The translations under genes and the position numbers were made by a program. A DNA stretch of 64,000 nt, from the NCBI RefSeq assembly GCF_023016285.1, contig NZ_CP095413.1, positions 2,046,001 to 2,110,000 on the forward strand. The letters are read 5' to 3'. This DNA comes from Muricauda sp. SCSIO 64092. Its GTDB lineage: Bacteria; Bacteroidota; Bacteroidia; Flavobacteriales; Flavobacteriaceae. The notes below the pieces were generated by a model. The model was not told where the DNA came from, did no database searches, and saw only the letters and a program-made list of their open reading frames with translations. Below, in pieces: positions 1 through 64,000 of the stretch. Within the stretch, counting starts at the first letter, position 1; each line of letters opens with the position of its first letter.

Positions 1-621
1 TTGATTGGATATGTGCAACCGACGACCATCAATCGCTATTTCGATGGAATCATCAAAATCTTCCCGTTCCAATATCTGGATGGAATGACCAAGGGCAATA
101 TTGTTTTTGTCCAAATACTGTAGAAAGGAAGACGAGGTATCCTTCACCCCTACGCAGACCCCTTTGGCCATCATCGGTAGCTCGCTCAACAATTGCTTGT
201 CCCGTTCTTGAAATTCCCCACTTTTGGTGGGAATGGGATCGCCATGGGGATCATACTTGGGAAAATCGAGCAGTTCATCAATCTTATCGATCAGCTTTTC
301 ACTTTTGATATGTTCCAATTGTTCGGCCACTTCATGGACCTCATCCCAATTAAAATCCAACTTTTTTACCAAAAACACTTCCCAAAGTCGATGTTTTCTA
401 ACAATGGACAAAGCCGTTTTTTTACCCTTTTCGGTTAAGGTCACCCCTTGATAACGCACATAATTCACCAAACCCTTGCGGGCCAATCTCTTGGCCATGT
501 CCGTAACGGAAGAGGGTTTGGTCTCCATCTCCTCTGCAATGGAATTGGTAGAGATCAACTGGGTTTCATTCCCTCCCAAATGAAAAATGGTCTTGATATA
601 GTTTTCTTCGGCCCGTGTCAA
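1..621 (-). CDS. DtxR/MntR-family metal-dependent repressor (3' end cut by window edge)
   Basis: A metal-sensing transcriptional repressor of the DtxR family, read by eye from the minus strand. The 207 visible codons begin with a family-typical N-terminus (LTRAEENYIKTIFHL), followed by a winged helix with recognition segment KPSSVTDMAKRLARKGLV, and a dimerisation/metal domain with HRLWEVFL, EQLEHI and DPHGDPIP. The C-terminal FeoA/SH3-like domain is entered but runs off the window. The start chosen is a TTG at 619-621. An in-frame TTG at 637-639 overlaps the -7 promoter box, so it is unlikely; the nearby ATG is out of frame. An operator palindrome lies just upstream, so autoregulation is likely. 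Whether Mn or Fe is sensed cannot be told. Confidence 0.9.
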   Translation of the reverse strand, partial: MTRAEENYIKTIFHLGGNETQLISTNSIAEEMETKPSSVTDMAKRLARKGLVNYVRYQGVTLTEKGKKTALSIVRKHRLWEVFLVKKLDFNWDEVHEVAEQLEHIKSEKLIDKIDELLDFPKYDPHGDPIPTKSGEFQERDKQLLSELPMMAKGVCVGVKDTSSSFLQYLDKNNIALGHSIQILEREDFDDSIEIAIDGRRLHISNQ

Positions 622-636
622 GAAAAAAGCTTTCCG

Positions 637-644
637 CAAAAATA
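637..644 (-). promoter_or_regulatory. -7 promoter element of the DtxR-family gene
   Basis: TATTTTTG on the minus strand matches the Bacteroidota -7 consensus TAnnTTTG exactly. It would start transcription about 10 nt before the TTG start codon. No correctly spaced -33 TTTG is seen; the nearest is only 12 nt away. Confidence 0.5.
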
Positions 645-667
645 CATTTTATTTATCAAAAAGTATT

Positions 668-683
668 TTTAGACTCGTCTAAA
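668..683. promoter_or_regulatory. Palindromic operator for the DtxR-family repressor
   Basis: TTTAGAC-TC-GTCTAAA is a perfect 7-bp inverted repeat with a 2-bp spacer, of the size and AT-flanked form bound by DtxR/MntR dimers. It sits about 47-62 bp upstream of the repressor start, next to its promoter. Assignment to this repressor is inferred from position and form. Confidence 0.65.
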
Positions 684-816
684 TTTAGGGTTTTGAAGTT
701 AGAAGTTAAAGGTTAAAGGTTAAAATAAAGCAAGTCCGTTTTTTGGGTTCCGGGGTGCAGTGGTCTTAATGACGGTACTGCTATGCCCCTGTCCCCAGAT
801 AGTTTCTTTAGGTGCC

Positions 817-850
817 AAAAAAAACCGGCGACGGAACGTACACCGGTTTT
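817..850 (-). terminator. Intrinsic terminator of the susCD operon
   Basis: On the minus strand an AAAACCGG...CCGGTTTT stem is followed by a run of T (8 A on the plus strand at 817-824). It lies about 50 bp past the SusD stop. The sequence between it and SusD is a run of AACT-like short repeats. Confidence 0.75.
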
Positions 851-898
851 AACTAACTAACTTAAACTAAACTAACTATTTATTGATTCTTTTAAAAC

Positions 899-2491
899 TT
901 AATACCCTGGATTTTGGACCAACTCTGGATTCCGTTGCATTTCGGAGTCCGCGATAGGCAATAACAAATGTCTTTCCTCAAAGATTTGGCCAAAGGTATT
1001 CTGCCTTCCCACCAAATTAAAAAAGGTTACATCGCCATTGGAACCTGAAGGATACAAACGTGTCCGTACCATATCGAACCAAAGCTTAAAGTCGAATATC
1101 AATTCGCGGTTTCGTTCCTTCCAAACCTCCTCCACAAAACCTGTCACGGAAAGCCCGGCAAGTGCTGTCCGTATGGTCTCGGGGTCCGTGGTCCAGTACG
1201 CCCTGGCCCTTACCTGGGTCAGGTAATCCACCGCTTCGGCAGTTACCCCCTCGGATTGGGCTATGGCCTCAGCAGCGATCAACAAGGCCTCCGGATAGCT
1301 GTATACCCTCAAATTTTTGGAGGACTGCGCCGTAGTAAAGAACGGTTCTTCGTCCAACCAGATATAAGGGGTTACCGGAAAGGTAATCTCATCCCCGCCA
1401 CCCGTCACAAAGCTGGTATGGAAATACTGCTTTTCCTGGGCCCTAAGGTCAAGAACCTGATTGTACTGCTCATAAAGTTCGGGTCTTGGCCCGTACGCAT
1501 TTTGGATATTTGCATAGGCAGACCCCACCGAACCACTGACGGAGGCCGGAAAAGACCATTGTGGATAAGGAAACGAACGGATACCTACCTCGTATTCTAT
1601 TTGATAGATATAGTCATTGGCCAAAGTTTTGGCCAAGCGCATTTTGTTATAGGCACTGTTTTCAAGTATAACATTTCCATCCCCATCCCTATCATGCGTA
1701 GTAAGGGAGAAAGCCCCACTATTGATTACCTCACGTGCGGCGGTTGCCGCATTGGCATAGTTGTCCTGGGACAGGGGAAATCCACTCATGGTGAGGTATA
1801 CGTCTGCCAACAGCATCTGGGCGGTTTCCGTAGTGATTCGGAAACCATTATCTACCATAGTACCACTAGGGAGACTTCCTGCTGCAATGGCAATGTTCAA
1901 ATCGGCCACTATTTGGGCATAGACTTCGGAAACCGGGGCGCGGGCCACAAAAATCTCGTCCACACTGCCCACGGGTTCAAGAATTAGGGGTACATCCCCA
2001 AACATACGGACCAGGTAGAAGTAGGCAAAGGCACGAAAGAAACTCGCCTGTGCCAATAAATCACTCCGTTCCGCTTCGGAAAGGCCCGGGGTATCGGGAA
2101 TATTTGCAATGGCCAGGTTGGCACCGGAGATACCCACATAAAGATCTTCCCAAATGTTATTTAATGTAGCGTCAATTTCCGTAGGGGAAATTGCCAATTG
2201 CTGGGCAAGATCTACCTGGCGCTCCTGGCCATTGAACTCATTATCGAAGAAACCGGAAAGGTACTGAAGGTACATGACCCGTGCTCCACTGAACACTCCT
2301 TGCTCTATAAACATATCCGGAGCCCCATTCTGATATAGAAAGTTTACGGCACTCTGTGCCTGGCCGGGCTCCGTAAAAAATTGATCGACACTTAGCTGGT
2401 CCCGCGGTTCCTCTTCCAAAAAGTCGGAACAGGATACCGTGAATAGCACAAAACTCAAAAAGCCTAGTATTCTTAAAGTTTTCATAGCCAT
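899..2491 (-). CDS. SusD/RagB-family outer-membrane nutrient-binding lipoprotein
   Basis: The surface-exposed substrate-binding partner of the neighbouring SusC-type transporter. It has 530 residues, usual for the family. A hydrophobic signal ends at a lipobox with Cys21 (FTVSC), followed by the acidic stretch SDFLEEEPRDQLS typical of SusD. TPR-like helices follow (RAFAYFYLVRMFGDVPLI, ALLIAAEAI) and the family C-terminus ERHLLLPIADSEMQRNPELVQNPGY. Its ATG overlaps the SusC stop by one base (TAATG), indicating translational coupling; MKTLRIL two codons downstream is an alternative start. No glycoside hydrolase is adjacent, so the ligand is unknown. Confidence 0.95.
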   Translation of the reverse strand: MAMKTLRILGFLSFVLFTVSCSDFLEEEPRDQLSVDQFFTEPGQAQSAVNFLYQNGAPDMFIEQGVFSGARVMYLQYLSGFFDNEFNGQERQVDLAQQLAISPTEIDATLNNIWEDLYVGISGANLAIANIPDTPGLSEAERSDLLAQASFFRAFAYFYLVRMFGDVPLILEPVGSVDEIFVARAPVSEVYAQIVADLNIAIAAGSLPSGTMVDNGFRITTETAQMLLADVYLTMSGFPLSQDNYANAATAAREVINSGAFSLTTHDRDGDGNVILENSAYNKMRLAKTLANDYIYQIEYEVGIRSFPYPQWSFPASVSGSVGSAYANIQNAYGPRPELYEQYNQVLDLRAQEKQYFHTSFVTGGGDEITFPVTPYIWLDEEPFFTTAQSSKNLRVYSYPEALLIAAEAIAQSEGVTAEAVDYLTQVRARAYWTTDPETIRTALAGLSVTGFVEEVWKERNRELIFDFKLWFDMVRTRLYPSGSNGDVTFFNLVGRQNTFGQIFEERHLLLPIADSEMQRNPELVQNPGY

Positions 2492-5400
2492 TAAAAATTA
2501 AGGTTAAAGCCAAGGGTAAAGGTTCTGGGCCTTGGATATTGAAAAAAGAAAATGTTCTGAGCGAATTGACCACCGGTCAAATTTGGGTCATATGAGGAGC
2601 CTTCAGGATCGAAGCCCTGAAAACTATCGGACTGTATAACAAACGCGTTGTCCACACTTGTATATACCCTAAGCATATTAAGGCCTATGGAATTGACAAA
2701 TTCCTCAGGGAGGGTATAGCCCAAGGTGAATAAATTACCCCGAAGGTACGAGCCATCCGCCACCCAACGACTATCTACCTGACTGTTCTGGCCGGACGTC
2801 CCTTGATTTCGGATTTCCTGAACCTGGGTATTTTGGTTCTGGGGGGTCCATCCTTCGGTTAATATGGTACGTAAACCATTGGCAATACCGGACCTGTCCT
2901 CCGTGGAGTGAAGGGCCTGCTGTAGAATATCCACATCAAAAACAAACTGTAGGTCCATGGTAAAATCAAATCTGCCCAGACGGAAGTTGTTGATAAAACT
3001 CCCTGTCCATACGGGTAGCCCGTTACCGATAATGGTACGCTCTGCAGAGCGTCTTGCCTCTCCGGGCAGCGCCCCTACCGCCGCAGCTTCGGCAGCTTGG
3101 TCCGTACCCCAAATACCTAGGCGTTCCAGACCCCAGAAAGAGGCAACCGGTTCGCCTACACGCAGAATGGTGTTACTACCGGAAACAAAGCCCGGCCCAG
3201 GAAAAATATCCTCGTCATTGGCTCCCAATTCTTCTATTCGGTTAATATTATAGTTCATGTTGAACACGGACTCCCAAAAGAAATTCTCCTTGGAATACTT
3301 CGAACTTATGGAGATGTCCGCCCCTCTGTTGGAGATGGAACCAATGTTATCCCGGATAGTGGAAAAACCCGTGGAACGCGGTATAGGTCTATTGAGCAAT
3401 AGGTCTTCGGTAAGTTTGTAATAATAATCCAGCTCCAGATTGATCTGTGGATTTGTTTTAGTGCTCAATTCCACACCCACATCAAATTGGGTGGTGGTTT
3501 CCCAGCCTACATCGGGATTGGGAAGACGTTCCACAAAACTATCGTTCACCCGTTGGCCATTGATCAGCGCCGTACCCGAGGTAATAGTGGACAAGGTGGA
3601 GTAGGGAGCTATTTCCGTATTACCGGTGACCCCATAGCTGGCCCTTAGTTTTAACCGGTTCACAAAGGAAGACTCCGAAAGAAAATCCTCTTCGGACAGC
3701 ACCCAACCCAAACCTACGGAGGGAAAGAAGCCGTATTTGTTGTTGTCCCCAAAACGGGAAGAACCGTCCACACGACCGGTCAAGGTCACCAAATACTTGT
3801 CCTTATAGGTATATCCTACTCTTGTAAAATAGGAATTGATGGACCAATCATTGTAACCTGATCTAGGCTCGCCAAAAATACTGCCCGATTGTAAGCGATA
3901 GAAAGAAAGGGAATTGTCCGGAAACCCTTCCGATCTTGCACTGAATCCAAAGAAGGTCCGCTGTTGCCAACTCGCTCCCAAAATCGCATTGATCCGTGAA
4001 TTCTCAAAGGATTTGTTATAGGTTAGGAAATTCTCCTGTTGCCAAAAGGTTACTTTTTCTTCCGCAACACTCGCACTGCCCAGAGGTGCCGAAATATTGA
4101 GCAAATCGTTCGGTTGAAAATTTTGAAAGGTTCGGTCCTGCTTATCGATACCAAACTGGGTCTTAAAATCCAATCCCTCCATGATGTTGAACTCAAAGTA
4201 AACATTCCCGAATATCTGGTTTCGCAACCTACGGCGGACCTCGGTTTCCAGGACATGGACCGGATTGGCCATGGCTTCCAAATTAAAGTTATCGGTTATG
4301 GTACGGCTGTTGGACCAGCTACCGTCCGGAAAACGTACCGGGAATATGGGCGGCATCTCGATCATGGTACGCCTTGGATTTTGGTTTCCCCCACCTTCTT
4401 GAAATGAGTTCTCTACAGTATAGTTCACCAATACATTGGCCCCAAAGGATAGCCAATCCCTTATTTTGGTGTCATAGGCCAATTTTCCGTTCCAACGCTC
4501 CAAATCATTGTTCAGCATGATCCCTTCAATGTCCGCAAAATTCAAAAAGACCCCGACCGAAGAGTTCCCACTTCTTTGCTGAATGGCCAGTTGGTGGTTG
4601 TGCGTAAAGGCCGTACGGGTGGCTTCTTCCTGCCAATCCGTATCGTACAGGGGATTGCCCTGAGCATCAAAAAGCCGGGGATCCTCCCTGGTCAAAATGG
4701 GTGCTATGGTAATATCGTCCCTATATTTTGGAGTGTTGGCAAAACCGGTCTCCACTACTTCCAGAAACTCCTCGGCATTGAGCAGATCCAACTTTTTCCG
4801 TAATGTCCCCGCACTTACAAAGGCGTCATAGGAGACCGTTAACCCATCGGTCTTTGCCCCTCGTTTTGTGGTAACCAGAATAACACCGTTGGCACCACGT
4901 GCACCATAGATCGCCGTGGAAGAGGCATCCTTGAGCACCTCCATGCTGGCTATATCATTGGGATTGAGAAACTGAAAATCTTCCATGACCACCCCGTCTA
5001 CTACAAATAGGGGGTTGGAACTGGAGTTAATGGTGCCCAGTCCCCTGATAATAATCCGTGGCTGGGCGGTTGGGCTTCCGGAATTCAGGTACACATTGGC
5101 CCCAGCAACCCGGCCCTGCAGGCCCTGTATGGCATTGGCCACCGGTCTTTGTAGAATGGCTTCGCCGTCCACACTGGACACGGAACCGGTTACATCGGAC
5201 TTTCGCTGTACCCCGTAGCCCACCAATACCACCTCCTCCAATTGGGCGGTATCCGTACTGAGCTGAACCAGCATTTCCTGACCTGGGGTAGCATTTACCT
5301 CTTTGGCCTCAAAACCTATATACGAGAAGACCAGCACGGCGTCACTGTTTTGAATGGAAATGGTAAACTTGCCATCAAAATCCGTGACCACCCCATTTTG

Positions 5401-5892
5401 CGTACCCTTTTCAAGAACGTTTGCTCCTGGTAAGGGACTACCATTCACATCGGTTACCGTACCCGATACTTGAAGTTGTTGATTTTCCTCGTTTTTTTCT
5501 GGTGGGGGAATCACCTCGGCAGCCTTCGGCACGGGAAGGGAACGCAGGATAATCAGTTTTCGTCTTAACTTATAGGAGATATCCGTTTGTTGAAACAGTC
5601 TTTTTAAAACGCTGGATAACCTTTCGTTATCTGCGGACAGGGAAACCCGTTGGTCCGCATTAATTTCATCGTTCATATACACGAACTTAAAGTCCGTGAG
5701 GGCCTCTATTTCCTCAAGTACCCGTTGCATGGCCGTATCCTCAAAGTTTAGGCTAACCTTGGCCCGCTGGGAATAGATATTGGCATGTATCGATAGGATG
5801 GAGGCTAGTAAGAGAAAGAGCGTGAGCTTCACCGCTAGGCCGATTTTAACGGAATTGGACTCAAAAAATCCAATTCCTTTGAATTTTTCCAT
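2491..5892 (-). CDS. SusC/RagA-family TonB-linked outer-membrane transporter with STN signalling domain
   Basis: A 1133-residue TonB-dependent outer-membrane transporter of the SusC type. Order of parts: signal peptide (about 18-41), STN/secretin domain (about 45-118) that in such transducers contacts a FecR anti-sigma factor, a carboxypeptidase-regulatory-like domain (about 141-215, VSGTVTDVNGSPLPGANV), a TonB-box-like EEVVLVGYG, the plug with GSPTAQPRIIIRG and a 22-strand-type barrel ending in aromatic NLNF. It is preceded by sigma and FecR genes in the same direction and coupled to SusD by a 1-nt overlap. Regulation by substrate-triggered FecR/ECF signalling follows from the STN domain and context. 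Substrate unknown. Confidence 0.95.
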   Translation of the reverse strand: MEKFKGIGFFESNSVKIGLAVKLTLFLLLASILSIHANIYSQRAKVSLNFEDTAMQRVLEEIEALTDFKFVYMNDEINADQRVSLSADNERLSSVLKRLFQQTDISYKLRRKLIILRSLPVPKAAEVIPPPEKNEENQQLQVSGTVTDVNGSPLPGANVLEKGTQNGVVTDFDGKFTISIQNSDAVLVFSYIGFEAKEVNATPGQEMLVQLSTDTAQLEEVVLVGYGVQRKSDVTGSVSSVDGEAILQRPVANAIQGLQGRVAGANVYLNSGSPTAQPRIIIRGLGTINSSSNPLFVVDGVVMEDFQFLNPNDIASMEVLKDASSTAIYGARGANGVILVTTKRGAKTDGLTVSYDAFVSAGTLRKKLDLLNAEEFLEVVETGFANTPKYRDDITIAPILTREDPRLFDAQGNPLYDTDWQEEATRTAFTHNHQLAIQQRSGNSSVGVFLNFADIEGIMLNNDLERWNGKLAYDTKIRDWLSFGANVLVNYTVENSFQEGGGNQNPRRTMIEMPPIFPVRFPDGSWSNSRTITDNFNLEAMANPVHVLETEVRRRLRNQIFGNVYFEFNIMEGLDFKTQFGIDKQDRTFQNFQPNDLLNISAPLGSASVAEEKVTFWQQENFLTYNKSFENSRINAILGASWQQRTFFGFSARSEGFPDNSLSFYRLQSGSIFGEPRSGYNDWSINSYFTRVGYTYKDKYLVTLTGRVDGSSRFGDNNKYGFFPSVGLGWVLSEEDFLSESSFVNRLKLRASYGVTGNTEIAPYSTLSTITSGTALINGQRVNDSFVERLPNPDVGWETTTQFDVGVELSTKTNPQINLELDYYYKLTEDLLLNRPIPRSTGFSTIRDNIGSISNRGADISISSKYSKENFFWESVFNMNYNINRIEELGANDEDIFPGPGFVSGSNTILRVGEPVASFWGLERLGIWGTDQAAEAAAVGALPGEARRSAERTIIGNGLPVWTGSFINNFRLGRFDFTMDLQFVFDVDILQQALHSTEDRSGIANGLRTILTEGWTPQNQNTQVQEIRNQGTSGQNSQVDSRWVADGSYLRGNLFTLGYTLPEEFVNSIGLNMLRVYTSVDNAFVIQSDSFQGFDPEGSSYDPNLTGGQFAQNIFFFQYPRPRTFTLGFNLNF

Positions 5893-5937
5893 AATTTTAA
5901 AGGATTTTAGTTAACTACTAGTTGATTATTGATCCAT

Positions 5938-5971
5938 CGGGGAATGGTACCAGCATTTCCCGATTTTTTTT
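5938..5971 (+). terminator. Hairpin in the SusC leader with a T-tract on the plus strand
   Basis: CGGGGAATG and CATTTCCCG pair around a 7-nt loop (one G-T wobble) and are followed on the plus strand by eight T. This is a convincing intrinsic terminator for plus-strand transcripts, yet no plus-strand gene lies nearby. On the minus strand it forms a hairpin in the untranslated leader of SusC without a T-tract. Confidence 0.5.
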
Positions 5972-6023
5972 ATCTGTGGTTTTTTTGGCATTTATTTCAT
6001 GGGCAATGGTATTTTAAGTTTGT

Positions 6024-7190
6024 TCAATTTTCGGGTTTGTTTATGATGATTTCGTCCCCATGGACCTCAAAATGGAAAGGGATGATTTCGCTAAGGGATT
6101 CCATTACTTCCCCAATGGTTTCAATATCATAGCTCGCCGTGAACACCTTATCATTTAAGCTTGGGTAATCATTGGTAATGGATACGTCATAAAACCGTTG
6201 CAACTTGGGAATGATCTGTGCAAAAGGTGTTCGTTTCAACACCAGTCTCCCATGGATCCATGAGGTGTAAAGTTCCGTATCTACCGCTTCCATGATCATG
6301 GCATCGTTGGTTTTGTCCCAGGAGGCCATATGTCCGGGCTCCAGTATCATGGGCTCGGCAATCGGTTTGTTCTTATTGGAAAGGCCTACGGAACCAGAGA
6401 CCAGAACCGTATTTATTTCCTTGTCCTCGGGATATGCCTTTACATTGAAAGCCGTGCCCAATACCGTTACGACCAAATCATTACTGGTAACGATAAAAGG
6501 ACGTTTTGTATCCTCGCTTACCTCAAAAAAGGCCTCGCCCGTTAAAAATACCTCCCTATGCTGCCCTTTGATGAACTTGATCGGGTACTTTATGGAAGAA
6601 CCTGAATTGAGGTGTACTTTGGTACCATCTGAAAGGGTTATCCCAAATCGCTTGGCGTAGGGAATCGTTAACGTATTATAGACCAATTTATCCACAGGGA
6701 CCGAATCCGAATACGAGAGGTTGGTCCCTTGTTTGGCCACCACAACATTCCCTTCATCATCTTTGATCGTTAAAGACCCGTCCTCCGACAATACTTTCAC
6801 CTCTCCGTTTTCCAACTGCAGGGTAATGGCATTTTTGTCGACCATCGGCAGCCGTTCTTCAGAGGTTTGTACCGAATTGAACATGTACCAAGCGGCAATA
6901 CCCAAAAGGCCAATAAAAACAGCGGCATATCTAAAAATAGGTTTTGTCCAAAGCGGCTTTCTTGGGGAGGGGCCAATTGGGTCAATTTTCTGGAGTACCT
7001 TTTCCCAAACGGCGGTTTCGTCCAAGGTTTCCAATTCCCTGATATCCTTACCGGATTTCTGAATCAGCGCTATCCGATCAAAGATTTTCCTGTTTTCATT
7101 TGACGAATGTAGCCATGAATCGAATTCCCGCTGTTCCATCTCGGAAAGATTGGACGTCAGTTTTTTTACGATAAGTTTAGCTATTTCCAT
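6024..7190 (-). CDS. FecR-family anti-sigma factor
   Basis: A single-pass inner-membrane anti-sigma factor that holds the adjacent ECF sigma factor and is released by the STN domain of the SusC transducer. The 388 residues comprise a cytoplasmic N-terminus of about 80 residues, one membrane helix (about 87-104, AAVFIGLLGIAAWYMF), a periplasmic FecR domain (about 172-270, with LSDGTKVHLNSGSSI and VLGTAFNVKAY), and a C-terminal STN-like domain of the DUF4974 type (about 315-385). It lies between sigma and SusC on the same strand; about 130 nt separate it from SusC, so SusC may also have its own promoter. Confidence 0.95.
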   Translation of the reverse strand: MEIAKLIVKKLTSNLSEMEQREFDSWLHSSNENRKIFDRIALIQKSGKDIRELETLDETAVWEKVLQKIDPIGPSPRKPLWTKPIFRYAAVFIGLLGIAAWYMFNSVQTSEERLPMVDKNAITLQLENGEVKVLSEDGSLTIKDDEGNVVVAKQGTNLSYSDSVPVDKLVYNTLTIPYAKRFGITLSDGTKVHLNSGSSIKYPIKFIKGQHREVFLTGEAFFEVSEDTKRPFIVTSNDLVVTVLGTAFNVKAYPEDKEINTVLVSGSVGLSNKNKPIAEPMILEPGHMASWDKTNDAMIMEAVDTELYTSWIHGRLVLKRTPFAQIIPKLQRFYDVSITNDYPSLNDKVFTASYDIETIGEVMESLSEIIPFHFEVHGDEIIINKPEN

Positions 7191-7287
7191 AAACCAATTT
7201 CATGGATTAATAGGTATGCCCTTTTATAGTAGGACACAGAATATCATAAAAAGGGTGATGTTAAAATTGAAAAAAAACAAAAATAGG

Positions 7288-7809
7288 CTACTTCCAATAC
7301 GAAATTAATAATAACAGCAGAAGGGATTGCGTGTCCTGGAGTTCCACACGAAGGATCCTATACGCTTTTTTCATATGGGATTTAACGGTGTTCACGGAAA
7401 TATTTAAGGTTTCGGCAGCACTACTGTATTTTTGCCCTTCCATGGCACAGAGTTCAAACACTTTTTTGCATTGCAGGGGTAAGTTCTGTACAGCCTTTCT
7501 AATATCATCATCATGGTCTTTCTTTGGCAGATTTTCGTTGAGGGGAAACTTCAATACACTCTCGGTAATGGGTTCCATTTTTTTTGATCGTCTGATTTTA
7601 TTGAGACAGGCATTTTTCACCGATTTCCTAACGTACCCTTCCATATCCCGTACATCGTAATTTTCCCGGGTCAATAACGAGATGAAAACGTCCTGTACAA
7701 TATCCTCGGCTTCGGCAAGATTTGCAACATAGCTATAGGCAAGTAAACATAGCCCTTGATATTGCTTCTTAAATAGTTTTTCTATGGTGCCAAGCCACTG
7801 ATTATCCAT
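7288..7809 (-). CDS. RNA polymerase ECF sigma factor (FecI-like)
   Basis: An ECF sigma-70 factor expected to transcribe the FecR-SusC-SusD genes downstream. Region 2 is present (SYVANLAEAEDIVQDVFISL), followed by YVRKSVKNACLNKIRRSKK and region 4 with the helix-turn-helix SAAETLNISVNTVKSHMKKA. A start at ATG 7807-7809 gives 173 residues; a TTG three codons upstream (7818) is also open. The C-terminus ends in a leucine run (LLLLLLISYWK), seen in other Bacteroidota ECF factors paired with FecR. A 97-nt gap separates it from FecR. Confidence 0.93.
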   Translation of the reverse strand: MDNQWLGTIEKLFKKQYQGLCLLAYSYVANLAEAEDIVQDVFISLLTRENYDVRDMEGYVRKSVKNACLNKIRRSKKMEPITESVLKFPLNENLPKKDHDDDIRKAVQNLPLQCKKVFELCAMEGQKYSSAAETLNISVNTVKSHMKKAYRILRVELQDTQSLLLLLLISYWK

Positions 7810-7818
7810 GTAGGTCAA

Positions 7819-8331
7819 TTCAAAATCTAAAGCGGACTATCCCCAAAATATGACGAACAAACAATGTTGTGCGATTAAAATTCCTCAACGGAGCATCCTG
7901 GAATTTCAAATCCGCATAAGGAAAGATACAAAATAATATTTTTCACCTGGAACGTAAACCTTCATTCCTATGGCTCAGGGTAATTTCATTTAAAGCATTT
8001 TGAACCGGTCGAAAATTTATGTCCTTTTTAAAGGTATGCGAAGTGCTTGATAGACCAAAATTTCAACCATGTGCTGCGCAAACCACCCCACTGCCCAGGC
8101 AGGAAGGGACATAAGAAAACTGTTGACAAATTCCCAAATAGGTTCTAAAAAAGTCAAGTAGGTTTTTTGGTTCCTTTTTAGTTTTCTATATGTTCAATAT
8201 GATTAAACTTTAGCAAGTGTGCCAAGTTTGTTCTCGAAAGACTTACGCTTTTTAATTAAAACTCCACCAGCCCCTATGCCATATAAATTTACTACATTGA
8301 ATTAAAAAATAATCTACTAAACATATAATGT
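7819..8331. other. Gene-free AT-rich gap
   Basis: About 510 bp with no convincing coding frame on either strand. It should hold the promoter of the sigma factor (leftward) and of the thioredoxin-like lipoprotein (rightward), but no TAnnTTTG element with good -33 spacing was found. A TATTTTG variant lies on the minus strand about 40 bp upstream of the sigma gene. Confidence 0.5.
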
Positions 8332-9417
8332 ATGAAAGATGTTTTAGTCTTTCTTGGGTTGTTGGCCGCTCTTTCTTGTTGTAAAGAAAAAGAAGACAAT
8401 ATTGCCTTTGAAATCCATGGTAAAATGGAGGCCAATTTGGATTCAGTCCACGTTTACCCTGGCTTTATTTCCAAAAAATTCCTGGACACTACATTATACG
8501 ATTTTAGTAGTATAGTTGACAAGGGAAACTTTTCGTTTAAAGGGAAAGCCCCCTATCCGCAAATGATGAACCTACATTCGCCAAAAATTGGTATTTCAAC
8601 TCCTTTTTTTATCGAGGAGGGTTATACGAATTTGTCTGTAAGCTTTATAAACCGCGATAGAAAAGTTCAAATTTCAGAAAACACTAAATCCCAGACCCAA
8701 AAGGAATATGAGCTATTGGTATCAACCAAACTAGATTCTATTTATCAAAATATAAAGCATTCAAAATCGAGGGAAGAAAGGATGAAACATTCGAAGGATA
8801 TAGATCATGCAATTATCAACCATTTAAGGGAAAATCCAAATTCCTATGTCGCCCTCTGGCTTATGATTGATCGGTTTTGCAAATCAGGGTCTGAATACAA
8901 CAAAAGCTATGAAAATGCACTTCTTTTCTTTTCAAAGGAAATACAAAATATTCCGCTGTATAAGATTTTTAAAAATAACCTAATCAAAAAAAAGAACTTC
9001 TCCTTTGAAAATACATTAATATCCCTAAAGTCTTTAGATAACCAACCTATTGTCTTTGATATAAAAAACCATAAAAACAAATACATATTAATTGACTTTT
9101 GGTTTTCTTTTTGTAAGCCTTGTTTGCTTGAAATGCCCAAGTATATTCCAATATATTCAAAGTATAAAAAGCATGGATTTGAAATAGTCAGTATATCTGT
9201 TGACAATACTGAGGATATTCCAAATTGGATTAAGGTAATCAATGAAAATAATTTTTCCTGGTCACATTACCTTGATGAAAATGGATTGGAAACAAGAAAA
9301 CTCGACATTGTAAGTTTTCCCACAACATTTTTAGTTGATGCAAATGGAAAGATTATTGAAAAGAACTTATCCGCCGAGAAATTAAACGAGTTTTTAGGTA
9401 TCAATTTAGATAAATAG
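8332..9417 (+). CDS. TlpA-like thioredoxin-fold lipoprotein with N-terminal DUF4369-like domain
   Basis: A periplasmic, membrane-anchored thiol-disulfide oxidoreductase. The 361-residue product has a short hydrophobic signal with a lipobox at LAALSC (Cys16 or Cys17), an N-terminal beta-rich region like the DUF4369 domain found ahead of Bacteroidota thioredoxins, and a C-terminal thioredoxin fold from about residue 235. The active site is CKPC (Cys261-Cys264), with the cis-Pro loop at VSFPTTFLVD. CKPC differs from the more usual CxPC choices but keeps Pro before the second Cys. The gene is much more AT-rich than its neighbours and sits alone between two long gaps, suggesting separate acquisition. 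Substrate unknown. Confidence 0.88.
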   Translation: MKDVLVFLGLLAALSCCKEKEDNIAFEIHGKMEANLDSVHVYPGFISKKFLDTTLYDFSSIVDKGNFSFKGKAPYPQMMNLHSPKIGISTPFFIEEGYTNLSVSFINRDRKVQISENTKSQTQKEYELLVSTKLDSIYQNIKHSKSREERMKHSKDIDHAIINHLRENPNSYVALWLMIDRFCKSGSEYNKSYENALLFFSKEIQNIPLYKIFKNNLIKKKNFSFENTLISLKSLDNQPIVFDIKNHKNKYILIDFWFSFCKPCLLEMPKYIPIYSKYKKHGFEIVSISVDNTEDIPNWIKVINENNFSWSHYLDENGLETRKLDIVSFPTTFLVDANGKIIEKNLSAEKLNEFLGINLDK

Positions 9418-10202
9418 CGTCCATGTTTTTATTTGTTCCAAAACACTTTATCCTATTAAAAATAAGGTTTCTGTCCGCTTTACCTAAAAAACATATGGCC
9501 AAAAACCAGATGGAACCTTCAAAATGAAAAAAAGTAAATTTTTGCGGGAAAGACAATAACCAAAACTAAAAAATCATTTTGTTTAATTCAATCACTATCC
9601 AAAGGTGGGTAAGTCTTCAGTGCGGACTAAGGAGAGAATATCCCAATATCGTAATCTATCTTGTAACTTGTTAATTTAAAAGATATTGACCGGGAATTTA
9701 CCAATAAAAAAAGAAATTGGGGATTATATCTGTTACAAAGCCATCGGCAATTTCAGTTCTGCCCCATCTGGCTTAAATGTAACAAGATATAATTCAATAA
9801 TTTGCTGCTATGTTTCCATTTTATAAAGCACCTCCACGAGGGGTAAAAAGCGCCCCTTCAATCCTTTTCAATTGGGCAACGTGAATCGATTTGGAACACG
9901 TTTAAGGAAAATAGCAATGATTCCCGGTAGTACCCATACCGCCTTCTCAAAAACATGTAGAAAAACTTTGATACTATTTCTTCACACCATTCCTTCCTTT
10001 AAAACAGTGGATTTACCTATGATATGTCTTTGATGTTCATATGCACATGTATATTTTAACGGTCCGTAGCTGCTCCCAGGTGTTTTTAAAAATCAATATT
10101 ATTTTTTCAAATACATTGATATTGAATGTGTTACAAGAAAGACAAGTATCATTTCCCTTGTAATTTTTCGCTATTTTAGAGCGCAAACCATAACCCGTAT
10201 CC
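9418..10202. other. Long gene-free gap with repeated short motifs
   Basis: About 785 bp without a plausible gene. It contains several copies of a TGTTACAAGA-like motif (minus-strand sense near 9660, plus-strand near 9733, 9779 and 10130) and a small GAGGGG...CCCCTTC hairpin near 9838-9860. The promoter of the downstream sugar symporter must lie at its right end. Nothing else is recognised. Confidence 0.45.
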
Positions 10203-11810
10203 ATGGAGATGGAGGCTCTACATAAGGTTCCCCTTAAGGAAAAAATTGGTTACGCCCTAGGTGATGGTGCGGCCAATATTGCCTGGCGCGGAGTAGCCAC
10301 ATTTTTGTTTATCTATTATACCGATGTTGTTGGCCTCAATCCCGTAACCGTGGGCGTACTCTTCTTGGTGGCACGCTTTGGGGATGGGATAAGTGATGTT
10401 TTGATGGGTATTTTAGGAGATCGGACCAAATCCAAATATGGCAAGTTCCGACCTTGGATCCTTTGGACAGCCGTTCCATTGGCAGCCATTCTTGCCCTGT
10501 TGTTCACCAACCCTGATTTTAGCGACACGGGTAAAGTGGTCTATGCCTACATCACGTACATCTTGTTTACATTGCTCTATACCGCCAACAACATTCCCTA
10601 TGGTGCCCTAATGGCGGTCATGACAGGAGATGATAAGGAACGGATCAGTATAGGTTCCTTTAGGATGGTTGGGGCTTTTGCCGGGGGAATGCTTGTACAG
10701 GGAGCCTTGCTTTTTTTGGTCATTTATTTTGGTAATGTCAATCCTTTGATAGAGGTAGCAGAATTGAAACCCGAGAAATTCGAGGTGGCCGTTACGGCTT
10801 CAAAGGATGTTGAAAATGTACGCATCAAAACGGAAAATGGCATAGCCCAGTTTGTGTGGTTGGACACTAAGGTGGATAACGGTGGGGATTCCCCAACCCA
10901 TACAAAGAGTTTTCAGATGAAAAAGGGCGAAACGTATTCGTTCCTGGTGAGCGGAGAGCAAAACCTAAATCCGGAATCCTTCTCCATTATTGACCAAAGT
11001 AAGGGATACAGCCATTCCATGTATCTCATGTCCGCTTTCTTAGCGCTATTTATGCTCATCACTTTTTATACTACTAAAGAAAGGGTGCAACCCCCAAAAG
11101 GTCAGCTGAACAACCTGAAACAGGATTTCAGGGATCTCATTGCAAATAAACCATGGTTGGTATTGTTGGCAATTGGACTATTGTTCAACATATACAATTC
11201 CATTAAACAGGGCATCACCATCATTTACTTTACCCACTACCTGAATGACCAGCTGTTGTCCGCATCCTATTTGGTAGGGCTCATGTTGGCTTCCATTGGA
11301 GGGGCAATTGCGACGGCATCTTTGGGGAAAAGATTGGGCAAGCGAAATCTTTTTATGATTGCCCTACTGTTTTCCGGGTTGGCAAATGCCCTTATTGTAT
11401 TTTGTGGTCCGGAGGACATCATCGCCATATTTGGTATAGGCATCCTTTCGGAATTTGCCGCAGCCATGTTCCCAACCTTGTTTTTTGTCATGTTGGGTGA
11501 TGCGGCAGATTACTCCGAATGGAAAAATGGTAGAAGGGCAACAGGATTAATTTATTCCGCAGGCTCTTTTGCCACTAAATTTGGGGGCGGTATTGCCGGG
11601 GCAATTATCGGACTGATTTTAGGGGCTTTTCATTATGATGGCCAAGACATGTCCACCATTCCAGCGGCAATTCCCGGAATCAAAATGTTGATGAGTTGGG
11701 TCCCCTGTACCATAACCATTATAGCCGCCGCCCTAATGGTAAGGTATCCTTTGACCAATACCAAAATGGCTGGGATAACGGAAGCCCTAAATCAACGCAG
11801 AGACCAATAA
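10203..11810 (+). CDS. GPH-family (MelB-like) sugar:cation symporter
   Basis: An inner-membrane secondary transporter of the glycoside-pentoside-hexuronide family. The 535-residue protein opens with LKEKIGYALGDGAANIAWRG, carries the family loop motif around GDRTKSKYGKFRPWILW, and has 12 predicted membrane segments. Between the fifth and sixth lies an unusual soluble insertion of about 85 residues (178-265) that should face the periplasm. It is followed 21 nt later by a GH1 beta-glucosidase on the same strand, so it probably imports a beta-glucoside or short oligosaccharide. Exact substrate and cation (Na+ or H+) are inferred only from the family. Confidence 0.93.
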   Translation: MEMEALHKVPLKEKIGYALGDGAANIAWRGVATFLFIYYTDVVGLNPVTVGVLFLVARFGDGISDVLMGILGDRTKSKYGKFRPWILWTAVPLAAILALLFTNPDFSDTGKVVYAYITYILFTLLYTANNIPYGALMAVMTGDDKERISIGSFRMVGAFAGGMLVQGALLFLVIYFGNVNPLIEVAELKPEKFEVAVTASKDVENVRIKTENGIAQFVWLDTKVDNGGDSPTHTKSFQMKKGETYSFLVSGEQNLNPESFSIIDQSKGYSHSMYLMSAFLALFMLITFYTTKERVQPPKGQLNNLKQDFRDLIANKPWLVLLAIGLLFNIYNSIKQGITIIYFTHYLNDQLLSASYLVGLMLASIGGAIATASLGKRLGKRNLFMIALLFSGLANALIVFCGPEDIIAIFGIGILSEFAAAMFPTLFFVMLGDAADYSEWKNGRRATGLIYSAGSFATKFGGGIAGAIIGLILGAFHYDGQDMSTIPAAIPGIKMLMSWVPCTITIIAAALMVRYPLTNTKMAGITEALNQRRDQ

Positions 11811-11831
11811 TACGCTTATACTGAATTAGAA

Positions 11832-13208
11832 ATGAAACATTTTCCAAATGATTTTTTGTGGGGTACGGCCACCTCTTCCTATCAAATTGAGGGAGCGGCC
11901 AATTTAGATGGAAAAGGTCCTTCCATCTGGGATGCCTTTGCCTCCATTCCCGGTAAGATAAAAAACAACGAGACGGGCAATTTGGCCTGTGATCATTACC
12001 ATAGGTTTGAGGAAGATGTCCAACTCATGAAAAATATGGGCGTCAAAGCCTATCGTTTTTCCATTTCATGGTCCCGCGTACTACCAACAGGTAAGGGTGC
12101 CGTCAATGAAAAAGGGATCCAATTTTATTCCAAATTGATCGATTCCCTTTTAAGGGCCGGTATAGAACCCTGGGTGACCTTGTACCATTGGGATCTGCCT
12201 TTGGCCCTTCAACTGGAGGATGATGGTTGGTTGGGAAGCACGTTACCGGACCATTTTGCCAATTACGCCAAAATCTGCTTTGACCGTTTTGGAGATCGTG
12301 TCAAAAGCTGGATTACCTTAAACGAACCTTGGGTCGCCGCCATGCTGGGTTATGGACAAGGGGTTTTTGCCCCGGGACGCACATCCAACACCGAACCCTA
12401 TCGTGCTGCACACCAATTGATTTTGGCACATGCCAAGGCAGTTACCATTTACCGAAAGGAATATGGGCATCAAAATGGAAAAATAGGCATTACCAATAAT
12501 GCCGATTGGAGGGAGCCCCTAACCCTTAACCAAAAGGATTTGGAAGCCGCTGAACGTGCATTGGAATTCTTTCTGGCCTGGTTTGCCGACCCTATTTTTA
12601 AAGGGGATTATCCACAAGTTATGAGGGAGCGGCTGGGGTCCAGGCTACCAAAGTTTACGGACCAGGAAAAAGAGTTGATCAAAGGAACTTCCGACTTTTT
12701 TGGATTGAACCATTACACGACCATGTATGCCGCCCATCATAATGGGAGATTGAAGGAAAGCAGTGTTTATGGTAACGGAGGGATTTCGGAAGATCAGGAC
12801 GTGACCCTCTTGCAGGATTCGAATTGGCCGGTGACCTCCATGAATTGGGCGGTGGTTCCGTGGGGTTGCCGAAAGCTTTTGAGATGGATAAACGACAGGT
12901 ACGATCAGCCCGACATTTACATTACCGAAAATGGATGTTCGTACCCCGATGTCCTCGTAGATGGCAAAGTGGACGATACACTACGGGTTGCATTTTACAA
13001 AGGATATTTGGAAGCTTGCCAGCAAACCATTGCGGAAGGCATTCCGCTCAAAGGATACTTTGCATGGTCCTTTATGGACAATTTTGAATGGGCATCCGGC
13101 TACGAAAAACGGTTTGGGCTACATTATGTCGATTTTGAAACCTTGGAACGGATCCCTAAAAAATCAGCCCTCTGGTATAAGGAAGTGATTTCCAAAAACG
13201 GTATCTAA
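11832..13208 (+). CDS. bglA: GH1 beta-glucosidase
   Basis: A retaining glycoside hydrolase of family 1 acting on beta-glucosides (possibly also galactosides or fucosides). The 458-residue length is standard for a single-domain GH1. The N-terminal signature FLWGTATSSYQIEGA is present, with the acid/base Glu165 in TLNEP and the nucleophile Glu366 in YITENG. No signal peptide is seen, so it is cytoplasmic, in agreement with the upstream symporter importing intact glycosides. The gene follows the symporter by 21 nt and forms a transporter-hydrolase pair. Confidence 0.96.
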   Translation: MKHFPNDFLWGTATSSYQIEGAANLDGKGPSIWDAFASIPGKIKNNETGNLACDHYHRFEEDVQLMKNMGVKAYRFSISWSRVLPTGKGAVNEKGIQFYSKLIDSLLRAGIEPWVTLYHWDLPLALQLEDDGWLGSTLPDHFANYAKICFDRFGDRVKSWITLNEPWVAAMLGYGQGVFAPGRTSNTEPYRAAHQLILAHAKAVTIYRKEYGHQNGKIGITNNADWREPLTLNQKDLEAAERALEFFLAWFADPIFKGDYPQVMRERLGSRLPKFTDQEKELIKGTSDFFGLNHYTTMYAAHHNGRLKESSVYGNGGISEDQDVTLLQDSNWPVTSMNWAVVPWGCRKLLRWINDRYDQPDIYITENGCSYPDVLVDGKVDDTLRVAFYKGYLEACQQTIAEGIPLKGYFAWSFMDNFEWASGYEKRFGLHYVDFETLERIPKKSALWYKEVISKNGI

Positions 13209-13268
13209 TTCAGTGGTCCATTACTATTTGGGATAGGTAAGCTCTGGTTATATGGTTACCTTTGAGGA

Positions 13269-14411
13269 ATGCCCATCTACGACTACATTATTATTGGTGC
13301 AGGAGCTTCTGGCCTTTTATTGGCCGACGCCTTGGGAAATGACCGCTATTTTTCGGACAAATCGATTTTAGTCCTTGATCGGGATCAAAAAAATAAAAAC
13401 GATAGGACCTGGTGCTTTTGGGAAGCGGGTAAAGGGCAGTTTGACGATATCCTTTACCGAAGGTGGCCAAAAATTCATTTCGCCGGGGAAAAACTGGACA
13501 TCAAGCCCGAAATTGCCCCCTATTCCTACAAAATGTTAAGGGGCATTGACTTTTACAATCACTATTTGCAAAAGGTAAGGGCCTACCCCAACGTAGATTT
13601 CCTGGAAGAAAGCGTTCAGGAATTGGTGGAAAAAAACGATGGGGTTTTGGTCATGGGCAAAAACCAAACCTTTGAGGGACGCTATATATTCGATAGCCGA
13701 TTTGAGTACCAAAACCTAAAATCACAGTCCAAATATCCCATTTTGCAACAGCACTTTTTGGGATGGTTCATACAGACCAATCGCCCTGTTTTTGATGTGG
13801 ATACGGCTACGTTTATGGATTTTTCCATTCCGCAGAAAGGGAATACCCGTTTTATGTACGTGCTACCATTTTCCACAACCGAGGCCTTGGTAGAGTATAC
13901 CTTGTTCTCGGAAAATGTTCTGGAAAAGACGGAATACGAAAAGGCAATTGAAGAGTACATTGCGCAAGATTTAGGCATAACGGAGTATACCATAACGGAT
14001 ATTGAACAGGGAAACATCCCCATGACCTGTCATGATTTTGCCCAGGAAAACAGCGATCGTATTTTAAAAATTGGGATTGCTGGAGGTTGGGCAAAGGCCA
14101 GTACGGGATATACCTTTTATAGCTCAACAAGAAGGGTAACACAGTTGGTCAACCATATTAAGTTGAACAAACCCCTGAAGGATTTTCAGAAAAAGAACCG
14201 ATTTTGGTTTTATGATCTCTTGCTATTGGATATTCTTTTTAGGAGTAACCATTTGGGAAGGAACATATTTGAATCCCTTTTTAGACGTCGCAAACCACAA
14301 CTTATCTTTAAGTTTTTGGACCAAGACACCTCCCCCTTTGAGGAACTGTACATTATGGCTGCCCCAAAACCATGGCCATTTATCAAGGCGCTTTGGGGCA
14401 GGCTTTTTTAA
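13269..14411 (+). CDS. crtY: Lycopene beta-cyclase
   Basis: A FAD/NAD-dependent lycopene cyclase that forms beta-ionone rings, giving beta-carotene on the way to zeaxanthin-type pigments of flavobacteria. The 380-residue protein has an N-terminal dinucleotide-binding motif (YDYIIIGAGASGLLLADAL), the cyclase signature NDRTWCFWE near residue 50, and AGGWAKASTGYTF near residue 280. A GAGG sequence lies immediately before the ATG. It follows the beta-glucosidase by 60 nt on the same strand. The other carotenoid genes (crtB, crtI, crtZ) are absent from the window. Confidence 0.93.
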   Translation: MPIYDYIIIGAGASGLLLADALGNDRYFSDKSILVLDRDQKNKNDRTWCFWEAGKGQFDDILYRRWPKIHFAGEKLDIKPEIAPYSYKMLRGIDFYNHYLQKVRAYPNVDFLEESVQELVEKNDGVLVMGKNQTFEGRYIFDSRFEYQNLKSQSKYPILQQHFLGWFIQTNRPVFDVDTATFMDFSIPQKGNTRFMYVLPFSTTEALVEYTLFSENVLEKTEYEKAIEEYIAQDLGITEYTITDIEQGNIPMTCHDFAQENSDRILKIGIAGGWAKASTGYTFYSSTRRVTQLVNHIKLNKPLKDFQKKNRFWFYDLLLLDILFRSNHLGRNIFESLFRRRKPQLIFKFLDQDTSPFEELYIMAAPKPWPFIKALWGRLF

Positions 14412-14704
14412 ACGGTTGGTTTCCTTAAATTCCTACCCAAGAGGTTTCGGCCTTTTTTATTCCCTTTTTAAAAGCCACTGAAAGCCGTTCGTTTTCCTGT
14501 TTTCAATGCTGTGGTACCGCCTTATTCGGCAAGGACATCTATGGTAATCTCAAAGTTGAAAAGCGATTCCTAAATTTTGTCGAATTCGGAGATAGCATTT
14601 TAATGCTAATCCGATAAATGCCGAAAAAATACGGTACCTAACCCCAATTGAAACGAATCCATACAAATAGGTGGATAATTTATGACCAAACCCAAATATG
14701 CGTA

Positions 14705-15184
14705 TCACCGATTACTCCTACTCCGACCGCCATTGCCTCTACTAGGACTAGTAGGCCCCCTAGTTGGAGTTACACGAGTTGGTCTGTCTACTTCCCTCGC
14801 CGGAAGAATTACCTTATAAGTGGCTTTAGCCACACCACCCTTTAGTTTTACACCCCACACTTCAATTTCCCCAATTTCAAGTGGTCTAGATTGCGAAAAG
14901 TTTCTTGCTAAAACTCTTGTAATGCGCCCTCCTCTAGATTCTAAAAGACGATATACATCTACTCGTATAACTTTAAAGCCCTGAGGGTCCTCCGTGTTCA
15001 CAATTTCCATTTCTAGCCTGCCTGGATAATTATTCTTTTTCTCAGTTGCTCCTAATCCAACTCCAGCCTTTTTAGCATCAATAAGCAAAATTGTTGCGAA
15101 ATATTCTTCCCCATCCAGTACTTCGAGGGTTTGAGAAGCTATTTTTTGAGAAACAAAAATTAGTAGAACGAACAAATATCTCAT
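14705..15184 (-). CDS. Secreted protein of unknown function with low-complexity C-terminus
   Basis: Not recognised. The 159-residue product begins with a signal peptide (MRYLFVLLIFVSQKIASQ) and a mostly beta-type middle part. Its last 30 residues are rich in Arg, Ser, Gly, Thr and Pro, which suggests a disordered tail. It follows the small lipoprotein gene by 2 nt on the same strand, so the two are co-transcribed. Both are AT-rich compared with flanking genes. Confidence 0.7.
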   Translation of the reverse strand: MRYLFVLLIFVSQKIASQTLEVLDGEEYFATILLIDAKKAGVGLGATEKKNNYPGRLEMEIVNTEDPQGFKVIRVDVYRLLESRGGRITRVLARNFSQSRPLEIGEIEVWGVKLKGGVAKATYKVILPAREVDRPTRVTPTRGPTSPSRGNGGRSRSNR

Positions 15185-15186
15185 GA

Positions 15187-15546
15187 CTAGAATTTTTTCT
15201 CAAATGTTAATTTAAATTTTTTGCTCTTATCCCAATAGTTATGATATTCTTCTGGTATATTATATTCTTTTTTGAAAATTACAGTATTACCTATTATTTC
15301 AGGAGTGAAATCTACATACTGGACATCATCGAATTGAAATTTGGTTTTTTTATCAAATTGTTGAGCGCATGGATATAAACATTCCATTTCAATTTTAACC
15401 AACTCCAACCCCTCATCAAAGGTAAAAGATTGTTCACTTTTTAAGTAATCTACAGCAATAATCTCTGCGGTCTCTACAGCCTCTGATTCTTCAACATCAC
15501 AGGCATAAGCTACCAAAACTAGAATTAATAAGATTGATTTTTTCAT
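15187..15546 (-). CDS. Small lipoprotein of unknown function
   Basis: Not recognised. The 119-residue product has a short signal peptide and a lipobox ending at Cys16 (VAYAC), followed by an acidic linker (DVEESEAVETAE), so it should be a membrane-anchored periplasmic or surface protein. Two Cys lie close together (ECLYPC) and may form a disulfide. First gene of a two-gene operon with the secreted protein downstream. Confidence 0.75.
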   Translation of the reverse strand: MKKSILLILVLVAYACDVEESEAVETAEIIAVDYLKSEQSFTFDEGLELVKIEMECLYPCAQQFDKKTKFQFDDVQYVDFTPEIIGNTVIFKKEYNIPEEYHNYWDKSKKFKLTFEKKF

Positions 15547-15573
15547 TTTTTGTAAATTTATTCAACAGTATTT

Positions 15574-15605
15574 GCAAGATATTTCTTTTTATATATTCAA
15601 ACAAA
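15574..15605 (-). promoter_or_regulatory. Probable promoter of the small-lipoprotein operon
   Basis: On the minus strand TTTG, a 20-nt spacer and TATCTTGC resemble the Bacteroidota -33/-7 pair (the -7 box is one T short of TAnnTTTG). It lies about 30 nt upstream of the lipoprotein start. The same -7 variant occurs in front of dgt. Confidence 0.4.
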
Positions 15606-15633
15606 GATTTACAAAACTTAATCTTAACTCTAA

Positions 15634-15912
15634 ACATTCTTAAAGTATTTTTTTAAAGTTGCTCTTCAAAAACAGAAAATTTTAATCCCTTTTAGGTTTT
15701 TTAACGGGACACCTCTTTTTGGCAGCTATTTATATGATGTGGATGCCTGAGGCACAGCTTTACAAAAGGCTAATCTAGCCGATTATTCAACCGTAATGCG
15801 GCACTACACAAAATACAAACCCTTACTACAATTTATGAAATCCAAAAGGGTTATCGGCCCCGCCCATAACCATAACGATATCATTCTTTATACGAATGAC
15901 TTCAAACTTTGA
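15634..15912 (+). pseudogene. Possible gene remnant with an in-frame TGA
   Basis: One plus-strand frame reads as protein-like sequence through FNGTPLFGSYLYDVDA, meets TGA at 15748-15750, then continues for 53 codons (KANLADYSTVMRHYTKY, VIGPAHNHNDIILYTND) to a TGA at 15910-15912. No start codon lies in the upstream part. The amino-acid composition looks coding rather than random, so this may be the decayed 3' end of a lost gene. The family is not recognised. Confidence 0.3.
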
Positions 15913-15927
15913 GGTCCCCTTAACTAT

Positions 15928-16902
15928 TTATTTACCCCTTTTTATTAAGTTCTCACCAATAAATCGCAGTATTTTTTTTCCTTCTTCATCGCACTCAATT
16001 CTGGAAAGTGAACCAAAGGCCAATTGGGTATAATGCACAATGGCATTTTTTGTGGCCCCCACGGCACCACTTCTTGTGAAAAGCTTCTTAACCAGGGCTA
16101 CCTTGCCTGTATTATCCTTGAGCTGGACCCCAAATTCCTGCAGTAAGGTTTCCCTATCCTTTTCGTTCGCCAGTTCCATTGCCTTAAGGTATAGGAAGGT
16201 TTTTTTGTTCTCAATGATATCCCCTCCCACTTGTTTTCCAAAAGTCTCTGGATTTCCAAAAGCATCCAAATAATCGTCTTGCAACTGAAAGGCAATACCG
16301 AGGTTCTTGCCAAATTCATAGATCAAATCCTGGTTTTTTGTGGAGGCCCTAGCTATGATTGCACCCATTTTTAAAGCGGCAGCGATCAAAACCGAAGTTT
16401 TGTATTCTATCATTTTTAAATATTCCGGAATGGTAACGTCCGTCCTCGTTTCAAAGTCCACATCGTATTGCTGCCCCTCACACACTTCCTTTGCCGTTTT
16501 GTTGAACAACAGAAAAAGTTCCTTGAGCACATTACCCTCATACCTTTCCAAAAACCGATAGGAATTAATGAGCATAACATCACCGGAGAGGATTCCCGTG
16601 TTTATGTCCCATTTTTCATGAACTGTTTGTTTTCCCCTTCGCAATGGGGCATCGTCCATAATATCATCATGGACCAGGGAAAAGTTATGGAACACTTCCA
16701 CGGCCATTGCCGCATCCAGTGCCGATCGGTAATCTGTTCCAAACAATTCAGCGGCAATTAGTGTAAGTACAGGACGCAATCGTTTTCCGCCCAAACCCAG
16801 AATGTAGGCAACGGGATCATACAGTCCATTGGGTTCTTGGGGGCCTTGATAACTTTCCAAATACGCTACAAACTGTTTCTGATAAAAAGTAAGGCGTTGC
16901 AT
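15928..16902 (-). CDS. Polyprenyl (geranylgeranyl/farnesyl-type) diphosphate synthase
   Basis: A trans-isoprenyl diphosphate synthase that condenses isopentenyl diphosphate with allylic diphosphates. From ATG 16900-16902 it has 324 residues. The first Asp-rich motif is DDIMD (Asp79, 80, 83), followed by PLRRG; the second is QDDYLD (Asp209, 210, 213); LGGKRLRP precedes them. Longer upstream starts would add 56 residues that do not resemble the family and would overlap the divergent sigma-factor gene. With dxs and crtY in the window it fits isoprenoid and carotenoid supply. Chain length cannot be fixed from the sequence alone. Confidence 0.93.
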   Translation of the reverse strand: MQRLTFYQKQFVAYLESYQGPQEPNGLYDPVAYILGLGGKRLRPVLTLIAAELFGTDYRSALDAAMAVEVFHNFSLVHDDIMDDAPLRRGKQTVHEKWDINTGILSGDVMLINSYRFLERYEGNVLKELFLLFNKTAKEVCEGQQYDVDFETRTDVTIPEYLKMIEYKTSVLIAAALKMGAIIARASTKNQDLIYEFGKNLGIAFQLQDDYLDAFGNPETFGKQVGGDIIENKKTFLYLKAMELANEKDRETLLQEFGVQLKDNTGKVALVKKLFTRSGAVGATKNAIVHYTQLAFGSLSRIECDEEGKKILRFIGENLIKRGK

Positions 16903-17046
16903 GCGAATAATTTTGCTTAAAAATACATTGCCTGTTACAATTAAGTTGTATGCACGTCCAACAGAAGTAGAAAATTTCAAAAAAAATGCAATGGATTTTA
17001 AATCCATCGTCTTTAAAGGTGAATAAGGGCATAAAAATGCTAACGG

Positions 17047-17583
17047 ATGAGTCCGAAAAACAATAGCCAACTAAAAATATCGGCATTTTTCGCAGAGGAG
17101 TACCATGCACTAAAAGGGTATGTTACCTCTAAAATTGATGATACGGCCGATAGGGATGCCGAGGATATACTCCAAGATGTGGCCCTTAGGATATTCTCCA
17201 GACCGGAAAGTGCGCTGCCCATAAACAACATTCCCGGTTTTGTGTACAGCGCAATTAAGAACAGAATAATAGACACTATGCGGACAAAAAAGGAAAAACG
17301 CTACGAGGAAAGTGATTTGGACCACCTTTGGACGGAATTTGCAGACTTGTTTTACGGAACGGAAGATTTTCCTTATCCAACGCACGTCATCAATCAATTA
17401 AAGACGGCCATCATGGAATTAAAACTCCCATATCGGGATATTATTCTTGCCGTTGACTTTGAGGGCTATTCCTACAGGGAGATTTCAACGGAAACGGGGA
17501 TTCCCGAAGGTACTTTAATGTCCAGAAGGCATAGGGCCATGTCCCTCCTCTTAAAAAAACTGGAACACAACATAACTTCATAA
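17047..17583 (+). CDS. ECF-type RNA polymerase sigma factor
   Basis: A sigma-70 family factor of 178 residues. Region 2 contains RDAEDILQDVALRIFSRPE and FVYSAIKNRIIDTMR; region 4 contains LPYRDIILAVDFEGYSYREISTETGIPEGTLMSRRHRA, the usual ECF helix-turn-helix with a -PEGTLMSR- turn. It diverges from the polyprenyl synthase and is followed 12 nt later by a small membrane-protein gene that may be its regulator or partner. No FecR or zinc-finger anti-sigma gene is adjacent. Confidence 0.92.
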   Translation: MSPKNNSQLKISAFFAEEYHALKGYVTSKIDDTADRDAEDILQDVALRIFSRPESALPINNIPGFVYSAIKNRIIDTMRTKKEKRYEESDLDHLWTEFADLFYGTEDFPYPTHVINQLKTAIMELKLPYRDIILAVDFEGYSYREISTETGIPEGTLMSRRHRAMSLLLKKLEHNITS

Positions 17584-17595
17584 AAAATAAAGATC

Positions 17596-18018
17596 ATGGA
17601 TTACAAAAATGAATTGGAACAAAAGATAGAACATAAGGTAACCGATTATGTGGCCAAGGGTTTTAAAATCTTCTTTTTTGCCCTGTTTATGGTGGGATTG
17701 CTCTTCCTTATCGGTTATGTCGTAATGCTATTATGGAACTGGTTGATGCCAGAACTATTTGGATTAACGACCATTACGTACTGGCAGGCCTTCGGAATCC
17801 TTATACTGGCCAAAATCATTTTTGGTTTTGGTGGGGGAAATGGCCCGGGAAAGAAATACAAAAGAAAATGGAAATCCCAGCGAACCCCAAAGTCCTGCGG
17901 TCCGCTCCGAAAGGACTTTTCAGAATGGAAATATTACGATAGGTTTTGGAAAGAAGAGGGAGAGTCCGCCTTTAAGGCCTACGTGGAAAAACAGAGAAAC
18001 CATGGAGAAAAAGAATAA
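17596..18018 (+). CDS. Small membrane protein downstream of ECF sigma factor
   Basis: Not assigned to a named family. The 140 residues hold an amphipathic N-terminus, two membrane helices (about 25-47 and 62-78), a glycine-rich turn (FGFGGGNGPG) and a basic, Trp/Tyr-rich cytoplasmic tail. It lies 12 nt after the sigma gene and is surely co-transcribed, so a role in controlling the sigma factor is plausible but unproven. Confidence 0.75.
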   Translation: MDYKNELEQKIEHKVTDYVAKGFKIFFFALFMVGLLFLIGYVVMLLWNWLMPELFGLTTITYWQAFGILILAKIIFGFGGGNGPGKKYKRKWKSQRTPKSCGPLRKDFSEWKYYDRFWKEEGESAFKAYVEKQRNHGEKE

Positions 18019-18174
18019 CCGTATCCATGTTAGGCGTAGGTCCCCCAGATTCAGCGGCTTTTTTACCATTTCAGGCAAAAAAACCACAACTCGGTCCAAT
18101 TTCATCCTATTCCTACGTCATTATAAACAAGGTTTGTAGAAGATTAGAAACTCGTTAAATAAATGTAAAACTTT

Positions 18175-18202
18175 GGAAACTTTTTTTGTTTTTACAGTTT
18201 CC
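18175..18202. promoter_or_regulatory. Inverted-repeat operator candidate of the efflux operon
   Basis: GGAAACT and AGTTTCC form a perfect 7-bp inverted repeat 14 bp apart. It covers the -33 element of the tetR promoter, the expected place for an autorepressing TetR site. Confidence 0.55.
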
Positions 18203-18214
18203 AGTTTAGTTTTG
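18185..18214 (+). promoter_or_regulatory. Promoter of the tetR-tolC-adaptor-RND operon
   Basis: TTTG (18185-18188), an 18-nt spacer and TAGTTTTG (18207-18214) match the Bacteroidota -33/-7 consensus. The start codon at 18224 is only 9 nt past the -7 box, so the transcript would be nearly leaderless. This also argues against any upstream start for the regulator. Confidence 0.65.
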
Positions 18215-18223
18215 GTCCCTCAA

Positions 18224-18829
18224 ATGAGAAACGACATTTTAAATAAGGCGACCGATCTTTTTTTAAACTACGGGTTTAAAAGTGTGACCATGGATGATTT
18301 GGCCCATGAAATGGGGATATCCAAAAAGACCATTTACAGTCATTTTGAAAATAAGACCAAGTTGGTTGAAGAGGCCACTATGAACCTTTTTTGGGAAATA
18401 TCAAATGGGATAGACCATATCATTGCCCTGAAGAAAAATCCGATCGAAGAGTTATATGAAATCAAAAAATTTGTGATGTCCCGTTTAAAGGACGAGAAGG
18501 CCTCCACACTTTACCAGTTACAGAAATACTATCCCAGACTCTTTGAAACCTTAAAGAAAAAGGAGATTGAGGTGATGCAGGACTGTCTGGTCGATAACAT
18601 TAGAAGGGGAATGGAGATTGGTATTTACCGGGAGAATTTAAACGTGCAGTTTGTGGCACGTATTTATTTTTCCGGTGCCATAAGTTTAAGTGACCACGAT
18701 CTTTTTCCGGTATCCCTATTCAATAAAGTTGAGCTGGAAGACTACTTTCTAGAATACCATCTAAGGGGGATCGTCACCCCCAAAGGACGGAAAATACTGA
18801 ACGAAATCATCAATTCAAATCAAGAATAA
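18224..18829 (+). CDS. TetR/AcrR-family transcriptional repressor
   Basis: A 201-residue one-component regulator starting at MRNDIL. The N-terminal helix-turn-helix is typical (ATDLFLNYGFKSVTMDDLAHEMGISKKTIYSHF, residues about 8-40), followed by an all-helical ligand domain without recognised signature. It is the first gene of a four-gene efflux operon, ending directly before the TolC gene (stop and next ATG adjoin). It probably represses its own operon through the inverted repeat in its promoter, with derepression by a pump substrate. Confidence 0.93.
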   Translation: MRNDILNKATDLFLNYGFKSVTMDDLAHEMGISKKTIYSHFENKTKLVEEATMNLFWEISNGIDHIIALKKNPIEELYEIKKFVMSRLKDEKASTLYQLQKYYPRLFETLKKKEIEVMQDCLVDNIRRGMEIGIYRENLNVQFVARIYFSGAISLSDHDLFPVSLFNKVELEDYFLEYHLRGIVTPKGRKILNEIINSNQE

Positions 18830-20167
18830 ATGCGAACGATCATCAAACTAAGTATACTACTATTGTTTTGGTCCGTACCACTAAGTGCACAGGAAACCAA
18901 AACCTCCTTTTCTTTGGATGAGGCTATAGCCTATGCGCTGGAACACAACTACCAATCCATCAATGCCAGTAGGGATTTGGTGGACGCCCAAAAGCAAAAA
19001 TGGGAAACCATTGCCTCCGGATTGCCCCAAATAGATGGAAGTGTGTCCTACCAAAACCAAATAAAACAACAGGTGGTCCAATTGCCCGGGGAAATCGCAG
19101 GGCAACCTCCAGGTACTTTTTTCGAGACACCTCTGGGACAACCACAACAAGTGACCGCAACTGGCACGCTAAGACAGCAAATTTTTGATGGATCCTATAT
19201 TGTAGGTGTACAGGCCACCAAGGCCTTTGTTCAATTTAGCAAGAACAATAAGGAAAAAACCGATTTGGATGTCACGCGGTCCGTGGTAGAAGCCTATGGC
19301 AACGTATTGCTGGCCCAAGAGAGCGTGGCCATCTTTGAAAAGAACACGGCCACTTTGGAGAAAAACCTCTATGAGACCAAAAAGATTTTTGAAAACGGCC
19401 TGGGGGATGAAGAGAGCGTGGATCAGTTACAGATTACCCTTTCCTCCGTGGACAACCAATTGAAGAATGCAAGGCGATTGGAAAAGATTACCTTACAGAT
19501 GCTCAACCTCATGATGGGCATCCCTTTGGACAATCCTACCCAATTGACCGAAAATCTGGATGCCCTTACGCAAAGGAAAATAGATTACGGCCTTTTGGAT
19601 ACCCAGCTTGTAATGGAAGAAAATATAGACTACAAGACGGTCTTTAACCTTAATGAGCAACGATTCTTTGAGTTAAAATTGGCAAAAAGTAGGGCACTGC
19701 CCACATTAAACGCTTTTATCAACTATGGGGGAAACTCCTTTAGCGACCAATTCAACTTTCTAAGTCAAGGCCAACAATGGTTCGGCTTCTCCACCTTTGG
19801 AGTGGACCTGAACATTCCCATTTTTAGTTCTTTGGGAAGAAGTGCCAGTACCCAACGGGCCAAAATTGCCTATGAAAAAGCAAAGACCCAGCTTACGGAA
19901 ACCCAGGAACAAGTAAGGTTGCAATTGGAAAATGCCAAAAGCGATTACATTCTGGCCATAGAGGAATACCAGACCTCCAAGGATAATTTGGAGCTGGCGG
20001 AACGGATTGAAAACAAAAACCAGATAAAATATTCCGAAGGCCTGGCCACCAGTTTTGAACTGCGCCAAGCACAGACCCAATTATACGATACCCAGCAAGA
20101 ATACCTGCAGTCCATGGTAGATGTGATCAACCGCAAGACTGATTTGGAAATTATTTTAAACAAATAA
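18830..20167 (+). CDS. TolC-family outer-membrane efflux protein
   Basis: The outer-membrane channel of a tripartite efflux pump. The 445 residues begin with a signal peptide (LLLFWSVPLSAQ) and TSFSLDEAIAYALEHNY, the usual first helix of the family, and show the two-fold repeat of long coiled-coil helices (AKTQLTETQEQVRLQLENAK in the second half). Its start codon directly follows the TetR stop. The adaptor begins 11 nt downstream. Confidence 0.95.
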   Translation: MRTIIKLSILLLFWSVPLSAQETKTSFSLDEAIAYALEHNYQSINASRDLVDAQKQKWETIASGLPQIDGSVSYQNQIKQQVVQLPGEIAGQPPGTFFETPLGQPQQVTATGTLRQQIFDGSYIVGVQATKAFVQFSKNNKEKTDLDVTRSVVEAYGNVLLAQESVAIFEKNTATLEKNLYETKKIFENGLGDEESVDQLQITLSSVDNQLKNARRLEKITLQMLNLMMGIPLDNPTQLTENLDALTQRKIDYGLLDTQLVMEENIDYKTVFNLNEQRFFELKLAKSRALPTLNAFINYGGNSFSDQFNFLSQGQQWFGFSTFGVDLNIPIFSSLGRSASTQRAKIAYEKAKTQLTETQEQVRLQLENAKSDYILAIEEYQTSKDNLELAERIENKNQIKYSEGLATSFELRQAQTQLYDTQQEYLQSMVDVINRKTDLEIILNK

Positions 20168-20178
20168 AATCAATCAAA

Positions 20179-21369
20179 ATGAAAAAAATTGTTTTACTTA
20201 TACTTACGGCATTGGTCATCATCTCTTGTGGTGGTGGAAGCTCCAGCTCAGTTGAAGACGTACTGGGTGCGGATGTCAAGACGATTCGGGCAAAAAGGAC
20301 GGAGGTAGAGACCCAACTCAAGGCATTGGAAGGCCAAATTGCCCTGTTGGATTCCGCCTTGGCCGCAAAAGATGACAACGCCAAGCTACCTCTGGTGACC
20401 ACTTTTAAAGCAAAAGAAGAAAAGTTTAATCACTATTTGGAGCTGCAGGGAGACGTTATGACCAAACAAAATGTCCTCATATATCCGGAAATGTCCGGAA
20501 CGCTGCAACGCGTTTATGTAAAAGAAGGCCAAAATGTAGCTAAAGGACAGCTTTTGGCCAGTATAGATGATGGTGGCCTATCCAGTCAATTGACCCAAAT
20601 GGAAACACAGTTGGACTTGGCCAAGACCACTTTTGAACGCCAAAAAAGATTGTGGGAGCAGAACATTGGTTCAGAAATTCAATATTTACAGGCAAAAACG
20701 CAATATGAAGCACAAGAAAGTGCAGTAGCGCAGATGCAAAGCCAGGTGGCAAAATCCAGTATTAGGGCCCCATTCTCCGGAATCATAGATGACGTCATCA
20801 AGGATCAGGGTACGGTTGTAGCTCCCGGTCAAGGCTCTGAAGTTTTTCGGATCGTTAACCTTTCCGATATGTACATTGAAGTGGAAGTTCCGGAAAGCCA
20901 TCTCCCCAATGTCACCGCCAATAAGGAGGCCAAAGTCTATTTTCCCGTACTGGGAGACAGTGTGACCACCAAGGTAAGGCAAACCGGGAATTTTATAAAT
21001 CCCGCCAATAGGGCTTTTACCGCAGAGATTCCGGTGCCTGCCAATGGGGGAAAAATTAAGCCAAACCTTACTGCCAGGGTAATGATCAATGATTACACCA
21101 ATGAGAGTGCCATCTTGATCCCCCAAAGCATTGTTTCGGAAAATGCCGAGGGAGAGCAATATGTGTACCTGGTGGAAGCGGATTCTTCCAATTCCGGAAT
21201 GGTTGCCAGAAAGGCCATCATAACCACAGGAAAAACCCAAGGGGACCACGTGGAAGTCCTATCGGGAATCAACAGTGGTGATGGTGTTATTGATGAAGGG
21301 GCACGCAGTGTTCGCGATGGACAAAAAGTAAAGGTCCATTCCGATGGTTTAGGATTAACGACCAATTAA
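20179..21369 (+). CDS. RND efflux periplasmic adaptor (membrane fusion) lipoprotein
   Basis: The periplasmic adaptor linking pump and TolC. The 396-residue protein has a lipobox at Cys17 (VIISC), an N-terminal coiled-coil segment (VETQLKALEGQIALLDSALA), a barrel-sandwich hybrid with GTLQRVYVKEGQNVAKGQLLASID, a helical hairpin, the second lipoyl half SSIRAPFSGIIDDVIKDQGT, and a C-terminal membrane-proximal domain. Extra N-terminal coiled coil before the lipoyl domain is not universal. It sits between TolC and the pump with short gaps of 11 and 8 nt. Confidence 0.95.
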   Translation: MKKIVLLILTALVIISCGGGSSSSVEDVLGADVKTIRAKRTEVETQLKALEGQIALLDSALAAKDDNAKLPLVTTFKAKEEKFNHYLELQGDVMTKQNVLIYPEMSGTLQRVYVKEGQNVAKGQLLASIDDGGLSSQLTQMETQLDLAKTTFERQKRLWEQNIGSEIQYLQAKTQYEAQESAVAQMQSQVAKSSIRAPFSGIIDDVIKDQGTVVAPGQGSEVFRIVNLSDMYIEVEVPESHLPNVTANKEAKVYFPVLGDSVTTKVRQTGNFINPANRAFTAEIPVPANGGKIKPNLTARVMINDYTNESAILIPQSIVSENAEGEQYVYLVEADSSNSGMVARKAIITTGKTQGDHVEVLSGINSGDGVIDEGARSVRDGQKVKVHSDGLGLTTN

Positions 21370-21377
21370 AAAACATT

Positions 21378-24300
21378 ATGGGAAAACAGCAAAAAAGCAT
21401 AAACAAGGAATTTAAGCTGGCCTCTTGGGCCATTGACAACAAAACCACAATGTATGTTTTGATTGTCGTGATACTTTTCCTGGGCGCATCGGCCTATTTC
21501 AGTATGCCCAGGGAAAACTTTCCTGAAATCAAGGAAACCAAGATTTATATCAGTTCCCTTTATCCGGGAAACACTGCGGAGGATATTGAAAAGCTCATAA
21601 CCGACCCTTTGGAGGACGAGTTAAAAACGGTAAGCAATGTAATCGAGATTACTTCGACCTCTCAGGAGGATTATTCGATCATCGTTGTTGAATTTGATGA
21701 AAAAATCTCTGTTGAAGCTGCCAAACAAAAGGTAAAGGACGAAGTAGACTCGCAGACGGCCGGGGAAGACTGGCCTACCTTCAACGATGCCAAGGTAGAG
21801 CCCAACGTCTTCGATTTAAGTATGTCCGAGGAAATTCCCATTCTCAACATCAACATTTCCGGAGACTATCCAGTGGATAAACTCAAGGAATTTGGCGAGT
21901 ACTTGGAAGATGAGATTGAAAGTCTCCAGGAAATAAAGCAAGTGGATATCCGGGGCGCACAGGAAAAGGAAGTGGAAGTGGCCGTGGATATCTATAAAAT
22001 GATGGCCGCCCAGGTGAGTTTTGATGATGTGATCAGCAAGATCAGTCAGGAAAATACAACCATTTCCGCAGGCAACTTGATTACAAGCGGCCAACGACGG
22101 ACCATAAGGATCCTTGGAGAGATTGAAAGCCCTTCGGAACTGGAGGATTTTGTCGTAAAATCTGAAAACAACAATCCCATCTACCTTAAGGATATTGCAA
22201 AAATCTCCTTTAAAGAGGAGGACAAGACCACTTATGCCCGCGAATTTGGTCATCCAGTGGTCATGTTGGATGTTAAAAAGCGCGCCGGAAAGAATATGGT
22301 TGCCGCGGCGGAACAAATTCAGGAAATCGTAGAGGATGCCAAGGCAAATGTGTTCCCCCAGGACCTGGAAATTACCATTGCCAATGACCAATCCTCAAAA
22401 ACTATTGGACAGGTAGACGATTTGGTGAACAATATCATCTTTGGGATCATCCTGGTGGTTACCGTATTAATGTTCTTCCTTGGTTTTAAGAATGCGCTTT
22501 TTGTGGGGTTTGCCATCCCTATGTCCATGTTCATGTCCTTAATGATCCTGAACACTTTGGGCTATACCATGAATACCATGATCCTGTTTGGTTTAATTAT
22601 GGGACTTGGGATGTTGGTGGACAACGGAATTGTGGTAGTGGAAAATGTCTATCGCCTAATGGATAAAGAGGGAATGTCAAGGATCCAGGCGGCAAAAAAG
22701 GGGATTGGAGAGATTGCCTTTCCCATTATCATTTCCACTGCAACAACCGTCGCGGCCTTTATTCCATTAGGTTTATGGCCCGGGGTCATGGGACAGTTCA
22801 TGATTTACTTCCCGGTAACCCTGTCCGTGGTGTTGGGATCTTCCCTCTTTGTGGCCATCTTCTTTAACTCCGTTTTGGTTTCCCAGTTCATGAAAACCGA
22901 GGATGAGGAAATGCCCTTTGCACAGATTATCCGGCTAACGGCCATTATGGGAACTTTTGGAGTGATCATTTTAATTTTTGGAGGGGAATATCGCGCATTG
23001 GGATCCTTGATGATCGTAACCGGAATTTTGCTTTGGGGCTATCGCCTGTTCCTTAGAAAGTGGGCCAATGGATTCCAAAACAAAATTTTGCCAAAGTGGG
23101 AACGCTGGTACGAAAAAACCTTGCGGTATGCACTTTCGGCAAGAAGGCCAATTTACATCGCCATTGGAACATTTGTCCTATTGATCATTGCATTTATGGG
23201 CTTTGGGGCTTCCGTGGGGAGCCAGCGTACCAAGGTGGAGTTCTTCCCGGACAACACCCCAAACCAGATTATCGTCTACATTGAATATCCTGAGGGCACG
23301 GATATAGAAAAAACCAATACCATCACTAATGATATTGAAAAAAGGGTGTACGATATCATCAATGAGGATTCCTATATGAATGGAGGCTACAACTTCCTAA
23401 CGGAAAGTGCCGTATCACAAGTTGGGGAAGGGGCAGGCAATCCGCAAACCGATGGTGGTTCCCAGGCAGAAATGCCACACCGGGGAAAGATTACCGCCAC
23501 CATGCGGGAATACAAATATCGAGATGGGGCAGATAGTAATGAACTGCTAAAGAAGGTTCAGGAAGCCCTTAAGGATATCTATCCCGGAGTAGCGATATCG
23601 GTCGAAAAAGATGCCATTGGTCCTCCGGTGGGTTATCCCATTAATATTGAATTGGAGGGCAATGATTATACGGAGTTGATCAATACCGCCGAAAAAATGC
23701 GAAATTTCATTAACTCCAAAAACATTCCCGGAGTCGATGAACTCAAAATTGATGTGAACAAATCCAAACCCTCCATGGTGGTCCAGGTAGACCGTAAGAA
23801 AGCAGGGGAGTTGGGCGTGCCTACAGGAATGGTTGGTCAACAACTTAGGAATTCCATCTTTGGGGCAAAAGCAGGAATCTATAAAGAAGACGGGGAGGAT
23901 TATGACATCTATGTGCGTTTCAATAAGGAAAATCGATACAATACCAGTGCCATCTTTAACCAGCGGGTGACCTTTAGGGACCAGTCTTCCGGTCAAATCA
24001 AGGAAGTACCTGTTTCTGCAGTGGCCAAACAAGTGAATACGTCTGGGTTCAGCGCTATAAAACATAGGGATACCCGAAGGGTAGTGACCGTTTATTCCGC
24101 TTTGGCCCCCGGATTTACGGATGCTGGCGCAGTGGTGAGCAAAATTCAGGATGAGATGACCTCTTTCGCGGAACTTCCCAGCGCCATTAAAATAGATTAT
24201 ACCGGGCAATTGGAAGAAGAGGCAAAACAAATGGCCTTCTTGATGGGTGCCTTTTTCACTGGATTGGGATTGATCTTCTTCATCTTGATATTTCAATTTA

Positions 24301-24887
24301 ACTCGGTCACAAAACCGGCAATCATTATGTTGGCCATCTTCTTAAGCCTAATAGGCGTATTTGGGGGAATTGTATTGACCGGTAGTGCTTTTGTGATTAT
24401 GATGACCATGATGGGAATCATATCCTTGGCGGGAATTGTTGTGAATAATGGAGTGGTGCTCTTGGATTACACACAATTGCTGATAGACCGTAAAAAAGTG
24501 GCCCTTGGTCTCAATGAAGAGGATATGTTGGCGCCAAATGACTTTTATGAAGCCGTAATAAAAGGAGGAAAGGCAAGATTGCGTCCTGTATTGCTTACTG
24601 CCATTACCACCATTCTTGGCTTAATTCCGCTGGCAACGGGTTTTAACATTAACTTTTTTACCTTGCTCAGTGAGTTCAATCCACAAATTTATTTTGGTGG
24701 TGACAATGTTATTTTTTGGGGTCCCTTGGCCTGGACGGTAATCTATGGTCTTATTGTGGCCACATTCCTCACCTTGGTGGTGGTTCCAATTTTGTTCAGT
24801 ATCGTCTACAAAATAAAGGTCCGCATCAAAAGGAACAGAATACAAAAAGTAGAGAAGAAAAAAGAAGAATTGGGCATGGCGGCATAG
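21378..24887 (+). CDS. RND-family inner-membrane efflux pump
   Basis: A proton-driven multidrug-type RND transporter of 1169 residues, longer than the roughly 1030-1050 of AcrB. The first helix is at about 25-45, and the TM4 proton-relay motif reads LVDNGIVVVENV with Asp415 kept and Asn416 in place of AcrB's second Asp, as in several Bacteroidota and SwrC-like pumps. After TM6 there is an extra segment (about 510-565) with two further membrane helices. The last gene of the operon, closed by a strong terminator. Substrates are unknown. Confidence 0.95.
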   Translation: MGKQQKSINKEFKLASWAIDNKTTMYVLIVVILFLGASAYFSMPRENFPEIKETKIYISSLYPGNTAEDIEKLITDPLEDELKTVSNVIEITSTSQEDYSIIVVEFDEKISVEAAKQKVKDEVDSQTAGEDWPTFNDAKVEPNVFDLSMSEEIPILNINISGDYPVDKLKEFGEYLEDEIESLQEIKQVDIRGAQEKEVEVAVDIYKMMAAQVSFDDVISKISQENTTISAGNLITSGQRRTIRILGEIESPSELEDFVVKSENNNPIYLKDIAKISFKEEDKTTYAREFGHPVVMLDVKKRAGKNMVAAAEQIQEIVEDAKANVFPQDLEITIANDQSSKTIGQVDDLVNNIIFGIILVVTVLMFFLGFKNALFVGFAIPMSMFMSLMILNTLGYTMNTMILFGLIMGLGMLVDNGIVVVENVYRLMDKEGMSRIQAAKKGIGEIAFPIIISTATTVAAFIPLGLWPGVMGQFMIYFPVTLSVVLGSSLFVAIFFNSVLVSQFMKTEDEEMPFAQIIRLTAIMGTFGVIILIFGGEYRALGSLMIVTGILLWGYRLFLRKWANGFQNKILPKWERWYEKTLRYALSARRPIYIAIGTFVLLIIAFMGFGASVGSQRTKVEFFPDNTPNQIIVYIEYPEGTDIEKTNTITNDIEKRVYDIINEDSYMNGGYNFLTESAVSQVGEGAGNPQTDGGSQAEMPHRGKITATMREYKYRDGADSNELLKKVQEALKDIYPGVAISVEKDAIGPPVGYPINIELEGNDYTELINTAEKMRNFINSKNIPGVDELKIDVNKSKPSMVVQVDRKKAGELGVPTGMVGQQLRNSIFGAKAGIYKEDGEDYDIYVRFNKENRYNTSAIFNQRVTFRDQSSGQIKEVPVSAVAKQVNTSGFSAIKHRDTRRVVTVYSALAPGFTDAGAVVSKIQDEMTSFAELPSAIKIDYTGQLEEEAKQMAFLMGAFFTGLGLIFFILIFQFNSVTKPAIIMLAIFLSLIGVFGGIVLTGSAFVIMMTMMGIISLAGIVVNNGVVLLDYTQLLIDRKKVALGLNEEDMLAPNDFYEAVIKGGKARLRPVLLTAITTILGLIPLATGFNINFFTLLSEFNPQIYFGGDNVIFWGPLAWTVIYGLIVATFLTLVVVPILFSIVYKIKVRIKRNRIQKVEKKKEELGMAA

Positions 24888-24904
24888 CCCTTAAAAGCAG
24901 GTAT

Positions 24905-24939
24905 AAAAAAAGCCCCGGCATTTTGTCCGGGGCTTTTTT
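24905..24939. terminator. Bidirectional intrinsic terminator
   Basis: AAAAAAGCCCCGG, an 8-nt loop and CCGGGGCTTTTTT form a GC-rich stem with A and T tracts on both sides. It serves the RND operon (plus) and the small antitoxin-like gene (minus), which converge here. Confidence 0.92.
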
Positions 24940-24955
24940 AATTCATTACCGTTAA

Positions 24956-25306
24956 CTATAATTGTACCGAAACCACTTCTGATTGGTTCCAATTCTTTAC
25001 AGAGGCAATTCGATTGTTCTCAAAATCCACCTCCCTTAAAATTTCGCCTTCCCAGAAAAACCATTTTCCTTCCCTTTTGCCATCCACATATTTCCCAGAG
25101 GCAATTTTCTTACCTTTTACATCGTACATGAACCATTGTCCGTGTAATTTACCTTTTAACAGATAACCTGTTTGTGCTATTTCACCATTTTCATGAAAAT
25201 ATGTAGCTTTTACCATTTTCCCCACTTTTTCCAAAGTCGGTTTGGTATTTTGCGCGTACATACCAACCGAAAACATAACCGCAAGAATCAATAATACTTT
25301 CTTCAT
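24956..25306 (-). CDS. Secreted MORN/YwqK-like repeat protein
   Basis: A 116-residue secreted protein from ATG 25304-25306 (MKKVLLILAVMF, signal cleaved near MYAQ). The body shows repeated 'ENGEIAQTGYLLKGKLHGQW', 'GKKIASGKYVDGKREGKW' units, the MORN-like pattern annotated as 'toxin-antitoxin system YwqK family antitoxin'. With a signal peptide and no toxin neighbour, an antitoxin role is unlikely; a scaffold or envelope role is a guess. A longer start 11 codons upstream would add non-signal residues and is rejected. Confidence 0.85.
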   Translation of the reverse strand: MKKVLLILAVMFSVGMYAQNTKPTLEKVGKMVKATYFHENGEIAQTGYLLKGKLHGQWFMYDVKGKKIASGKYVDGKREGKWFFWEGEILREVDFENNRIASVKNWNQSEVVSVQL

Positions 25307-25347
25307 AATATATGGGTTTGTTATTTCTATCTTTAACATTAACGATA

Positions 25348-25355
25348 CAAATATA
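25348..25355 (-). promoter_or_regulatory. -7 promoter element of the YwqK-like gene
   Basis: TATATTTG on the minus strand matches TAnnTTTG exactly and gives a leader of about 35 nt. No clear -33 TTTG is seen. Confidence 0.5.
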
Positions 25356-25480
25356 CAAATTATTTTACTTTTAATTCATTTTAAAGTAACTATTTATTTA
25401 CATTAAATTTACATTAAATATGTAAATACTTGTTTTATAGATGGTTGAATTTTTGTAAGAAAAACTATAAAAATTTATAT

Positions 25481-25515
25481 TCTGTATAAACGGTCAAAAA
25501 AACCGTATAAACGGT
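25481..25515. repeat. Two GTATAAACGGT direct repeats upstream of aspS
   Basis: GTATAAACGGT occurs at 25484-25494 and 25505-25515, exactly 21 bp (two helical turns) apart. The second copy is part of the palindrome ACCGT-ATAA-ACGGT. Spacing on one DNA face suggests paired regulator sites in the aspS promoter region. Confidence 0.5.
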
Positions 25516-25524
25516 ATTTTAAAA

Positions 25525-25571
25525 GCTGGGCAAAAAATGTCCCAGCAAAAAAATGGAACTCACTAAATTTG
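25525..25571 (+). promoter_or_regulatory. aspS promoter region with hairpin
   Basis: TAAATTTG at 25564-25571 matches the -7 consensus, 19 nt before the aspS ATG. A perfect 6-bp hairpin, GCTGGG...CCCAGC (25525-25546), lies where the -33 element would be expected; no TTTG is seen there. Confidence 0.45.
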
Positions 25572-25590
25572 CCGTTCAAAATGTATATTC

Positions 25591-27339
25591 ATGTACAGAA
25601 CCCATACCTGTGGCGAATTAGGAGCTTCGCATATTGACCAACAGATCGTTTTAAGTGGTTGGATTGCCAAATTACGTGATAAAGGTTTTGTGGTCTGGAT
25701 AGATCTACGCGACCGTTACGGGATAACGCAGCTCGTCTTTGATGAAGAACGGACTCCAAAAGATCTTTTGGAACAAGCCCGAAACCTGGGAAGGGAAACC
25801 GTACTACAGATAAAGGGCAAGGTCATTGAACGCGCCTCCAAAAACCCCAATATTCCAACCGGCGCCATAGAAGTACTGGTCAATGAGCTCGCCATTCTCA
25901 ATGAAGCACTGCTTCCCCCCTTTACCATTGAGGATGAGTCCGATGGTGGGGAAGACCTTCGGATGAAATATCGTTATTTGGACATTCGTAGGAATCCAGT
26001 AAAAAACAACCTCATCTTTAGGCATAAGGTTACCATGGAGATTCGTAAATATCTGTCCGACCAAGGATTTATTGAGGTGGAAACCCCTTATTTGATCAAG
26101 TCCACCCCCGAAGGGGCACGTGATTTCTTGGTGCCAAGCCGGATGAACGAAGGCCAATTCTACGCCCTGCCCCAATCCCCCCAGACCTTTAAACAATTAC
26201 TTATGGTAGGGGGAATGGATAAGTACTTCCAGATCGTAAAGTGTTTTAGGGATGAAGATCTCCGGGCGGACCGTCAGCCGGAGTTCACCCAAATAGACTG
26301 TGAAATGGCCTTTGTGGAACAAGAAGATATTCTTAACACCTTTGAAGGATTGACCAAGTACCTGCTTAAGGAAACCAAGGGTGTAGTGGTAGGGGATTTC
26401 CCCCGAATGACCTATGATGAAGCCATGAAACGGTATGGAAATGACAAACCCGATATCCGTTTTGGCATGGAGTTTGGCGAACTCAATGAAGTTTCACAGC
26501 ACAGGGATTTCAACGTTTTCAATGCTGCAGAATTGGTAGTGGGTATTGCCGTTCCAGGTGCTGCTTCCTACACCAGAAAGGAAATTGACAAACTCATTGA
26601 TTGGGTAAAACGGCCGCAAGTAGGGGCCAAGGGAATGGTCTATGTAAAGTGCAATGAAGACGGTTCCTATAAATCTTCCGTCGACAAATTTTATGGTCAG
26701 AAAGATTTGGCCAAATGGGCTCTGGCCACAGGAGCCCAGAAAGGGGATTTGATTTGTGTCCTTTCCGGGGAAAGAAATTCCACAAGAAGCCAACTTAGTG
26801 CCTTGCGTATGGAAATGGCGGAGCGATTGGGTTTGCGAAAACCCGATGAATTTGCCCCGCTTTGGGTCATTGACTTCCCTTTGTTGGAGTTGGATGAAGA
26901 AACAGGACACTACCACGCCATGCACCATCCTTTCACCTCCCCAAAACCCGGTCAATTGGGACTCCTGGATTCCGATCCCGGGGCGGTACGGGCCAATGCC
27001 TATGATTTGGTGCTGAACGGCAATGAAATTGGGGGGGGGTCCATTCGGATCCACGATAAGGAAATACAGGCCATTATGTTTAAGCATTTAGGTTTTACTC
27101 CCGAAGAAGCCAAAGCCCAATTTGGATTTTTGATGGATGCCTTTCAGTATGGCGCTCCGCCACATGGCGGTATTGCCTTTGGTTTAGATCGATTGGTCGC
27201 CATTTTGGGTGGACAGGAAACCATTAGGGATTTTATCGCCTTCCCCAAAAACAATAGTGGCCGGGACGTAATGATCGATGCCCCGGCAACAATTGATCAA
27301 GGGCAATTGAAGGAGTTACATTTGAGGTTAGATTATTAG
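25591..27339 (+). CDS. aspS: Aspartyl-tRNA synthetase
   Basis: Charges tRNA-Asp with aspartate; class II aminoacyl-tRNA synthetase. The 582 residues have the bacterial AspRS order: N-terminal OB fold ([25 protein letters not shown]), class II motif 2 region ([21 protein letters not shown]), the bacterial GAD insertion domain, and motif 3 ([16 protein letters not shown]). The gene ends tail-to-tail with the 'KTYPTLS' protein gene, overlapping it by 3 bp. Confidence 0.98.
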
Positions 27340-28142
27340 AAATCTAGCTTAGTTTGGATTTCAATTTTTGGAGTAAAAGTACCTATTATCACAAATGGGT
27401 TTCTCCCCGTAAAATGAAAGCGTTTTGTCGTACCTAAGAACAAGTGTAAATCCTTAGTTTTAGCAAAATCATCAATATATTTTTTCTTAACCAACTCACA
27501 AGCTCTTTCTTCGTTTCCTTCCCTGTTCAAGCAGTTCCAAAAGAGTTGTCCAATTTCCCAATCTTCTATCATCAAAGTGCTTTGACGACCTTGAACATCT
27601 TCAAATTTGTATGAAAATTTATAAGGTAGTTTTTTAACAACCTCGAAACCCTTATCTGTGCTTTCAAATAAATTGAATTGCTGTAAACTTGCCAATTTTT
27701 TATCGTCCCATTCACGGTCAACAGGCTCAATAATAAAATCAACGATTTTTGAGGGCTTGAAAACAGCCAGGGAAGTGCCAATATCCCTGTTTTGTGCTTC
27801 TTCTATAAGTTTGGTTAAATCGTTATGGACTTTTTTTAATACTATATCCTTGCGTTTTGCCCAATTCCCTTTGGTGTCCAGTTCATCAACTTTTTCAAAG
27901 GAAGTATTAGCAGTCACAGGGCGATAACTCTCTGGTCTGAAATCGGAATCGTTTTTCACCAAATCAACTTCAACCCAATCATATTTTTTATACTGGTCTT
28001 TGTAGGCCTTTTTTCGAAACTCTACAGGATAAATTCTTATCCAAGAACCGTCCTCCGTAAATCCTGCAGTACATACCAACTCATCATATTTAGTTGATAA
28101 TGTGGGATAGGTTTTTACGGTTATCAGGACTTTGGTTTTCAA
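27336..28142 (-). CDS. Uncharacterised protein linked to DUF488 ('KTYPTLS' protein)
   Basis: Function unknown. From a TTG at 28142 the product begins [23 protein letters not shown] and has 268 residues, with [22 protein letters not shown] and a C-terminal [23 protein letters not shown]. It is soluble and without signal. An ATG at 28193 is also open, but the added residues overlap the end of the DUF488 gene by 44 bp and read like a frameshifted copy of it, so the TTG is preferred. It is the second gene of a tight pair with the DUF488 protein. The pair is AT-rich. Proteins of this type beside DUF488 genes are, from memory, found in many bacteria; their role is not known to me. Confidence 0.75.
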
Positions 28143-28149
28143 GGACTCG

Positions 28150-29034
28150 CTAAAGGTTTTTTTGTGTGATTTCCCAACCTTCCATTTTCCCAAGCTCTTT
28201 AGCGACTACCCCTCTATGGCACATACATACCTCTTTCTCAAAACAGGTAATAGCTACTCGTTTGTACTCCTCACATAAGTCCTTCAATTTTTCGAGGTAA
28301 CTTTTATTTTCCTGTAGTGTGGTTTTTTGATAGTTGTCAAATAAGTTTTGATAATCGACAAGGGAATTTAATTCTTTTCGCTCTTGCGATTGTATTCCCA
28401 ATTGTGGGATGTGAATAAACTTAATCCCAATGCTTTCACAAGCATTTTGAAGTTGACTTTTTGAAAAGCCGTATTTCATGCTAAAGGAGTTCTTCCGAAC
28501 ATCTACCAATAGTTTTACATTATTGATGATTAGCTTGTTTAAGTATTTCTCTAAACTAATTCCTTCATAGCCAATGGTAAAAAACATGGAGTTGTCAAAT
28601 GTGCGTTTTTGAGAATTGACTTTGTTCAATTCCTCCTCATCTAGAACCTTATCGACAATCTTGCTATTAATCGCAAAATAGGGGTATTTTGTATAGATTT
28701 CTTTGATTAAGTCTTCTGATTCAAAATCTTTGTAAGTTGAATAGACCCAGTTTATTGATACAACATCTTCTTTCCTGAGTTCTCTCTTATAGTCGGTCTT
28801 ATCTATACAATTCCATGTGCGATTTTCTCGTTCAACATTTCCAAGCTTAATCATTGTGGTAAGGTCTTGATTCGCTTGAAACGAAAAGCAACCATATTTA
28901 TAGGGAACAAAATCAAAAGCCTTTTTATCCTGTTTTCTAGTGGCTAAAAACAGTAACTTTTGGAAGTTCAAATTATCCAAACTTCCTCCAAATTGTTGGA
29001 TTAGAGCGAGTATATATTTTCTTCTGTAATACAT
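28150..29034 (-). CDS. Long DUF488-domain protein with N-terminal winged-helix-like domain
   Basis: A 294-residue two-part protein. The N-terminal part (about 1-140) has NFQKLLFLATRKQ and DFVPYKYGCFSFQANQDL, reminiscent of SocA/Panacea-like domains. The C-terminal DUF488 domain has GYEG (155-158), LLVDVRKN (about 175-182) and the Cys-rich CFEKEVCMCHR (264-274). DUF488 proteins have no firmly established activity. A real Shine-Dalgarno-like AAAGGA lies before the ATG, unusual for this phylum. It is first in the operon with the 'KTYPTLS' protein, and both are AT-rich compared with aspS and the ClC gene, consistent with horizontal acquisition. Confidence 0.85.
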   Translation of the reverse strand: MYYRRKYILALIQQFGGSLDNLNFQKLLFLATRKQDKKAFDFVPYKYGCFSFQANQDLTTMIKLGNVERENRTWNCIDKTDYKRELRKEDVVSINWVYSTYKDFESEDLIKEIYTKYPYFAINSKIVDKVLDEEELNKVNSQKRTFDNSMFFTIGYEGISLEKYLNKLIINNVKLLVDVRKNSFSMKYGFSKSQLQNACESIGIKFIHIPQLGIQSQERKELNSLVDYQNLFDNYQKTTLQENKSYLEKLKDLCEEYKRVAITCFEKEVCMCHRGVVAKELGKMEGWEITQKNL

Positions 29035-29204
29035 ATATCCTTTCAGGTAAACACTTTTTCTCTCTTGTTTATTGCTAACAAGTCCAATTTTTGGTCAAAA
29101 CTACAAAAAGTCAAGCATCCAAAATTGTCAAGATTCTTCGTCCATCAAAAGTAAGAATACATTATTACAGACCTTTTGGGCTTTTAAAACCTATTAGCTC
29201 TATT

Positions 29205-29212
29205 TACCTTTG
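29205..29212 (+). promoter_or_regulatory. -7 promoter element of the ClC gene
   Basis: TACCTTTG matches TAnnTTTG exactly and lies 17 nt before the TTG start codon at 29230. The short leader supports that TTG and excludes longer starts. Confidence 0.55.
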
Positions 29213-29229
29213 CGAGAACACAACAAAAC

Positions 29230-31008
29230 TTGTACACCACAAAAACATACTTAAAAAGATTCCTCAAATGGCGATACCGAAATATCTCCAACAAGACCTT
29301 TATACAGATCATGAGCGTTTTGGTAGGGTTTTTGGCAGGATTGGTTGCGGTAACCTTAAAAAACCTCACCTATTTTATTGAGGCCCTTCTTGAAAAAGGA
29401 ATCAGTATTTCCCAAAACCAATTGTATTTTATCCTGCCCGTTATGGGTCTTGCCTTGGTGTATCTATATGTGAAGTTTATCCATAAACACCCCTTGGGCC
29501 ATGCCATTTCCTCCATTTTGTTCTCCCTGTCCAAAAACAAGGGCCTGTTGGACATCAAAAAAATATACTCCCCTTTAATTGCCGCACCTTTAACCGTGGG
29601 GTTTGGAGGTTCCGTCGGGTTACTGGGCCCTGCAATTGAATCCGGAGCCGCCGTAAGCTCAAACCTGAGCCGATTTTTCCATATTGAGGCAAAGACCCGC
29701 TCCCTCCTGATCGCCTGTGCATCCGCAGGGGCCATAGCCTCCATTTTCCAGTCCCCCATAGCAGCCATTATTTTTGCCGTTGAGGTCTTTAGTTTGGACC
29801 TGACCATGTTATCCGTGCTGCCCCTGTTATTGGCATCCATATCCGGAGTGCTTACCTCCTATTTTTTTCTGGGGAACGAAACCCTGTTCAATTTTTCACT
29901 TTCAGAAGGGTTCCGTCTCGAGGATACGCTTTTCTACATTGTCTTGGGATTGGGTACCGGGATTGCCTCCGTGTATTTTACAAAAATGTACTTCTGGATC
30001 CTTTCATTGTTCAAACCTTTTAAAAGTCCAAAATACAAGCTTTTGATCGGGGGGATTGCCATTGGCGCCATGCTCTACGTTATTCCACCGCTTTATGGGG
30101 AGGGTTTTGGGTTTATCAACGATCTGTTGGATGGAAGGGCATTGATAGCTCTGGGAAACACCCCCTTCAATGATTATCTGGACAACATTTGGGTCGTAAT
30201 TGCCCTGCTCTTTGGTATTACTATTTTTAAGGCCATAGCCATGACCACCACTTTTGCGGCCGGTGGTGCAGGAGGTGTGTTTATCCCTACCATGGTCATG
30301 GGCAGCGCCCTGGGCAATGTGGTGGCCAAAATCATCAATAATATCGGTTTTGGTTTTCAGGTCAATGAGAGCAATTTTACCTTAATTGGTATGGCCGGCC
30401 TAATTGCCGGGGTCATCCATGCCCCGTTGACCGCAATCTTTTTAATTGCGGAAATCACGGGCGGATACCAACTCTTTGTTCCCCTAATGATTACCGCCTC
30501 CATATCATACCTCATTACCAAAAACACCTTGGACTATACCATTTATACCAAGGAGCTGGCGGCAAAGGGGGAACTGTTGACCCACAATAAGGATGAGGCC
30601 GTACTTACATTGATGCAATTGGATGACGTGATCGAAACCAACTTCAAGTCCGTACATCCCGAAATGACCTTGGGGGAAATGTTGCACGAATCGGTTTCCA
30701 AATCGAACCGAAATATTTTTCCGGTACTTGTTGAAAAGCGAATGGTAGGTGTTGTGTTGTTGGATGATATTCGGGAATTTATGTTTGATACCAAAAAATA
30801 TGACAGCACCTTTGTAAAGGATTATATGCACCGGCCCCCGGAATTTATTTTTTACACATCGGACAGTATGAAACAGGTAATGCAAAAATTTCAGGATAGT
30901 GGCGCCTGGAACCTTCCCGTTATCAAAGAAGACGAATACCTGGGATTTGTTTCCAAATCAAAGCTATTGACGGCCTACAGAAGAAAATTGATCACTTATA
31001 CGCGTTAA
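29230..31008 (+). CDS. ClC-family chloride channel/transporter with CBS domains
   Basis: A 592-residue ClC protein: a ClC membrane core (about 25-435) followed by two CBS domains (about 450-590; VLLDDIREFMF, YLGFVSKSKLL). The selectivity motif normally GxEGP reads GLLGP (130-134), so the gating Glu is replaced by Leu132. At the inner proton site the segment reads AVEVF (Glu185-Val186), with Val at the position of the proton glutamate by my alignment. This suggests channel-like rather than Cl-/H+ exchange behaviour. Start is TTG, supported by the promoter just upstream. The next gene begins 1 nt after its stop. Confidence 0.92.
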   Translation: MYTTKTYLKRFLKWRYRNISNKTFIQIMSVLVGFLAGLVAVTLKNLTYFIEALLEKGISISQNQLYFILPVMGLALVYLYVKFIHKHPLGHAISSILFSLSKNKGLLDIKKIYSPLIAAPLTVGFGGSVGLLGPAIESGAAVSSNLSRFFHIEAKTRSLLIACASAGAIASIFQSPIAAIIFAVEVFSLDLTMLSVLPLLLASISGVLTSYFFLGNETLFNFSLSEGFRLEDTLFYIVLGLGTGIASVYFTKMYFWILSLFKPFKSPKYKLLIGGIAIGAMLYVIPPLYGEGFGFINDLLDGRALIALGNTPFNDYLDNIWVVIALLFGITIFKAIAMTTTFAAGGAGGVFIPTMVMGSALGNVVAKIINNIGFGFQVNESNFTLIGMAGLIAGVIHAPLTAIFLIAEITGGYQLFVPLMITASISYLITKNTLDYTIYTKELAAKGELLTHNKDEAVLTLMQLDDVIETNFKSVHPEMTLGEMLHESVSKSNRNIFPVLVEKRMVGVVLLDDIREFMFDTKKYDSTFVKDYMHRPPEFIFYTSDSMKQVMQKFQDSGAWNLPVIKEDEYLGFVSKSKLLTAYRRKLITYTR

Positions 31009-31009
31009 A

Positions 31010-31267
31010 ATGAAATTGAAATATCTGATAGTGGCCATCGTTTTGGCTTCTTTTGGTTCCATTATTTACGGCTTTCATATAAAACCCGAGGCGAACGCCA
31101 TGGGAAACAAATTCATTGGTTTTGGCACGATTGGCCTGTTTTTGGTTGCCATGCCCCTATTTCTCTACAAGGAAAGCAAGGGTAAAAAAATGAAGGATTA
31201 TATGTTAACCGAAGAAAACATTAGAAAAATGCGAAAGAAAGAGCGGAAAAAAGATGAAAATCAATAA
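31010..31267 (+). CDS. Small two-helix membrane protein
   Basis: Not assigned. The 85 residues have two membrane helices (about 4-22 and 38-53) and a highly charged Lys/Arg/Glu tail (RKMRKKERKKDENQ). It starts 1 nt after the ClC stop, so the two are translated from one transcript. Confidence 0.75.
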   Translation: MKLKYLIVAIVLASFGSIIYGFHIKPEANAMGNKFIGFGTIGLFLVAMPLFLYKESKGKKMKDYMLTEENIRKMRKKERKKDENQ

Positions 31268-31347
31268 TTTTTAGATTATTTAAATTCAATTTAAACCATT
31301 CTATTACAAAAGGATTACTTTCGCACTTTAACACATTACTATTTCTA

Positions 31348-31539
31348 ATGACTGGTACAGTAAAATTTTTCAATGAATCCAAGGGTTATGGATTTATTAC
31401 CAACGATGAAACAGGCAAGGACATTTTTGTTCATGTAACAGCACTCAACGGTTTACAGTTGAATGATGGTGACAAGGTAGAATATGTAGAAGAAGAAGGA
31501 AGAAAAGGTTTGGTAGCCGGACAGGTCCAAATTATTTGA
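31348..31539 (+). CDS. cspA: Cold-shock protein (CspA family)
   Basis: A 63-residue single cold-shock domain that binds single-stranded nucleic acid and acts as RNA chaperone. RNP1 (KGYGFIT) and RNP2 (DIFVHVTAL) are intact. A TACTTTCG element (one mismatch to the -7 consensus) lies about 27 nt upstream, and a strong terminator follows, so it is a monocistronic unit. Confidence 0.95.
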   Translation: MTGTVKFFNESKGYGFITNDETGKDIFVHVTALNGLQLNDGDKVEYVEEEGRKGLVAGQVQII

Positions 31540-31569
31540 TCGTAATATTTTATTTTGAGTACGCATTCG

Positions 31570-31595
31570 CCCGAGCTATTTGCTCGGGTTTTTTT
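31570..31595 (+). terminator. Intrinsic terminator of cspA
   Basis: CCCGAGC-TATTT-GCTCGGG stem-loop followed by seven T, 30 nt after the cspA stop. Confidence 0.92.
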
Positions 31596-31625
31596 GTAAC
31601 TAATATCGTGTGGACCCACTTAATT

Positions 31626-31835
31626 TAACGTCTGTTCGAAGTAAACAGCATTCAAAAGAGTCAAGTTAATTAATCATTTGGAATATATCTGTGTCATGTC
31701 GACAGAGCGAAGTATGAGCGACGAGACATCTCGCGTAATGAGATTCCTCCTCGTTCCTCGTTCGGAATGACAGGGTTTCTTTATTAAAACATTTTAATAC
31801 GGAGATCAATTTCCAATAAATCGAACGGACGTTAA
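31626..31835. repeat. Nested inverted-repeat element (MITE-like) with flavobacterial intergenic repeat core
   Basis: Outer arms TTAACGTCTGTTCGA (31626-31640) and TCGAACGGACGTTAA (31821-31835) are inverted repeats with one mismatch. Inside, 31692-31772 runs from TGTCAT to ATGACA and reads CGACAGAGCGAAG...GACATCTCGC...TCGTTCGG, the dispersed 'TGTCAT...ATGACA' type repeat frequent in flavobacterial genomes. The right arm covers the tadA stop codon. Confidence 0.65.
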
Positions 31836-32281
31836 TTCAGATTTCTTTTTTGGATAAAAAAGCGTTTTAGCAATTCCGCTGATTCCAACTCCATAATTCC
31901 ACTGACCACTTCAGTTTTGGGATGAAGTGTTGTTCCCATGACGCCAAAGCCCCTTTCCAAATCCCTTGCCCCGTACACCAATTTGGAAATCTGACTCCAA
32001 TACAAGGCCCCGGCACACATCTGGCAGGGCTCCAAGGTCACGTACATTGTACATCCAGTAAGGTATTTACCCCCCAAAAAATTGGAAGCCGCCGTTATGG
32101 CCTGCATTTCGGCATGTGCGGTTACATCATGCAATTTCTCCGTTAAATTATGCGCCCGGCCTATAATTCGATTGTTGATCACAACCACGGCGCCCACGGG
32201 CACCTCACCATTTTCAAAAGCGGTTTCGGCCTCTTGCAGTGCCTTTTTCATAAAATAATTGTCGTCAAACGGGTTTTTCAT
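31832..32281 (-). CDS. tadA: tRNA-specific adenosine deaminase
   Basis: Deaminates adenosine 34 of tRNA-Arg(ACG) to inosine. The 149 residues carry the zinc site HAE (His56, catalytic Glu58) and PCQMC (Cys86, Cys89), and the TadA-type GEVPVGAVVV start. Related nucleoside deaminases (guanine deaminase) cannot be fully excluded. Its stop codon lies in the right arm of the repeat element. Confidence 0.9.
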   Translation of the reverse strand: MKNPFDDNYFMKKALQEAETAFENGEVPVGAVVVINNRIIGRAHNLTEKLHDVTAHAEMQAITAASNFLGGKYLTGCTMYVTLEPCQMCAGALYWSQISKLVYGARDLERGFGVMGTTLHPKTEVVSGIMELESAELLKRFFIQKRNLN

Positions 32282-32356
32282 AGTAGCTATTACCTACATC
32301 CAAATCTACAAATGAATAGGTAATAAAGACTTCATATTAGGTATTTTTACAGCTTC

Positions 32357-34123
32357 ATGGAATCCATATTATCAGATATCAACTCACTGGGCGATTTAAG
32401 GAAGTTATCTTTAGCCGATTTAACCACAACTGCGAAAGAGCTCCGCGAATTCATCATCAACATTGTGGCCACCAAGGAAGGTCATCTGGGCGCCAGCTTG
32501 GGCGTAGTGGAACTGACCATTGCCCTTCACTATGTTTTTGACACTCCAAATGACAAGTTAATTTGGGACGTGGGACACCAGGCGTACGGACATAAGATAT
32601 TGACCGGGCGAAAAAACCTTTTTGACACCAACCGGCAATTGGGAGGGATCAGTGGGTTCCCCAAAAGAAGTGAAAGTCCCTATGATGATTTTGGTACAGG
32701 GCACAGTTCAACATCAATTTCGGCTATCCTGGGAATGGCCTTGGCCTCAAAAATCAATGGGGAAAAGGACAGACAGCACATTGCGGTTATTGGTGATGCC
32801 TCCATAGCCAGTGGTATGGCCTTTGAAGGATTGAACCATTTGGGGGTTACCGATGCCAATGTCTTAATCGTCCTCAATGATAATGCCATTGGTATTGACC
32901 CAAGTGTGGGGGCATTAAAAAAGTACCTGACCAACGTTAAAAAGGGAACCGCCAAAGACGAAAATATTTTTGAGTGTTTGAACCTGAATTACTCGGGACC
33001 CATTGACGGGCATGACCTGGAAGCACTTATCCAGGAACTGGAACGACTTAAAACCATAAAAGGCCCCCGCCTATTGCATATTAGTACCCTTAAGGGAAAA
33101 GGGTTGAAACAGGCGGAGGAAAATCAGGTAGTGTACCATGCCCCAGGTAAGTTTGATGCGAAAACCGGAGAGCAGATCATCAAAAAAAGGGAAGCACAAC
33201 CACCAAAGTTCCAGGATGTTTTTGGGCGTACCTTGGTTGAACTGGCCCGGGAGAACAAAAGGATAGTGGGCATAACCCCGGCTATGCCCACAGGAAGTTC
33301 CCTTAAATTTATGATGGAGGAAATCCCGGAAAGGGCATTTGACGTTGGCATTGCCGAACAGCATGCCGTAACCTTGGCTGCGGGAATGGTCATTGGGGGA
33401 TCCATCCCTTTTTGCAATATCTATTCCACCTTTTTGCAACGGGCCTATGACCAGGTAATCCATGATGTGGCCCTACAGAATATTCCCGTCATTTTCTGTT
33501 TGGACCGCGCAGGTTTGGTGGGACAGGATGGGCCTACCCATCATGGGGTCTTTGATCTGGCCTATTTGCGTTGCATCCCAAACATGCTGGTTTTTTCGCC
33601 AATGAACGAAATGGAATTGCGAAATATGATGTTCACGGCCCAAAAGGGTTTACAACAGCCCATTGCCATTCGCTATCCAAGGGGACGGGGAAACACCCTT
33701 AACTGGGAGCAACCCTTTGAGGAGATTGAAATCGGCACCGGGAAAACGCTCAAAAAAGGGAATAAGGTGGCCTTTTTGACCCTGGGGCCCATGGGCCATC
33801 AAATAAAGGAACTGATCGAAGAACATCATTCACCGGAATTATTTGGGCACTATGACATGCGATTTGTAAAACCTTTGGATGTTAAACTGCTCCACACCAT
33901 TTTTGAGGAATACCAGCATATCATAACTTTGGAGGATGGTTGCCAGATAGGAGGTTTTGGGTCGGCAATAATAGAATTTGCCAATGAAAACAACTATCAA
34001 AGAACGATAAAGGTATTTGCGGTGCCAGATACGTTTATTGAGCATGGTACGATACCAGAATTGCATGATATTTGTGCTTTGAACGAGAAACATATTACCA
34101 CATACCTTGAACAAATCGTATAA
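32357..34123 (+). CDS. dxs: 1-deoxy-D-xylulose-5-phosphate synthase
   Basis: First enzyme of the MEP isoprenoid pathway; thiamine-diphosphate-dependent condensation of pyruvate and glyceraldehyde 3-phosphate. The 588 residues have GHLGASLGVVELTIALHYVFD, the ThDP motif starting GDASIASGMAFEGLNHLG, GIAEQHAVTLAAGMV and DRAGLVGQDGPTHHG. The protein is shorter than E. coli Dxs (620), as usual for Bacteroidota. Its end overlaps the next gene by 17 nt. Confidence 0.97.
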   Translation: MESILSDINSLGDLRKLSLADLTTTAKELREFIINIVATKEGHLGASLGVVELTIALHYVFDTPNDKLIWDVGHQAYGHKILTGRKNLFDTNRQLGGISGFPKRSESPYDDFGTGHSSTSISAILGMALASKINGEKDRQHIAVIGDASIASGMAFEGLNHLGVTDANVLIVLNDNAIGIDPSVGALKKYLTNVKKGTAKDENIFECLNLNYSGPIDGHDLEALIQELERLKTIKGPRLLHISTLKGKGLKQAEENQVVYHAPGKFDAKTGEQIIKKREAQPPKFQDVFGRTLVELARENKRIVGITPAMPTGSSLKFMMEEIPERAFDVGIAEQHAVTLAAGMVIGGSIPFCNIYSTFLQRAYDQVIHDVALQNIPVIFCLDRAGLVGQDGPTHHGVFDLAYLRCIPNMLVFSPMNEMELRNMMFTAQKGLQQPIAIRYPRGRGNTLNWEQPFEEIEIGTGKTLKKGNKVAFLTLGPMGHQIKELIEEHHSPELFGHYDMRFVKPLDVKLLHTIFEEYQHIITLEDGCQIGGFGSAIIEFANENNYQRTIKVFAVPDTFIEHGTIPELHDICALNEKHITTYLEQIV

Positions 34124-35186
34124 GTTTTTCCTCTTTGTCGCTATCTGTTGTTCCCATTTGGCCTTTGGACAGCGTACCCAGGATACCGCGAGAGATTCGC
34201 TCAGCCAAAAATCGGACACCACAAAAATAGATACCATTGTGATCCGATGGAAAAAAACCAAGCTGAAAATCAATGCTATAGGGGTTCGTCGCATCGCACC
34301 AAAAACAGGATTGAACAAGACCAAGGCATTCACCGAAAAGCCAAAAAAGTTTGTCCCTCCCACCTTTTGGTTAAAGCAAAACAATCTTGGCCTAAATATC
34401 AATGAAGTAGCCTTTGTGAATTGGAATGCCGGTGGGGACAACTCCATTTCCGCTTTGGCCAATCTGGCTTTTGTTCGGAATTATAAATTTCGATACCTCA
34501 CTTGGGAAAATGAACTTCGTTTTAGGTATGGTATCAACGCCCAGGAAGGAAGGTCATTGCGAAAAACAGAGGACCTGATCCGTTTCACATCCACTTTTGG
34601 TTTTCGAAAAGACACCTTGAGCAACTGGTTCTACTCTGCCAAGGCCAAGTTCAATACACAATTTTCCAATGGTTTCAATTACCCGGACAGGGAAACCCCC
34701 ATTTCCCGGTTTATGGCCCCCGGTTATCTTTTCTTTGGAGCAGGAACCTCTTATATAAAACCGGACAATTCCCTTAACATCTACATATCGCCGACCACGC
34801 TAAAGGCCACCTTTGTATCGGACCAGGCACTGGCGGACAATGGAGCTTTTGGGGTCACCCCGGGGAACAATTCCTTTATCGAATTTGGTTTTTTATTGAC
34901 CCAGACCTGGCAAACGGAAGTCTTTAAAAATGTACAGATGAACCATCGCATCAATCTGTATACGGACTATTTAAGAAGCTTCGGAAATGTGGACATGGAC
35001 TGGGAACTCAATTTTCAATTTAAGGTCAATGAATATATCAGTGCGAATATAGGGACACATGTCATTTACGACGACGATATTAAATTTGACCAGGTGGTAA
35101 ATGATGCAGGTGATGTCATCGATCCCGGCATACCAAGAATACAGTTTAAGCAGGCCCTGGGACTTGGCCTGGGGTATAGTTTTTAA
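34107..35186 (+). CDS. DUF3078-family outer-membrane-type protein
   Basis: A 359-residue secreted protein of the DUF3078 family, common in Bacteroidota and probably a beta-rich outer-membrane protein. It has a signal peptide (FFLFVAICCSHLAFG), then the conserved FVNWNAGGDNSISALANL, ENELRFRYG and a C-terminal aromatic residue (LGLGLGYSF) as in porin-like barrels. The start is a TTG inside the last codons of dxs (17-nt overlap), pointing to coupled translation. Function unknown. It meets dgt tail-to-tail with a 4-bp overlap. Confidence 0.88.
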   Translation: MNKSYKFFLFVAICCSHLAFGQRTQDTARDSLSQKSDTTKIDTIVIRWKKTKLKINAIGVRRIAPKTGLNKTKAFTEKPKKFVPPTFWLKQNNLGLNINEVAFVNWNAGGDNSISALANLAFVRNYKFRYLTWENELRFRYGINAQEGRSLRKTEDLIRFTSTFGFRKDTLSNWFYSAKAKFNTQFSNGFNYPDRETPISRFMAPGYLFFGAGTSYIKPDNSLNIYISPTTLKATFVSDQALADNGAFGVTPGNNSFIEFGFLLTQTWQTEVFKNVQMNHRINLYTDYLRSFGNVDMDWELNFQFKVNEYISANIGTHVIYDDDIKFDQVVNDAGDVIDPGIPRIQFKQALGLGLGYSF

Positions 35187-36538
35187 AACTGCCCCCCTAT
35201 CTTTTGGTGCAACTGCACCGCTGCACTGTCCGAAAGACTTGCCACAAAACAACACGTATTCAATAAAATCTCATAGTGGGAGCCCGCTGTTGCCCGATAG
35301 GGTATCGGCAAGGTTCGTAACACCAGTTTGTGGTAGGCACTTTCATTGTTCTCCTTTTTTGCAATGAGGGCTTCGGTATATACCTTCAGAATATCCCCAA
35401 TGACCTTATAGCCCGAAAGCTCTTTTTCGACCACTTCCGGGGATTGGTAAATCCGCTCCACGCTCAAGGCAATAATATCATTGATCTGGGCGGTGAATTG
35501 GCTCTTGTCCAGCAGGGCGGTTGGAAATTCCCCATGAAGTATGTCCTCTTCGTGCTCCACAAAGATGCTAACGGCTTCTTGGATCAGCGTATTGATGGCA
35601 AGCGCCCTTAAATAGCTCAACCGGTCACTGGTATGCACCATTTGGTTGTACTTAGAAGTGCTTATGGTATCCTTAACCAGTTTGATCAGATATTCCAATG
35701 CGTAATCCTCGGGGATGAACCCACGGTTAATACCGTCCTCAAAATCGATTATGGTATAACAAATGTCGTCTGCCGCTTCGACCAGATAGGTTAAGGGATG
35801 GCGATGAAAACTCCGTCCTCCTTTCCCCTTCTTTTCCTGAAGCCCCAATTCTTCGGCCACCTCATAAAACAATTCCTTCCCTTCTTGAAAGAAACCAAAT
35901 TTTTTATCGGAGATATGTCTTGTAGGCCTTTTGGGCAAGGATTCTTTGGGATACTTCATAAAAGCGCCCAAAGTGGCATAACTCAAACGCAATCCCCCCG
36001 GGACTCCTTCGCGGGATTGGGTGAGTAACTTGAACCCATTGGCATTTCCTTCAAAATCCACGAGATCCTGATATTCTTTTTTCTTTAAGACCGATTGGTA
36101 TTTTTTGCCTTCCCCAGCTTCAAAGAAAACGCCGATTGCCTTTTCCCCGCTATGTCCAAAAGGGGGGTTACCAATATCATGGGCCAATGAAGAGGCCGCC
36201 ACAATAGCGCCAAAATCATTGAATTGATATCCCAGGGAGTCCCGCAAATACGGATATTTTTCCAACAGCGCCTTACCCGCAGTACGTCCCAGACTACGCC
36301 CTACGACCGAAACCTCCAAACTGTGTGTTAAACGGGTATGCACAAAATCCTTATTGGCCCCCATATGTATGGGCAATGGCACTACCTGGGTCTTGTCCTG
36401 CAAACTGCGGAAAGCGGCCGAAAAAATAATCCGGTCATAGTCCACTTCAAACCCCAAACGGGTCTCGTCCTGTGCTGCCCTTACTCTTTTTTTGGTGTCC
36501 CCAAACCGTTTTAAAGAAAGCAACTGCTCCCAATTCAT
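35183..36538 (-). CDS. dgt: Deoxyguanosinetriphosphate triphosphohydrolase (dGTPase)
   Basis: HD-domain dNTP triphosphohydrolase that hydrolyses dGTP to deoxyguanosine and triphosphate. From ATG 36536-36538 it has 451 residues. The metal site is HTRLTHSLEV (His67) with HD at His120-Asp121 (SLAHDIGNPPFGHSGE). DKTQVVPLP near residue 48 is typical of dGTPases. A TTG eight codons upstream overlaps the -7 promoter box and is rejected. Such enzymes tune dNTP pools and can restrict phage; here the setting is housekeeping. Confidence 0.95.
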   Translation of the reverse strand: MNWEQLLSLKRFGDTKKRVRAAQDETRLGFEVDYDRIIFSAAFRSLQDKTQVVPLPIHMGANKDFVHTRLTHSLEVSVVGRSLGRTAGKALLEKYPYLRDSLGYQFNDFGAIVAASSLAHDIGNPPFGHSGEKAIGVFFEAGEGKKYQSVLKKKEYQDLVDFEGNANGFKLLTQSREGVPGGLRLSYATLGAFMKYPKESLPKRPTRHISDKKFGFFQEGKELFYEVAEELGLQEKKGKGGRSFHRHPLTYLVEAADDICYTIIDFEDGINRGFIPEDYALEYLIKLVKDTISTSKYNQMVHTSDRLSYLRALAINTLIQEAVSIFVEHEEDILHGEFPTALLDKSQFTAQINDIIALSVERIYQSPEVVEKELSGYKVIGDILKVYTEALIAKKENNESAYHKLVLRTLPIPYRATAGSHYEILLNTCCFVASLSDSAAVQLHQKIGGQF

Positions 36539-36558
36539 CAATACCTTAATTTTTTGCT

Positions 36559-36588
36559 GCAAGATACATTTTTAGTACCGTATCCAAA
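36559..36588 (-). promoter_or_regulatory. Probable dgt promoter
   Basis: On the minus strand TTTG, 18 nt, TATCTTGC; the -7 box is a variant of TAnnTTTG. It predicts a leader of about 14 nt before the dgt ATG. Confidence 0.45.
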
Positions 36589-36705
36589 GGGATGGACAGG
36601 GTTCGTTCCCCCGCACTAAATACCACCCTCCGACTACTAAATTAACTTTGACATAACCATAGCTTAACCTAAACTTCTTTTATTTGCACTTCTATTTTAA
36701 ACACT

Positions 36706-37113
36706 TTGAGAAAAACACTTTTTTTATGCATCGCGCTGATTGGTGCATCTTTTGTTTCGGCCCAACAAACAGGAAGGATTTCAGGGAAGATTATGGACAT
36801 GGAAACGGACGGGGAACCCTTGCTGTTTGCTAATGTCAATTTAAAGAACACTTTGTTCTCGGAACAGACCAATTTTCACGGAAACTTTGAATTTACCGGT
36901 GTCACTCCGGGCACCTACACCATGGTAGTCAGTTTTTTGGGTTACGAAACCATGGAATTTCCCTTGGTCGTTAAAGCGGGAAACACCACTTCCGTGAACA
37001 AAAGCTTGGCGGCACTTTCCGAAGGCTCCTCCCGATTACAACTATCCGATGCCAATACTACTGTATTAATGGAACAGGGTTCCGTTGGTAAGGCAAGTAA
37101 AGCAAAGCGATAA
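36706..37113 (+). CDS. Secreted carboxypeptidase-regulatory-like domain protein
   Basis: A 135-residue protein with TTG start, signal peptide (LFLCIALIGASFVSAQ) and a single CarboxypepD_reg-like beta-sandwich (GRISGKIMDMETDGEPLLFANV, GNFEFTGVTPGTYTMVVSFLGYETME). This domain usually heads TonB-dependent receptors; here it stands alone with no barrel after it. It could be a stand-alone surface adhesin-like protein or the stump of a lost receptor. The downstream phosphate permease starts about 157 nt later. Confidence 0.85.
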   Translation: MRKTLFLCIALIGASFVSAQQTGRISGKIMDMETDGEPLLFANVNLKNTLFSEQTNFHGNFEFTGVTPGTYTMVVSFLGYETMEFPLVVKAGNTTSVNKSLAALSEGSSRLQLSDANTTVLMEQGSVGKASKAKR

Positions 37114-37270
37114 AGCAGCACCCCCCTTTTTTGGGACGTGGGGATTTCAATTTTGAAAAAACTTGGCCCCTATTTTCCCTGGAGAACAAAAAGCACTACT
37201 GGTTTCATAACCTTATTTTAACTTACTAAAGAAATTATAGTAGCATTTTTGCTTACTTTCAGAATTCTAT

Positions 37271-39556
37271 ATGGGCGAGAACATCTACATTTTTATGGTT
37301 ATTGCTTTGGCTATTTTGGCAATAACGGATCTTGTGGTTGGTGTAAGTAATGATGCTGTTAACTTTTTGAACTCGGCCATAGGTTCAAAAGCAATTTCAT
37401 TCAGGACCATCATAATCGTGGCCAGTTTGGGCATTGCTTTTGGTGCAGTTTCCTCCAGTGGGATGATGGAGGTCGCCCGTAAGGGAATATTCAATCCTAC
37501 CGAATTTGTTTTTGCCGAAATCATGATAATTTTTATGGCCGTCATGATTACCGATATCCTGCTGCTGGATTTTTTCAATACACTTGGGATGCCAACCTCA
37601 ACGACCGTTTCCATTGTTTTTGAGCTTTTGGGTGCTGCGGTGGCCATTTCATTGGTTAAAATCATTGCCGTTGATGGCAGCTTCTCGGACCTTGGATCCT
37701 ACATCAATACGGAAAAGGCAACAGAGATTATATTTGGCATCCTCTTATCGGTATTTATAGCCTTTACCATAGGTGCCATAGTACAGTTCCTTTCCAGGGT
37801 ATTGATTTCATTCAAATTTGAAGAAAAGCCCAAATGGGTAGAAGCCCTTTTCGGGGGACTGGCCATAACTGCCATTATTTATTTTATCCTGGTGAAAGGA
37901 TTAAAAAGTGCGGACATCTTTGATGAATCGGTCATCAGTTTTATTTACGAGTATACCGAAATTTTCATTCTTGAAAACATCATTTTTTGGACCTTGCTTT
38001 CCTGGGCATTTTCCGCATGGTTAAAATGGAACATCTACAGGGTGGTCATAGTGCTCGGCACCTTTGCCTTGGCCATGGCCTTTGCGGGAAACGACTTGGT
38101 CAATTTCATTGGTGTTCCCATTGCCGCATTGCAGTCGTTTCAAAACTGGCAGGGTTCCGGTATTGCACCCACCGAATTCAATATGCAGGGGCTTACCGCC
38201 GCGGTTCAGACGCCTACGCTGTTGCTTTTGCTCTCAGGAGGAATAATGGTACTGACCCTATGGTTTTCCTCCAAGGCAAAAAGCGTGGTAAAGACCAGCG
38301 TGGATTTGGCGAGACAAGATGAGGGCGAAGAGCGTTTTCAACCCAATTATCTGTCCAGGCAAATCGTTAAATTCAGTGTAACCGCTTTTGAAAGCCTATC
38401 GGCCATCATCCCGCCTTCATTGAGCAAGCGCATCGATAAACAATTTGAAACTCCCAATACCTATATCCCCAAAAGTAAGGTCCAGGATATGCCCGCTTTT
38501 GATATGGTCAGGGCGGCCGTTAACCTCATGGTGGCCAGTGTACTTATTTCCATAGCCACCTCAATGAAATTACCGTTATCCACAACCTATGTCACTTTTA
38601 TGGTGACCATGGGCACTTCCCTGGCCGACCGAGCGTGGGGTGCGGAAAGTGCGGTATACCGGGTTGCCGGGGTGTTAAATGTTATTGGAGGCTGGTTTTT
38701 TACGGCATTCAGTGCGTTCACGGCGGCGGCCATCATCGCCTACATCCTGCATCTTGGAGGTCTGGTTTCCCTCATTATCCTTTTAGTGGTTGCTGCGGCC
38801 CTGATATTGCGAAACTATATGGCACACAACAAAAAAACCAAGGTCATTAAAGCAGAGGACAGTTTGCGCAGGGCCCATAGCAGTTCCATACAAGGGGTAA
38901 TTGAGGAAAGTGCGGACAACATTGGCAAAATGATAAAACGCACCAATAAAATCTATACCGGGGCAATCAACGGTTTGGCCAGACATGATCTGGAAGCGTT
39001 ACGAAAGAACAACAAGGGAGTCTCCAAAATGTCCAAGGAGATAGAGGATCTACAGAACAATATCTTCTATTTCATCAAAAACCTGGACGATTCCAGCGTT
39101 GGAGGGGCGAGTAATTTTTATATCAATTTGTTGGACCACTTACAGGATTTGGCCCAATCCCTGGAATTGATTTCCAAAATAGGCTACACCCATGTCAACA
39201 ACAACCATAAAAAACTGAAGTACAATCAAATCAAGGAGTTAAAGGATTTGGACTTCAATCTGGAAAAGCTTTTTAATGATACTTCGGAAACCTTTAATGA
39301 CCGTTCTTTTGAACGTATTGGGAAAATGCTGTCCACCAAGGATTCGTATATAACCTTGGTAGATGAAAAAATCGAAAAACAGGTTGCAAGAACACGTACG
39401 GAGGAATCCAGCCCAAAGAACACACGGCTTTATTTTTCCTTATTGACGGAAAGTAAGGATTTGATCAAAGCCACCATGAAGCTTTTGGAGCTCTATTATT
39501 TAGAGCATGACAGTTCCGTGGAACCGGCAAAAATCGATATTAAGACCATGTCGTGA
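37271..39556 (+). CDS. Pit-family inorganic phosphate permease with long cytoplasmic C-terminus
   Basis: A 761-residue phosphate:cation symporter. Both Pit repeats are visible (VVGVSNDAVNFLNSAIGSKAI near 22 and AGNDLVNFIGVPIAAL near 275; GMPTSTTVS and LPLSTTYVTF). Classical PitA has about 500 residues; the additional C-terminal 240 (from about 520) are helical, charged and PhoU/DUF47-like in pattern, possibly a fused regulatory domain. The stop overlaps the next start (GTGA). Confidence 0.93.
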   Translation: MGENIYIFMVIALAILAITDLVVGVSNDAVNFLNSAIGSKAISFRTIIIVASLGIAFGAVSSSGMMEVARKGIFNPTEFVFAEIMIIFMAVMITDILLLDFFNTLGMPTSTTVSIVFELLGAAVAISLVKIIAVDGSFSDLGSYINTEKATEIIFGILLSVFIAFTIGAIVQFLSRVLISFKFEEKPKWVEALFGGLAITAIIYFILVKGLKSADIFDESVISFIYEYTEIFILENIIFWTLLSWAFSAWLKWNIYRVVIVLGTFALAMAFAGNDLVNFIGVPIAALQSFQNWQGSGIAPTEFNMQGLTAAVQTPTLLLLLSGGIMVLTLWFSSKAKSVVKTSVDLARQDEGEERFQPNYLSRQIVKFSVTAFESLSAIIPPSLSKRIDKQFETPNTYIPKSKVQDMPAFDMVRAAVNLMVASVLISIATSMKLPLSTTYVTFMVTMGTSLADRAWGAESAVYRVAGVLNVIGGWFFTAFSAFTAAAIIAYILHLGGLVSLIILLVVAAALILRNYMAHNKKTKVIKAEDSLRRAHSSSIQGVIEESADNIGKMIKRTNKIYTGAINGLARHDLEALRKNNKGVSKMSKEIEDLQNNIFYFIKNLDDSSVGGASNFYINLLDHLQDLAQSLELISKIGYTHVNNNHKKLKYNQIKELKDLDFNLEKLFNDTSETFNDRSFERIGKMLSTKDSYITLVDEKIEKQVARTRTEESSPKNTRLYFSLLTESKDLIKATMKLLELYYLEHDSSVEPAKIDIKTMS

Positions 39557-40260
39557 GAAGCTTGTTCCCTTTACTCGGTATCATCCCATTATTGGCCATT
39601 CCCACTTTGGCCCAGGAATTGACCGGTCCCGAATTGCTCGAAAAGACCATTGCCTATCACGATCCCGACAACAACTGGAAAACGTTTAAGGGAACGTTGG
39701 AAGTGACCATGGAGACGCCCAATTCCTCAAAAAGAATCAGCAAAATTGGGATGGACCTTCCAAAATCCGTATTTGAATTGCACATTACCAAGGATGGCGA
39801 TTCCTACGGCTACAAATTCAATGGGGACACCTGTGAAACTTCACTTAATGGCACTTCCCAGATTTCGGAAGCGGACATCAAAAAATTTCGATTGACCTGC
39901 GAACGGGGAAAAACCATGAGGGATTACTACACTTATCTTTATGGACTGCCCATGAAACTCAAGGACCCTGGTACCCTAGTGCATAAAACCGTGCAACGCA
40001 GAACATTTAAAGGGAAGGAATACTTGGTACTTAAAGTAAACTATGACGAAGGTGTGGGAAAGGATACCTGGTATTTTTACTTTGACCCACAAACCTATGC
40101 CATGGAGGTCTACCAGTTTTATCATGAGGAACCCAAGAATGATGGCGAGTATATTTTGCTTAGCGGACTGGAGGAAATCAATGGAATAAAAATGCCGAAA
40201 ACCAGAAAGTGGTACTACAATAAAGACGACAAATTCCTTGGGGTGGACCTATTGAACTGA
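39553..40260 (+). CDS. Secreted DUF6503-like lipoprotein-carrier-type protein
   Basis: A 235-residue exported protein with GTG start overlapping the permease stop by 4 bp. The signal peptide ends near LAIPTLAQ. The rest is beta-rich with ELLEKTIAYHDPDNNW and WYYNKDDKFLGVDLL, matching the Bacteroidota family annotated DUF6503 (a half-barrel related to outer-membrane lipoprotein carriers, by my reading). Coupling with the phosphate permease is notable, but the function is unknown. Confidence 0.8.
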   Translation: MRSLFPLLGIIPLLAIPTLAQELTGPELLEKTIAYHDPDNNWKTFKGTLEVTMETPNSSKRISKIGMDLPKSVFELHITKDGDSYGYKFNGDTCETSLNGTSQISEADIKKFRLTCERGKTMRDYYTYLYGLPMKLKDPGTLVHKTVQRRTFKGKEYLVLKVNYDEGVGKDTWYFYFDPQTYAMEVYQFYHEEPKNDGEYILLSGLEEINGIKMPKTRKWYYNKDDKFLGVDLLN

Positions 40261-40285
40261 TGGCGGCAACAAATGATTGGAAGTA

Positions 40286-40867
40286 TTACCTGTAAAAATT
40301 CATCTCGTCCAGGTATTTCCAAACGGCATCCGGCAAAAGTGCCCTAATATTCTTTCCGTTTTTATGTTCCTTTCGGATAAAGGTGGAGGAAATCTCCATA
40401 ATAGGTGCTTCAACCTTATGGATTTTTGGATGGTCCTTAAACTGATTCTCCGTAGTCCCATTTGAGATTCTGGGATACATATAAATATCATATCCATCCA
40501 AAATGGCCTCATAATTCTTCCATTTGTGAAACCCTTTTAAGTTATCCTCACCCATAATAAGACAAAAGCGATGGTCCCGATAACGTTCCCCAATATGTAC
40601 CAGGGTATTGATGGTATAATTGGGTTGGGGAAGGTCAAATTCAATTTTGCTGGCCTTCAGTTTTGGGTAGTCCTGAATGGCCTCAAAAACCATTTGGTAC
40701 CGATGATGGTTATCCAAAAGGGACTGTTTTTGTTTAAACGGGCTTTTAGGGGTAACTACAAACCAAACCTCATCCAGATCGGAAAATTCCGCCATATGGT
40801 TCGCAATGATCAAATGACCGATATGAATGGGATTAAAGGTCCCAAAATAGAGCCCTACTTTTTTCAT
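40286..40867 (-). CDS. nadD: Nicotinate-nucleotide adenylyltransferase
   Basis: Forms nicotinic acid adenine dinucleotide from NaMN and ATP in NAD synthesis. The 193 residues start with the nucleotidyltransferase motif GTFNPIHIGHLIIAN and end with the ISSTFIRKEHKNGKNIRALLPDAV segment (ISxTxxR motif). Third gene of the yicC-gmk-nadD operon; it overlaps gmk by 4 bp. Confidence 0.96.
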   Translation of the reverse strand: MKKVGLYFGTFNPIHIGHLIIANHMAEFSDLDEVWFVVTPKSPFKQKQSLLDNHHRYQMVFEAIQDYPKLKASKIEFDLPQPNYTINTLVHIGERYRDHRFCLIMGEDNLKGFHKWKNYEAILDGYDIYMYPRISNGTTENQFKDHPKIHKVEAPIMEISSTFIRKEHKNGKNIRALLPDAVWKYLDEMNFYR

Positions 40868-41466
40868 TCCTTTTTAGATGGATTGGGTATGGTGGCCCCT
40901 ACAAAATCGGCTACCAATTTATGGGCCTCGCCCAGGGCAATGTCCAAATCGTAGTTCTTGATTACAGTATCAAATTGTGGTGCCGTGGCCAGTTCCACCG
41001 ATGCCTTTGCTATCCGCATATTGATTTTGTCCTCACTTTCCGTACTTCGCTTTTTAAGTCGGATTTTTAATTCGTCCACACTTGGCGGTTTTACAAAAAC
41101 GGCCAAGGTTTCCTTGGGATACTTTCTTTTTATCCGTAAACCGCCTGCGACATCTATATCGAAAATCACGTTTTTCCCTTCTGCCCAAAGACGTTCCACC
41201 TCACTTTTCAATGTGCCGTAAAAACTGTCTCGATACACCTCTTCCCATTCCAAAAAATCACCGTCCTTGATGTGTTTTTTAAATTCTGAAATGGACATGA
41301 AATAATAATGCTGCCCTTGTTTTTCCCGTCCCCTTTTAGGTCTAGAGGTAGCCGAAACGGAAAATGCTAAATTCAGTTCGGGTTGTTCCAACAAATGGCG
41401 TACTATGGTGGTCTTACCACTTCCCGAAGGTGCCGAAAATATGATAAGCTTGCCCCCTTTTGTCAT
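40864..41466 (-). CDS. gmk: Guanylate kinase
   Basis: Phosphorylates GMP to GDP. The 200 residues have the P-loop SAPSGSGKTT near the N-terminus, the GMP-binding SATSRPKRGREKQGQHYYF and EWEEVYRDSFYGT. It overlaps both neighbours by 4 bp (ATGA type), in the order yicC-gmk-nadD that is common in Bacteroidota. Confidence 0.97.
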   Translation of the reverse strand: MTKGGKLIIFSAPSGSGKTTIVRHLLEQPELNLAFSVSATSRPKRGREKQGQHYYFMSISEFKKHIKDGDFLEWEEVYRDSFYGTLKSEVERLWAEGKNVIFDIDVAGGLRIKRKYPKETLAVFVKPPSVDELKIRLKKRSTESEDKINMRIAKASVELATAPQFDTVIKNYDLDIALGEAHKLVADFVGATIPNPSKKE

Positions 41467-42320
41467 AGCACGTTCAACAATTGTTCTTTGATCTTTTCCA
41501 ACTCATCCTTCATTTGGACCACAATCTGCTGCATGGGTGCATAATTTGCCTTGGAACCAATGGTATTGATTTCCCTTCCGATCTCCTGACAGATAAAGCC
41601 AAGTTTCTTGCCGTTGGAATTTGAGGAATGCAAAGTGGTCTCAAAATAATCCAGATGATTTCCGAGACGGACCTTTTCCTCGGTGATATCATACTTTTCC
41701 AAATAATAGATCAACTCTTGCTCAAATCGATTTTCATCCACATCGGTTTTTAAATCGGTTACCGCCTTCTCCAATCGTTCCCGTATGGATTTCAATCTGT
41801 TCGGGTCAATAGAAATAACCTCTTGCAGTAACTCCCGAAGCATTTTCAAACGGGTTTCAAAGTCTTTTTCCAACACTTGCCCTTCGGTTGTCCGAAAACT
41901 TTGTAAAGCGGCTAGGGCCTTTTTAAGGGCCTCTTTTATGGCAGCTATTTCCCCTTCGTCAATATCATCCTTATCCGTTTTTAGGGTATCCGGCATTCGT
42001 AAGGCCAGTTCCAACAGTTTAAAGTCATCCCCATCTGCGATTGTGGATAACTGCTCCATATACTTTTTCACCACCCCCTGGTTGATTTCCGCTGAGGTGT
42101 CTTCCCCGGTAATTTCAACATACAGGCCAAAATCTACCTTGCCCCGGACCAAACTATCCGCAATGAGTTTGCGAAGCACCAGTTCCTTATCCCGATAGCC
42201 TTGCGGAATACGGGAATTGATGTCCAGATTTTTACTGTTTAGGGATTTGAGTTCTACGGTAATTTTTTTGGTTGCAAGCTGAACGACCTGCTTCCCATAG
42301 CCCGTCATGGATTGAATCAT
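41463..42320 (-). CDS. yicC: YicC-family endoribonuclease
   Basis: A 285-residue member of the YicC/YloC family, recently shown to be endoribonucleases. It begins with the conserved MIQSMTGYGKQVV and ends with the family C-terminus (REINTIGSKANYAPMQQIVVQMKDELEKIKEQLLNVL). First gene of the operon with gmk and nadD, overlapping gmk by 4 bp. Confidence 0.95.
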   Translation of the reverse strand: MIQSMTGYGKQVVQLATKKITVELKSLNSKNLDINSRIPQGYRDKELVLRKLIADSLVRGKVDFGLYVEITGEDTSAEINQGVVKKYMEQLSTIADGDDFKLLELALRMPDTLKTDKDDIDEGEIAAIKEALKKALAALQSFRTTEGQVLEKDFETRLKMLRELLQEVISIDPNRLKSIRERLEKAVTDLKTDVDENRFEQELIYYLEKYDITEEKVRLGNHLDYFETTLHSSNSNGKKLGFICQEIGREINTIGSKANYAPMQQIVVQMKDELEKIKEQLLNVL

Positions 42321-42422
42321 ACAACTAATTGGGTTTTGGCAAAGGTAGGAAAAGTGTTTATGGGTTTTCCGTTTGACCGTTCAACCCATTAAGGAGTGAC
42401 CATTAGTGCCCTCGTTTGACAT

Positions 42423-43208
42423 TTACAACTCCCTTACCCAAATATTTCGATAACTGACCCTACTATTGTCCTGATGGTCCTGCAATTTAATTGGTGCTGG
42501 TCCATGGGCAGTGTTTTTGGGCCAACCGATATATTCCGTTGTACCTTCAATCTCCACATGGTCCTGTATCAAAACCCCATTATGCAGTACGGTTATGGTC
42601 CCGGATTGGGTTTTGGTGCCGGATTCATCAAACTCGGGGGCATGAAAAAGGATATCATAGGTATTCCATTCCCCAGAGGGCCTGGAGGCCATGGCCAAAG
42701 GAACGGATTGCTTGTAAATGGAGCCTACCTGGCCATTGACATAGGTTTTGTTGTCATTATTGTCCAACACCTGCACTTCATACCTGCTTTGCAAAAATAC
42801 CCCGCTGTTGCCCCTATTCTGGCCTTCGCCTTGAATCTCCGCTGGGGATTTCCACTCGATGTGCAACTGCACGCTCCCAAAATTTCGTTTGGTTTGGATG
42901 TCCCCGGCTTTGTCCTTAACCGTCATGCTGCCATCTTTGTTCAAATGCCACTGTACCGCCGTACTGTCCCGTGCACTGACCCATTCATCAAAATCACTTC
43001 CATTGAACAGTATAATGGCATCACTGGGGATACCATTTTCACCCACGGTAACTTTGGGGGGCACCGGCTCATAAAACTCCGTAGCTTCCGGTTTGGTGGG
43101 TTCTTCCTGAACGGTTTCCTCCCCATTGATCTTCGAATTTTCGACAGTAACTTTTTGTTGGCACGAAACCAATACGGACAACAATACAATGGGTACAAAA
43201 AACTTCAT
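42423..43208 (-). CDS. DUF1080 (3-keto-disaccharide hydrolase family) lipoprotein
   Basis: A periplasmic or surface lipoprotein of 261 residues from ATG 43206-43208, with lipobox LVSC (Cys15 or so). After an acidic linker it has one DUF1080 jelly-roll (IILFNGSDFDEWVS, RGNSGVFLQSRYEVQVLDN, GEWNTYDILFHAP, SRVSYRNIWVREL). Pfam names this family 3-keto-disaccharide hydrolase, acting after glycoside 3-dehydrogenases. Last of three genes with a second DUF1080 and a sugar isomerase; only 1 nt separates it from the second DUF1080. Confidence 0.93.
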   Translation of the reverse strand: MKFFVPIVLLSVLVSCQQKVTVENSKINGEETVQEEPTKPEATEFYEPVPPKVTVGENGIPSDAIILFNGSDFDEWVSARDSTAVQWHLNKDGSMTVKDKAGDIQTKRNFGSVQLHIEWKSPAEIQGEGQNRGNSGVFLQSRYEVQVLDNNDNKTYVNGQVGSIYKQSVPLAMASRPSGEWNTYDILFHAPEFDESGTKTQSGTITVLHNGVLIQDHVEIEGTTEYIGWPKNTAHGPAPIKLQDHQDNSRVSYRNIWVREL

Positions 43209-43209
43209 G

Positions 43210-43854
43210 TTATAACACTTTAATTTTAATATTTCTGTAAGCAACGATATCCCCATGATCTTGTAGTCCTATCTTCCCCGTTCGGTAGGTTCCAAAACCT
43301 TCCCAATCGGCAAATTTTGAATTGGCGACCATAGCGTCCCAGGCAGCACCATGCACTGGAAATTCAATAATCTTTATCGTATTAAGAAGTACCCTTCCCC
43401 CATTGCTTTTATGGTCTACGGTCAATTCTACCGTGTTCCATTCGCCTGCTGGTTTTACCGCTTTTTGGGATGGGGCGACCAGATCATAAAGGGCACCTGC
43501 CTGGTGCGTGGTTCCATTTTTGGCATCCGGATGGCGGTCATCGTCCAACACTTGGATTTCCGGTCCGGTTTCGTAGGGTTGCACAAATCTTTTGTCCTCA
43601 AAAACACCCCAAAAAATACCACTGTTGCCCCCTTCGGAAACCTTCCATTCCAAAGACAGTACAAAGTTGGTGTATTCCTTGTCCGTGACTATATTGTACC
43701 CCCGTCCGTCAGGTCTGTTTTCAGGGGGATAAAACACCATTGCGCCTTGTTCCAATTCCCATGGTTCGGTAACCGCCCCACCATTGTAAAAATGCCATCC
43801 ATCAAAGGAGGTACCATCAAATAGCACTTCCCATTCATCGTGTTCCTTTGTCAC
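43210..43854 (-). CDS. DUF1080 (3-keto-disaccharide hydrolase family) protein, no signal
   Basis: A second DUF1080 protein of 214 residues, without signal peptide, so probably cytoplasmic. Motifs: WEVLFDGTSFDGWHFYNGG, GGNSGIFWGVFED, GPEIQVLDDDRHPD, GEWNTVELTVDH, VAYRNIKIKVL. It overlaps the isomerase gene by 4 bp upstream. The pairing of an exported and a cytoplasmic DUF1080 protein suggests two steps, or two compartments, for 3-keto sugar cleavage; this is inferred. Confidence 0.93.
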   Translation of the reverse strand: MTKEHDEWEVLFDGTSFDGWHFYNGGAVTEPWELEQGAMVFYPPENRPDGRGYNIVTDKEYTNFVLSLEWKVSEGGNSGIFWGVFEDKRFVQPYETGPEIQVLDDDRHPDAKNGTTHQAGALYDLVAPSQKAVKPAGEWNTVELTVDHKSNGGRVLLNTIKIIEFPVHGAAWDAMVANSKFADWEGFGTYRTGKIGLQDHGDIVAYRNIKIKVL

Positions 43855-44903
43855 AGCCCTAAAATTTTCCTTAGTTGTTCCTTATCAATCGCCGCACCTG
43901 CAAAATCATCAAAGGTTTTTTGGGTTGCTTCAATAATATGATCGGCGATAAACTTGGCCCCTTCCCTTGCCCCTTGTTCTGGACTCTTGATACAACATTC
44001 CCATTCCATTACAGCCCAGACATCACATCCGTACTGCGTCAGTTTGGAAAAAATGCTTTTAAAATCAATTTGTCCATCCCCGAGCGAACGATAGCGTCCA
44101 GCCCGGTCCCCCCAATCGTTATAGCCTCCAAAGGCCCCTTTTTTTCCTGTTGGGTTAAATTCGGAATCCTTTACGTGAAAGGATTTAATAAATTCATGAT
44201 AATGGTCTATGTAGGTAATGTAATCCAGTTGCTGCAGTACAAAATGGCTGGGGTCATACAAAATATTCACCCGCTTGTGGTTGCCCGTTGCTGCCAAAAA
44301 ACGCTCAAAAGTATCCCCATCGTGCAAATCCTCTCCCGGATGTATTTCATAGCAAACATCAACACCTTCTTCATCAAAATGGTTTAGGATGGGCATCCAA
44401 CGGTTGGCGAGTTCCTCAAAACCCATTTCCACCAATCCGGGTGGTCGCTGGGGCCAGGGATGGGCGGTATGCCACAACAAGGCTCCTGAAAAGGTGGCAT
44501 GTGCCTTTATGCCCAATCTCCTACTTGCCGTGGCCGCCTTTTTAACGGTTTCCACGGCCCAGGCAGTACGCTCTTTTGGTTTTCCCTTTAATGCGTCGGG
44601 AGCAAAATTATCAAACATAATGTCATAGGCAGGGTGTACGGCCACAAGCTGTCCCTGTAGGTGTGTGGACAATTCGGTAATCTCCAGACCGTAGGAATTG
44701 ATTTTGCCCTTAAGTTCATCACAATAGTCCTGGGACGCTGCCGCTTTATCCAAATCAATCAGGAATTTTTCCCATGTAGGGATTTGAATGCCCTTATAGC
44801 CCAAACCGGATGCCCATTCGCATAGCCCTTCCAAGGAATTGAAAGGTGGGTTACTGTCCACAAATTGAGCCAAAAAGACGGCAGGTCCTTTTATCGTCTT
44901 CAT
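43851..44903 (-). CDS. Sugar phosphate isomerase/epimerase (AP-endonuclease-2 TIM barrel)
   Basis: A 350-residue TIM-barrel metalloenzyme of the xylose isomerase-like/IolE family, cytoplasmic. Metal-site segments include CYEIHPGED, NILYDPSHF, FHVKDSEF and AVMEWECC. With DUF1080 genes in the operon it probably isomerises a keto-sugar intermediate; exact substrate unknown. First gene of the minus-strand operon, diverging from the GMC oxidoreductase gene with a large inverted repeat between them. Confidence 0.92.
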   Translation of the reverse strand: MKTIKGPAVFLAQFVDSNPPFNSLEGLCEWASGLGYKGIQIPTWEKFLIDLDKAAASQDYCDELKGKINSYGLEITELSTHLQGQLVAVHPAYDIMFDNFAPDALKGKPKERTAWAVETVKKAATASRRLGIKAHATFSGALLWHTAHPWPQRPPGLVEMGFEELANRWMPILNHFDEEGVDVCYEIHPGEDLHDGDTFERFLAATGNHKRVNILYDPSHFVLQQLDYITYIDHYHEFIKSFHVKDSEFNPTGKKGAFGGYNDWGDRAGRYRSLGDGQIDFKSIFSKLTQYGCDVWAVMEWECCIKSPEQGAREGAKFIADHIIEATQKTFDDFAGAAIDKEQLRKILGL

Positions 44904-44938
44904 ATCATATATTTATTGGTTAACTATCAGATTATTCC

Positions 44939-44999
44939 GCTATATTTAGTCAGATGGATACGTTTCGTCCTTCCGTCTGCGGATTACTATAAATATAGC
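44939..44999. promoter_or_regulatory. Large two-step inverted repeat in a divergent promoter region
   Basis: Outer arms GCTATATTTA (44939-44948) and TAAATATAGC (44990-44999) are a perfect 10-bp inverted repeat. Inner arms CAGATGG and CCGTCTG (44951-44957, 44974-44980) pair with one mismatch. Each outer arm also contains TATATTTA, one mismatch from the -7 consensus, on opposite strands. The site is placed to control both the isomerase/DUF1080 operon and the GMC gene. Confidence 0.6.
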
Positions 45000-45015
45000 G
45001 ATTCCGACACTAAAA

Positions 45016-46731
45016 ATGCATTTCATGGCAAATCCAAATACCGTCTATGACGCCATTGTTGTAGGTACTGGAATTACCGGTGGCTGGGCCGCAAAGGAAC
45101 TTTGTGAAAATGGCCTAAAAACCTTGGTTTTGGAACGTGGTCGAATGGTAAAGCACGTTCAGGATTATCCCACCATGCACGATGACCCGTGGGATTACAA
45201 GTACCATGGGGAACTGGATAGGGAACAAAAAAAGGAATATCCCAAACAATTACGGGTGGGGTGGGCACCAAGGGAGGATGTAAAACATTTTTTTGTCAAC
45301 GACCTGGAGCATCCCTACCAGGAAACCAAACGCTTTGATTGGATACGGGGTTACCATGTTGGGGGGCGTTCATTGACATGGGGGCGTCAAAGCTATCGAT
45401 GGAGCGACATGGATTTTGAGGCGAACCTCAAGGAAGGTATTGCTGTGGATTGGCCGGTGCGTTACAAGGATATTGCACCCTGGTACGATACCGTTGAGCA
45501 ATATATTGGGGTCAGTGGTGAACATCTTGGACTGAAACAATTGCCCGATGGCAAATTCCATCCACCAATGGAATTGAACTGTGTTGAAAAAGAACTACAA
45601 CAATCCTTGGCAGAACAATTTGATGATGGGCGGGTATTGACCATTGGACGTACGGCAAACATTACGGACAAAAACGCACAAATTGAGGGTAGGGGCCCAT
45701 GCCAATACCGCAATCGGTGCTGGAGGGGGTGCCCTTTTGGCGGGTATTTCAGTAGCAATTCATCTACCTTGCCCGCCGCGGAACGAACAGGCAACCTTAC
45801 GCTTCGGGCCAATTCCATTGTCCATGAAGTACTTTATGATGAGACCACCAAAAAGGCCATCGGGGTAAAGGTAATCGATACGGAAACCCATGAAAAAATG
45901 GAGTTTAAAGGAAAACTTATCTTTCTATGTGCTTCTGCAATGGCCTCCGTGGGAATCTTATGGCAATCCAAGTCCAAAACCTTCCCCAATGGAATGGGGA
46001 ACAACCATGACCAATTGGGGCGTAATGTTATGGATCACCACTATCAACTGGGGGCTTCCGCCAAAGTGGATGGTCACCTGGATAAATACTATAAAGGGCG
46101 AAGGCCCAATGGATTTTATATTCCCCGTTTTGTGAATTTGGACGAAAAGACCAAACGAACAACGTTTTTAAGGGGTTTTGGCTATCAAGGGGGTGCAAGT
46201 CGTCAAAATTGGTCGGAGATGGTTGCTGAAATGGGCTATGGAAAAGCCTTGAAAGAGGCCATTCTAAAACCAGGAGGTTGGCAAATTGGGATGACCGGGT
46301 TTGGGGAAATGTTACCGTACCATGATAACCGGGTTTCCCTAAGCAAGGACCAAAAAGACCAATGGGGACTGCCACAGTTGGATTTTGATGTGGAATTCAA
46401 ACAAAATGAATACCGTATGCGGGAAACCATTAAGGAAGAAGCCGCCAAAATGTTACGATCGGCCGGTTTTAGGGACGTCCATGTGTACGAAAATGACACA
46501 GGCCCCGGATTGGGAATCCATGAGATGGGGGGCGCCCGTATGGGATGGAACCCAAGAACCTCCGTCACCAACAAACACAATCAATTGCACGATGTCCCCA
46601 ACGTTTATGTAACGGATGGGGCCTTTATGACTTCGGCAAGTTGTGTGAACCCTTCATTAACGTATATGGCCTTTACCGCCAGGGCAGCAAATCATGCTGC
46701 GGAACAGCTCAAACTTGGTAAATTTTCTTAA
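45016..46731 (+). CDS. GMC-family FAD oxidoreductase (glycoside dehydrogenase type), copy 1
   Basis: A 571-residue glucose-methanol-choline oxidoreductase. The FAD motif VVGTGITGGWAAKEL is near residue 15. A Cys motif C-x5-C-x3-C (Cys229, 235, 239; CQYRNRCWRGCPFG) resembles the segment binding an Fe-S cluster in FAD glucose dehydrogenases. The C-terminal active-site region has GIHEMGGARMG (His502) and CVNPSLTYMAF. It lacks its own signal peptide; relatives are exported by a Tat subunit, but none is adjacent here. Closely similar to the second copy at 54418. MANPNT three codons downstream is an alternative start. Probably oxidises glycosides at C3 (inferred). Confidence 0.93.
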   Translation: MHFMANPNTVYDAIVVGTGITGGWAAKELCENGLKTLVLERGRMVKHVQDYPTMHDDPWDYKYHGELDREQKKEYPKQLRVGWAPREDVKHFFVNDLEHPYQETKRFDWIRGYHVGGRSLTWGRQSYRWSDMDFEANLKEGIAVDWPVRYKDIAPWYDTVEQYIGVSGEHLGLKQLPDGKFHPPMELNCVEKELQQSLAEQFDDGRVLTIGRTANITDKNAQIEGRGPCQYRNRCWRGCPFGGYFSSNSSTLPAAERTGNLTLRANSIVHEVLYDETTKKAIGVKVIDTETHEKMEFKGKLIFLCASAMASVGILWQSKSKTFPNGMGNNHDQLGRNVMDHHYQLGASAKVDGHLDKYYKGRRPNGFYIPRFVNLDEKTKRTTFLRGFGYQGGASRQNWSEMVAEMGYGKALKEAILKPGGWQIGMTGFGEMLPYHDNRVSLSKDQKDQWGLPQLDFDVEFKQNEYRMRETIKEEAAKMLRSAGFRDVHVYENDTGPGLGIHEMGGARMGWNPRTSVTNKHNQLHDVPNVYVTDGAFMTSASCVNPSLTYMAFTARAANHAAEQLKLGKFS

Positions 46732-46743
46732 TATTGTCTTTGT

Positions 46744-47208
46744 ATGGAAAATGCTTCTGCACGCAGTCTTTGGGGTGATTTTTTGGATGCCCATTTAGAG
46801 TTTGCCAATGAGCCCGCACCACAGGTAGGTTATTTTGGAGATAATGAAAAAGACGCCAATACCCTGGTAGGTTTGGTCCTAAAAGACATCAAAAGGGCCA
46901 CTTCACACTCCTTATTGGGACTACAACAACGAAATGAACCCTTACCCAAAATTGGCGACTTTTTTGTGGTTACCGACTGGAAGGGAAAAGCAAAATGCAT
47001 TATCCGAACTACCTCGGTAAAATTGATTCCCTACTTTGCCATACATGCAGAGCATGCCCGTTTGGAGGGAGAGGGCGATAAGAGTTTGGAATACTGGAAA
47101 AAGGTCCATTGGGAATACTATACCCGTGAACTTGCCACTTTTGGGAAAAAACCACTGGAAAGTATGATTGTCGTTTTTGAACGCTTTGAAAAGGTGTTTG
47201 ACCGATAG
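46744..47208 (+). CDS. ASCH-domain protein
   Basis: A 154-residue cytoplasmic ASCH-domain protein, a PUA-like fold thought to bind RNA or act on nucleosides. Visible: ARSLWGDFLDAHLEFANEP, LPKIGDFFVVTDWKGKAKCIIRTTSV, KSLEYWKKVHWEYYTREL. It follows the GMC gene by 12 nt and is probably read from the same transcript, although no functional link is obvious. Confidence 0.88.
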   Translation: MENASARSLWGDFLDAHLEFANEPAPQVGYFGDNEKDANTLVGLVLKDIKRATSHSLLGLQQRNEPLPKIGDFFVVTDWKGKAKCIIRTTSVKLIPYFAIHAEHARLEGEGDKSLEYWKKVHWEYYTRELATFGKKPLESMIVVFERFEKVFDR

Positions 47209-47230
47209 ATCGGAAGCTTCCAAAGCGTAA

Positions 47231-47929
47231 TCACCCGCCCAACAAATCTCTAATCTTATTTCGATAGGTCTGGCCTATGGGAATTTTGTGCCTATCGATG
47301 AAAACTTGGTTCCCTTGAATTTGTTCAATTTTGTCCAAAGACACTATAAATGATTTATGGACCCGTATAAACCTGCCTTTTGGAAGTAAATCTTCCAGGG
47401 TTGATATTTTCTGATGGCTTACTTTCATTTCCGCTTTAAAAAAGACCTTTACATAATTGCCGTAAGCCTCAACGAATAAAATGTCTTGTAGGTGGATTTG
47501 ATGGTGCGCTTTATCCCCCCTTAGAAAAATACTGCCGAGTTCTTCACTAACAGGATTGGTGCGCTTAATTTCTTCTTTTTGGGGGCCATTGACCTTATTA
47601 ATGGCCTTTAAAAAACGTACCAAGGAAAATGGTTTCAGCAGATAGTCCAAAATGTCCAATTCGTATCCTTCCAAAGCATATTCCTTATACGCTGAGGTCA
47701 CGATGATCCCTGGAGGATTGGAAACTGTCTTCAACCATTCAAAACCCGTCATTTTGGGCATGTTGATATCCAAAAAAACCAAATCCACTTTTTGCTGCGA
47801 CAGTATTTCGGAGGCTTGAAATACGTTGTAGGCATTGCCCGCTTTTTGCAGGTATGGTAATTCCTCGCAATAGCCCTCAATTATTCGGTGGGCAATGGGT
47901 TCGTCATCTATGATCACATATCTTGTCAT
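47231..47929 (-). CDS. LytTR-family response regulator
   Basis: A 232-residue response regulator: receiver domain (phosphoacceptor Asp54 in VFLDINMP, KPFSLVRFLKAI for the Lys) and a C-terminal LytTR DNA-binding domain (ILFVEAYGNYVKVFF, FIRVHKSFIVSLDKIEQI). It overlaps the histidine kinase gene by 4 bp, so the two form one two-component system. Target genes unknown; the neighbouring sugar-oxidation genes are candidates only by position. Confidence 0.95.
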   Translation of the reverse strand: MTRYVIIDDEPIAHRIIEGYCEELPYLQKAGNAYNVFQASEILSQQKVDLVFLDINMPKMTGFEWLKTVSNPPGIIVTSAYKEYALEGYELDILDYLLKPFSLVRFLKAINKVNGPQKEEIKRTNPVSEELGSIFLRGDKAHHQIHLQDILFVEAYGNYVKVFFKAEMKVSHQKISTLEDLLPKGRFIRVHKSFIVSLDKIEQIQGNQVFIDRHKIPIGQTYRNKIRDLLGG

Positions 47930-49056
47930 CCGGCAGCAGTTATATTCAACAATAAGCTTAGATGTACCGCGTACATGGTTTCCGTTTTGTCCATCGATAA
48001 TTCGTACCTATTGGGATAAGCATGTTCCAACCGTTTTTTAAGATTATCCAAACCTGTTCCATTCTTAGTGTTGGATGCATCGGTTTCATAATTGTTGGCA
48101 ATCTTAAACACGACTCGATTCTGTATGGTTCTCAAACTTAGATGGATGTAGGCATTCTCCGTTAGGGGTTCCACCCCATGCTTGAATGCATTTTCCAGTA
48201 AATTGATAAAAAGTAAGGGAGCTACCTGAATGTCCGTATCCACCTCATGGTCAAATTGGATATCCACATTTTTCTGATAGCGGATTTTATGCAGCGCAAT
48301 ATAGTTTTCCAAAAAATTGACCTCATCCCTAATGCTGACTTTATCTTCCTTCCCCATATCAATGGTATAGCGCATCATATCGGATAGCTTCAGCACCACA
48401 TCCGGGGCTTGGGGGGACTTCTCTATGATCAATCCGTATAAATTGTTGAGCGTGTTAAAGAAGAAATGTGGGTTTACCTGGCTTTGTAGCAAAGTGAGTT
48501 CGGCCTTTGTCCTGTCCGCCTTTAAATTTTGTACCCAACGCCATTGCTCATATATCCACAGCGCCACAAACACCGGAATTGGCAGCAGCATATATTTCGC
48601 AAAGTTTGCACGATCATCCCCTCCATAATCGGTTGCTGAAATGAAACTGAAAAAATAATAGGCTATAATCATACCATATGCCAAAAGAATGCCCATCCAA
48701 TATTTCCTAAAAAACTGTGGAAGAATCAGATAGGCCACCGCCAGCCAAAACAAGATGATAAATGGAACGGTAATGGGATTCTCACTGATATGAAGAAAGT
48801 GTTCCGCCAGTGCAGCTATAACCAATAAACCGATGACTCCAAGTACTTGATACATAGGATACCTGATCAATAAAAAATAAAAGATGTACAAGGTTATCGA
48901 TAGGCCCAGAACGTTGATTAGCACAAAAAGGGGTTTCCCCATACCGCCTGAATCCAAAATCACATATCCCAGTTGAACCAGTAAAAGTGTTAAACCGGCA
49001 GTAATCAATCCGCTTAAGAGAAGAATCTTATAGTCTTTTGGAAGAAACCATTGCAT
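47926..49056 (-). CDS. LytS-type sensor histidine kinase
   Basis: A membrane sensor kinase from ATG 49054-49056 with 376 residues. Six or so membrane helices fill residues 10-170, with no large periplasmic domain. The kinase core carries QVNPHFFFNTLNN (phosphoacceptor His197) and the ATP-binding NLLENAFKHG and NGTGLDNLKKRL. It belongs with the LytTR regulator downstream. An ATG 12 codons upstream would lie above the -7 promoter box and is rejected. Confidence 0.94.
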   Translation of the reverse strand: MQWFLPKDYKILLLSGLITAGLTLLLVQLGYVILDSGGMGKPLFVLINVLGLSITLYIFYFLLIRYPMYQVLGVIGLLVIAALAEHFLHISENPITVPFIILFWLAVAYLILPQFFRKYWMGILLAYGMIIAYYFFSFISATDYGGDDRANFAKYMLLPIPVFVALWIYEQWRWVQNLKADRTKAELTLLQSQVNPHFFFNTLNNLYGLIIEKSPQAPDVVLKLSDMMRYTIDMGKEDKVSIRDEVNFLENYIALHKIRYQKNVDIQFDHEVDTDIQVAPLLFINLLENAFKHGVEPLTENAYIHLSLRTIQNRVVFKIANNYETDASNTKNGTGLDNLKKRLEHAYPNRYELSMDKTETMYAVHLSLLLNITAAG

Positions 49057-49060
49057 AAAA

Positions 49061-49068
49061 CAAAAATA
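49061..49068 (-). promoter_or_regulatory. -7 element just before the sensor kinase start
   Basis: TATTTTTG on the minus strand matches the consensus exactly and ends only 4 nt before the ATG. Transcription would begin at or very near the start codon, giving a leaderless message. No good -33 TTTG is visible. Confidence 0.4.
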
Positions 49069-49264
49069 GTAATCACCATGACCGGGAACCATCTATTTTG
49101 ACCAACACAAGGCTTTTGTTGTCAAACCCTTTCATTTTCCTGTCCAATTCAGTTCGTCCATATTTCGGTCTCATGTAAAACACCATTCCTTAGGTTCATC
49201 CTATTTAATTGCCATCAAAGAATGGGAAAATTATGTTTGGAATGTATTTTCAAAAACCACCATC

Positions 49265-50269
49265 ATGAAAACAGTCAAGAAAATTTTAAAGTGGATTGGA
49301 ATCTCTTTAGGGTCCCTTTTGTTGCTATTGATACTCACAGGGTTGACGTCAAGACTTCTGACTCCCGAACCTAAACCGCCGGGTCAACTTGTGGATATTG
49401 GTAGTTTTAAACTTCATATCAACGCTGTGGGTGAAAGAAACCACAAACCGACCTTGGTCATTGAATCGGGGGCAGGAGCACCCAGTGAATACTATTATTG
49501 GTTGGGGGAATTGCTCAAAGACAGTATTCGGGTAGTTCGCTATGATCGCGCGGGGATAGGTTATAGTGAGTTTAGTAATCGACCCAGAAATCCAGAAACC
49601 ATAGCCGAGGAATTGCACCGGTTGTTGGAGAATTCAGGTGAAAAACCACCCTATATTCTAGCGGGACATTCCTATGGTGGCCATTACATTCGCGTCTTTA
49701 AACAAATGTACCCAAACGAGGTTGTTGGAATGGCTTTTTTGGACGCTCCCCATCCTGACGAAAGTGAGCGGTTAAAACTTCCCCACTCTCCGAGCTACTT
49801 GAGACCTTTGTACTATTTAGGTGCCGTTGCCGGCGATTTGGGTATCTTGAATTTACACGGTCGTTTCGCAAAAAGACCCTTGGCTTGGGCACCTGGCCTT
49901 CCTAAGGAGGTCATTGAAGGGTACAGGGACTACTGGGTGGATGGAAACTATTTGTGGGGTTATATTAAGGAAGAAAAAAAACATAAGGATTTGGTAGACC
50001 TATCCAGAACTATCAGCAAATTCGATAGCCTACCCATTCGGGTGTTTGCAGGCACGAATCTGAATGAACCCTTACTTCGAAAAATGGGCTTTGATCCGGA
50101 TTTCCTGCGAACCGAACGGGCCAAAATGCAAAAAGAGATGGCGAGTCGCTCCAGTAACGGCAATGTTTTTTTTCTAAAAGGGGGCCATATTACCATTTTT
50201 TCCCTTAAGGAAAGTGCCCATATCATCTGCGAGGAAATCCTTGCTTTTATAAGCGACCTGGGGTATTGA
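49265..50269 (+). CDS. Alpha/beta hydrolase, membrane-anchored
   Basis: A 334-residue alpha/beta hydrolase. A membrane anchor or uncleaved signal covers about 7-28 (KWIGISLGSLLLLLILTGL), followed by the hydrolase core: ESGAGAPSEYYYW (oxyanion region), VVRYDRAGIGYSE and the nucleophile Ser136 in GHSYGG. The His is likely in KGGHITIF near the C-terminus. Probably an esterase or peptidase of the envelope; the substrate is unknown. It stands alone and converges with the Gfo/Idh/MocA gene. Confidence 0.9.
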   Translation: MKTVKKILKWIGISLGSLLLLLILTGLTSRLLTPEPKPPGQLVDIGSFKLHINAVGERNHKPTLVIESGAGAPSEYYYWLGELLKDSIRVVRYDRAGIGYSEFSNRPRNPETIAEELHRLLENSGEKPPYILAGHSYGGHYIRVFKQMYPNEVVGMAFLDAPHPDESERLKLPHSPSYLRPLYYLGAVAGDLGILNLHGRFAKRPLAWAPGLPKEVIEGYRDYWVDGNYLWGYIKEEKKHKDLVDLSRTISKFDSLPIRVFAGTNLNEPLLRKMGFDPDFLRTERAKMQKEMASRSSNGNVFFLKGGHITIFSLKESAHIICEEILAFISDLGY

Positions 50270-50294
50270 ATGGATTACAAAATTTCACTCGAAT

Positions 50295-50325
50295 CAACAA
50301 TGGCCGCCATAAGCGGCCATTGTTG
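50295..50325. terminator. Perfect 13-bp hairpin between convergent genes
   Basis: CAACAATGGCCGC, a 5-nt loop (CATAA) and GCGGCCATTGTTG are perfectly complementary. It lies between the alpha/beta hydrolase and the convergent oxidoreductase and should terminate both, although the T-tracts are weak. Confidence 0.65.
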
Positions 50326-50345
50326 TATTTGAGACTAAGGATATG

Positions 50346-51482
50346 CTAATCCAAATCTATCCAGACATTTCCCTGTTTGTGGGAATGTACCGTACTTTCT
50401 ATAAAATTCATCCCCCGGACACCGTCTTCCATGGTTGGGAATTCCCCATCATCATAGGCTTCACCACGTATCGCCTTAGCAGCACCCAAATAGATATTGG
50501 CCATGGAGTCAAATATCCCTTCTGGGTGTCCTGGCGGTAATTTGGTGCCATCCAATGACAATTTTGAGTTATACGCATGTCCGGGTTTATATACTTGAAG
50601 TGGTTTCCCTTCAACAAAATAATACAGGTAATTGGGATTCTCCTGTTCCCAAACAAATCCTCCTTTTTCACCGTAAATACGAATGGCCAGTCCATTTTCT
50701 TCCCCTGTCGCCACTTGGCTGGCGCGTATGACCCCTTTGACATGTTTGTCCAATCGGACCAAAACAGTACCATCCACATCCATTTGGTTATCATCATACA
50801 TGTAGTTGAAATCACACAGGAGCGACTTCACCTTAAGGCCTGTGGTAAACTCCAAAAGGTTAAAAGCATGTACCCCTATATCCCCCATACAGGAACTGAT
50901 GCCCGCTTTTTTGGGATCCAACCGCCATACGGCCGACCGTTGTTCCTCATTGTGAATAATGGGATTGATCCACCCTTGATAGTATCTGGCATCTACTTTA
51001 TGGATTTTCCCCAATGCGCCATCCTTTATCATCTGCCGCATTTGACGAACCATGGGATAACCGGTATACGTATGGGTGAGGGCAAATACCTTTCCTGATT
51101 TTTGATGGGCTTCCTCAAGTGCTTTGGCCTCTGCATAATCCATGGTCATGGGTTTTTCACAGATGACATGAAATCCATTGTCCAATAGTTTCTTTGCCAT
51201 GGGAAAGTGCAGGAAATTTGGGGTCTGGACAGAACACACCTGCATCCGTTCCTCTTCCGGAAGCTTACCTTCTTCCTCGATCAACGTATCAAAATCCTTA
51301 TAAATACGATTGAGGGGAATGTCCAATTCCTTGGCAAAATCCATGCTCTTGCCATGATCGGGGTTGAAAACGGCCCCAACTATTTCATAGTTGTCATTGA
51401 TATAGGCCGCAACACGATGTAATACTCCTATTAGGGAATCTCCCCCTCCTCCTAAAATTCCAAGTCTAATTTTTTTTGGCAT
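50346..51482 (-). CDS. Gfo/Idh/MocA-family NAD(P)-dependent oxidoreductase
   Basis: A 378-residue cytoplasmic dehydrogenase acting on sugars or inositols. The Rossmann motif LGILGGGGDSLIGVLHR is at the N-terminus, the family ICEKPMTMD near residue 120, and the C-terminal domain begins with KVDARYYQGW. Homologues reduce or oxidise keto sugars. It heads no gene on its strand; the transporter gene is upstream, about 90 nt away, suggesting one sugar-use transcript. Confidence 0.94.
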   Translation of the reverse strand: MPKKIRLGILGGGGDSLIGVLHRVAAYINDNYEIVGAVFNPDHGKSMDFAKELDIPLNRIYKDFDTLIEEEGKLPEEERMQVCSVQTPNFLHFPMAKKLLDNGFHVICEKPMTMDYAEAKALEEAHQKSGKVFALTHTYTGYPMVRQMRQMIKDGALGKIHKVDARYYQGWINPIIHNEEQRSAVWRLDPKKAGISSCMGDIGVHAFNLLEFTTGLKVKSLLCDFNYMYDDNQMDVDGTVLVRLDKHVKGVIRASQVATGEENGLAIRIYGEKGGFVWEQENPNYLYYFVEGKPLQVYKPGHAYNSKLSLDGTKLPPGHPEGIFDSMANIYLGAAKAIRGEAYDDGEFPTMEDGVRGMNFIESTVHSHKQGNVWIDLD

Positions 51483-51573
51483 ATTTCTTTAATTTATACT
51501 TCTATTTCTTTTGATTTTCTTTTTGTGATATCCTATTTGACTTAATCAATAAAATAATTCCGGTCCATTTTCC

Positions 51574-52803
51574 CTATTCCCGATACGCTATTTTTTCGTT
51601 CTTAAACACTAAAACGAACAACACAAAGACAACAGCGGCAAATAACCCCGGATATATCCAAATGGTTTCCCAGGCGTGTGTTCCACTTTCCAGGAGATAG
51701 GCATCCGCAATCCTTCCGGCAATCCAAAACCCAATGAGCATCCCTACGCCATAGGTCGCCAGAGTAATCAATCCCTGGGCGGCACTTTTATACTTTTCCC
51801 CAGCCTTGGTGTCCGTATAAATTTGACCGGACACAAAAAAGAAATCATAACAAATACCGTGAAGGGCAATTCCAATGATCAACATAAAGGCGAGCCCCCC
51901 TGCATTTCCGTAGGCGAAAAGAAAGTACCGCACCACCCAGGCCAGCATTCCCGCCAAAACGGTTTTTTTAAAGCCATATTTCGTAAAGAACCAGGAGAGC
52001 AATAGCATAAAAAGCACTTCGGAAATCTGTCCAATGGTCATTTTTCCTGTTGGGTTGTTCATTCCAATTTCCGATAAAAAAGGATTTGCATTCTGATAAT
52101 AAAAGGCCAGTGGAATACAAATCAACACCGAAGAGATAAAAAATACCAGGAAGTTCCTATCCTTTAAAAGCTTTAATGCGTCCAATCCCAATAATCCGGA
52201 GAGGTTGATTTTTCCCTCTTTGGATATTCGGGGTGGGGTCTTGGGCAGCGTAAAACTAAACAGGCCCAAAATGGCCGAAGCAACACCCACCATTAAAAAA
52301 GTATTTTTCAACATTCCGGCTGCCCTGGCTTCGGAAGAATCCCAGACAAACACATAACTGATGGTCAATCCGGCAATGATCCAACCCATGGTCCCAAACA
52401 CCCTGATCGGGGAAAACTCCTTTGCAGGGTCTTTCATTTGGTTGAATGCAATTGAATTTACCAATGCCAAAGTCGGCATATAGAGGACCATATAACCCAG
52501 TACATAGGGATAGAAAACCAAAAAGTTCGGTGCCCCATACATTTGGTACATTAAAAATGCCCCAAAAAGATGGAGAACGCCCAATATCCGTTCCGCATTA
52601 AAATAGCGATCGGCAATCAAGCCAATAATAAAAGGGGCAATAATGGCACCCCAGGATTGCGTTGAAAATGCTTGGGCAATTTCACTTCCGGTAGCATTTA
52701 GGTTATCGCCTAAAAAAGTGCCCAAGGTCACGAACCACCCTCCCCAAATAAAAAATTCGAGGAACATCATAAAGGACAACTGAAATTTAACGACGGGCCT
52801 CAT
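51574..52803 (-). CDS. MFS transporter of the nucleoside:H+ symporter (NupG) type
   Basis: A 409-residue 12-helix transporter from ATG 52801-52803 (MRPVVKFQLSFMMFLEFFIWGGW, the family start). It resembles NupG/XapB nucleoside symporters, but in Bacteroidota such proteins often sit in sugar clusters. Here it lies between isomerase and Gfo/Idh/MocA genes, so a sugar or keto-sugar substrate is plausible. Confidence 0.9.
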   Translation of the reverse strand: MRPVVKFQLSFMMFLEFFIWGGWFVTLGTFLGDNLNATGSEIAQAFSTQSWGAIIAPFIIGLIADRYFNAERILGVLHLFGAFLMYQMYGAPNFLVFYPYVLGYMVLYMPTLALVNSIAFNQMKDPAKEFSPIRVFGTMGWIIAGLTISYVFVWDSSEARAAGMLKNTFLMVGVASAILGLFSFTLPKTPPRISKEGKINLSGLLGLDALKLLKDRNFLVFFISSVLICIPLAFYYQNANPFLSEIGMNNPTGKMTIGQISEVLFMLLLSWFFTKYGFKKTVLAGMLAWVVRYFLFAYGNAGGLAFMLIIGIALHGICYDFFFVSGQIYTDTKAGEKYKSAAQGLITLATYGVGMLIGFWIAGRIADAYLLESGTHAWETIWIYPGLFAAVVFVLFVLVFKNEKIAYRE

Positions 52804-52818
52804 GGAATATACTAACAA

Positions 52819-53268
52819 TCATCTTTTGTAAAAGATATAATCCAGTTGCTCCGGTACAATCTTATTTTTTCTAAAATCAGCAGCTATTTGTCCCCTATGG
52901 TGGGTAGAATGATTGATGATGTGGAACAAAACGTCCTTTAGTTCATTGGCAAATATCCTCCCTTCCGTTGTCTTGTAATCTATCCGCTTGGCAAAATCAT
53001 CCGTATTTGTGATAATTTCGAAGGTCGTTCTTTGGTTCTCATAGTGGATCTCTTCCCAATTCTTTATGTCATGGACCTGCCAAACCCCATATTCCCAATC
53101 TTCATCCAATACCCTTTTATTCCAAATATGATGGGTGTTCAAAATATGACTGAACAGCCCTTGGCTTTTTTCAGGGAACTTCTTTAGGGCAACGGCTCGT
53201 TCAATGAGCTTTCTGTTGCAATAGAAGTTGTAATCAAAGAGTTGATGGAACAATGAGCGCATTGGCAA
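52819..53268 (-). CDS. DinB-family protein
   Basis: A 149-residue four-helix DinB-type protein with potential metal ligands (ILNTHHIWNK near 47, INHSTHHRGQ near 122). Members include thiol transferases; no activity can be assigned. MRSLFHQL two codons in is an alternative start. It lies between the isomerase and transporter genes with gaps of 7 and about 15 nt, within the sugar operon. Confidence 0.88.
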   Translation of the reverse strand: MPMRSLFHQLFDYNFYCNRKLIERAVALKKFPEKSQGLFSHILNTHHIWNKRVLDEDWEYGVWQVHDIKNWEEIHYENQRTTFEIITNTDDFAKRIDYKTTEGRIFANELKDVLFHIINHSTHHRGQIAADFRKNKIVPEQLDYIFYKR

Positions 53269-53275
53269 ACAAGGT

Positions 53276-54274
53276 TTATGACATCGCTTTACCTGCCTTG
53301 ATCAGCAAATCGCGGGTGGCAATGATCCCTTCTTCCTCACTAAGCCCTCTCCCTTCATATTCCACTCCTATGTATCCTTTGTACCCCGCATCCTTGACCA
53401 ATTGGAGCACTTTGGAATAATCCGTATGCTTCTCATTGCCATTTTCATCAAAATCATGGGATTTGGCACTTACCGCCTTGGCAAAAGGCATGAGCTCTGC
53501 CATTCCCTGGTACCTGTCGTATTCTTCCAAACATTTGGTCCAATCGTCCTTGTCCCGTTCAATGCAAAAATTGCCAAAATCGGGCAGGGTACCACAATTC
53601 TCCATGTTTACTTGTTCCATAACTTTGGCCAAAAGGGCTCCGTTTGAAGAAAGTCCACCATGGTTTTCAACGATAATATTGATGTTTTTGGGTTGGGCAT
53701 AGGTCGCCAATTTGGTCAGCCCATCAATTGAGGCGTTCATCCATTCTTCTTGTTCCTTACTTCCACTAAGGTTGACCCTAATGGAATGACATCCCATGGC
53801 TTGGGCAGCATCCACCCATTTATAATGGTTCTCCACTGCCGCAATTCGCTCTGCTTCATCGGCCGCAGCCAGGTTGCCTTGGCCATCAATCATAATGAGC
53901 AGGTTTTCCAAACCGTGCTTTTTGGCTTCCGCATTGCTTTTTTCCACGAAAGCGTTCATGGCGGCTTCAGAAAAATCCTCTTTTTCCAGTTCCGGATAGT
54001 ACAATCCGCTGACATATTCAAGACCGGTAAACCCCCATGCCTTTGCCTTTTCTGCAAAGGTGTACGGATCTACGCCGTCTTCCCTAATCATTTTATTGAT
54101 GGACCATTGCGCCAGGGAAAGTTTAAAAAACAGCTCTGGGGATTCCATCGTGGCTTTCTCTTCCGCCATAGTGATTTCTGTTTCTTTCTTTGCTTGCTTA
54201 CAGGCAAAGGAACCGAATAGGAGCACTCCTGTTCCCATGGTTGCGGATTGATTGATAAATTTTCTTCTTTTCAT
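53276..54274 (-). CDS. Exported sugar isomerase/epimerase (hydroxypyruvate isomerase-like TIM barrel)
   Basis: A 332-residue TIM-barrel enzyme with an N-terminal RR-type signal (MKRRKFINQSATMGTGVLLF) and possible lipobox at Cys25, so it is exported, probably by Tat, and perhaps membrane-anchored. Metal-site segments: IIVENHGGLSSN, TLPDFGNFC, AKSHDFDE, IGVEYEGRGLS. Related exported isomerases accompany GMC dehydrogenases in Bacteroidota. It diverges from the second GMC gene and heads the minus-strand cluster with DinB, MFS and Gfo/Idh/MocA genes. Confidence 0.92.
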   Translation of the reverse strand: MKRRKFINQSATMGTGVLLFGSFACKQAKKETEITMAEEKATMESPELFFKLSLAQWSINKMIREDGVDPYTFAEKAKAWGFTGLEYVSGLYYPELEKEDFSEAAMNAFVEKSNAEAKKHGLENLLIMIDGQGNLAAADEAERIAAVENHYKWVDAAQAMGCHSIRVNLSGSKEQEEWMNASIDGLTKLATYAQPKNINIIVENHGGLSSNGALLAKVMEQVNMENCGTLPDFGNFCIERDKDDWTKCLEEYDRYQGMAELMPFAKAVSAKSHDFDENGNEKHTDYSKVLQLVKDAGYKGYIGVEYEGRGLSEEEGIIATRDLLIKAGKAMS

Positions 54275-54417
54275 TGATTCGGTTTGAATTTCTTAGTGTT
54301 ACGGAATTGACGTTTACTACAACGTTATAGTGTGGATTTCTTAATTACCCTAAGGTTTAAATGTAGAAAATTAATTTAATATTTGATACATTTAGGAATT
54401 AAACAATGGCATTTTAA

Positions 54418-56136
54418 ATGAGTAAATTCTATTACAACGAGGAACAGGAATCCTATGATGCAATTGTGGTCGGAACCGGCATAAGTGGTGGATGGGCGGC
54501 AAAGGAATTATGCGGGAACGGCTTAAAGACCTTGGTTCTGGAACGTGGGAGGATGGTGAAACACCGCGATGACTATAAAACGGCAAAAATGGACCCTTGG
54601 GATTTCCCCAATGGCGGCCAACCTACACAGGAAGACCTGAAAAAACAGGGAAAACAAAACCGTACCGGTTATACGACCAGAGCAGATGCCAAACACTGGT
54701 TTGTAAATGACCTGGACCATCCTTATAACGAGACCAGGCGCTTTGATTGGATGCGCGGTTACCATGTTGGTGGACGTTCCTTAATGTGGGGTCGGCAGAG
54801 TTACCGATGGAGCGACATTGATTTTGAAGCAAACAAAAAGGAGGGAATTGCCGTTGATTGGCCATTGCGTTATAAGGACATTGCCCCTTGGTATGCCCAT
54901 GTTGAACGCTACGTAGGCATCTCGGGAGAAGCCTTGGGCCTTCCCCAGCTTCCCGACAGCGTTTTTGAACCCATGATGGAGCTGAACTGCGTGGAACAAC
55001 ATGTCCGCGAAAAGATTGCGGAACACTTTAATGGCCGGGTAATGACCGCTGGGCGTGTGGCACATATTAACAGTGACAAACGTTTTGAGGGAAATGGAAG
55101 AATACGTTGCCAATTTAGAAACCGTTGTATTAGGGGATGTCCTTTCGGCGCCTATTTCAGTAGCCTATCCTCTACCTTACCAGCGGCCGAAGCAACCGGT
55201 AATATGACATTAAGGCCGGATTCCATTGTGCATCAGGTCATCTATGACCCCAATACCAAAAAAGCCACCGGAGTAAAGGTTATTGACAGGATTACCAAGG
55301 AGGAATTTGAATTTAAGGCAAAGGTCATTTTCCTATGTGCATCGGCCATTGCATCCACAGCTATTTTGATGCAGTCCAAATCCGACAGGTTTCCGGATGG
55401 TTTGGGAAATGATTCCGATCAGTTGGGAAGGAACATTATGGACCACCATTTGGGTGTAGGTGCTGCAGGGAAATTTGACGGTTTTGAGGACAACTATTAC
55501 AAAGGAAGAAAACCTGCAGGTATTTACGTTCCCAGGTTCCGAAACATTGGGGGAGCTTCCAATACGGATAAGTTTCTTAGGGGTTATGGATACCAAGGTG
55601 GGGCCAGTAGGGGGAACTGGGAAGACATCATCGCAGAAGTGTCCCATGGCAAGGAATTGAAGGATGCCATCCTAAAACCTGGAGGTTGGACTTTTGGTAT
55701 GGGAGGATTTGGGGAAGTATTGCCCTATGAGGACAACCGCATGACCATGGATTATGACAAACTGGATCAATGGGGTTTGCCCACGGTGACCTTTGATGCC
55801 GATTTCAAGGAAAATGAATGGAAAATGCGCGAGGATATGAAGGAACAGGCGGTTGAAATGCTTACCAAGGCAGGGCTGCGTGATGTGGAACCGTTCGATG
55901 ACCCTGGAGGGCTGGGTCTTGGAATCCATGAAATGGGAACTGCACGGATGGGACGTGATCCAAAAACTTCGGTCCTAAACGCATACAATCAAGTACATGC
56001 GTGTAAAAATGTTTATGTAACGGATGGGGCATTTATGACTTCTGCCGCATGCGTGAACCCATCTTTGACCTATATGGCTTTTTCGGCCAGGGCCGCCAAC
56101 CATGCCGCCCAGGAACTAAAAAAAGGAACTATTTGA
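54418..56136 (+). CDS. GMC-family FAD oxidoreductase (glycoside dehydrogenase type), copy 2
   Basis: A 572-residue paralogue of the GMC enzyme at 45016, with the same layout: VVGTGISGGWAAKEL, GRSLMWGRQSYRW, Cys231/237/241 in CQFRNRCIRGCPFG, and GIHEMGTARMG (His504) followed by CVNPSLTYMAF. It has no signal; the next gene, 1 nt downstream, encodes the Tat-type small subunit that would carry it to the periplasm. It is probably the catalytic subunit of a glucoside 3-dehydrogenase; gluconate or sorbitol dehydrogenase activity is an alternative. Confidence 0.94.
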   Translation: MSKFYYNEEQESYDAIVVGTGISGGWAAKELCGNGLKTLVLERGRMVKHRDDYKTAKMDPWDFPNGGQPTQEDLKKQGKQNRTGYTTRADAKHWFVNDLDHPYNETRRFDWMRGYHVGGRSLMWGRQSYRWSDIDFEANKKEGIAVDWPLRYKDIAPWYAHVERYVGISGEALGLPQLPDSVFEPMMELNCVEQHVREKIAEHFNGRVMTAGRVAHINSDKRFEGNGRIRCQFRNRCIRGCPFGAYFSSLSSTLPAAEATGNMTLRPDSIVHQVIYDPNTKKATGVKVIDRITKEEFEFKAKVIFLCASAIASTAILMQSKSDRFPDGLGNDSDQLGRNIMDHHLGVGAAGKFDGFEDNYYKGRKPAGIYVPRFRNIGGASNTDKFLRGYGYQGGASRGNWEDIIAEVSHGKELKDAILKPGGWTFGMGGFGEVLPYEDNRMTMDYDKLDQWGLPTVTFDADFKENEWKMREDMKEQAVEMLTKAGLRDVEPFDDPGGLGLGIHEMGTARMGRDPKTSVLNAYNQVHACKNVYVTDGAFMTSAACVNPSLTYMAFSARAANHAAQELKKGTI

Positions 56137-56137
56137 T

Positions 56138-56791
56138 ATGAAACGAAGATCGGCACTTAAAAATATGGGAATGGCATTCGGTTATGCAGCTGCCACTCCA
56201 GCCTTATTGAGCGTATTACAGTCCTGCAAGGAAAAACCATCCTATGCAGCGTGGGTCCCTTCGTTTTTTGATAGTGACCAAGGTTACGCCTTGGCCCAAA
56301 TGGTAGATGTCCTGCTTCCAAAAACAGATACCCCTTCCGCAACTGAGGTCGGTGTACACCTGTTCATTGATCGGTATGCCAACGAGGTGCTCCCCAAGGA
56401 ACAGCAGGAATTCACCAAACTCCTAATGGACAAGTTCATGGACAAATTGTTGAGTGAATCTGGCAAGGATAACCTAAGGGATATTGAGGAAGGGGATTTT
56501 GAGCCCCTTCTGAACAACTATCTTGCCAAGCGATCCGATGCCGAAGAGGAAACCCATGAAAAGGCCATTGGCGCATATATGGAGGCCAAGATGTCCGGTT
56601 CGGAAGCGGTATTGGATGACACTGTTGCTTGTTACACCTTTGCGGGAAATGTAAGGGAAATGGCTATTTGGTCCTATAAAAACTCGGAATATATTGGTGA
56701 GGAAGTTTTGGTTTATTTACCAATTCCCGGGGAGTATATTGCCTGTGGGGATGTGGATGAGCTTACACAGGGAAAGGCCTGGTCCCTTTAA
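56138..56791 (+). CDS. Gluconate 2-dehydrogenase subunit 3-like Tat-exported small subunit
   Basis: A 217-residue small subunit of GMC dehydrogenases. It has a twin-arginine signal (MKRRSALKNMG) and a Cys at the end of the hydrophobic part (LQSC), then the subunit-3 domain (YALAQMVDVLLPKTDTPSATEVGVHLFIDRY). In related enzymes it exports the GMC subunit by hitchhiking. It begins 1 nt after the GMC stop. No cytochrome c electron acceptor is found nearby. Confidence 0.93.
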   Translation: MKRRSALKNMGMAFGYAAATPALLSVLQSCKEKPSYAAWVPSFFDSDQGYALAQMVDVLLPKTDTPSATEVGVHLFIDRYANEVLPKEQQEFTKLLMDKFMDKLLSESGKDNLRDIEEGDFEPLLNNYLAKRSDAEEETHEKAIGAYMEAKMSGSEAVLDDTVACYTFAGNVREMAIWSYKNSEYIGEEVLVYLPIPGEYIACGDVDELTQGKAWSL

Positions 56792-56843
56792 AAAGCAATT
56801 GAATGGTTGAGGGTGTCCAAAAAGTCGCAACAATACTGAAATA

Positions 56844-56913
56844 TCACATTGAGCACAGTAGAAATGCATTGATATTCAAAGGTTTAATTTTCTCGACTGC
56901 GCTCGAAAAGACA
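56844..56913. repeat. Degenerate member of the dispersed flavobacterial repeat
   Basis: Reads CACATTGAGCACAGTAGAAATG ... TTTCTCGACTGCGCTCGAAAAGACA (ends described in parts: 56846-56867 and 56889-56913). It has the same 'CATTgAGCrcAGT ... TCGACTGCGCTCGA' inverted pattern as the dispersed intergenic repeat, also seen in another form at 31692-31772. It lies between convergent genes. Confidence 0.5.
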
Positions 56914-56953
56914 CGAATATAGACTTTTTAGACAACCTCTTGGGACAGGTAAT

Positions 56954-56988
56954 AAAAAACACCCCAAAAAGAATACCATTCCGGGGTG
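56954..56988 (-). terminator. Intrinsic terminator of the nrdBA operon
   Basis: On the minus strand a CACCCC...GGGGTG stem (inner GGAAT/ATTCT also pairs) is followed by six T. It lies about 70 nt past the nrdA stop. Confidence 0.8.
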
Positions 56989-57061
56989 CCTTGATTAAAT
57001 AAACACTATCACTTAAATGGACATCCAATAGATGATTGGACCGCCCATTTTCTTTAAGTTG

Positions 57062-59539
57062 CTAAGAACCGCACATGAGACAGTCATCATCGGCCTGTCC
57101 TTCTTTGGCCCTCGCTATCAATGCCGCCATCTCTGCTTCGGTCATTGGCTGAACATCAACTTCTTGCTGCGCAACAGGGGTTGCCTGTACTTTTAGATTA
57201 GTGGCTGCCTTGGGATTGGCCGCTTCAACCTCGGCTTCCGCCGCCACACTTATGGGAACCTCTTTCTTTTTGGTGTTATCCAAAGTAAATTTGATGGCAT
57301 CCACTGCCGCTTTGGTCCTTAAATAATACATTCCTGTTTTTAATCCGCTCTTCCAGGCATAAAAATGCATGGAGGTCAGTTTGGCGTAGTTGGCATTTTC
57401 CATGAATAGGTTCAATGACTGGCTTTGGTCTATGAAATATCCCCTTTGACGGCTCATGTCTATGATATCCTTCATACTGAGTTCCCAAACCGTTTTGTAC
57501 AATTCCTTGATATCCTCTGGAATACCATCAATATGTTGAATGGAGCCGTTGGCCCTCATGAGTTCCTGTTTCAAACCATCGTTCCAAAGACCAAGTTTGA
57601 CCAAATCTTCCAAAAGATGTTTGTTCACTACAATGAACTCCCCAGAAAGCACCCTTCTGGTATAAATATTGGAGGTGTAGGGTTCAAAACATTCGTTGTT
57701 TCCTAGAATTTGGGAAGTAGAGGCCGTTGGCATTGGAGCGACCAACAATGAGTTCCGCACCCCATGTTTTTTTACCTCTTTTCGCAACTTGGCCCAATCC
57801 CATCTTCCGGAAAGTTCTTCATCCTTTATTCCCCAAAGGTTATGCTGGAATTCCCCTTCTGCCATAGGAGAGCCCTTATAAGAGGAATAGGCCCCTTCGG
57901 TTTTTGCTTCCTCCATGGAGGCGCTTACCGCAGCATAGTACAAGGTTTCAAAAATTTCTTGATTCAGTTTTTTGGCCTCATCGCTTGTAAAGGGCAAACG
58001 GAGCATGATAAATGCATCCGCCAGGCCTTGAACGCCCAATCCAATGGGTCGGTGGCGCATATTGGAATTTTTGGCCTCCTCAACCGGGTAGTAATTTCGA
58101 TCGATGACCCTATTTAGGTTTTTGGTGACCCTTTTGGTGACCTTGAACAGTTCCTTATGGTCAAATTGTCCATTTTTAACGAACATGGGCAACGCAATGG
58201 ATGCCAAATTACATACGGCCACCTCATCGGGAGAGGTATATTCCAGAATCTCCGTACATAGGTTTGAAGAACGGATGGTTCCCAGGTTCTTTTGATTGCT
58301 CTTTCGATTGGCCGCATCTTTATAGAGCATATAAGGGGTTCCCGTCTCTATTTGGGATTCCAGGATTTTTTCCCATAAATCCCTTGCTTTGATCGTTTTT
58401 CTTCCTTTTCCCTTGGCCTCATAGGTAGTGTACAATGCCTCAAACTCCTCACTGTGGTTGCTGAACAATCCAGGACACTCATTGGGGCACATTAAGGTCC
58501 ATTCCCCGTCGGCCTCTACCCTTTTCATGAACAGATCCGGAATCCACATGGCGTAGAACAGATCCCGGGCGCGCATCTCTTCCTTACCGTGGTTTTTCTT
58601 CAGATCCAAAAATTCAAAAATATCCGCATGCCAAGGCTCGACATAAATGGCAAAACTCCCTTTGCGTTTTCCTCCACCTTGATCCACATAACGGGCAGTG
58701 TCATTAAAGACCCTAAGCATGGGGACAATGCCATTGGATGTACCATTGGTCCCGGCAATATAGGATCCCGTTGCCCTGATATTATGGATGGAAAGCCCTA
58801 TTCCTCCAGCGGACTGGGAAATTTTGGCGGTCTGCTTCAAGGTATCATAAATACCATCAATACTATCCTCCTTCATGGCCAGTAGGAAACAAGACGACAT
58901 TTGGGGTTTTGGCGTACCCGAATTGAATAGTGTTGGAGTGGCATGTGTGAAGTACTTTTTGGACATCAGTTCATAGGTTTCCAGTGCTGAGTCCAAATCG
59001 TTCAAATGAATACCAACTGCCACACGCATTAACATATGTTGGGGCCTTTCCGCTATTTTTCCATTGAGCTTTAGAAGGTAGGAACGCTCCAGGGTCTTAA
59101 AACCGAAATAATCATATCCAAAATCGCGGTTGTAAATAATGGTGGAATCCAACTTGTCCGCATTTTCGGAGATTACCTGATACACCTCATCCGAAAGCAG
59201 CGGTGCTTTTTTTCCCGTACGTGGATTTACATATTCGTACAAATCCTTCATGGTTTCGGAAAAGGATTTTTTGGTGTTCTTATGTAGGTTGGAAACGGAA
59301 ATACGGGCGGCCAATTTCGCATAGTCCGGATGGGTGGTGGTCATGGTGGCGGCAATCTCTGCGGCCAGATTGTCCAACTCCGAGGTGGTCACCCCATCAT
59401 ATAGCCCTTCTATGACACGCATGGCTACCTTTACGGGATCCACAAGACTGTTCAGACCATAGCACAGCTTTCTGACCCGGGCCGTGATCTTATCAAACAT
59501 TATTGGTTCCTTTCTTCCGTCCCTTTTAACTACAAACAT
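57062..59539 (-). CDS. nrdA: Ribonucleoside-diphosphate reductase, alpha subunit (class Ia)
   Basis: Large catalytic subunit that reduces ribonucleoside diphosphates. The 825 residues begin with an ATP-cone ([24 protein letters not shown]), giving allosteric control, and contain [30 protein letters not shown] (active-site Cys region) and [27 protein letters not shown]. The C-terminus is a long flexible linker ending DDCLMCGS with the redox pair CxxC. It is the second gene after nrdB on the same strand, separated by about 120 nt. Confidence 0.98.
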
Positions 59540-59660
59540 TTTTTATACTTTAACAAGTGATACATTTTTTTATACCCAAACAGTAGGCGGTTCCCCTGTT
59601 GATTTGGCAACAAAAAACGGCACTCCCTTTTGGGGTTAGGGGTACTGCGCGCTGTGTGCT

Positions 59661-60647
59661 TTAGAAATCAGCGTCGAAGCTGATTTTCTGGGAATCCGTG
59701 TCTTTCTCCTTATTCAAAACACCGGCCTTTTGGTATTCCGAAACCCGTTTTTCAAAGAAATTGGTCTTTCCTTGCAACGAAATCATGTCCATGAAGTCGA
59801 ATGGATTGGTGGCGTTATACACCTTCTCGCACTCCAATTCAACCAATAGCCTATCGGTGACAAACTCTAAATATTGCGTCATCAATTTGGCATTCATGCC
59901 AATTAAGCTAACGGGAAGGGATTCTGTAATGAACTCCCTTTCTATGTTCAGGGCGTCCACAATGATTTCCGTAATTCGTTCTTTTGGCACTTTATTGACC
60001 AAATGCTTGTTGTGCAGGTGAACAGCGTAGTCACAGTGCATCCCCTCGTCCCTGGAAATCAGCTCATTTGAAAATGTCAGTCCGGGCATCAACCCCCTTT
60101 TCTTGAGCCAGAAAATGGAACAGAACGCGCCCGAAAAGAAAATCCCTTCCACAGCGGCGAAAGCAATTAAACGTTCAGCAAAGCTTGGGGATTCTATCCA
60201 GCGCAAAGCCCAATCCGCTTTTTTCTTGATGGCAGGAAAGTTCTCAATGGCCTTGAAAAGGACATTCTTTTCCTTTTCATCCTTTACATAGGTATCTATT
60301 AAAAGGGAATACGTTTCTGAGTGGATATTTTCCATCATTATTTGGAAACCATAGAAAAATTTAGCCTCTGAATATTGCACTTCGTTTACAAAGTTTTCCG
60401 CTAAATTCTCATTAACAATACCATCCGAAGCGGCAAAGAAGGCCAGAATGTGCTTTATAAAATAACGCTCATCGTCGCTCAATTTTGTATTCCAATCCGT
60501 TAAATCCTGGTGCAGATCAATTTCTTCCGCTGTCCAAAAACAAGCCTCACATTTTTTGTACCATTCCCACAAATCGTGGTGTTTAATGGGAAAAATTACA
60601 AATCTATCTTCATTTTCTTCCAATATAGGCTCAATGGCAGTGGACAT
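59661..60647 (-). CDS. nrdB: Ribonucleoside-diphosphate reductase, beta subunit (class Ia)
   Basis: Small radical-generating subunit, 328 residues. Di-iron ligands include Asp44 (WTAEEIDL), Glu106 and His109, and the radical tyrosine is Tyr113 in ENIHSETYS, so it is the Fe-tyrosyl class Ia/eukaryote-like type rather than a Tyr-less form. It precedes nrdA (order nrdB-nrdA, usual in Bacteroidota). No NrdR box was recognised upstream. Confidence 0.98.
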
Positions 60648-60881
60648 AAGTATGCTGTTTTTTAAGGTGTTTAGTATGTTTGAATGAAAATTACCTTGCG
60701 GTACTGACTAACAAAGATTGGAAAATGTCGCTTACGAGTAAAGTTTGTTTAAGCAAAACGCTTGTAAAGTTTTTAACACCAGTTGTTGAAATGTAGTTTT
60801 TAGGCAGGCACAATCCGGCATTGCCTTAAATCCACCTAACTTTCGGATTTTCAACAAAAAAGCAATAAAATAAAAAAGACC

Positions 60882-60916
60882 AAAACGTATAAAAAACATA
60901 CCTTTTGGTCTTATCT
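60882..60916 (-). terminator. Terminator of the small-ORF cluster
   Basis: On the minus strand AAGACCAAAA...TTTTGGTCTT forms a 10-bp stem (a GGTAT/ATACG inner pairing adds to it), followed by TTTTTA. It ends the short transcript unit that starts near 61206, upstream of nrdB. Confidence 0.7.
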
Positions 60917-60968
60917 ATGGATTTACCACCAAACCGTACGGCCAATATCACTTTAAACGCTTAACCCT

Positions 60969-61031
60969 TTAGGTAGTTCCCCCGAAACCTAAAAAGGCCA
61001 TCGCCAAAGTGACGTTAACTATTTTGTACAT
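60969..61031 (-). CDS. Possible 20-residue hydrophobic peptide
   Basis: A short ORF starting inside the preceding 22-codon ORF in another frame. It encodes a hydrophobic peptide (VNVTLAMAFLGFGGTT at its C-terminal end). Its coding status is uncertain; it is listed because it lies in a short transcript unit bounded by a terminator. Confidence 0.25.
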   Translation of the reverse strand: MYKIVNVTLAMAFLGFGGTT

Positions 61032-61083
61032 TCACATGCTTGCGCATATTTTTGGCGGCCGTACGATGGTTGGTAAGTTTCAT
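61015..61083 (-). CDS. Possible 22-residue basic peptide
   Basis: A short ORF 9 nt after the small membrane protein's stop. It encodes a basic peptide (TNHRTAAKNMRKHVNVQ in the middle). It could be a real small protein, or part of a non-coding RNA. No family recognised. Confidence 0.35.
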   Translation of the reverse strand: MKLTNHRTAAKNMRKHVNVQNS

Positions 61084-61092
61084 CCGTATTTC

Positions 61093-61206
61093 CTACTCAT
61101 TGATGGCAACCTCTTGAATATTACCTTGCTTTTCGGTGTTTTCCAACACTACGGCAAAAACCAAGGTGGCCAACAATAGAATGAACAATAGTAGACACTT
61201 TCTCAT
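61093..61206 (-). CDS. 37-residue single-helix membrane peptide
   Basis: From ATG 61204-61206 the product is 37 residues: a basic start (MRKC), one hydrophobic helix (LLLFILLLATLVFAVVL) and a polar tail. A longer start at 61359 would add 51 residues that do not look natural. It is the first ORF of a small-ORF unit that ends at the terminator near 60890. No family recognised. Confidence 0.55.
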   Translation of the reverse strand: MRKCLLLFILLLATLVFAVVLENTEKQGNIQEVAINE

Positions 61207-61468
61207 TTGGTTAGAGCTTTTTGGTCTCCTAAAATTAATGAGCAGGTTCCCCAAAAAGTTGGTCAATGTATAATTGGTAGAAAAATTTGTACGGATGGGA
61301 ATACGAATACGTAAAAACATCGGAAATTGGGATTTCCCATAGGTACGGGCCCAATCCATTTTTGTATATTTTATGTCCAGTTATAACTGCATAATGCCCA
61401 GATGCACATAATTCTGTATAAATAAAGGGGAATAATCCTATTTTTATTGGCTCATATTTATCTTATCC

Positions 61469-62203
61469 ATGTTGGAAGCGGTTTTAGTCGACGATGAAGC
61501 GAAAGCTTTGGAAAGCCTGAGTTGGGAACTCAGTAATTTGAGTGATGAAGTAAAAGTGGTGGCTTCTTTTACCAATGCCCATGAAGCTTTGGGATATCTT
61601 GAAAAAAACACACCGGACTGCCTTTTTTTGGATATTGAAATGCCAATTATGGACGGCTTTCAATTTATTAAGAACCTTAAGAACAAAAATTTTCCGGTGA
61701 TCATCACCACGGCCTATAACCAATATGCCCTAAAGGCCTTGAAGAATGAAGCAATCGACTACTTATTAAAACCTATTGACAGTGACGATCTAAATGATAC
61801 CATCACCAAAATAAAAAAATTCAACAGCAAGAACCAGACCGCAGAAAAGTTGGAGCAAATCCTACTCAATTTCAATTCAAAATCCCTGGACAAGAAGATA
61901 ACCATCAATACGGATGGCAAACTCCTTTTTCTGGAAAGTGAAGAAATTCTGTATGCCGAATCGGATGGAAATTACAGTACATTGTACCTGGAAGGTGGGC
62001 AAAAAATATTATTGACCAAAAAGCTTAAGGAAGTTAATCAGATCCTGCCCTCAGAGTCTTTTTTTAGGATACACAATTCGTTTATCGTCAACCTTGGAAA
62101 GATAAAGGAGTTTTTAAAAACCGATGGTTATGTCGTATTGAAGACCAACCATAAAATTCCCGTTTCCCGACAGAAAAAATCGGATTTTCTGGATTTACTA
62201 TAA
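61469..62203 (+). CDS. LytTR-family response regulator
   Basis: A 244-residue response regulator with receiver domain (Asp55 in CLFLDIEMP; YLLKPIDSDDL) and C-terminal LytTR domain (EILYAESDGNYSTLYL, FFRIHNSFIVNLGKIKEFL). It is followed 9 nt later by the TPR-type sensor kinase, forming a two-component pair distinct from that at 47-49 kb. Confidence 0.95.
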   Translation: MLEAVLVDDEAKALESLSWELSNLSDEVKVVASFTNAHEALGYLEKNTPDCLFLDIEMPIMDGFQFIKNLKNKNFPVIITTAYNQYALKALKNEAIDYLLKPIDSDDLNDTITKIKKFNSKNQTAEKLEQILLNFNSKSLDKKITINTDGKLLFLESEEILYAESDGNYSTLYLEGGQKILLTKKLKEVNQILPSESFFRIHNSFIVNLGKIKEFLKTDGYVVLKTNHKIPVSRQKKSDFLDLL

Positions 62204-62212
62204 CCCATGTGA

Positions 62213-64000
62213 ATGCCCTATTATTTTAAAACTAAACACAATCATAACTACACGGTAAGGCCAAGAACAATTCTTGGTCTTATTTTTATTATGGCCTGTT
62301 TGGTTTTTGTATCCTTTACGCCCCAAAATGCGGAGTTGGATACGACGATCAGGGAATTTCTGGAGCTCAATCCAAAATCCTATCAAAAAATAGACGGTGC
62401 CTTACGACCCTTTAAAAGGGATACCGTTGCCCTGAATGCCATCTTAAGTTTCCTTAACGCATCCCAACATCCGGAAGCGCTGTCCTATGCCCTAAACCAA
62501 AAAGGTACGGTTTACCGAAACCTTTCCCAATTCAAAAAAGCCGTGGCATTGCATCAAAATGCCCTGGATGTGGCAAGGGAAGTGGACAATAAGGAATTTA
62601 TTGTGTTTAGTCTTAATATGTTAGGGGTGGTTTATACAAGAACAGATGCTATAAAAACTGCTTTGGATTACAATCAGAGGGCCTTGGAAGTCGCAGAATC
62701 CATCGATGATCCTTCATATCACATCAAACGTAATGTAAATATTTCCTTGAATGGTATTGGTAATCTTTATAAGGCCTTGGGACAATATGATTTGGCCATT
62801 TCACAGTTCGAAAGGGCCCTGGAACTGGAAGGGCAACTTGGGAACAAACTGGGGCTTGCCATTGACAACCAAAACATTGGGGAATGTCTGGAGCTAAAGG
62901 GAAACCTGGAAGAGGCATTAAAGCGATACCAAAAATCCTTGGCGCTCAATGAAGAAATCAAAAATAACTATGGAAGGGTCATTTGCAAAAACGCGATTGC
63001 CCAGGTTTACTTAAAACAAGGATCGCCCAATAAAGCCCTGGAACTTTTGGAACAGCTTGCGGAACCCATTTCAAAAATCAAGGATAAGTTTATTTGGTCA
63101 TCCATTCTTAGCAATACGGGTTGGGCGAACATGGAAGTGAACAATTATGACATAGCCGAACGGAAAATGAAGGAAGGCCTTAAAATGGCAGCAGAGAACA
63201 CCCTGCCGAGCCAGGTCATCTATGCCCAAAGATTGTTGTCCCAATTGGAGGCCAAAAGGGGGGATTATAAAAAAGCATTGGACTATTACAAGGAAGCTGA
63301 AAAATTTGACAATGAACTAAAGGACGATCGTAACCTTCGTTATATCAACGATCTTATCCTTAGGTATGAAACCGAAAAGCGGGATAACCAAATTTCCAAT
63401 TTGGCCAATGAAAACGAATTGGTGAAACTTCGCTTACGCAGAAATCAAACCACTATTTTGGTAAGCACCTTGGTGATTGGCCTGGTAGGGACCATTCTGT
63501 TTATCATGTATCGCCAATACCAATCCAACTACGAGAAAAGGGTCATGGGATTGGAACAGAACATGCTCAGGAGCCAAATGAACCCCCATTTTTTGTTCAA
63601 TTCCTTAAATTCCATAAAGCTTTATATCATCAACAATGATAAAAAGAACGCGGTCCATTACTTGAACAAATTCTCCAAATTGGTCCGGCGGATCTTGGAT
63701 GGTTCCAGTCTTAAGGAGACGACACTGGCAGAGGAACTGGAAACCGTGGAACTGTATCTCAACATTGAGAACATCCGTTTTTCCGAAGGTATTGCCTATT
63801 CCATAAACGTTGAAGATGGTATTGATACGGAAACCACCAAAATCCCATCGCTGGTGCTCCAGCCATTTTTGGAAAATGCCATTTGGCACGGACTTTCTGC
63901 CAAAGAGGGCGAAAAAAACCTTTGGCTCAATATTTCCAGAAAAGACGATGTCCATATGCTCATCAGCATTATAGATAATGGGGTGGGCAGGGCCACATCG
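62213..64000 (+). CDS. TPR-containing LytS-type sensor histidine kinase (3' end cut by window edge)
   Basis: Read directly from the sequence; 596 codons are visible and the frame is open to the window end. The N-terminus is a signal/anchor (RTILGLIFIMACLVFVSF), followed by about 350 residues of periplasmic TPR repeats (SYALNQKGTVYRNLSQFKKA, LNGIGNLYKALGQYDLA, NIGECLELKGNLEEAL), one membrane helix (about 412-434) and a kinase core with MNPHFLFNSLNS (His459), LENAIWHGLS and IDNGVG. ATG 62213 gives a proper signal; ATG 62291, after a hairpin, is an alternative. Partner of the LytTR regulator upstream. Confidence 0.9.
   Translation, partial: MPYYFKTKHNHNYTVRPRTILGLIFIMACLVFVSFTPQNAELDTTIREFLELNPKSYQKIDGALRPFKRDTVALNAILSFLNASQHPEALSYALNQKGTVYRNLSQFKKAVALHQNALDVAREVDNKEFIVFSLNMLGVVYTRTDAIKTALDYNQRALEVAESIDDPSYHIKRNVNISLNGIGNLYKALGQYDLAISQFERALELEGQLGNKLGLAIDNQNIGECLELKGNLEEALKRYQKSLALNEEIKNNYGRVICKNAIAQVYLKQGSPNKALELLEQLAEPISKIKDKFIWSSILSNTGWANMEVNNYDIAERKMKEGLKMAAENTLPSQVIYAQRLLSQLEAKRGDYKKALDYYKEAEKFDNELKDDRNLRYINDLILRYETEKRDNQISNLANENELVKLRLRRNQTTILVSTLVIGLVGTILFIMYRQYQSNYEKRVMGLEQNMLRSQMNPHFLFNSLNSIKLYIINNDKKNAVHYLNKFSKLVRRILDGSSLKETTLAEELETVELYLNIENIRFSEGIAYSINVEDGIDTETTKIPSLVLQPFLENAIWHGLSAKEGEKNLWLNISRKDDVHMLISIIDNGVGRATS
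62261..62290 (+). terminator. Terminator-like hairpin at the start of the sensor kinase gene
   Basis: CCAAGAA-CAA-TTCTTGG followed by TCTTATTTTTATT, inside the first codons of the kinase (if the first ATG is used) or just before the second possible ATG at 62291. It may attenuate kinase expression relative to the regulator. Confidence 0.35.

Follow-up and report, generated by a model that had tools for sequence, protein, structure and literature searches.

In Agrobacterium tumefaciens, the GlycDH-AtOGE-AtHYD-Gfo operon encodes a route of four steps, namely oxidation, elimination, hydration and reduction (PMC10628242). In Muricauda sp. SCSIO 64092 (NZ_CP095413.1), we examined 14 predicted genes at positions 42423..56791 of a window, by which we mean the whole 64,000-nucleotide stretch that was analyzed (Table 1). 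The two loci have in common a GMC dehydrogenase paired with a TAT protein, another TIM barrel (the probable hydratase), a Gfo oxidoreductase and the four-step logic. In Agrobacterium, elimination falls to a TIM barrel whose Mn site is complete (8BVK), whereas the lyase candidates in the window are two DUF1080 proteins and a TIM barrel without the presumed metal histidine, and the window additionally carries MFS, ASCH and DinB genes (PMC10628242).

For LacABC, genetic evidence for a role in lactose use together with a DUF1080 protein has been presented, and LacABC-DUF1080 clusters are placed in Caulobacter, Pedobacter and Indibacter and reported in Bacteroidetes too (PMC9007349). The window differs from the clusters as described there by a DUF1080 protein without a signal besides the exported one, and lactose use is not known for this organism. 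A GMC large subunit with a Tat-type small subunit (GMC2 and its neighbor) is a likeness in architecture. The third component of LacABC is a cytochrome; in contrast, Pfam finds none among the 14 cluster genes, and six Cytochrome_CBB3 matches lie elsewhere in the genome. Bacteroides thetaiotaomicron, in work attributed to Nasseri and co-workers and to Kastner and co-workers (both 2024), reportedly employs DUF1080-type lyases and a 3-keto intermediate, and the glycoside 3-dehydrogenase of its 3-keto-glycoside pathway is said to be a Gfo-type enzyme. Lyases of this type and the 3-keto intermediate would recur here, but oxidation is Gfo-type there and apparently depends on a GMC enzyme with an Fe-S cluster here; the NCBIfam BT_2158 family matches the Gfo protein of the window weakly.

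The picture that emerges is, with high likelihood, that of a chromosomal catabolic cluster for glycosides following the oxidation-elimination-hydration-reduction route. Judged from sequence, it very probably serves non-hydrolytic cleavage of sugar bonds, in which the sugar is oxidized, the partner eliminated and water added back. The same route is already known in other bacteria; here it is joined by two conserved extra genes, those for ASCH and DinB.

Gene Content and Conservation of the Cluster

A preliminary description of this DNA had listed nine genes: two for PF06439 (DUF1080) proteins, two for PF01261 TIM barrels, two for GMC oxidoreductases and one each for a Gluconate_2-dh3 protein with an RR signal, a Gfo/Idh/MocA enzyme and an MFS transporter. 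All nine were recovered in place by Pfam and sequence reading, and five had been overlooked, encoding ASCH, a LytTR regulator, a histidine kinase, an alpha/beta hydrolase and DinB. The reported absence of a glycoside hydrolase likewise stands for the 14 genes of the interval (Pfam) and is a local one: the window itself has a GH1 gene at a distance of 29 kb, and the genome has eight GH3 matches. The earlier suggestion of catabolism through C3 oxidation, with some steps exported and others cytoplasmic, is supported. The outline of the earlier oxidative 3-keto route is right, and three of its points are wrong: an isomerase, an island and matched duplicate sets.

Table 1. Predicted genes of the cluster, with positions in the window.
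Feature	Position	Strand	Basis
Exported DUF1080 (PF06439), candidate 3-keto-glycoside lyase	42423..43208	-	Pfam 135 bits
DUF1080 (PF06439) without signal, candidate 3-keto-glycoside lyase	43210..43854	-	Pfam 157 bits
2-Hydroxy-3-keto-glucal hydratase orthologue (TIM barrel)	43851..44903	-	PDB 8ro4
GMC1, FAD oxidoreductase, predicted 3Fe-4S cysteines	45016..46731	+	Pfam
ASCH-domain protein, conserved cluster member	46744..47208	+	PF04266 80 bits
LytTR regulator	47231..47929	-	Inserted cassette
Histidine kinase (HisK)	47926..49092	-	Inserted cassette
Alpha/beta hydrolase (abH)	49265..50269	+	Inserted cassette
Gfo/Idh/MocA oxidoreductase, candidate 3-keto-glucose reductase	50346..51482	-	Pfam
MFS transporter, Nuc_H_symport family, candidate importer	51574..52803	-	PF03825 367 bits
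DinB-family protein, conserved cluster member	52819..53268	-	PF05163 40 bits
Exported TIM barrel, eliminase-like	53276..54274	-	PDB 4ovx E 4e-83, profile matches
GMC2, FAD oxidoreductase, candidate glycoside 3-dehydrogenase large subunit	54418..56136	+	Pfam
Gluconate_2-dh3 small subunit for GMC2	56138..56791	+	PF13618 71 bits

Related loci were taken as the best 80 of 585 by hydratase identity, and the counts therefore describe close relatives; fragments under a length limit were dropped from the sequence sets. Comparison of synteny, which had been proposed as a check, showed a gene order common to 79 of these best 80 of 585 loci, as far as each reaches, the sole exception (L078) having ASCH and GMC1 swapped. 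The run yicC-gmk-nadD comes after the cluster in 75 of the 80, and the idea of a genomic island was therefore rejected in favor of a conserved chromosomal cluster whose order is kept across relatives. Nor do the duplicated families form matched sets: GMC1 has no adjoining subunit gene, and either DUF1080 gene is absent from some relatives.

Clustering and joint conservation of the pathway genes extend further. Near the hydratase gene in 20 distant loci we found genes for Gfo (19, each within 600 bases), GMC (16), a DUF1080 protein (15), the small subunit (14) and MFS (13). By annotation, a Pseudoalteromonas plasmid carries in one run Gfo, a hydratase-type isomerase, MFS, DUF1080, GMC, subunit 3 and a TIM barrel. 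Its MFS, small subunit and second TIM barrel gave no match to their counterparts in the window at E 1e-3, and its GMC protein is 31% identical; this is therefore a like set and not a set of orthologues.

Hydratase and DUF1080 Proteins

The best-identified enzyme of the cluster, on the strength of its alignment, is the cytoplasmic TIM barrel, which matches PDB 8ro4 over its full length (residues 1-350, E 8.8e-162, 542 bits), an entry whose molecule name is "2-hydroxy-3-keto-glucal hydratase". The site residues E186, H188, D217, H243 and E300 are identical in 101/101 sequences. With this Glu/His/Asp/His/Glu set kept, the predicted protein is a hydratase orthologue and no isomerase. Of 120 genera sampled from the family, 57 have the gene, one of them by a weak match. 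An isomerase-looking gene in all these genera thus most probably encodes an enzyme that hydrates the product of eliminative glycoside cleavage, which corrects its annotation, and such cleavage escapes surveys of glycoside hydrolases. Median pairwise identity was 92% for the hydratase versus 60 to 70% for the lyase candidates in 46 loci that hold seven chosen genes, a choice that favors the hydratase; the more conserved hydratase would act on one fixed intermediate.

Candidates for the 3-keto-glycoside lyase are present at the family level, as both PF06439 proteins score over the cut-off, and at least one DUF1080 gene adjoins the hydratase gene in 80/80 loci (best 80 of 585). For the exported protein, a start at 43208, which gives a signal peptide, is likelier than one at 43256; the N-terminus reads MKFFVPIVLLSVLVSC. 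Its residues 41-261 match PDB 4qhz (E 5.5e-76), an entry that states no function. Relatives have a hydrophobic N-terminus in 64/65 cases and a cysteine at positions 14-32 in just 44/65. A strict lipobox pattern was matched by 24/72 exported DUF1080 proteins, 11/77 exported TIM barrels and 6/73 small subunits. We therefore claim export and regard lipoprotein status as probable only, as for the exported DUF1080 protein in this genome.

The second DUF1080 protein resembles PDB 4jqt (E 3e-43) and 8v31, 8rr2 and 8tda (each about 8e-32), and alignment with 8v31 shows HPDAK and QDHGD in common. Its reading frame opens with GTG and has four bases in common with the end of the hydratase frame, an overlap found in 25/73 related loci. 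The collected set comprised 85 sequences, 13 of them from outside the 80 loci (four being paralogues from the genome that holds the window), and was therefore recounted without these 13. A hydrophobic N-terminus is present in 10/72 relatives, so the compartment is not fixed across them; here the protein, having no signal, is taken as cytoplasmic.

Exported TIM Barrel

The exported TIM barrel begins with an RR motif and has a lipobox-like Cys25. It keeps E203, H205, D232 and E305, and in 78/78 sequences Ser269 stands where, by alignment, a CGE-like protein has the histidine of strand 7, presumed to be a metal ligand, so the AtOGE/CGE metal site is presumably not intact. In AtOGE, the corresponding histidine change left <0.1% activity (PMC10628242). 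The C-glycoside deglycosylating chains 9m3b, 7exz, 7exb and 7dnn outscore those of D-tagatose 3-epimerase and IolI, with many profile matches covering the C-terminal part only. Known C-glycoside deglycosylating enzymes (PuCGE, 7EXZ, and kin) are thus among its profile matches, and E-x-H, LPD-x-G and EYEG are common to it and a Croceicoccus CGE-like protein. Unlike these enzymes, it is exported, has no DUF6379 partner gene and carries serine for the presumed metal histidine.

GMC Oxidoreductases and Their Small Subunit

In a Burkholderia enzyme, Cys212, Cys218 and Cys222 hold a 3Fe-4S cluster with the spacing C-x5-C-x3-C (PMC6719666). The same motif is present in 78/78 sequences related to GMC2 and 45/45 related to GMC1. 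GMC names obtained by homology were generic only (best 120 of 8000 matches). The nearest solved structures to GMC2 are chains of fructose and FAD-glucose dehydrogenases (E 2e-28 to 2e-37), and oxidation at a carbon other than C3 is therefore possible. With its Tat-type subunit, GMC2 nevertheless has the right architecture for a C3-specific glycoside dehydrogenase, for which it is a candidate. The small subunit has RR within its first 14 residues in 73/73 sequences, and GMC2 is presumed to be a Tat hitchhiker on it.

A side question, compatible with this main reading, is whether GMC1 shares the single small subunit with GMC2 as a fellow hitchhiker, each acting on a different substrate, to which we would give somewhat less than an even chance. 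The genome encodes four GMC proteins and three Gluconate_2-dh3 proteins, and GMC1 is the only GMC found without an adjoining subunit gene. Its Fe-S cysteines are kept throughout, and among the best 80 of 585 loci it is missing from 20 that retain ASCH and the hydratase and doubled in five, which also speaks for sharing; no signal was seen in the GMC1 sequence, however, and the protein may remain cytoplasmic. A role for ASCH as partner of GMC1 is not supported, since ASCH persists in the 20 loci lacking GMC1.

Proposed Pathway

In the route that we favor, the small subunit would carry GMC2 through the Tat pore, and GMC2 would oxidize a periplasmic glycoside at its C3 hydroxyl. Electrons would pass from FAD via the 3Fe-4S cluster to an acceptor whose gene lies outside the cluster. 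Beta-elimination of the 3-keto-glycoside could take place outside, through the exported DUF1080 protein and perhaps the exported TIM barrel; alternatively, the MFS transporter would import the 3-keto-glycoside for beta-elimination inside by the signal-less DUF1080 protein. The TIM-barrel hydratase would convert 2-hydroxy-3-keto-glucal to 3-keto-glucose, which the Gfo/Idh/MocA enzyme would reduce to glucose. Family and place fit Gfo as a 3-keto-sugar reductase, with no characterized relative over cut-off: PDB 3v5n (E 6e-93) states no function, and NCBIfam scores lie far under all cut-offs (at best 91 bits where 650 are required; for the glycoside 3-dehydrogenase family, 34 against 750). The MFS protein scores 351 bits against the TIGR00889 nucleoside permease, under the cut-off of 446.

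The preliminary description had instead combined C3 oxidation with one-step hydrolysis by DUF1080, import, isomerization by xylose-isomerase-like enzymes and reduction. The Pfam name of DUF1080, 3-keto-disaccharide hydrolase, is in its favor, as are the possibility that a lyase also adds water to its product, with hydrolysis as the net result (PMC13273386), and the fact that the exported TIM barrel has D-tagatose 3-epimerase and IolI among its weaker profile matches. That version is nonetheless very unlikely, because the cytoplasmic TIM barrel is orthologous to the hydratase, the exported one is better matched by C-glycoside deglycosylating enzymes, and glucose can be reached without an isomerase step. 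A catabolic route for a monosaccharide, a polyol or an inositol-like compound, with fructose, glucose or polyol dehydrogenase activity in the GMC proteins and with IolE/IolI-like TIM barrels, could account for the best solved matches of GMC2 and for weak IolE-type TIM-barrel matches (TIGR04379, 60 bits against a cut-off of 290; 3cny, 41 bits), but is likewise very unlikely in view of the 8RO4 match and the DUF1080 gene constantly found beside the hydratase gene.

ASCH, DinB and an Inserted Cassette

ASCH and DinB, two overlooked conserved partners of the pathway genes, are encoded in 77 and 69 of the 80 loci (best 80 of 585), respectively, and are conserved cluster members in 17 of 120 genera sampled; ASCH, at E <1e-50, was always found beside the hydratase gene in these. 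PADLOC gave no match that would make either a defense gene, and a 35-residue DinB match to a ryanodine receptor chimera in the PDB (E 8e-5) was taken as spurious. In DinB, His41, 46, 75, 116, 120 and 124 are identical in 54/54 sequences. The bacillithiol transferase BstA has a three-histidine metal triad, H67, H160 and H164 (PMC5815605). Compared by residue numbers, His41, 120 and 124 agree with this triad in order and in the H-x3-H, and 116/120 form an H-x3-H too. BshC is encoded in the genome (E 6e-139), and as a guess from these features DinB may be a bacillithiol transferase. 3-Ketoglycals are Michael acceptors. A speculative and very unlikely extension is damage control acquired by the pathway in this clade, in which DinB would trap leaked electrophilic enone, 2-hydroxy-3-keto-glucal, as a bacillithiol transferase, with ASCH as a second accessory part; the cluster would then encode a non-hydrolytic route for glycosides together with a safeguard against its own reactive intermediate.

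The stretch 47231..50269, comprising the hydrolase and the LytTR two-component system, is an insertion seen only within the genus and probably not part of the pathway. HisK and abH were found in 0/80 related loci (best 80 of 585). Ten other genomes of the genus were searched, and regions around HisK were taken from five: in G241, G243 and G246 the cassette lies inside the cluster at the same place, and in G244 and G245 it lies elsewhere, in a stretch without cluster genes. The other five have HisK matches of ≤45% identity among the matches listed. The absence of HisK from the 80 loci and its location elsewhere in two same-genus genomes argue against the two-component system having belonged to the cluster originally, and a recent regulatory take-over by it may have occurred. 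The Gfo-ASCH gap exceeds 600 bases, with some other content, in 7/74 loci of the best-80-of-585 set.

Gene content and conservation of the cluster

Gene prediction combined with Pfam assignments yielded fourteen genes between positions 42423 and 56791 (see the table). Among them are all nine genes listed in a preliminary description, together with five that it had not mentioned, encoding an ASCH-domain protein, a LytTR response regulator, its histidine kinase, an alpha/beta hydrolase and a DinB-family protein. The general picture that emerges from sequence comparison is that of a real, conserved cluster predicted to serve 3-keto-glycoside catabolism, and of a kind already known: two publications report the four-step route of oxidation, elimination, hydration and reduction together with an Agrobacterium operon (PMC10628242) and describe LacABC with DUF1080, a transporter, epimerases and a reductase (PMC9007349). 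The claim that glycosidases are missing holds, as judged by Pfam, for the fourteen genes of the cluster but not beyond, as a GH1 gene is present in the same window and a genome-wide search returned eight GH3 matches.

Features of the window, with the number of related loci (of 80) that contain each gene, where many missing genes coincide with contig or flank ends, and with median pairwise identities from the 46 loci holding seven chosen genes, a selection that favours the hydratase (37 loci for DinB, 42 for the small subunit)
Feature	Position	Strand	Loci (of 80)	Median pairwise identity (%)
GH1	11832-13208			
Exported DUF1080	42423-43208	-	68	70
DUF1080 without signal	43210-43854	-	73	60
Hydratase (cytoplasmic TIM barrel)	43851-44903	-	80	92 (minimum 87)
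GMC1	45016-46731	+	58	
ASCH	46744-47208	+	77	65
Cassette (LytTR regulator, histidine kinase, alpha/beta hydrolase)	47231-50269		LytTR 1 (at 31%), kinase 0, hydrolase 0	
Gfo	50346-51482	-	74	83
MFS	51574-52803	-	67	
DinB	52819-53268	-	69	63
Exported TIM barrel	53276-54274	-	69	64
GMC2	54418-56136	+	65	81
Small subunit	56138-56791	+	59	57

Using the hydratase, 585 related loci were found, and the best 80 by identity of the hydratase were compared; they stem from Flavobacteriaceae such as Allomuricauda and Flagellimonas. The comparison of synteny that had been proposed bore out conservation, with the gene order kept in 79 of the 80 loci over the stretch that each one covers. In a first block, the genes for the small subunit and GMC2 face those for the TIM barrel, DinB, MFS and Gfo proteins; in a second, ASCH and GMC1 face the hydratase and DUF1080 genes, followed by yicC-gmk-nadD, all three of which were found in 75/80 loci.

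Only some members of the genus have the cassette in the interval from ASCH to Gfo: three other genomes carry it in this position and two elsewhere. The ASCH-Gfo gap carries other DNA in 7/74 related loci. In one locus from a relative within the genus (L121), positions 5578-7000 hold an extra DUF1080 gene (42%) and a Gfo-like gene (27%) adjoining the inserted cassette.

Outside the cluster, an ordinary hydrolytic sugar locus occupies positions 899-13208 of the window; its genes encode paired SusC/SusD proteins along with a FecR-type protein and, adjoining the GH1 gene, a sugar transporter of the MFS_2 type. The genome is a single contig of 5.69 Mb with 14 PF06439 matches, two inside the cluster and others near 1.82, 2.17, 3.92, 4.34-4.35 and 5.36 Mb, the outlying stretches having been compared with the window's proteins only.

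The predicted hydratase

The cytoplasmic TIM barrel matches PDB 8ro4 over residues 1-350 (E 8.8e-162, 541.6 bits), an entry named 2-hydroxy-3-keto-glucal hydratase by its depositors, while the second-best PDB match, 2zds, reaches 149 bits. Glycoside catabolism by way of C3 oxidation, as originally suggested, is retained as the probable role, but the chemistry then proposed has to be amended: this hydratase match does not support an isomerization step. Glu186, His188, Asp217, His243 and Glu300 are identical in 101/101 aligned sequences. The contrast in pairwise identity between the hydratase and the other proteins would fit a hydratase that always meets one and the same intermediate and lyases that handle a variety of aglycones. 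Conservation of the hydratase is similar to that of the ribonucleotide reductase NrdA (median identities to the window of 91% vs 89%), NrdA being seen in only 19 loci.

DUF1080 proteins and the exported TIM barrel

None of the 80 loci lacks both DUF1080 genes: the two occur together in 61, the exported one is missing in 12, among them one (L072) that reaches merely 290 bases past the hydratase gene, and the other is missing in 7. The closest PDB entry to the exported protein is 4qhz (E 5.5e-76), with one further weak match; those closest to the protein without signal are 4jqt and 3h3l, and 8v31, 8rr2 and 8tda each match near E 8e-32.

For the exported TIM barrel, the closest PDB entry is 4ovx, in which no function is stated. 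A profile of 29 sequences gave 13 PDB matches at E 0.01. Besides 4ovx, these comprise the C-glycoside deglycosylating enzymes 9m3b, 7exz, 7exb and 7dnn, identified by their names or via PMC10628242, two D-tagatose 3-epimerase entries and one IolI; the others bear general names. In many of the 13 matches the C-terminal part alone is covered. Alignment with a CGE-like protein from Croceicoccus, whose gene adjoins DUF6379, showed that E-x-H, Asp and Glu are kept. An assignment as standard eliminase was nevertheless not adopted: Ser269 is found in 78/78 sequences where the CGE-like protein has His, and, according to PMC10628242, AtOGE H189A keeps less than 0.1% of its activity.

GMC proteins and small subunit

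Directly after GMC2 comes the gene for a Gluconate_2-dh3 protein, whose RR motif is present in 73/73 sequences. Both GMC proteins contain C-x5-C-x3-C (GMC1 in 45/45, GMC2 in 78/78 related sequences), the same spacing as Cys212, Cys218 and Cys222, which hold the 3Fe-4S cluster of Burkholderia FAD-glucose dehydrogenase; the small subunit of that enzyme is a Tat hitchhiker (both from PMC6719666). Genome searches returned four GMC and three small-subunit matches; each of the GMC genes except GMC1 adjoins a small-subunit gene. GMC1 is missing in 20 of the 80 loci with ASCH and hydratase retained, and doubled in five. None of the fourteen genes encodes a cytochrome; six Cytochrome_CBB3 matches lie elsewhere in the genome.

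DinB and ASCH proteins

Metal-dependent bacillithiol transferases, which share a triad of conserved histidines, are among the members of the S-transferase-like (DinB/YfiT) superfamily (PMC5815605). Three of the six invariant histidines of the window's DinB protein can be fitted to the order and spacing of this triad, and BshC is encoded in the same genome. DinB-type genes are present also in genomes lacking the hydratase. Since 2-hydroxy-3-keto-glucal is an electrophile, its trapping is a possible role for the DinB protein.

Wider distribution

A wider sample held one genome per genus, not picked by identity, with 120 genera in the family and 119 in the class. The hydratase occurs in 57/120 genera of the family (one a weak match) and in 13/119 of the class, where two belong to the window's own family and one shows just 31% identity. 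ASCH was found in 20/120 genera, with E <1e-50 in 17, three of which have a stop within the matched stretch; the three more distant matches are from genomes without hydratase. DinB was found in 29/120, with E <1e-45 in 17. By the listed coordinates, the 17 genera with strong matches are the same for both proteins, and all of them have the hydratase gene no more than about 11 kb away on that contig. These genera probably form one clade and would therefore represent one retained event, not 17.

Twenty more distant loci gave no match for ASCH or DinB; Gfo lies at most 600 bases from the hydratase in 19 of them, and they contain GMC (16), a DUF1080 (15), the small subunit (14), MFS (13) and the exported TIM barrel type (12). 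Beyond the phylum, 353 plasmid records match the hydratase, at least 80% of which is covered in 333. Gene contents are available from four of the 353. On a Pseudoalteromonas plasmid a complete set of this type stands together in a single stretch, although three of its members, the MFS, the subunit and the second TIM barrel, give no match to the window's counterparts. A Croceicoccus plasmid combines Gfo, hydratase, subunit and GMC with a CGE-type pair and GH3, and in records from Rhizobium and Azospirillum, hydratase and Gfo are accompanied by ABC transporter genes.
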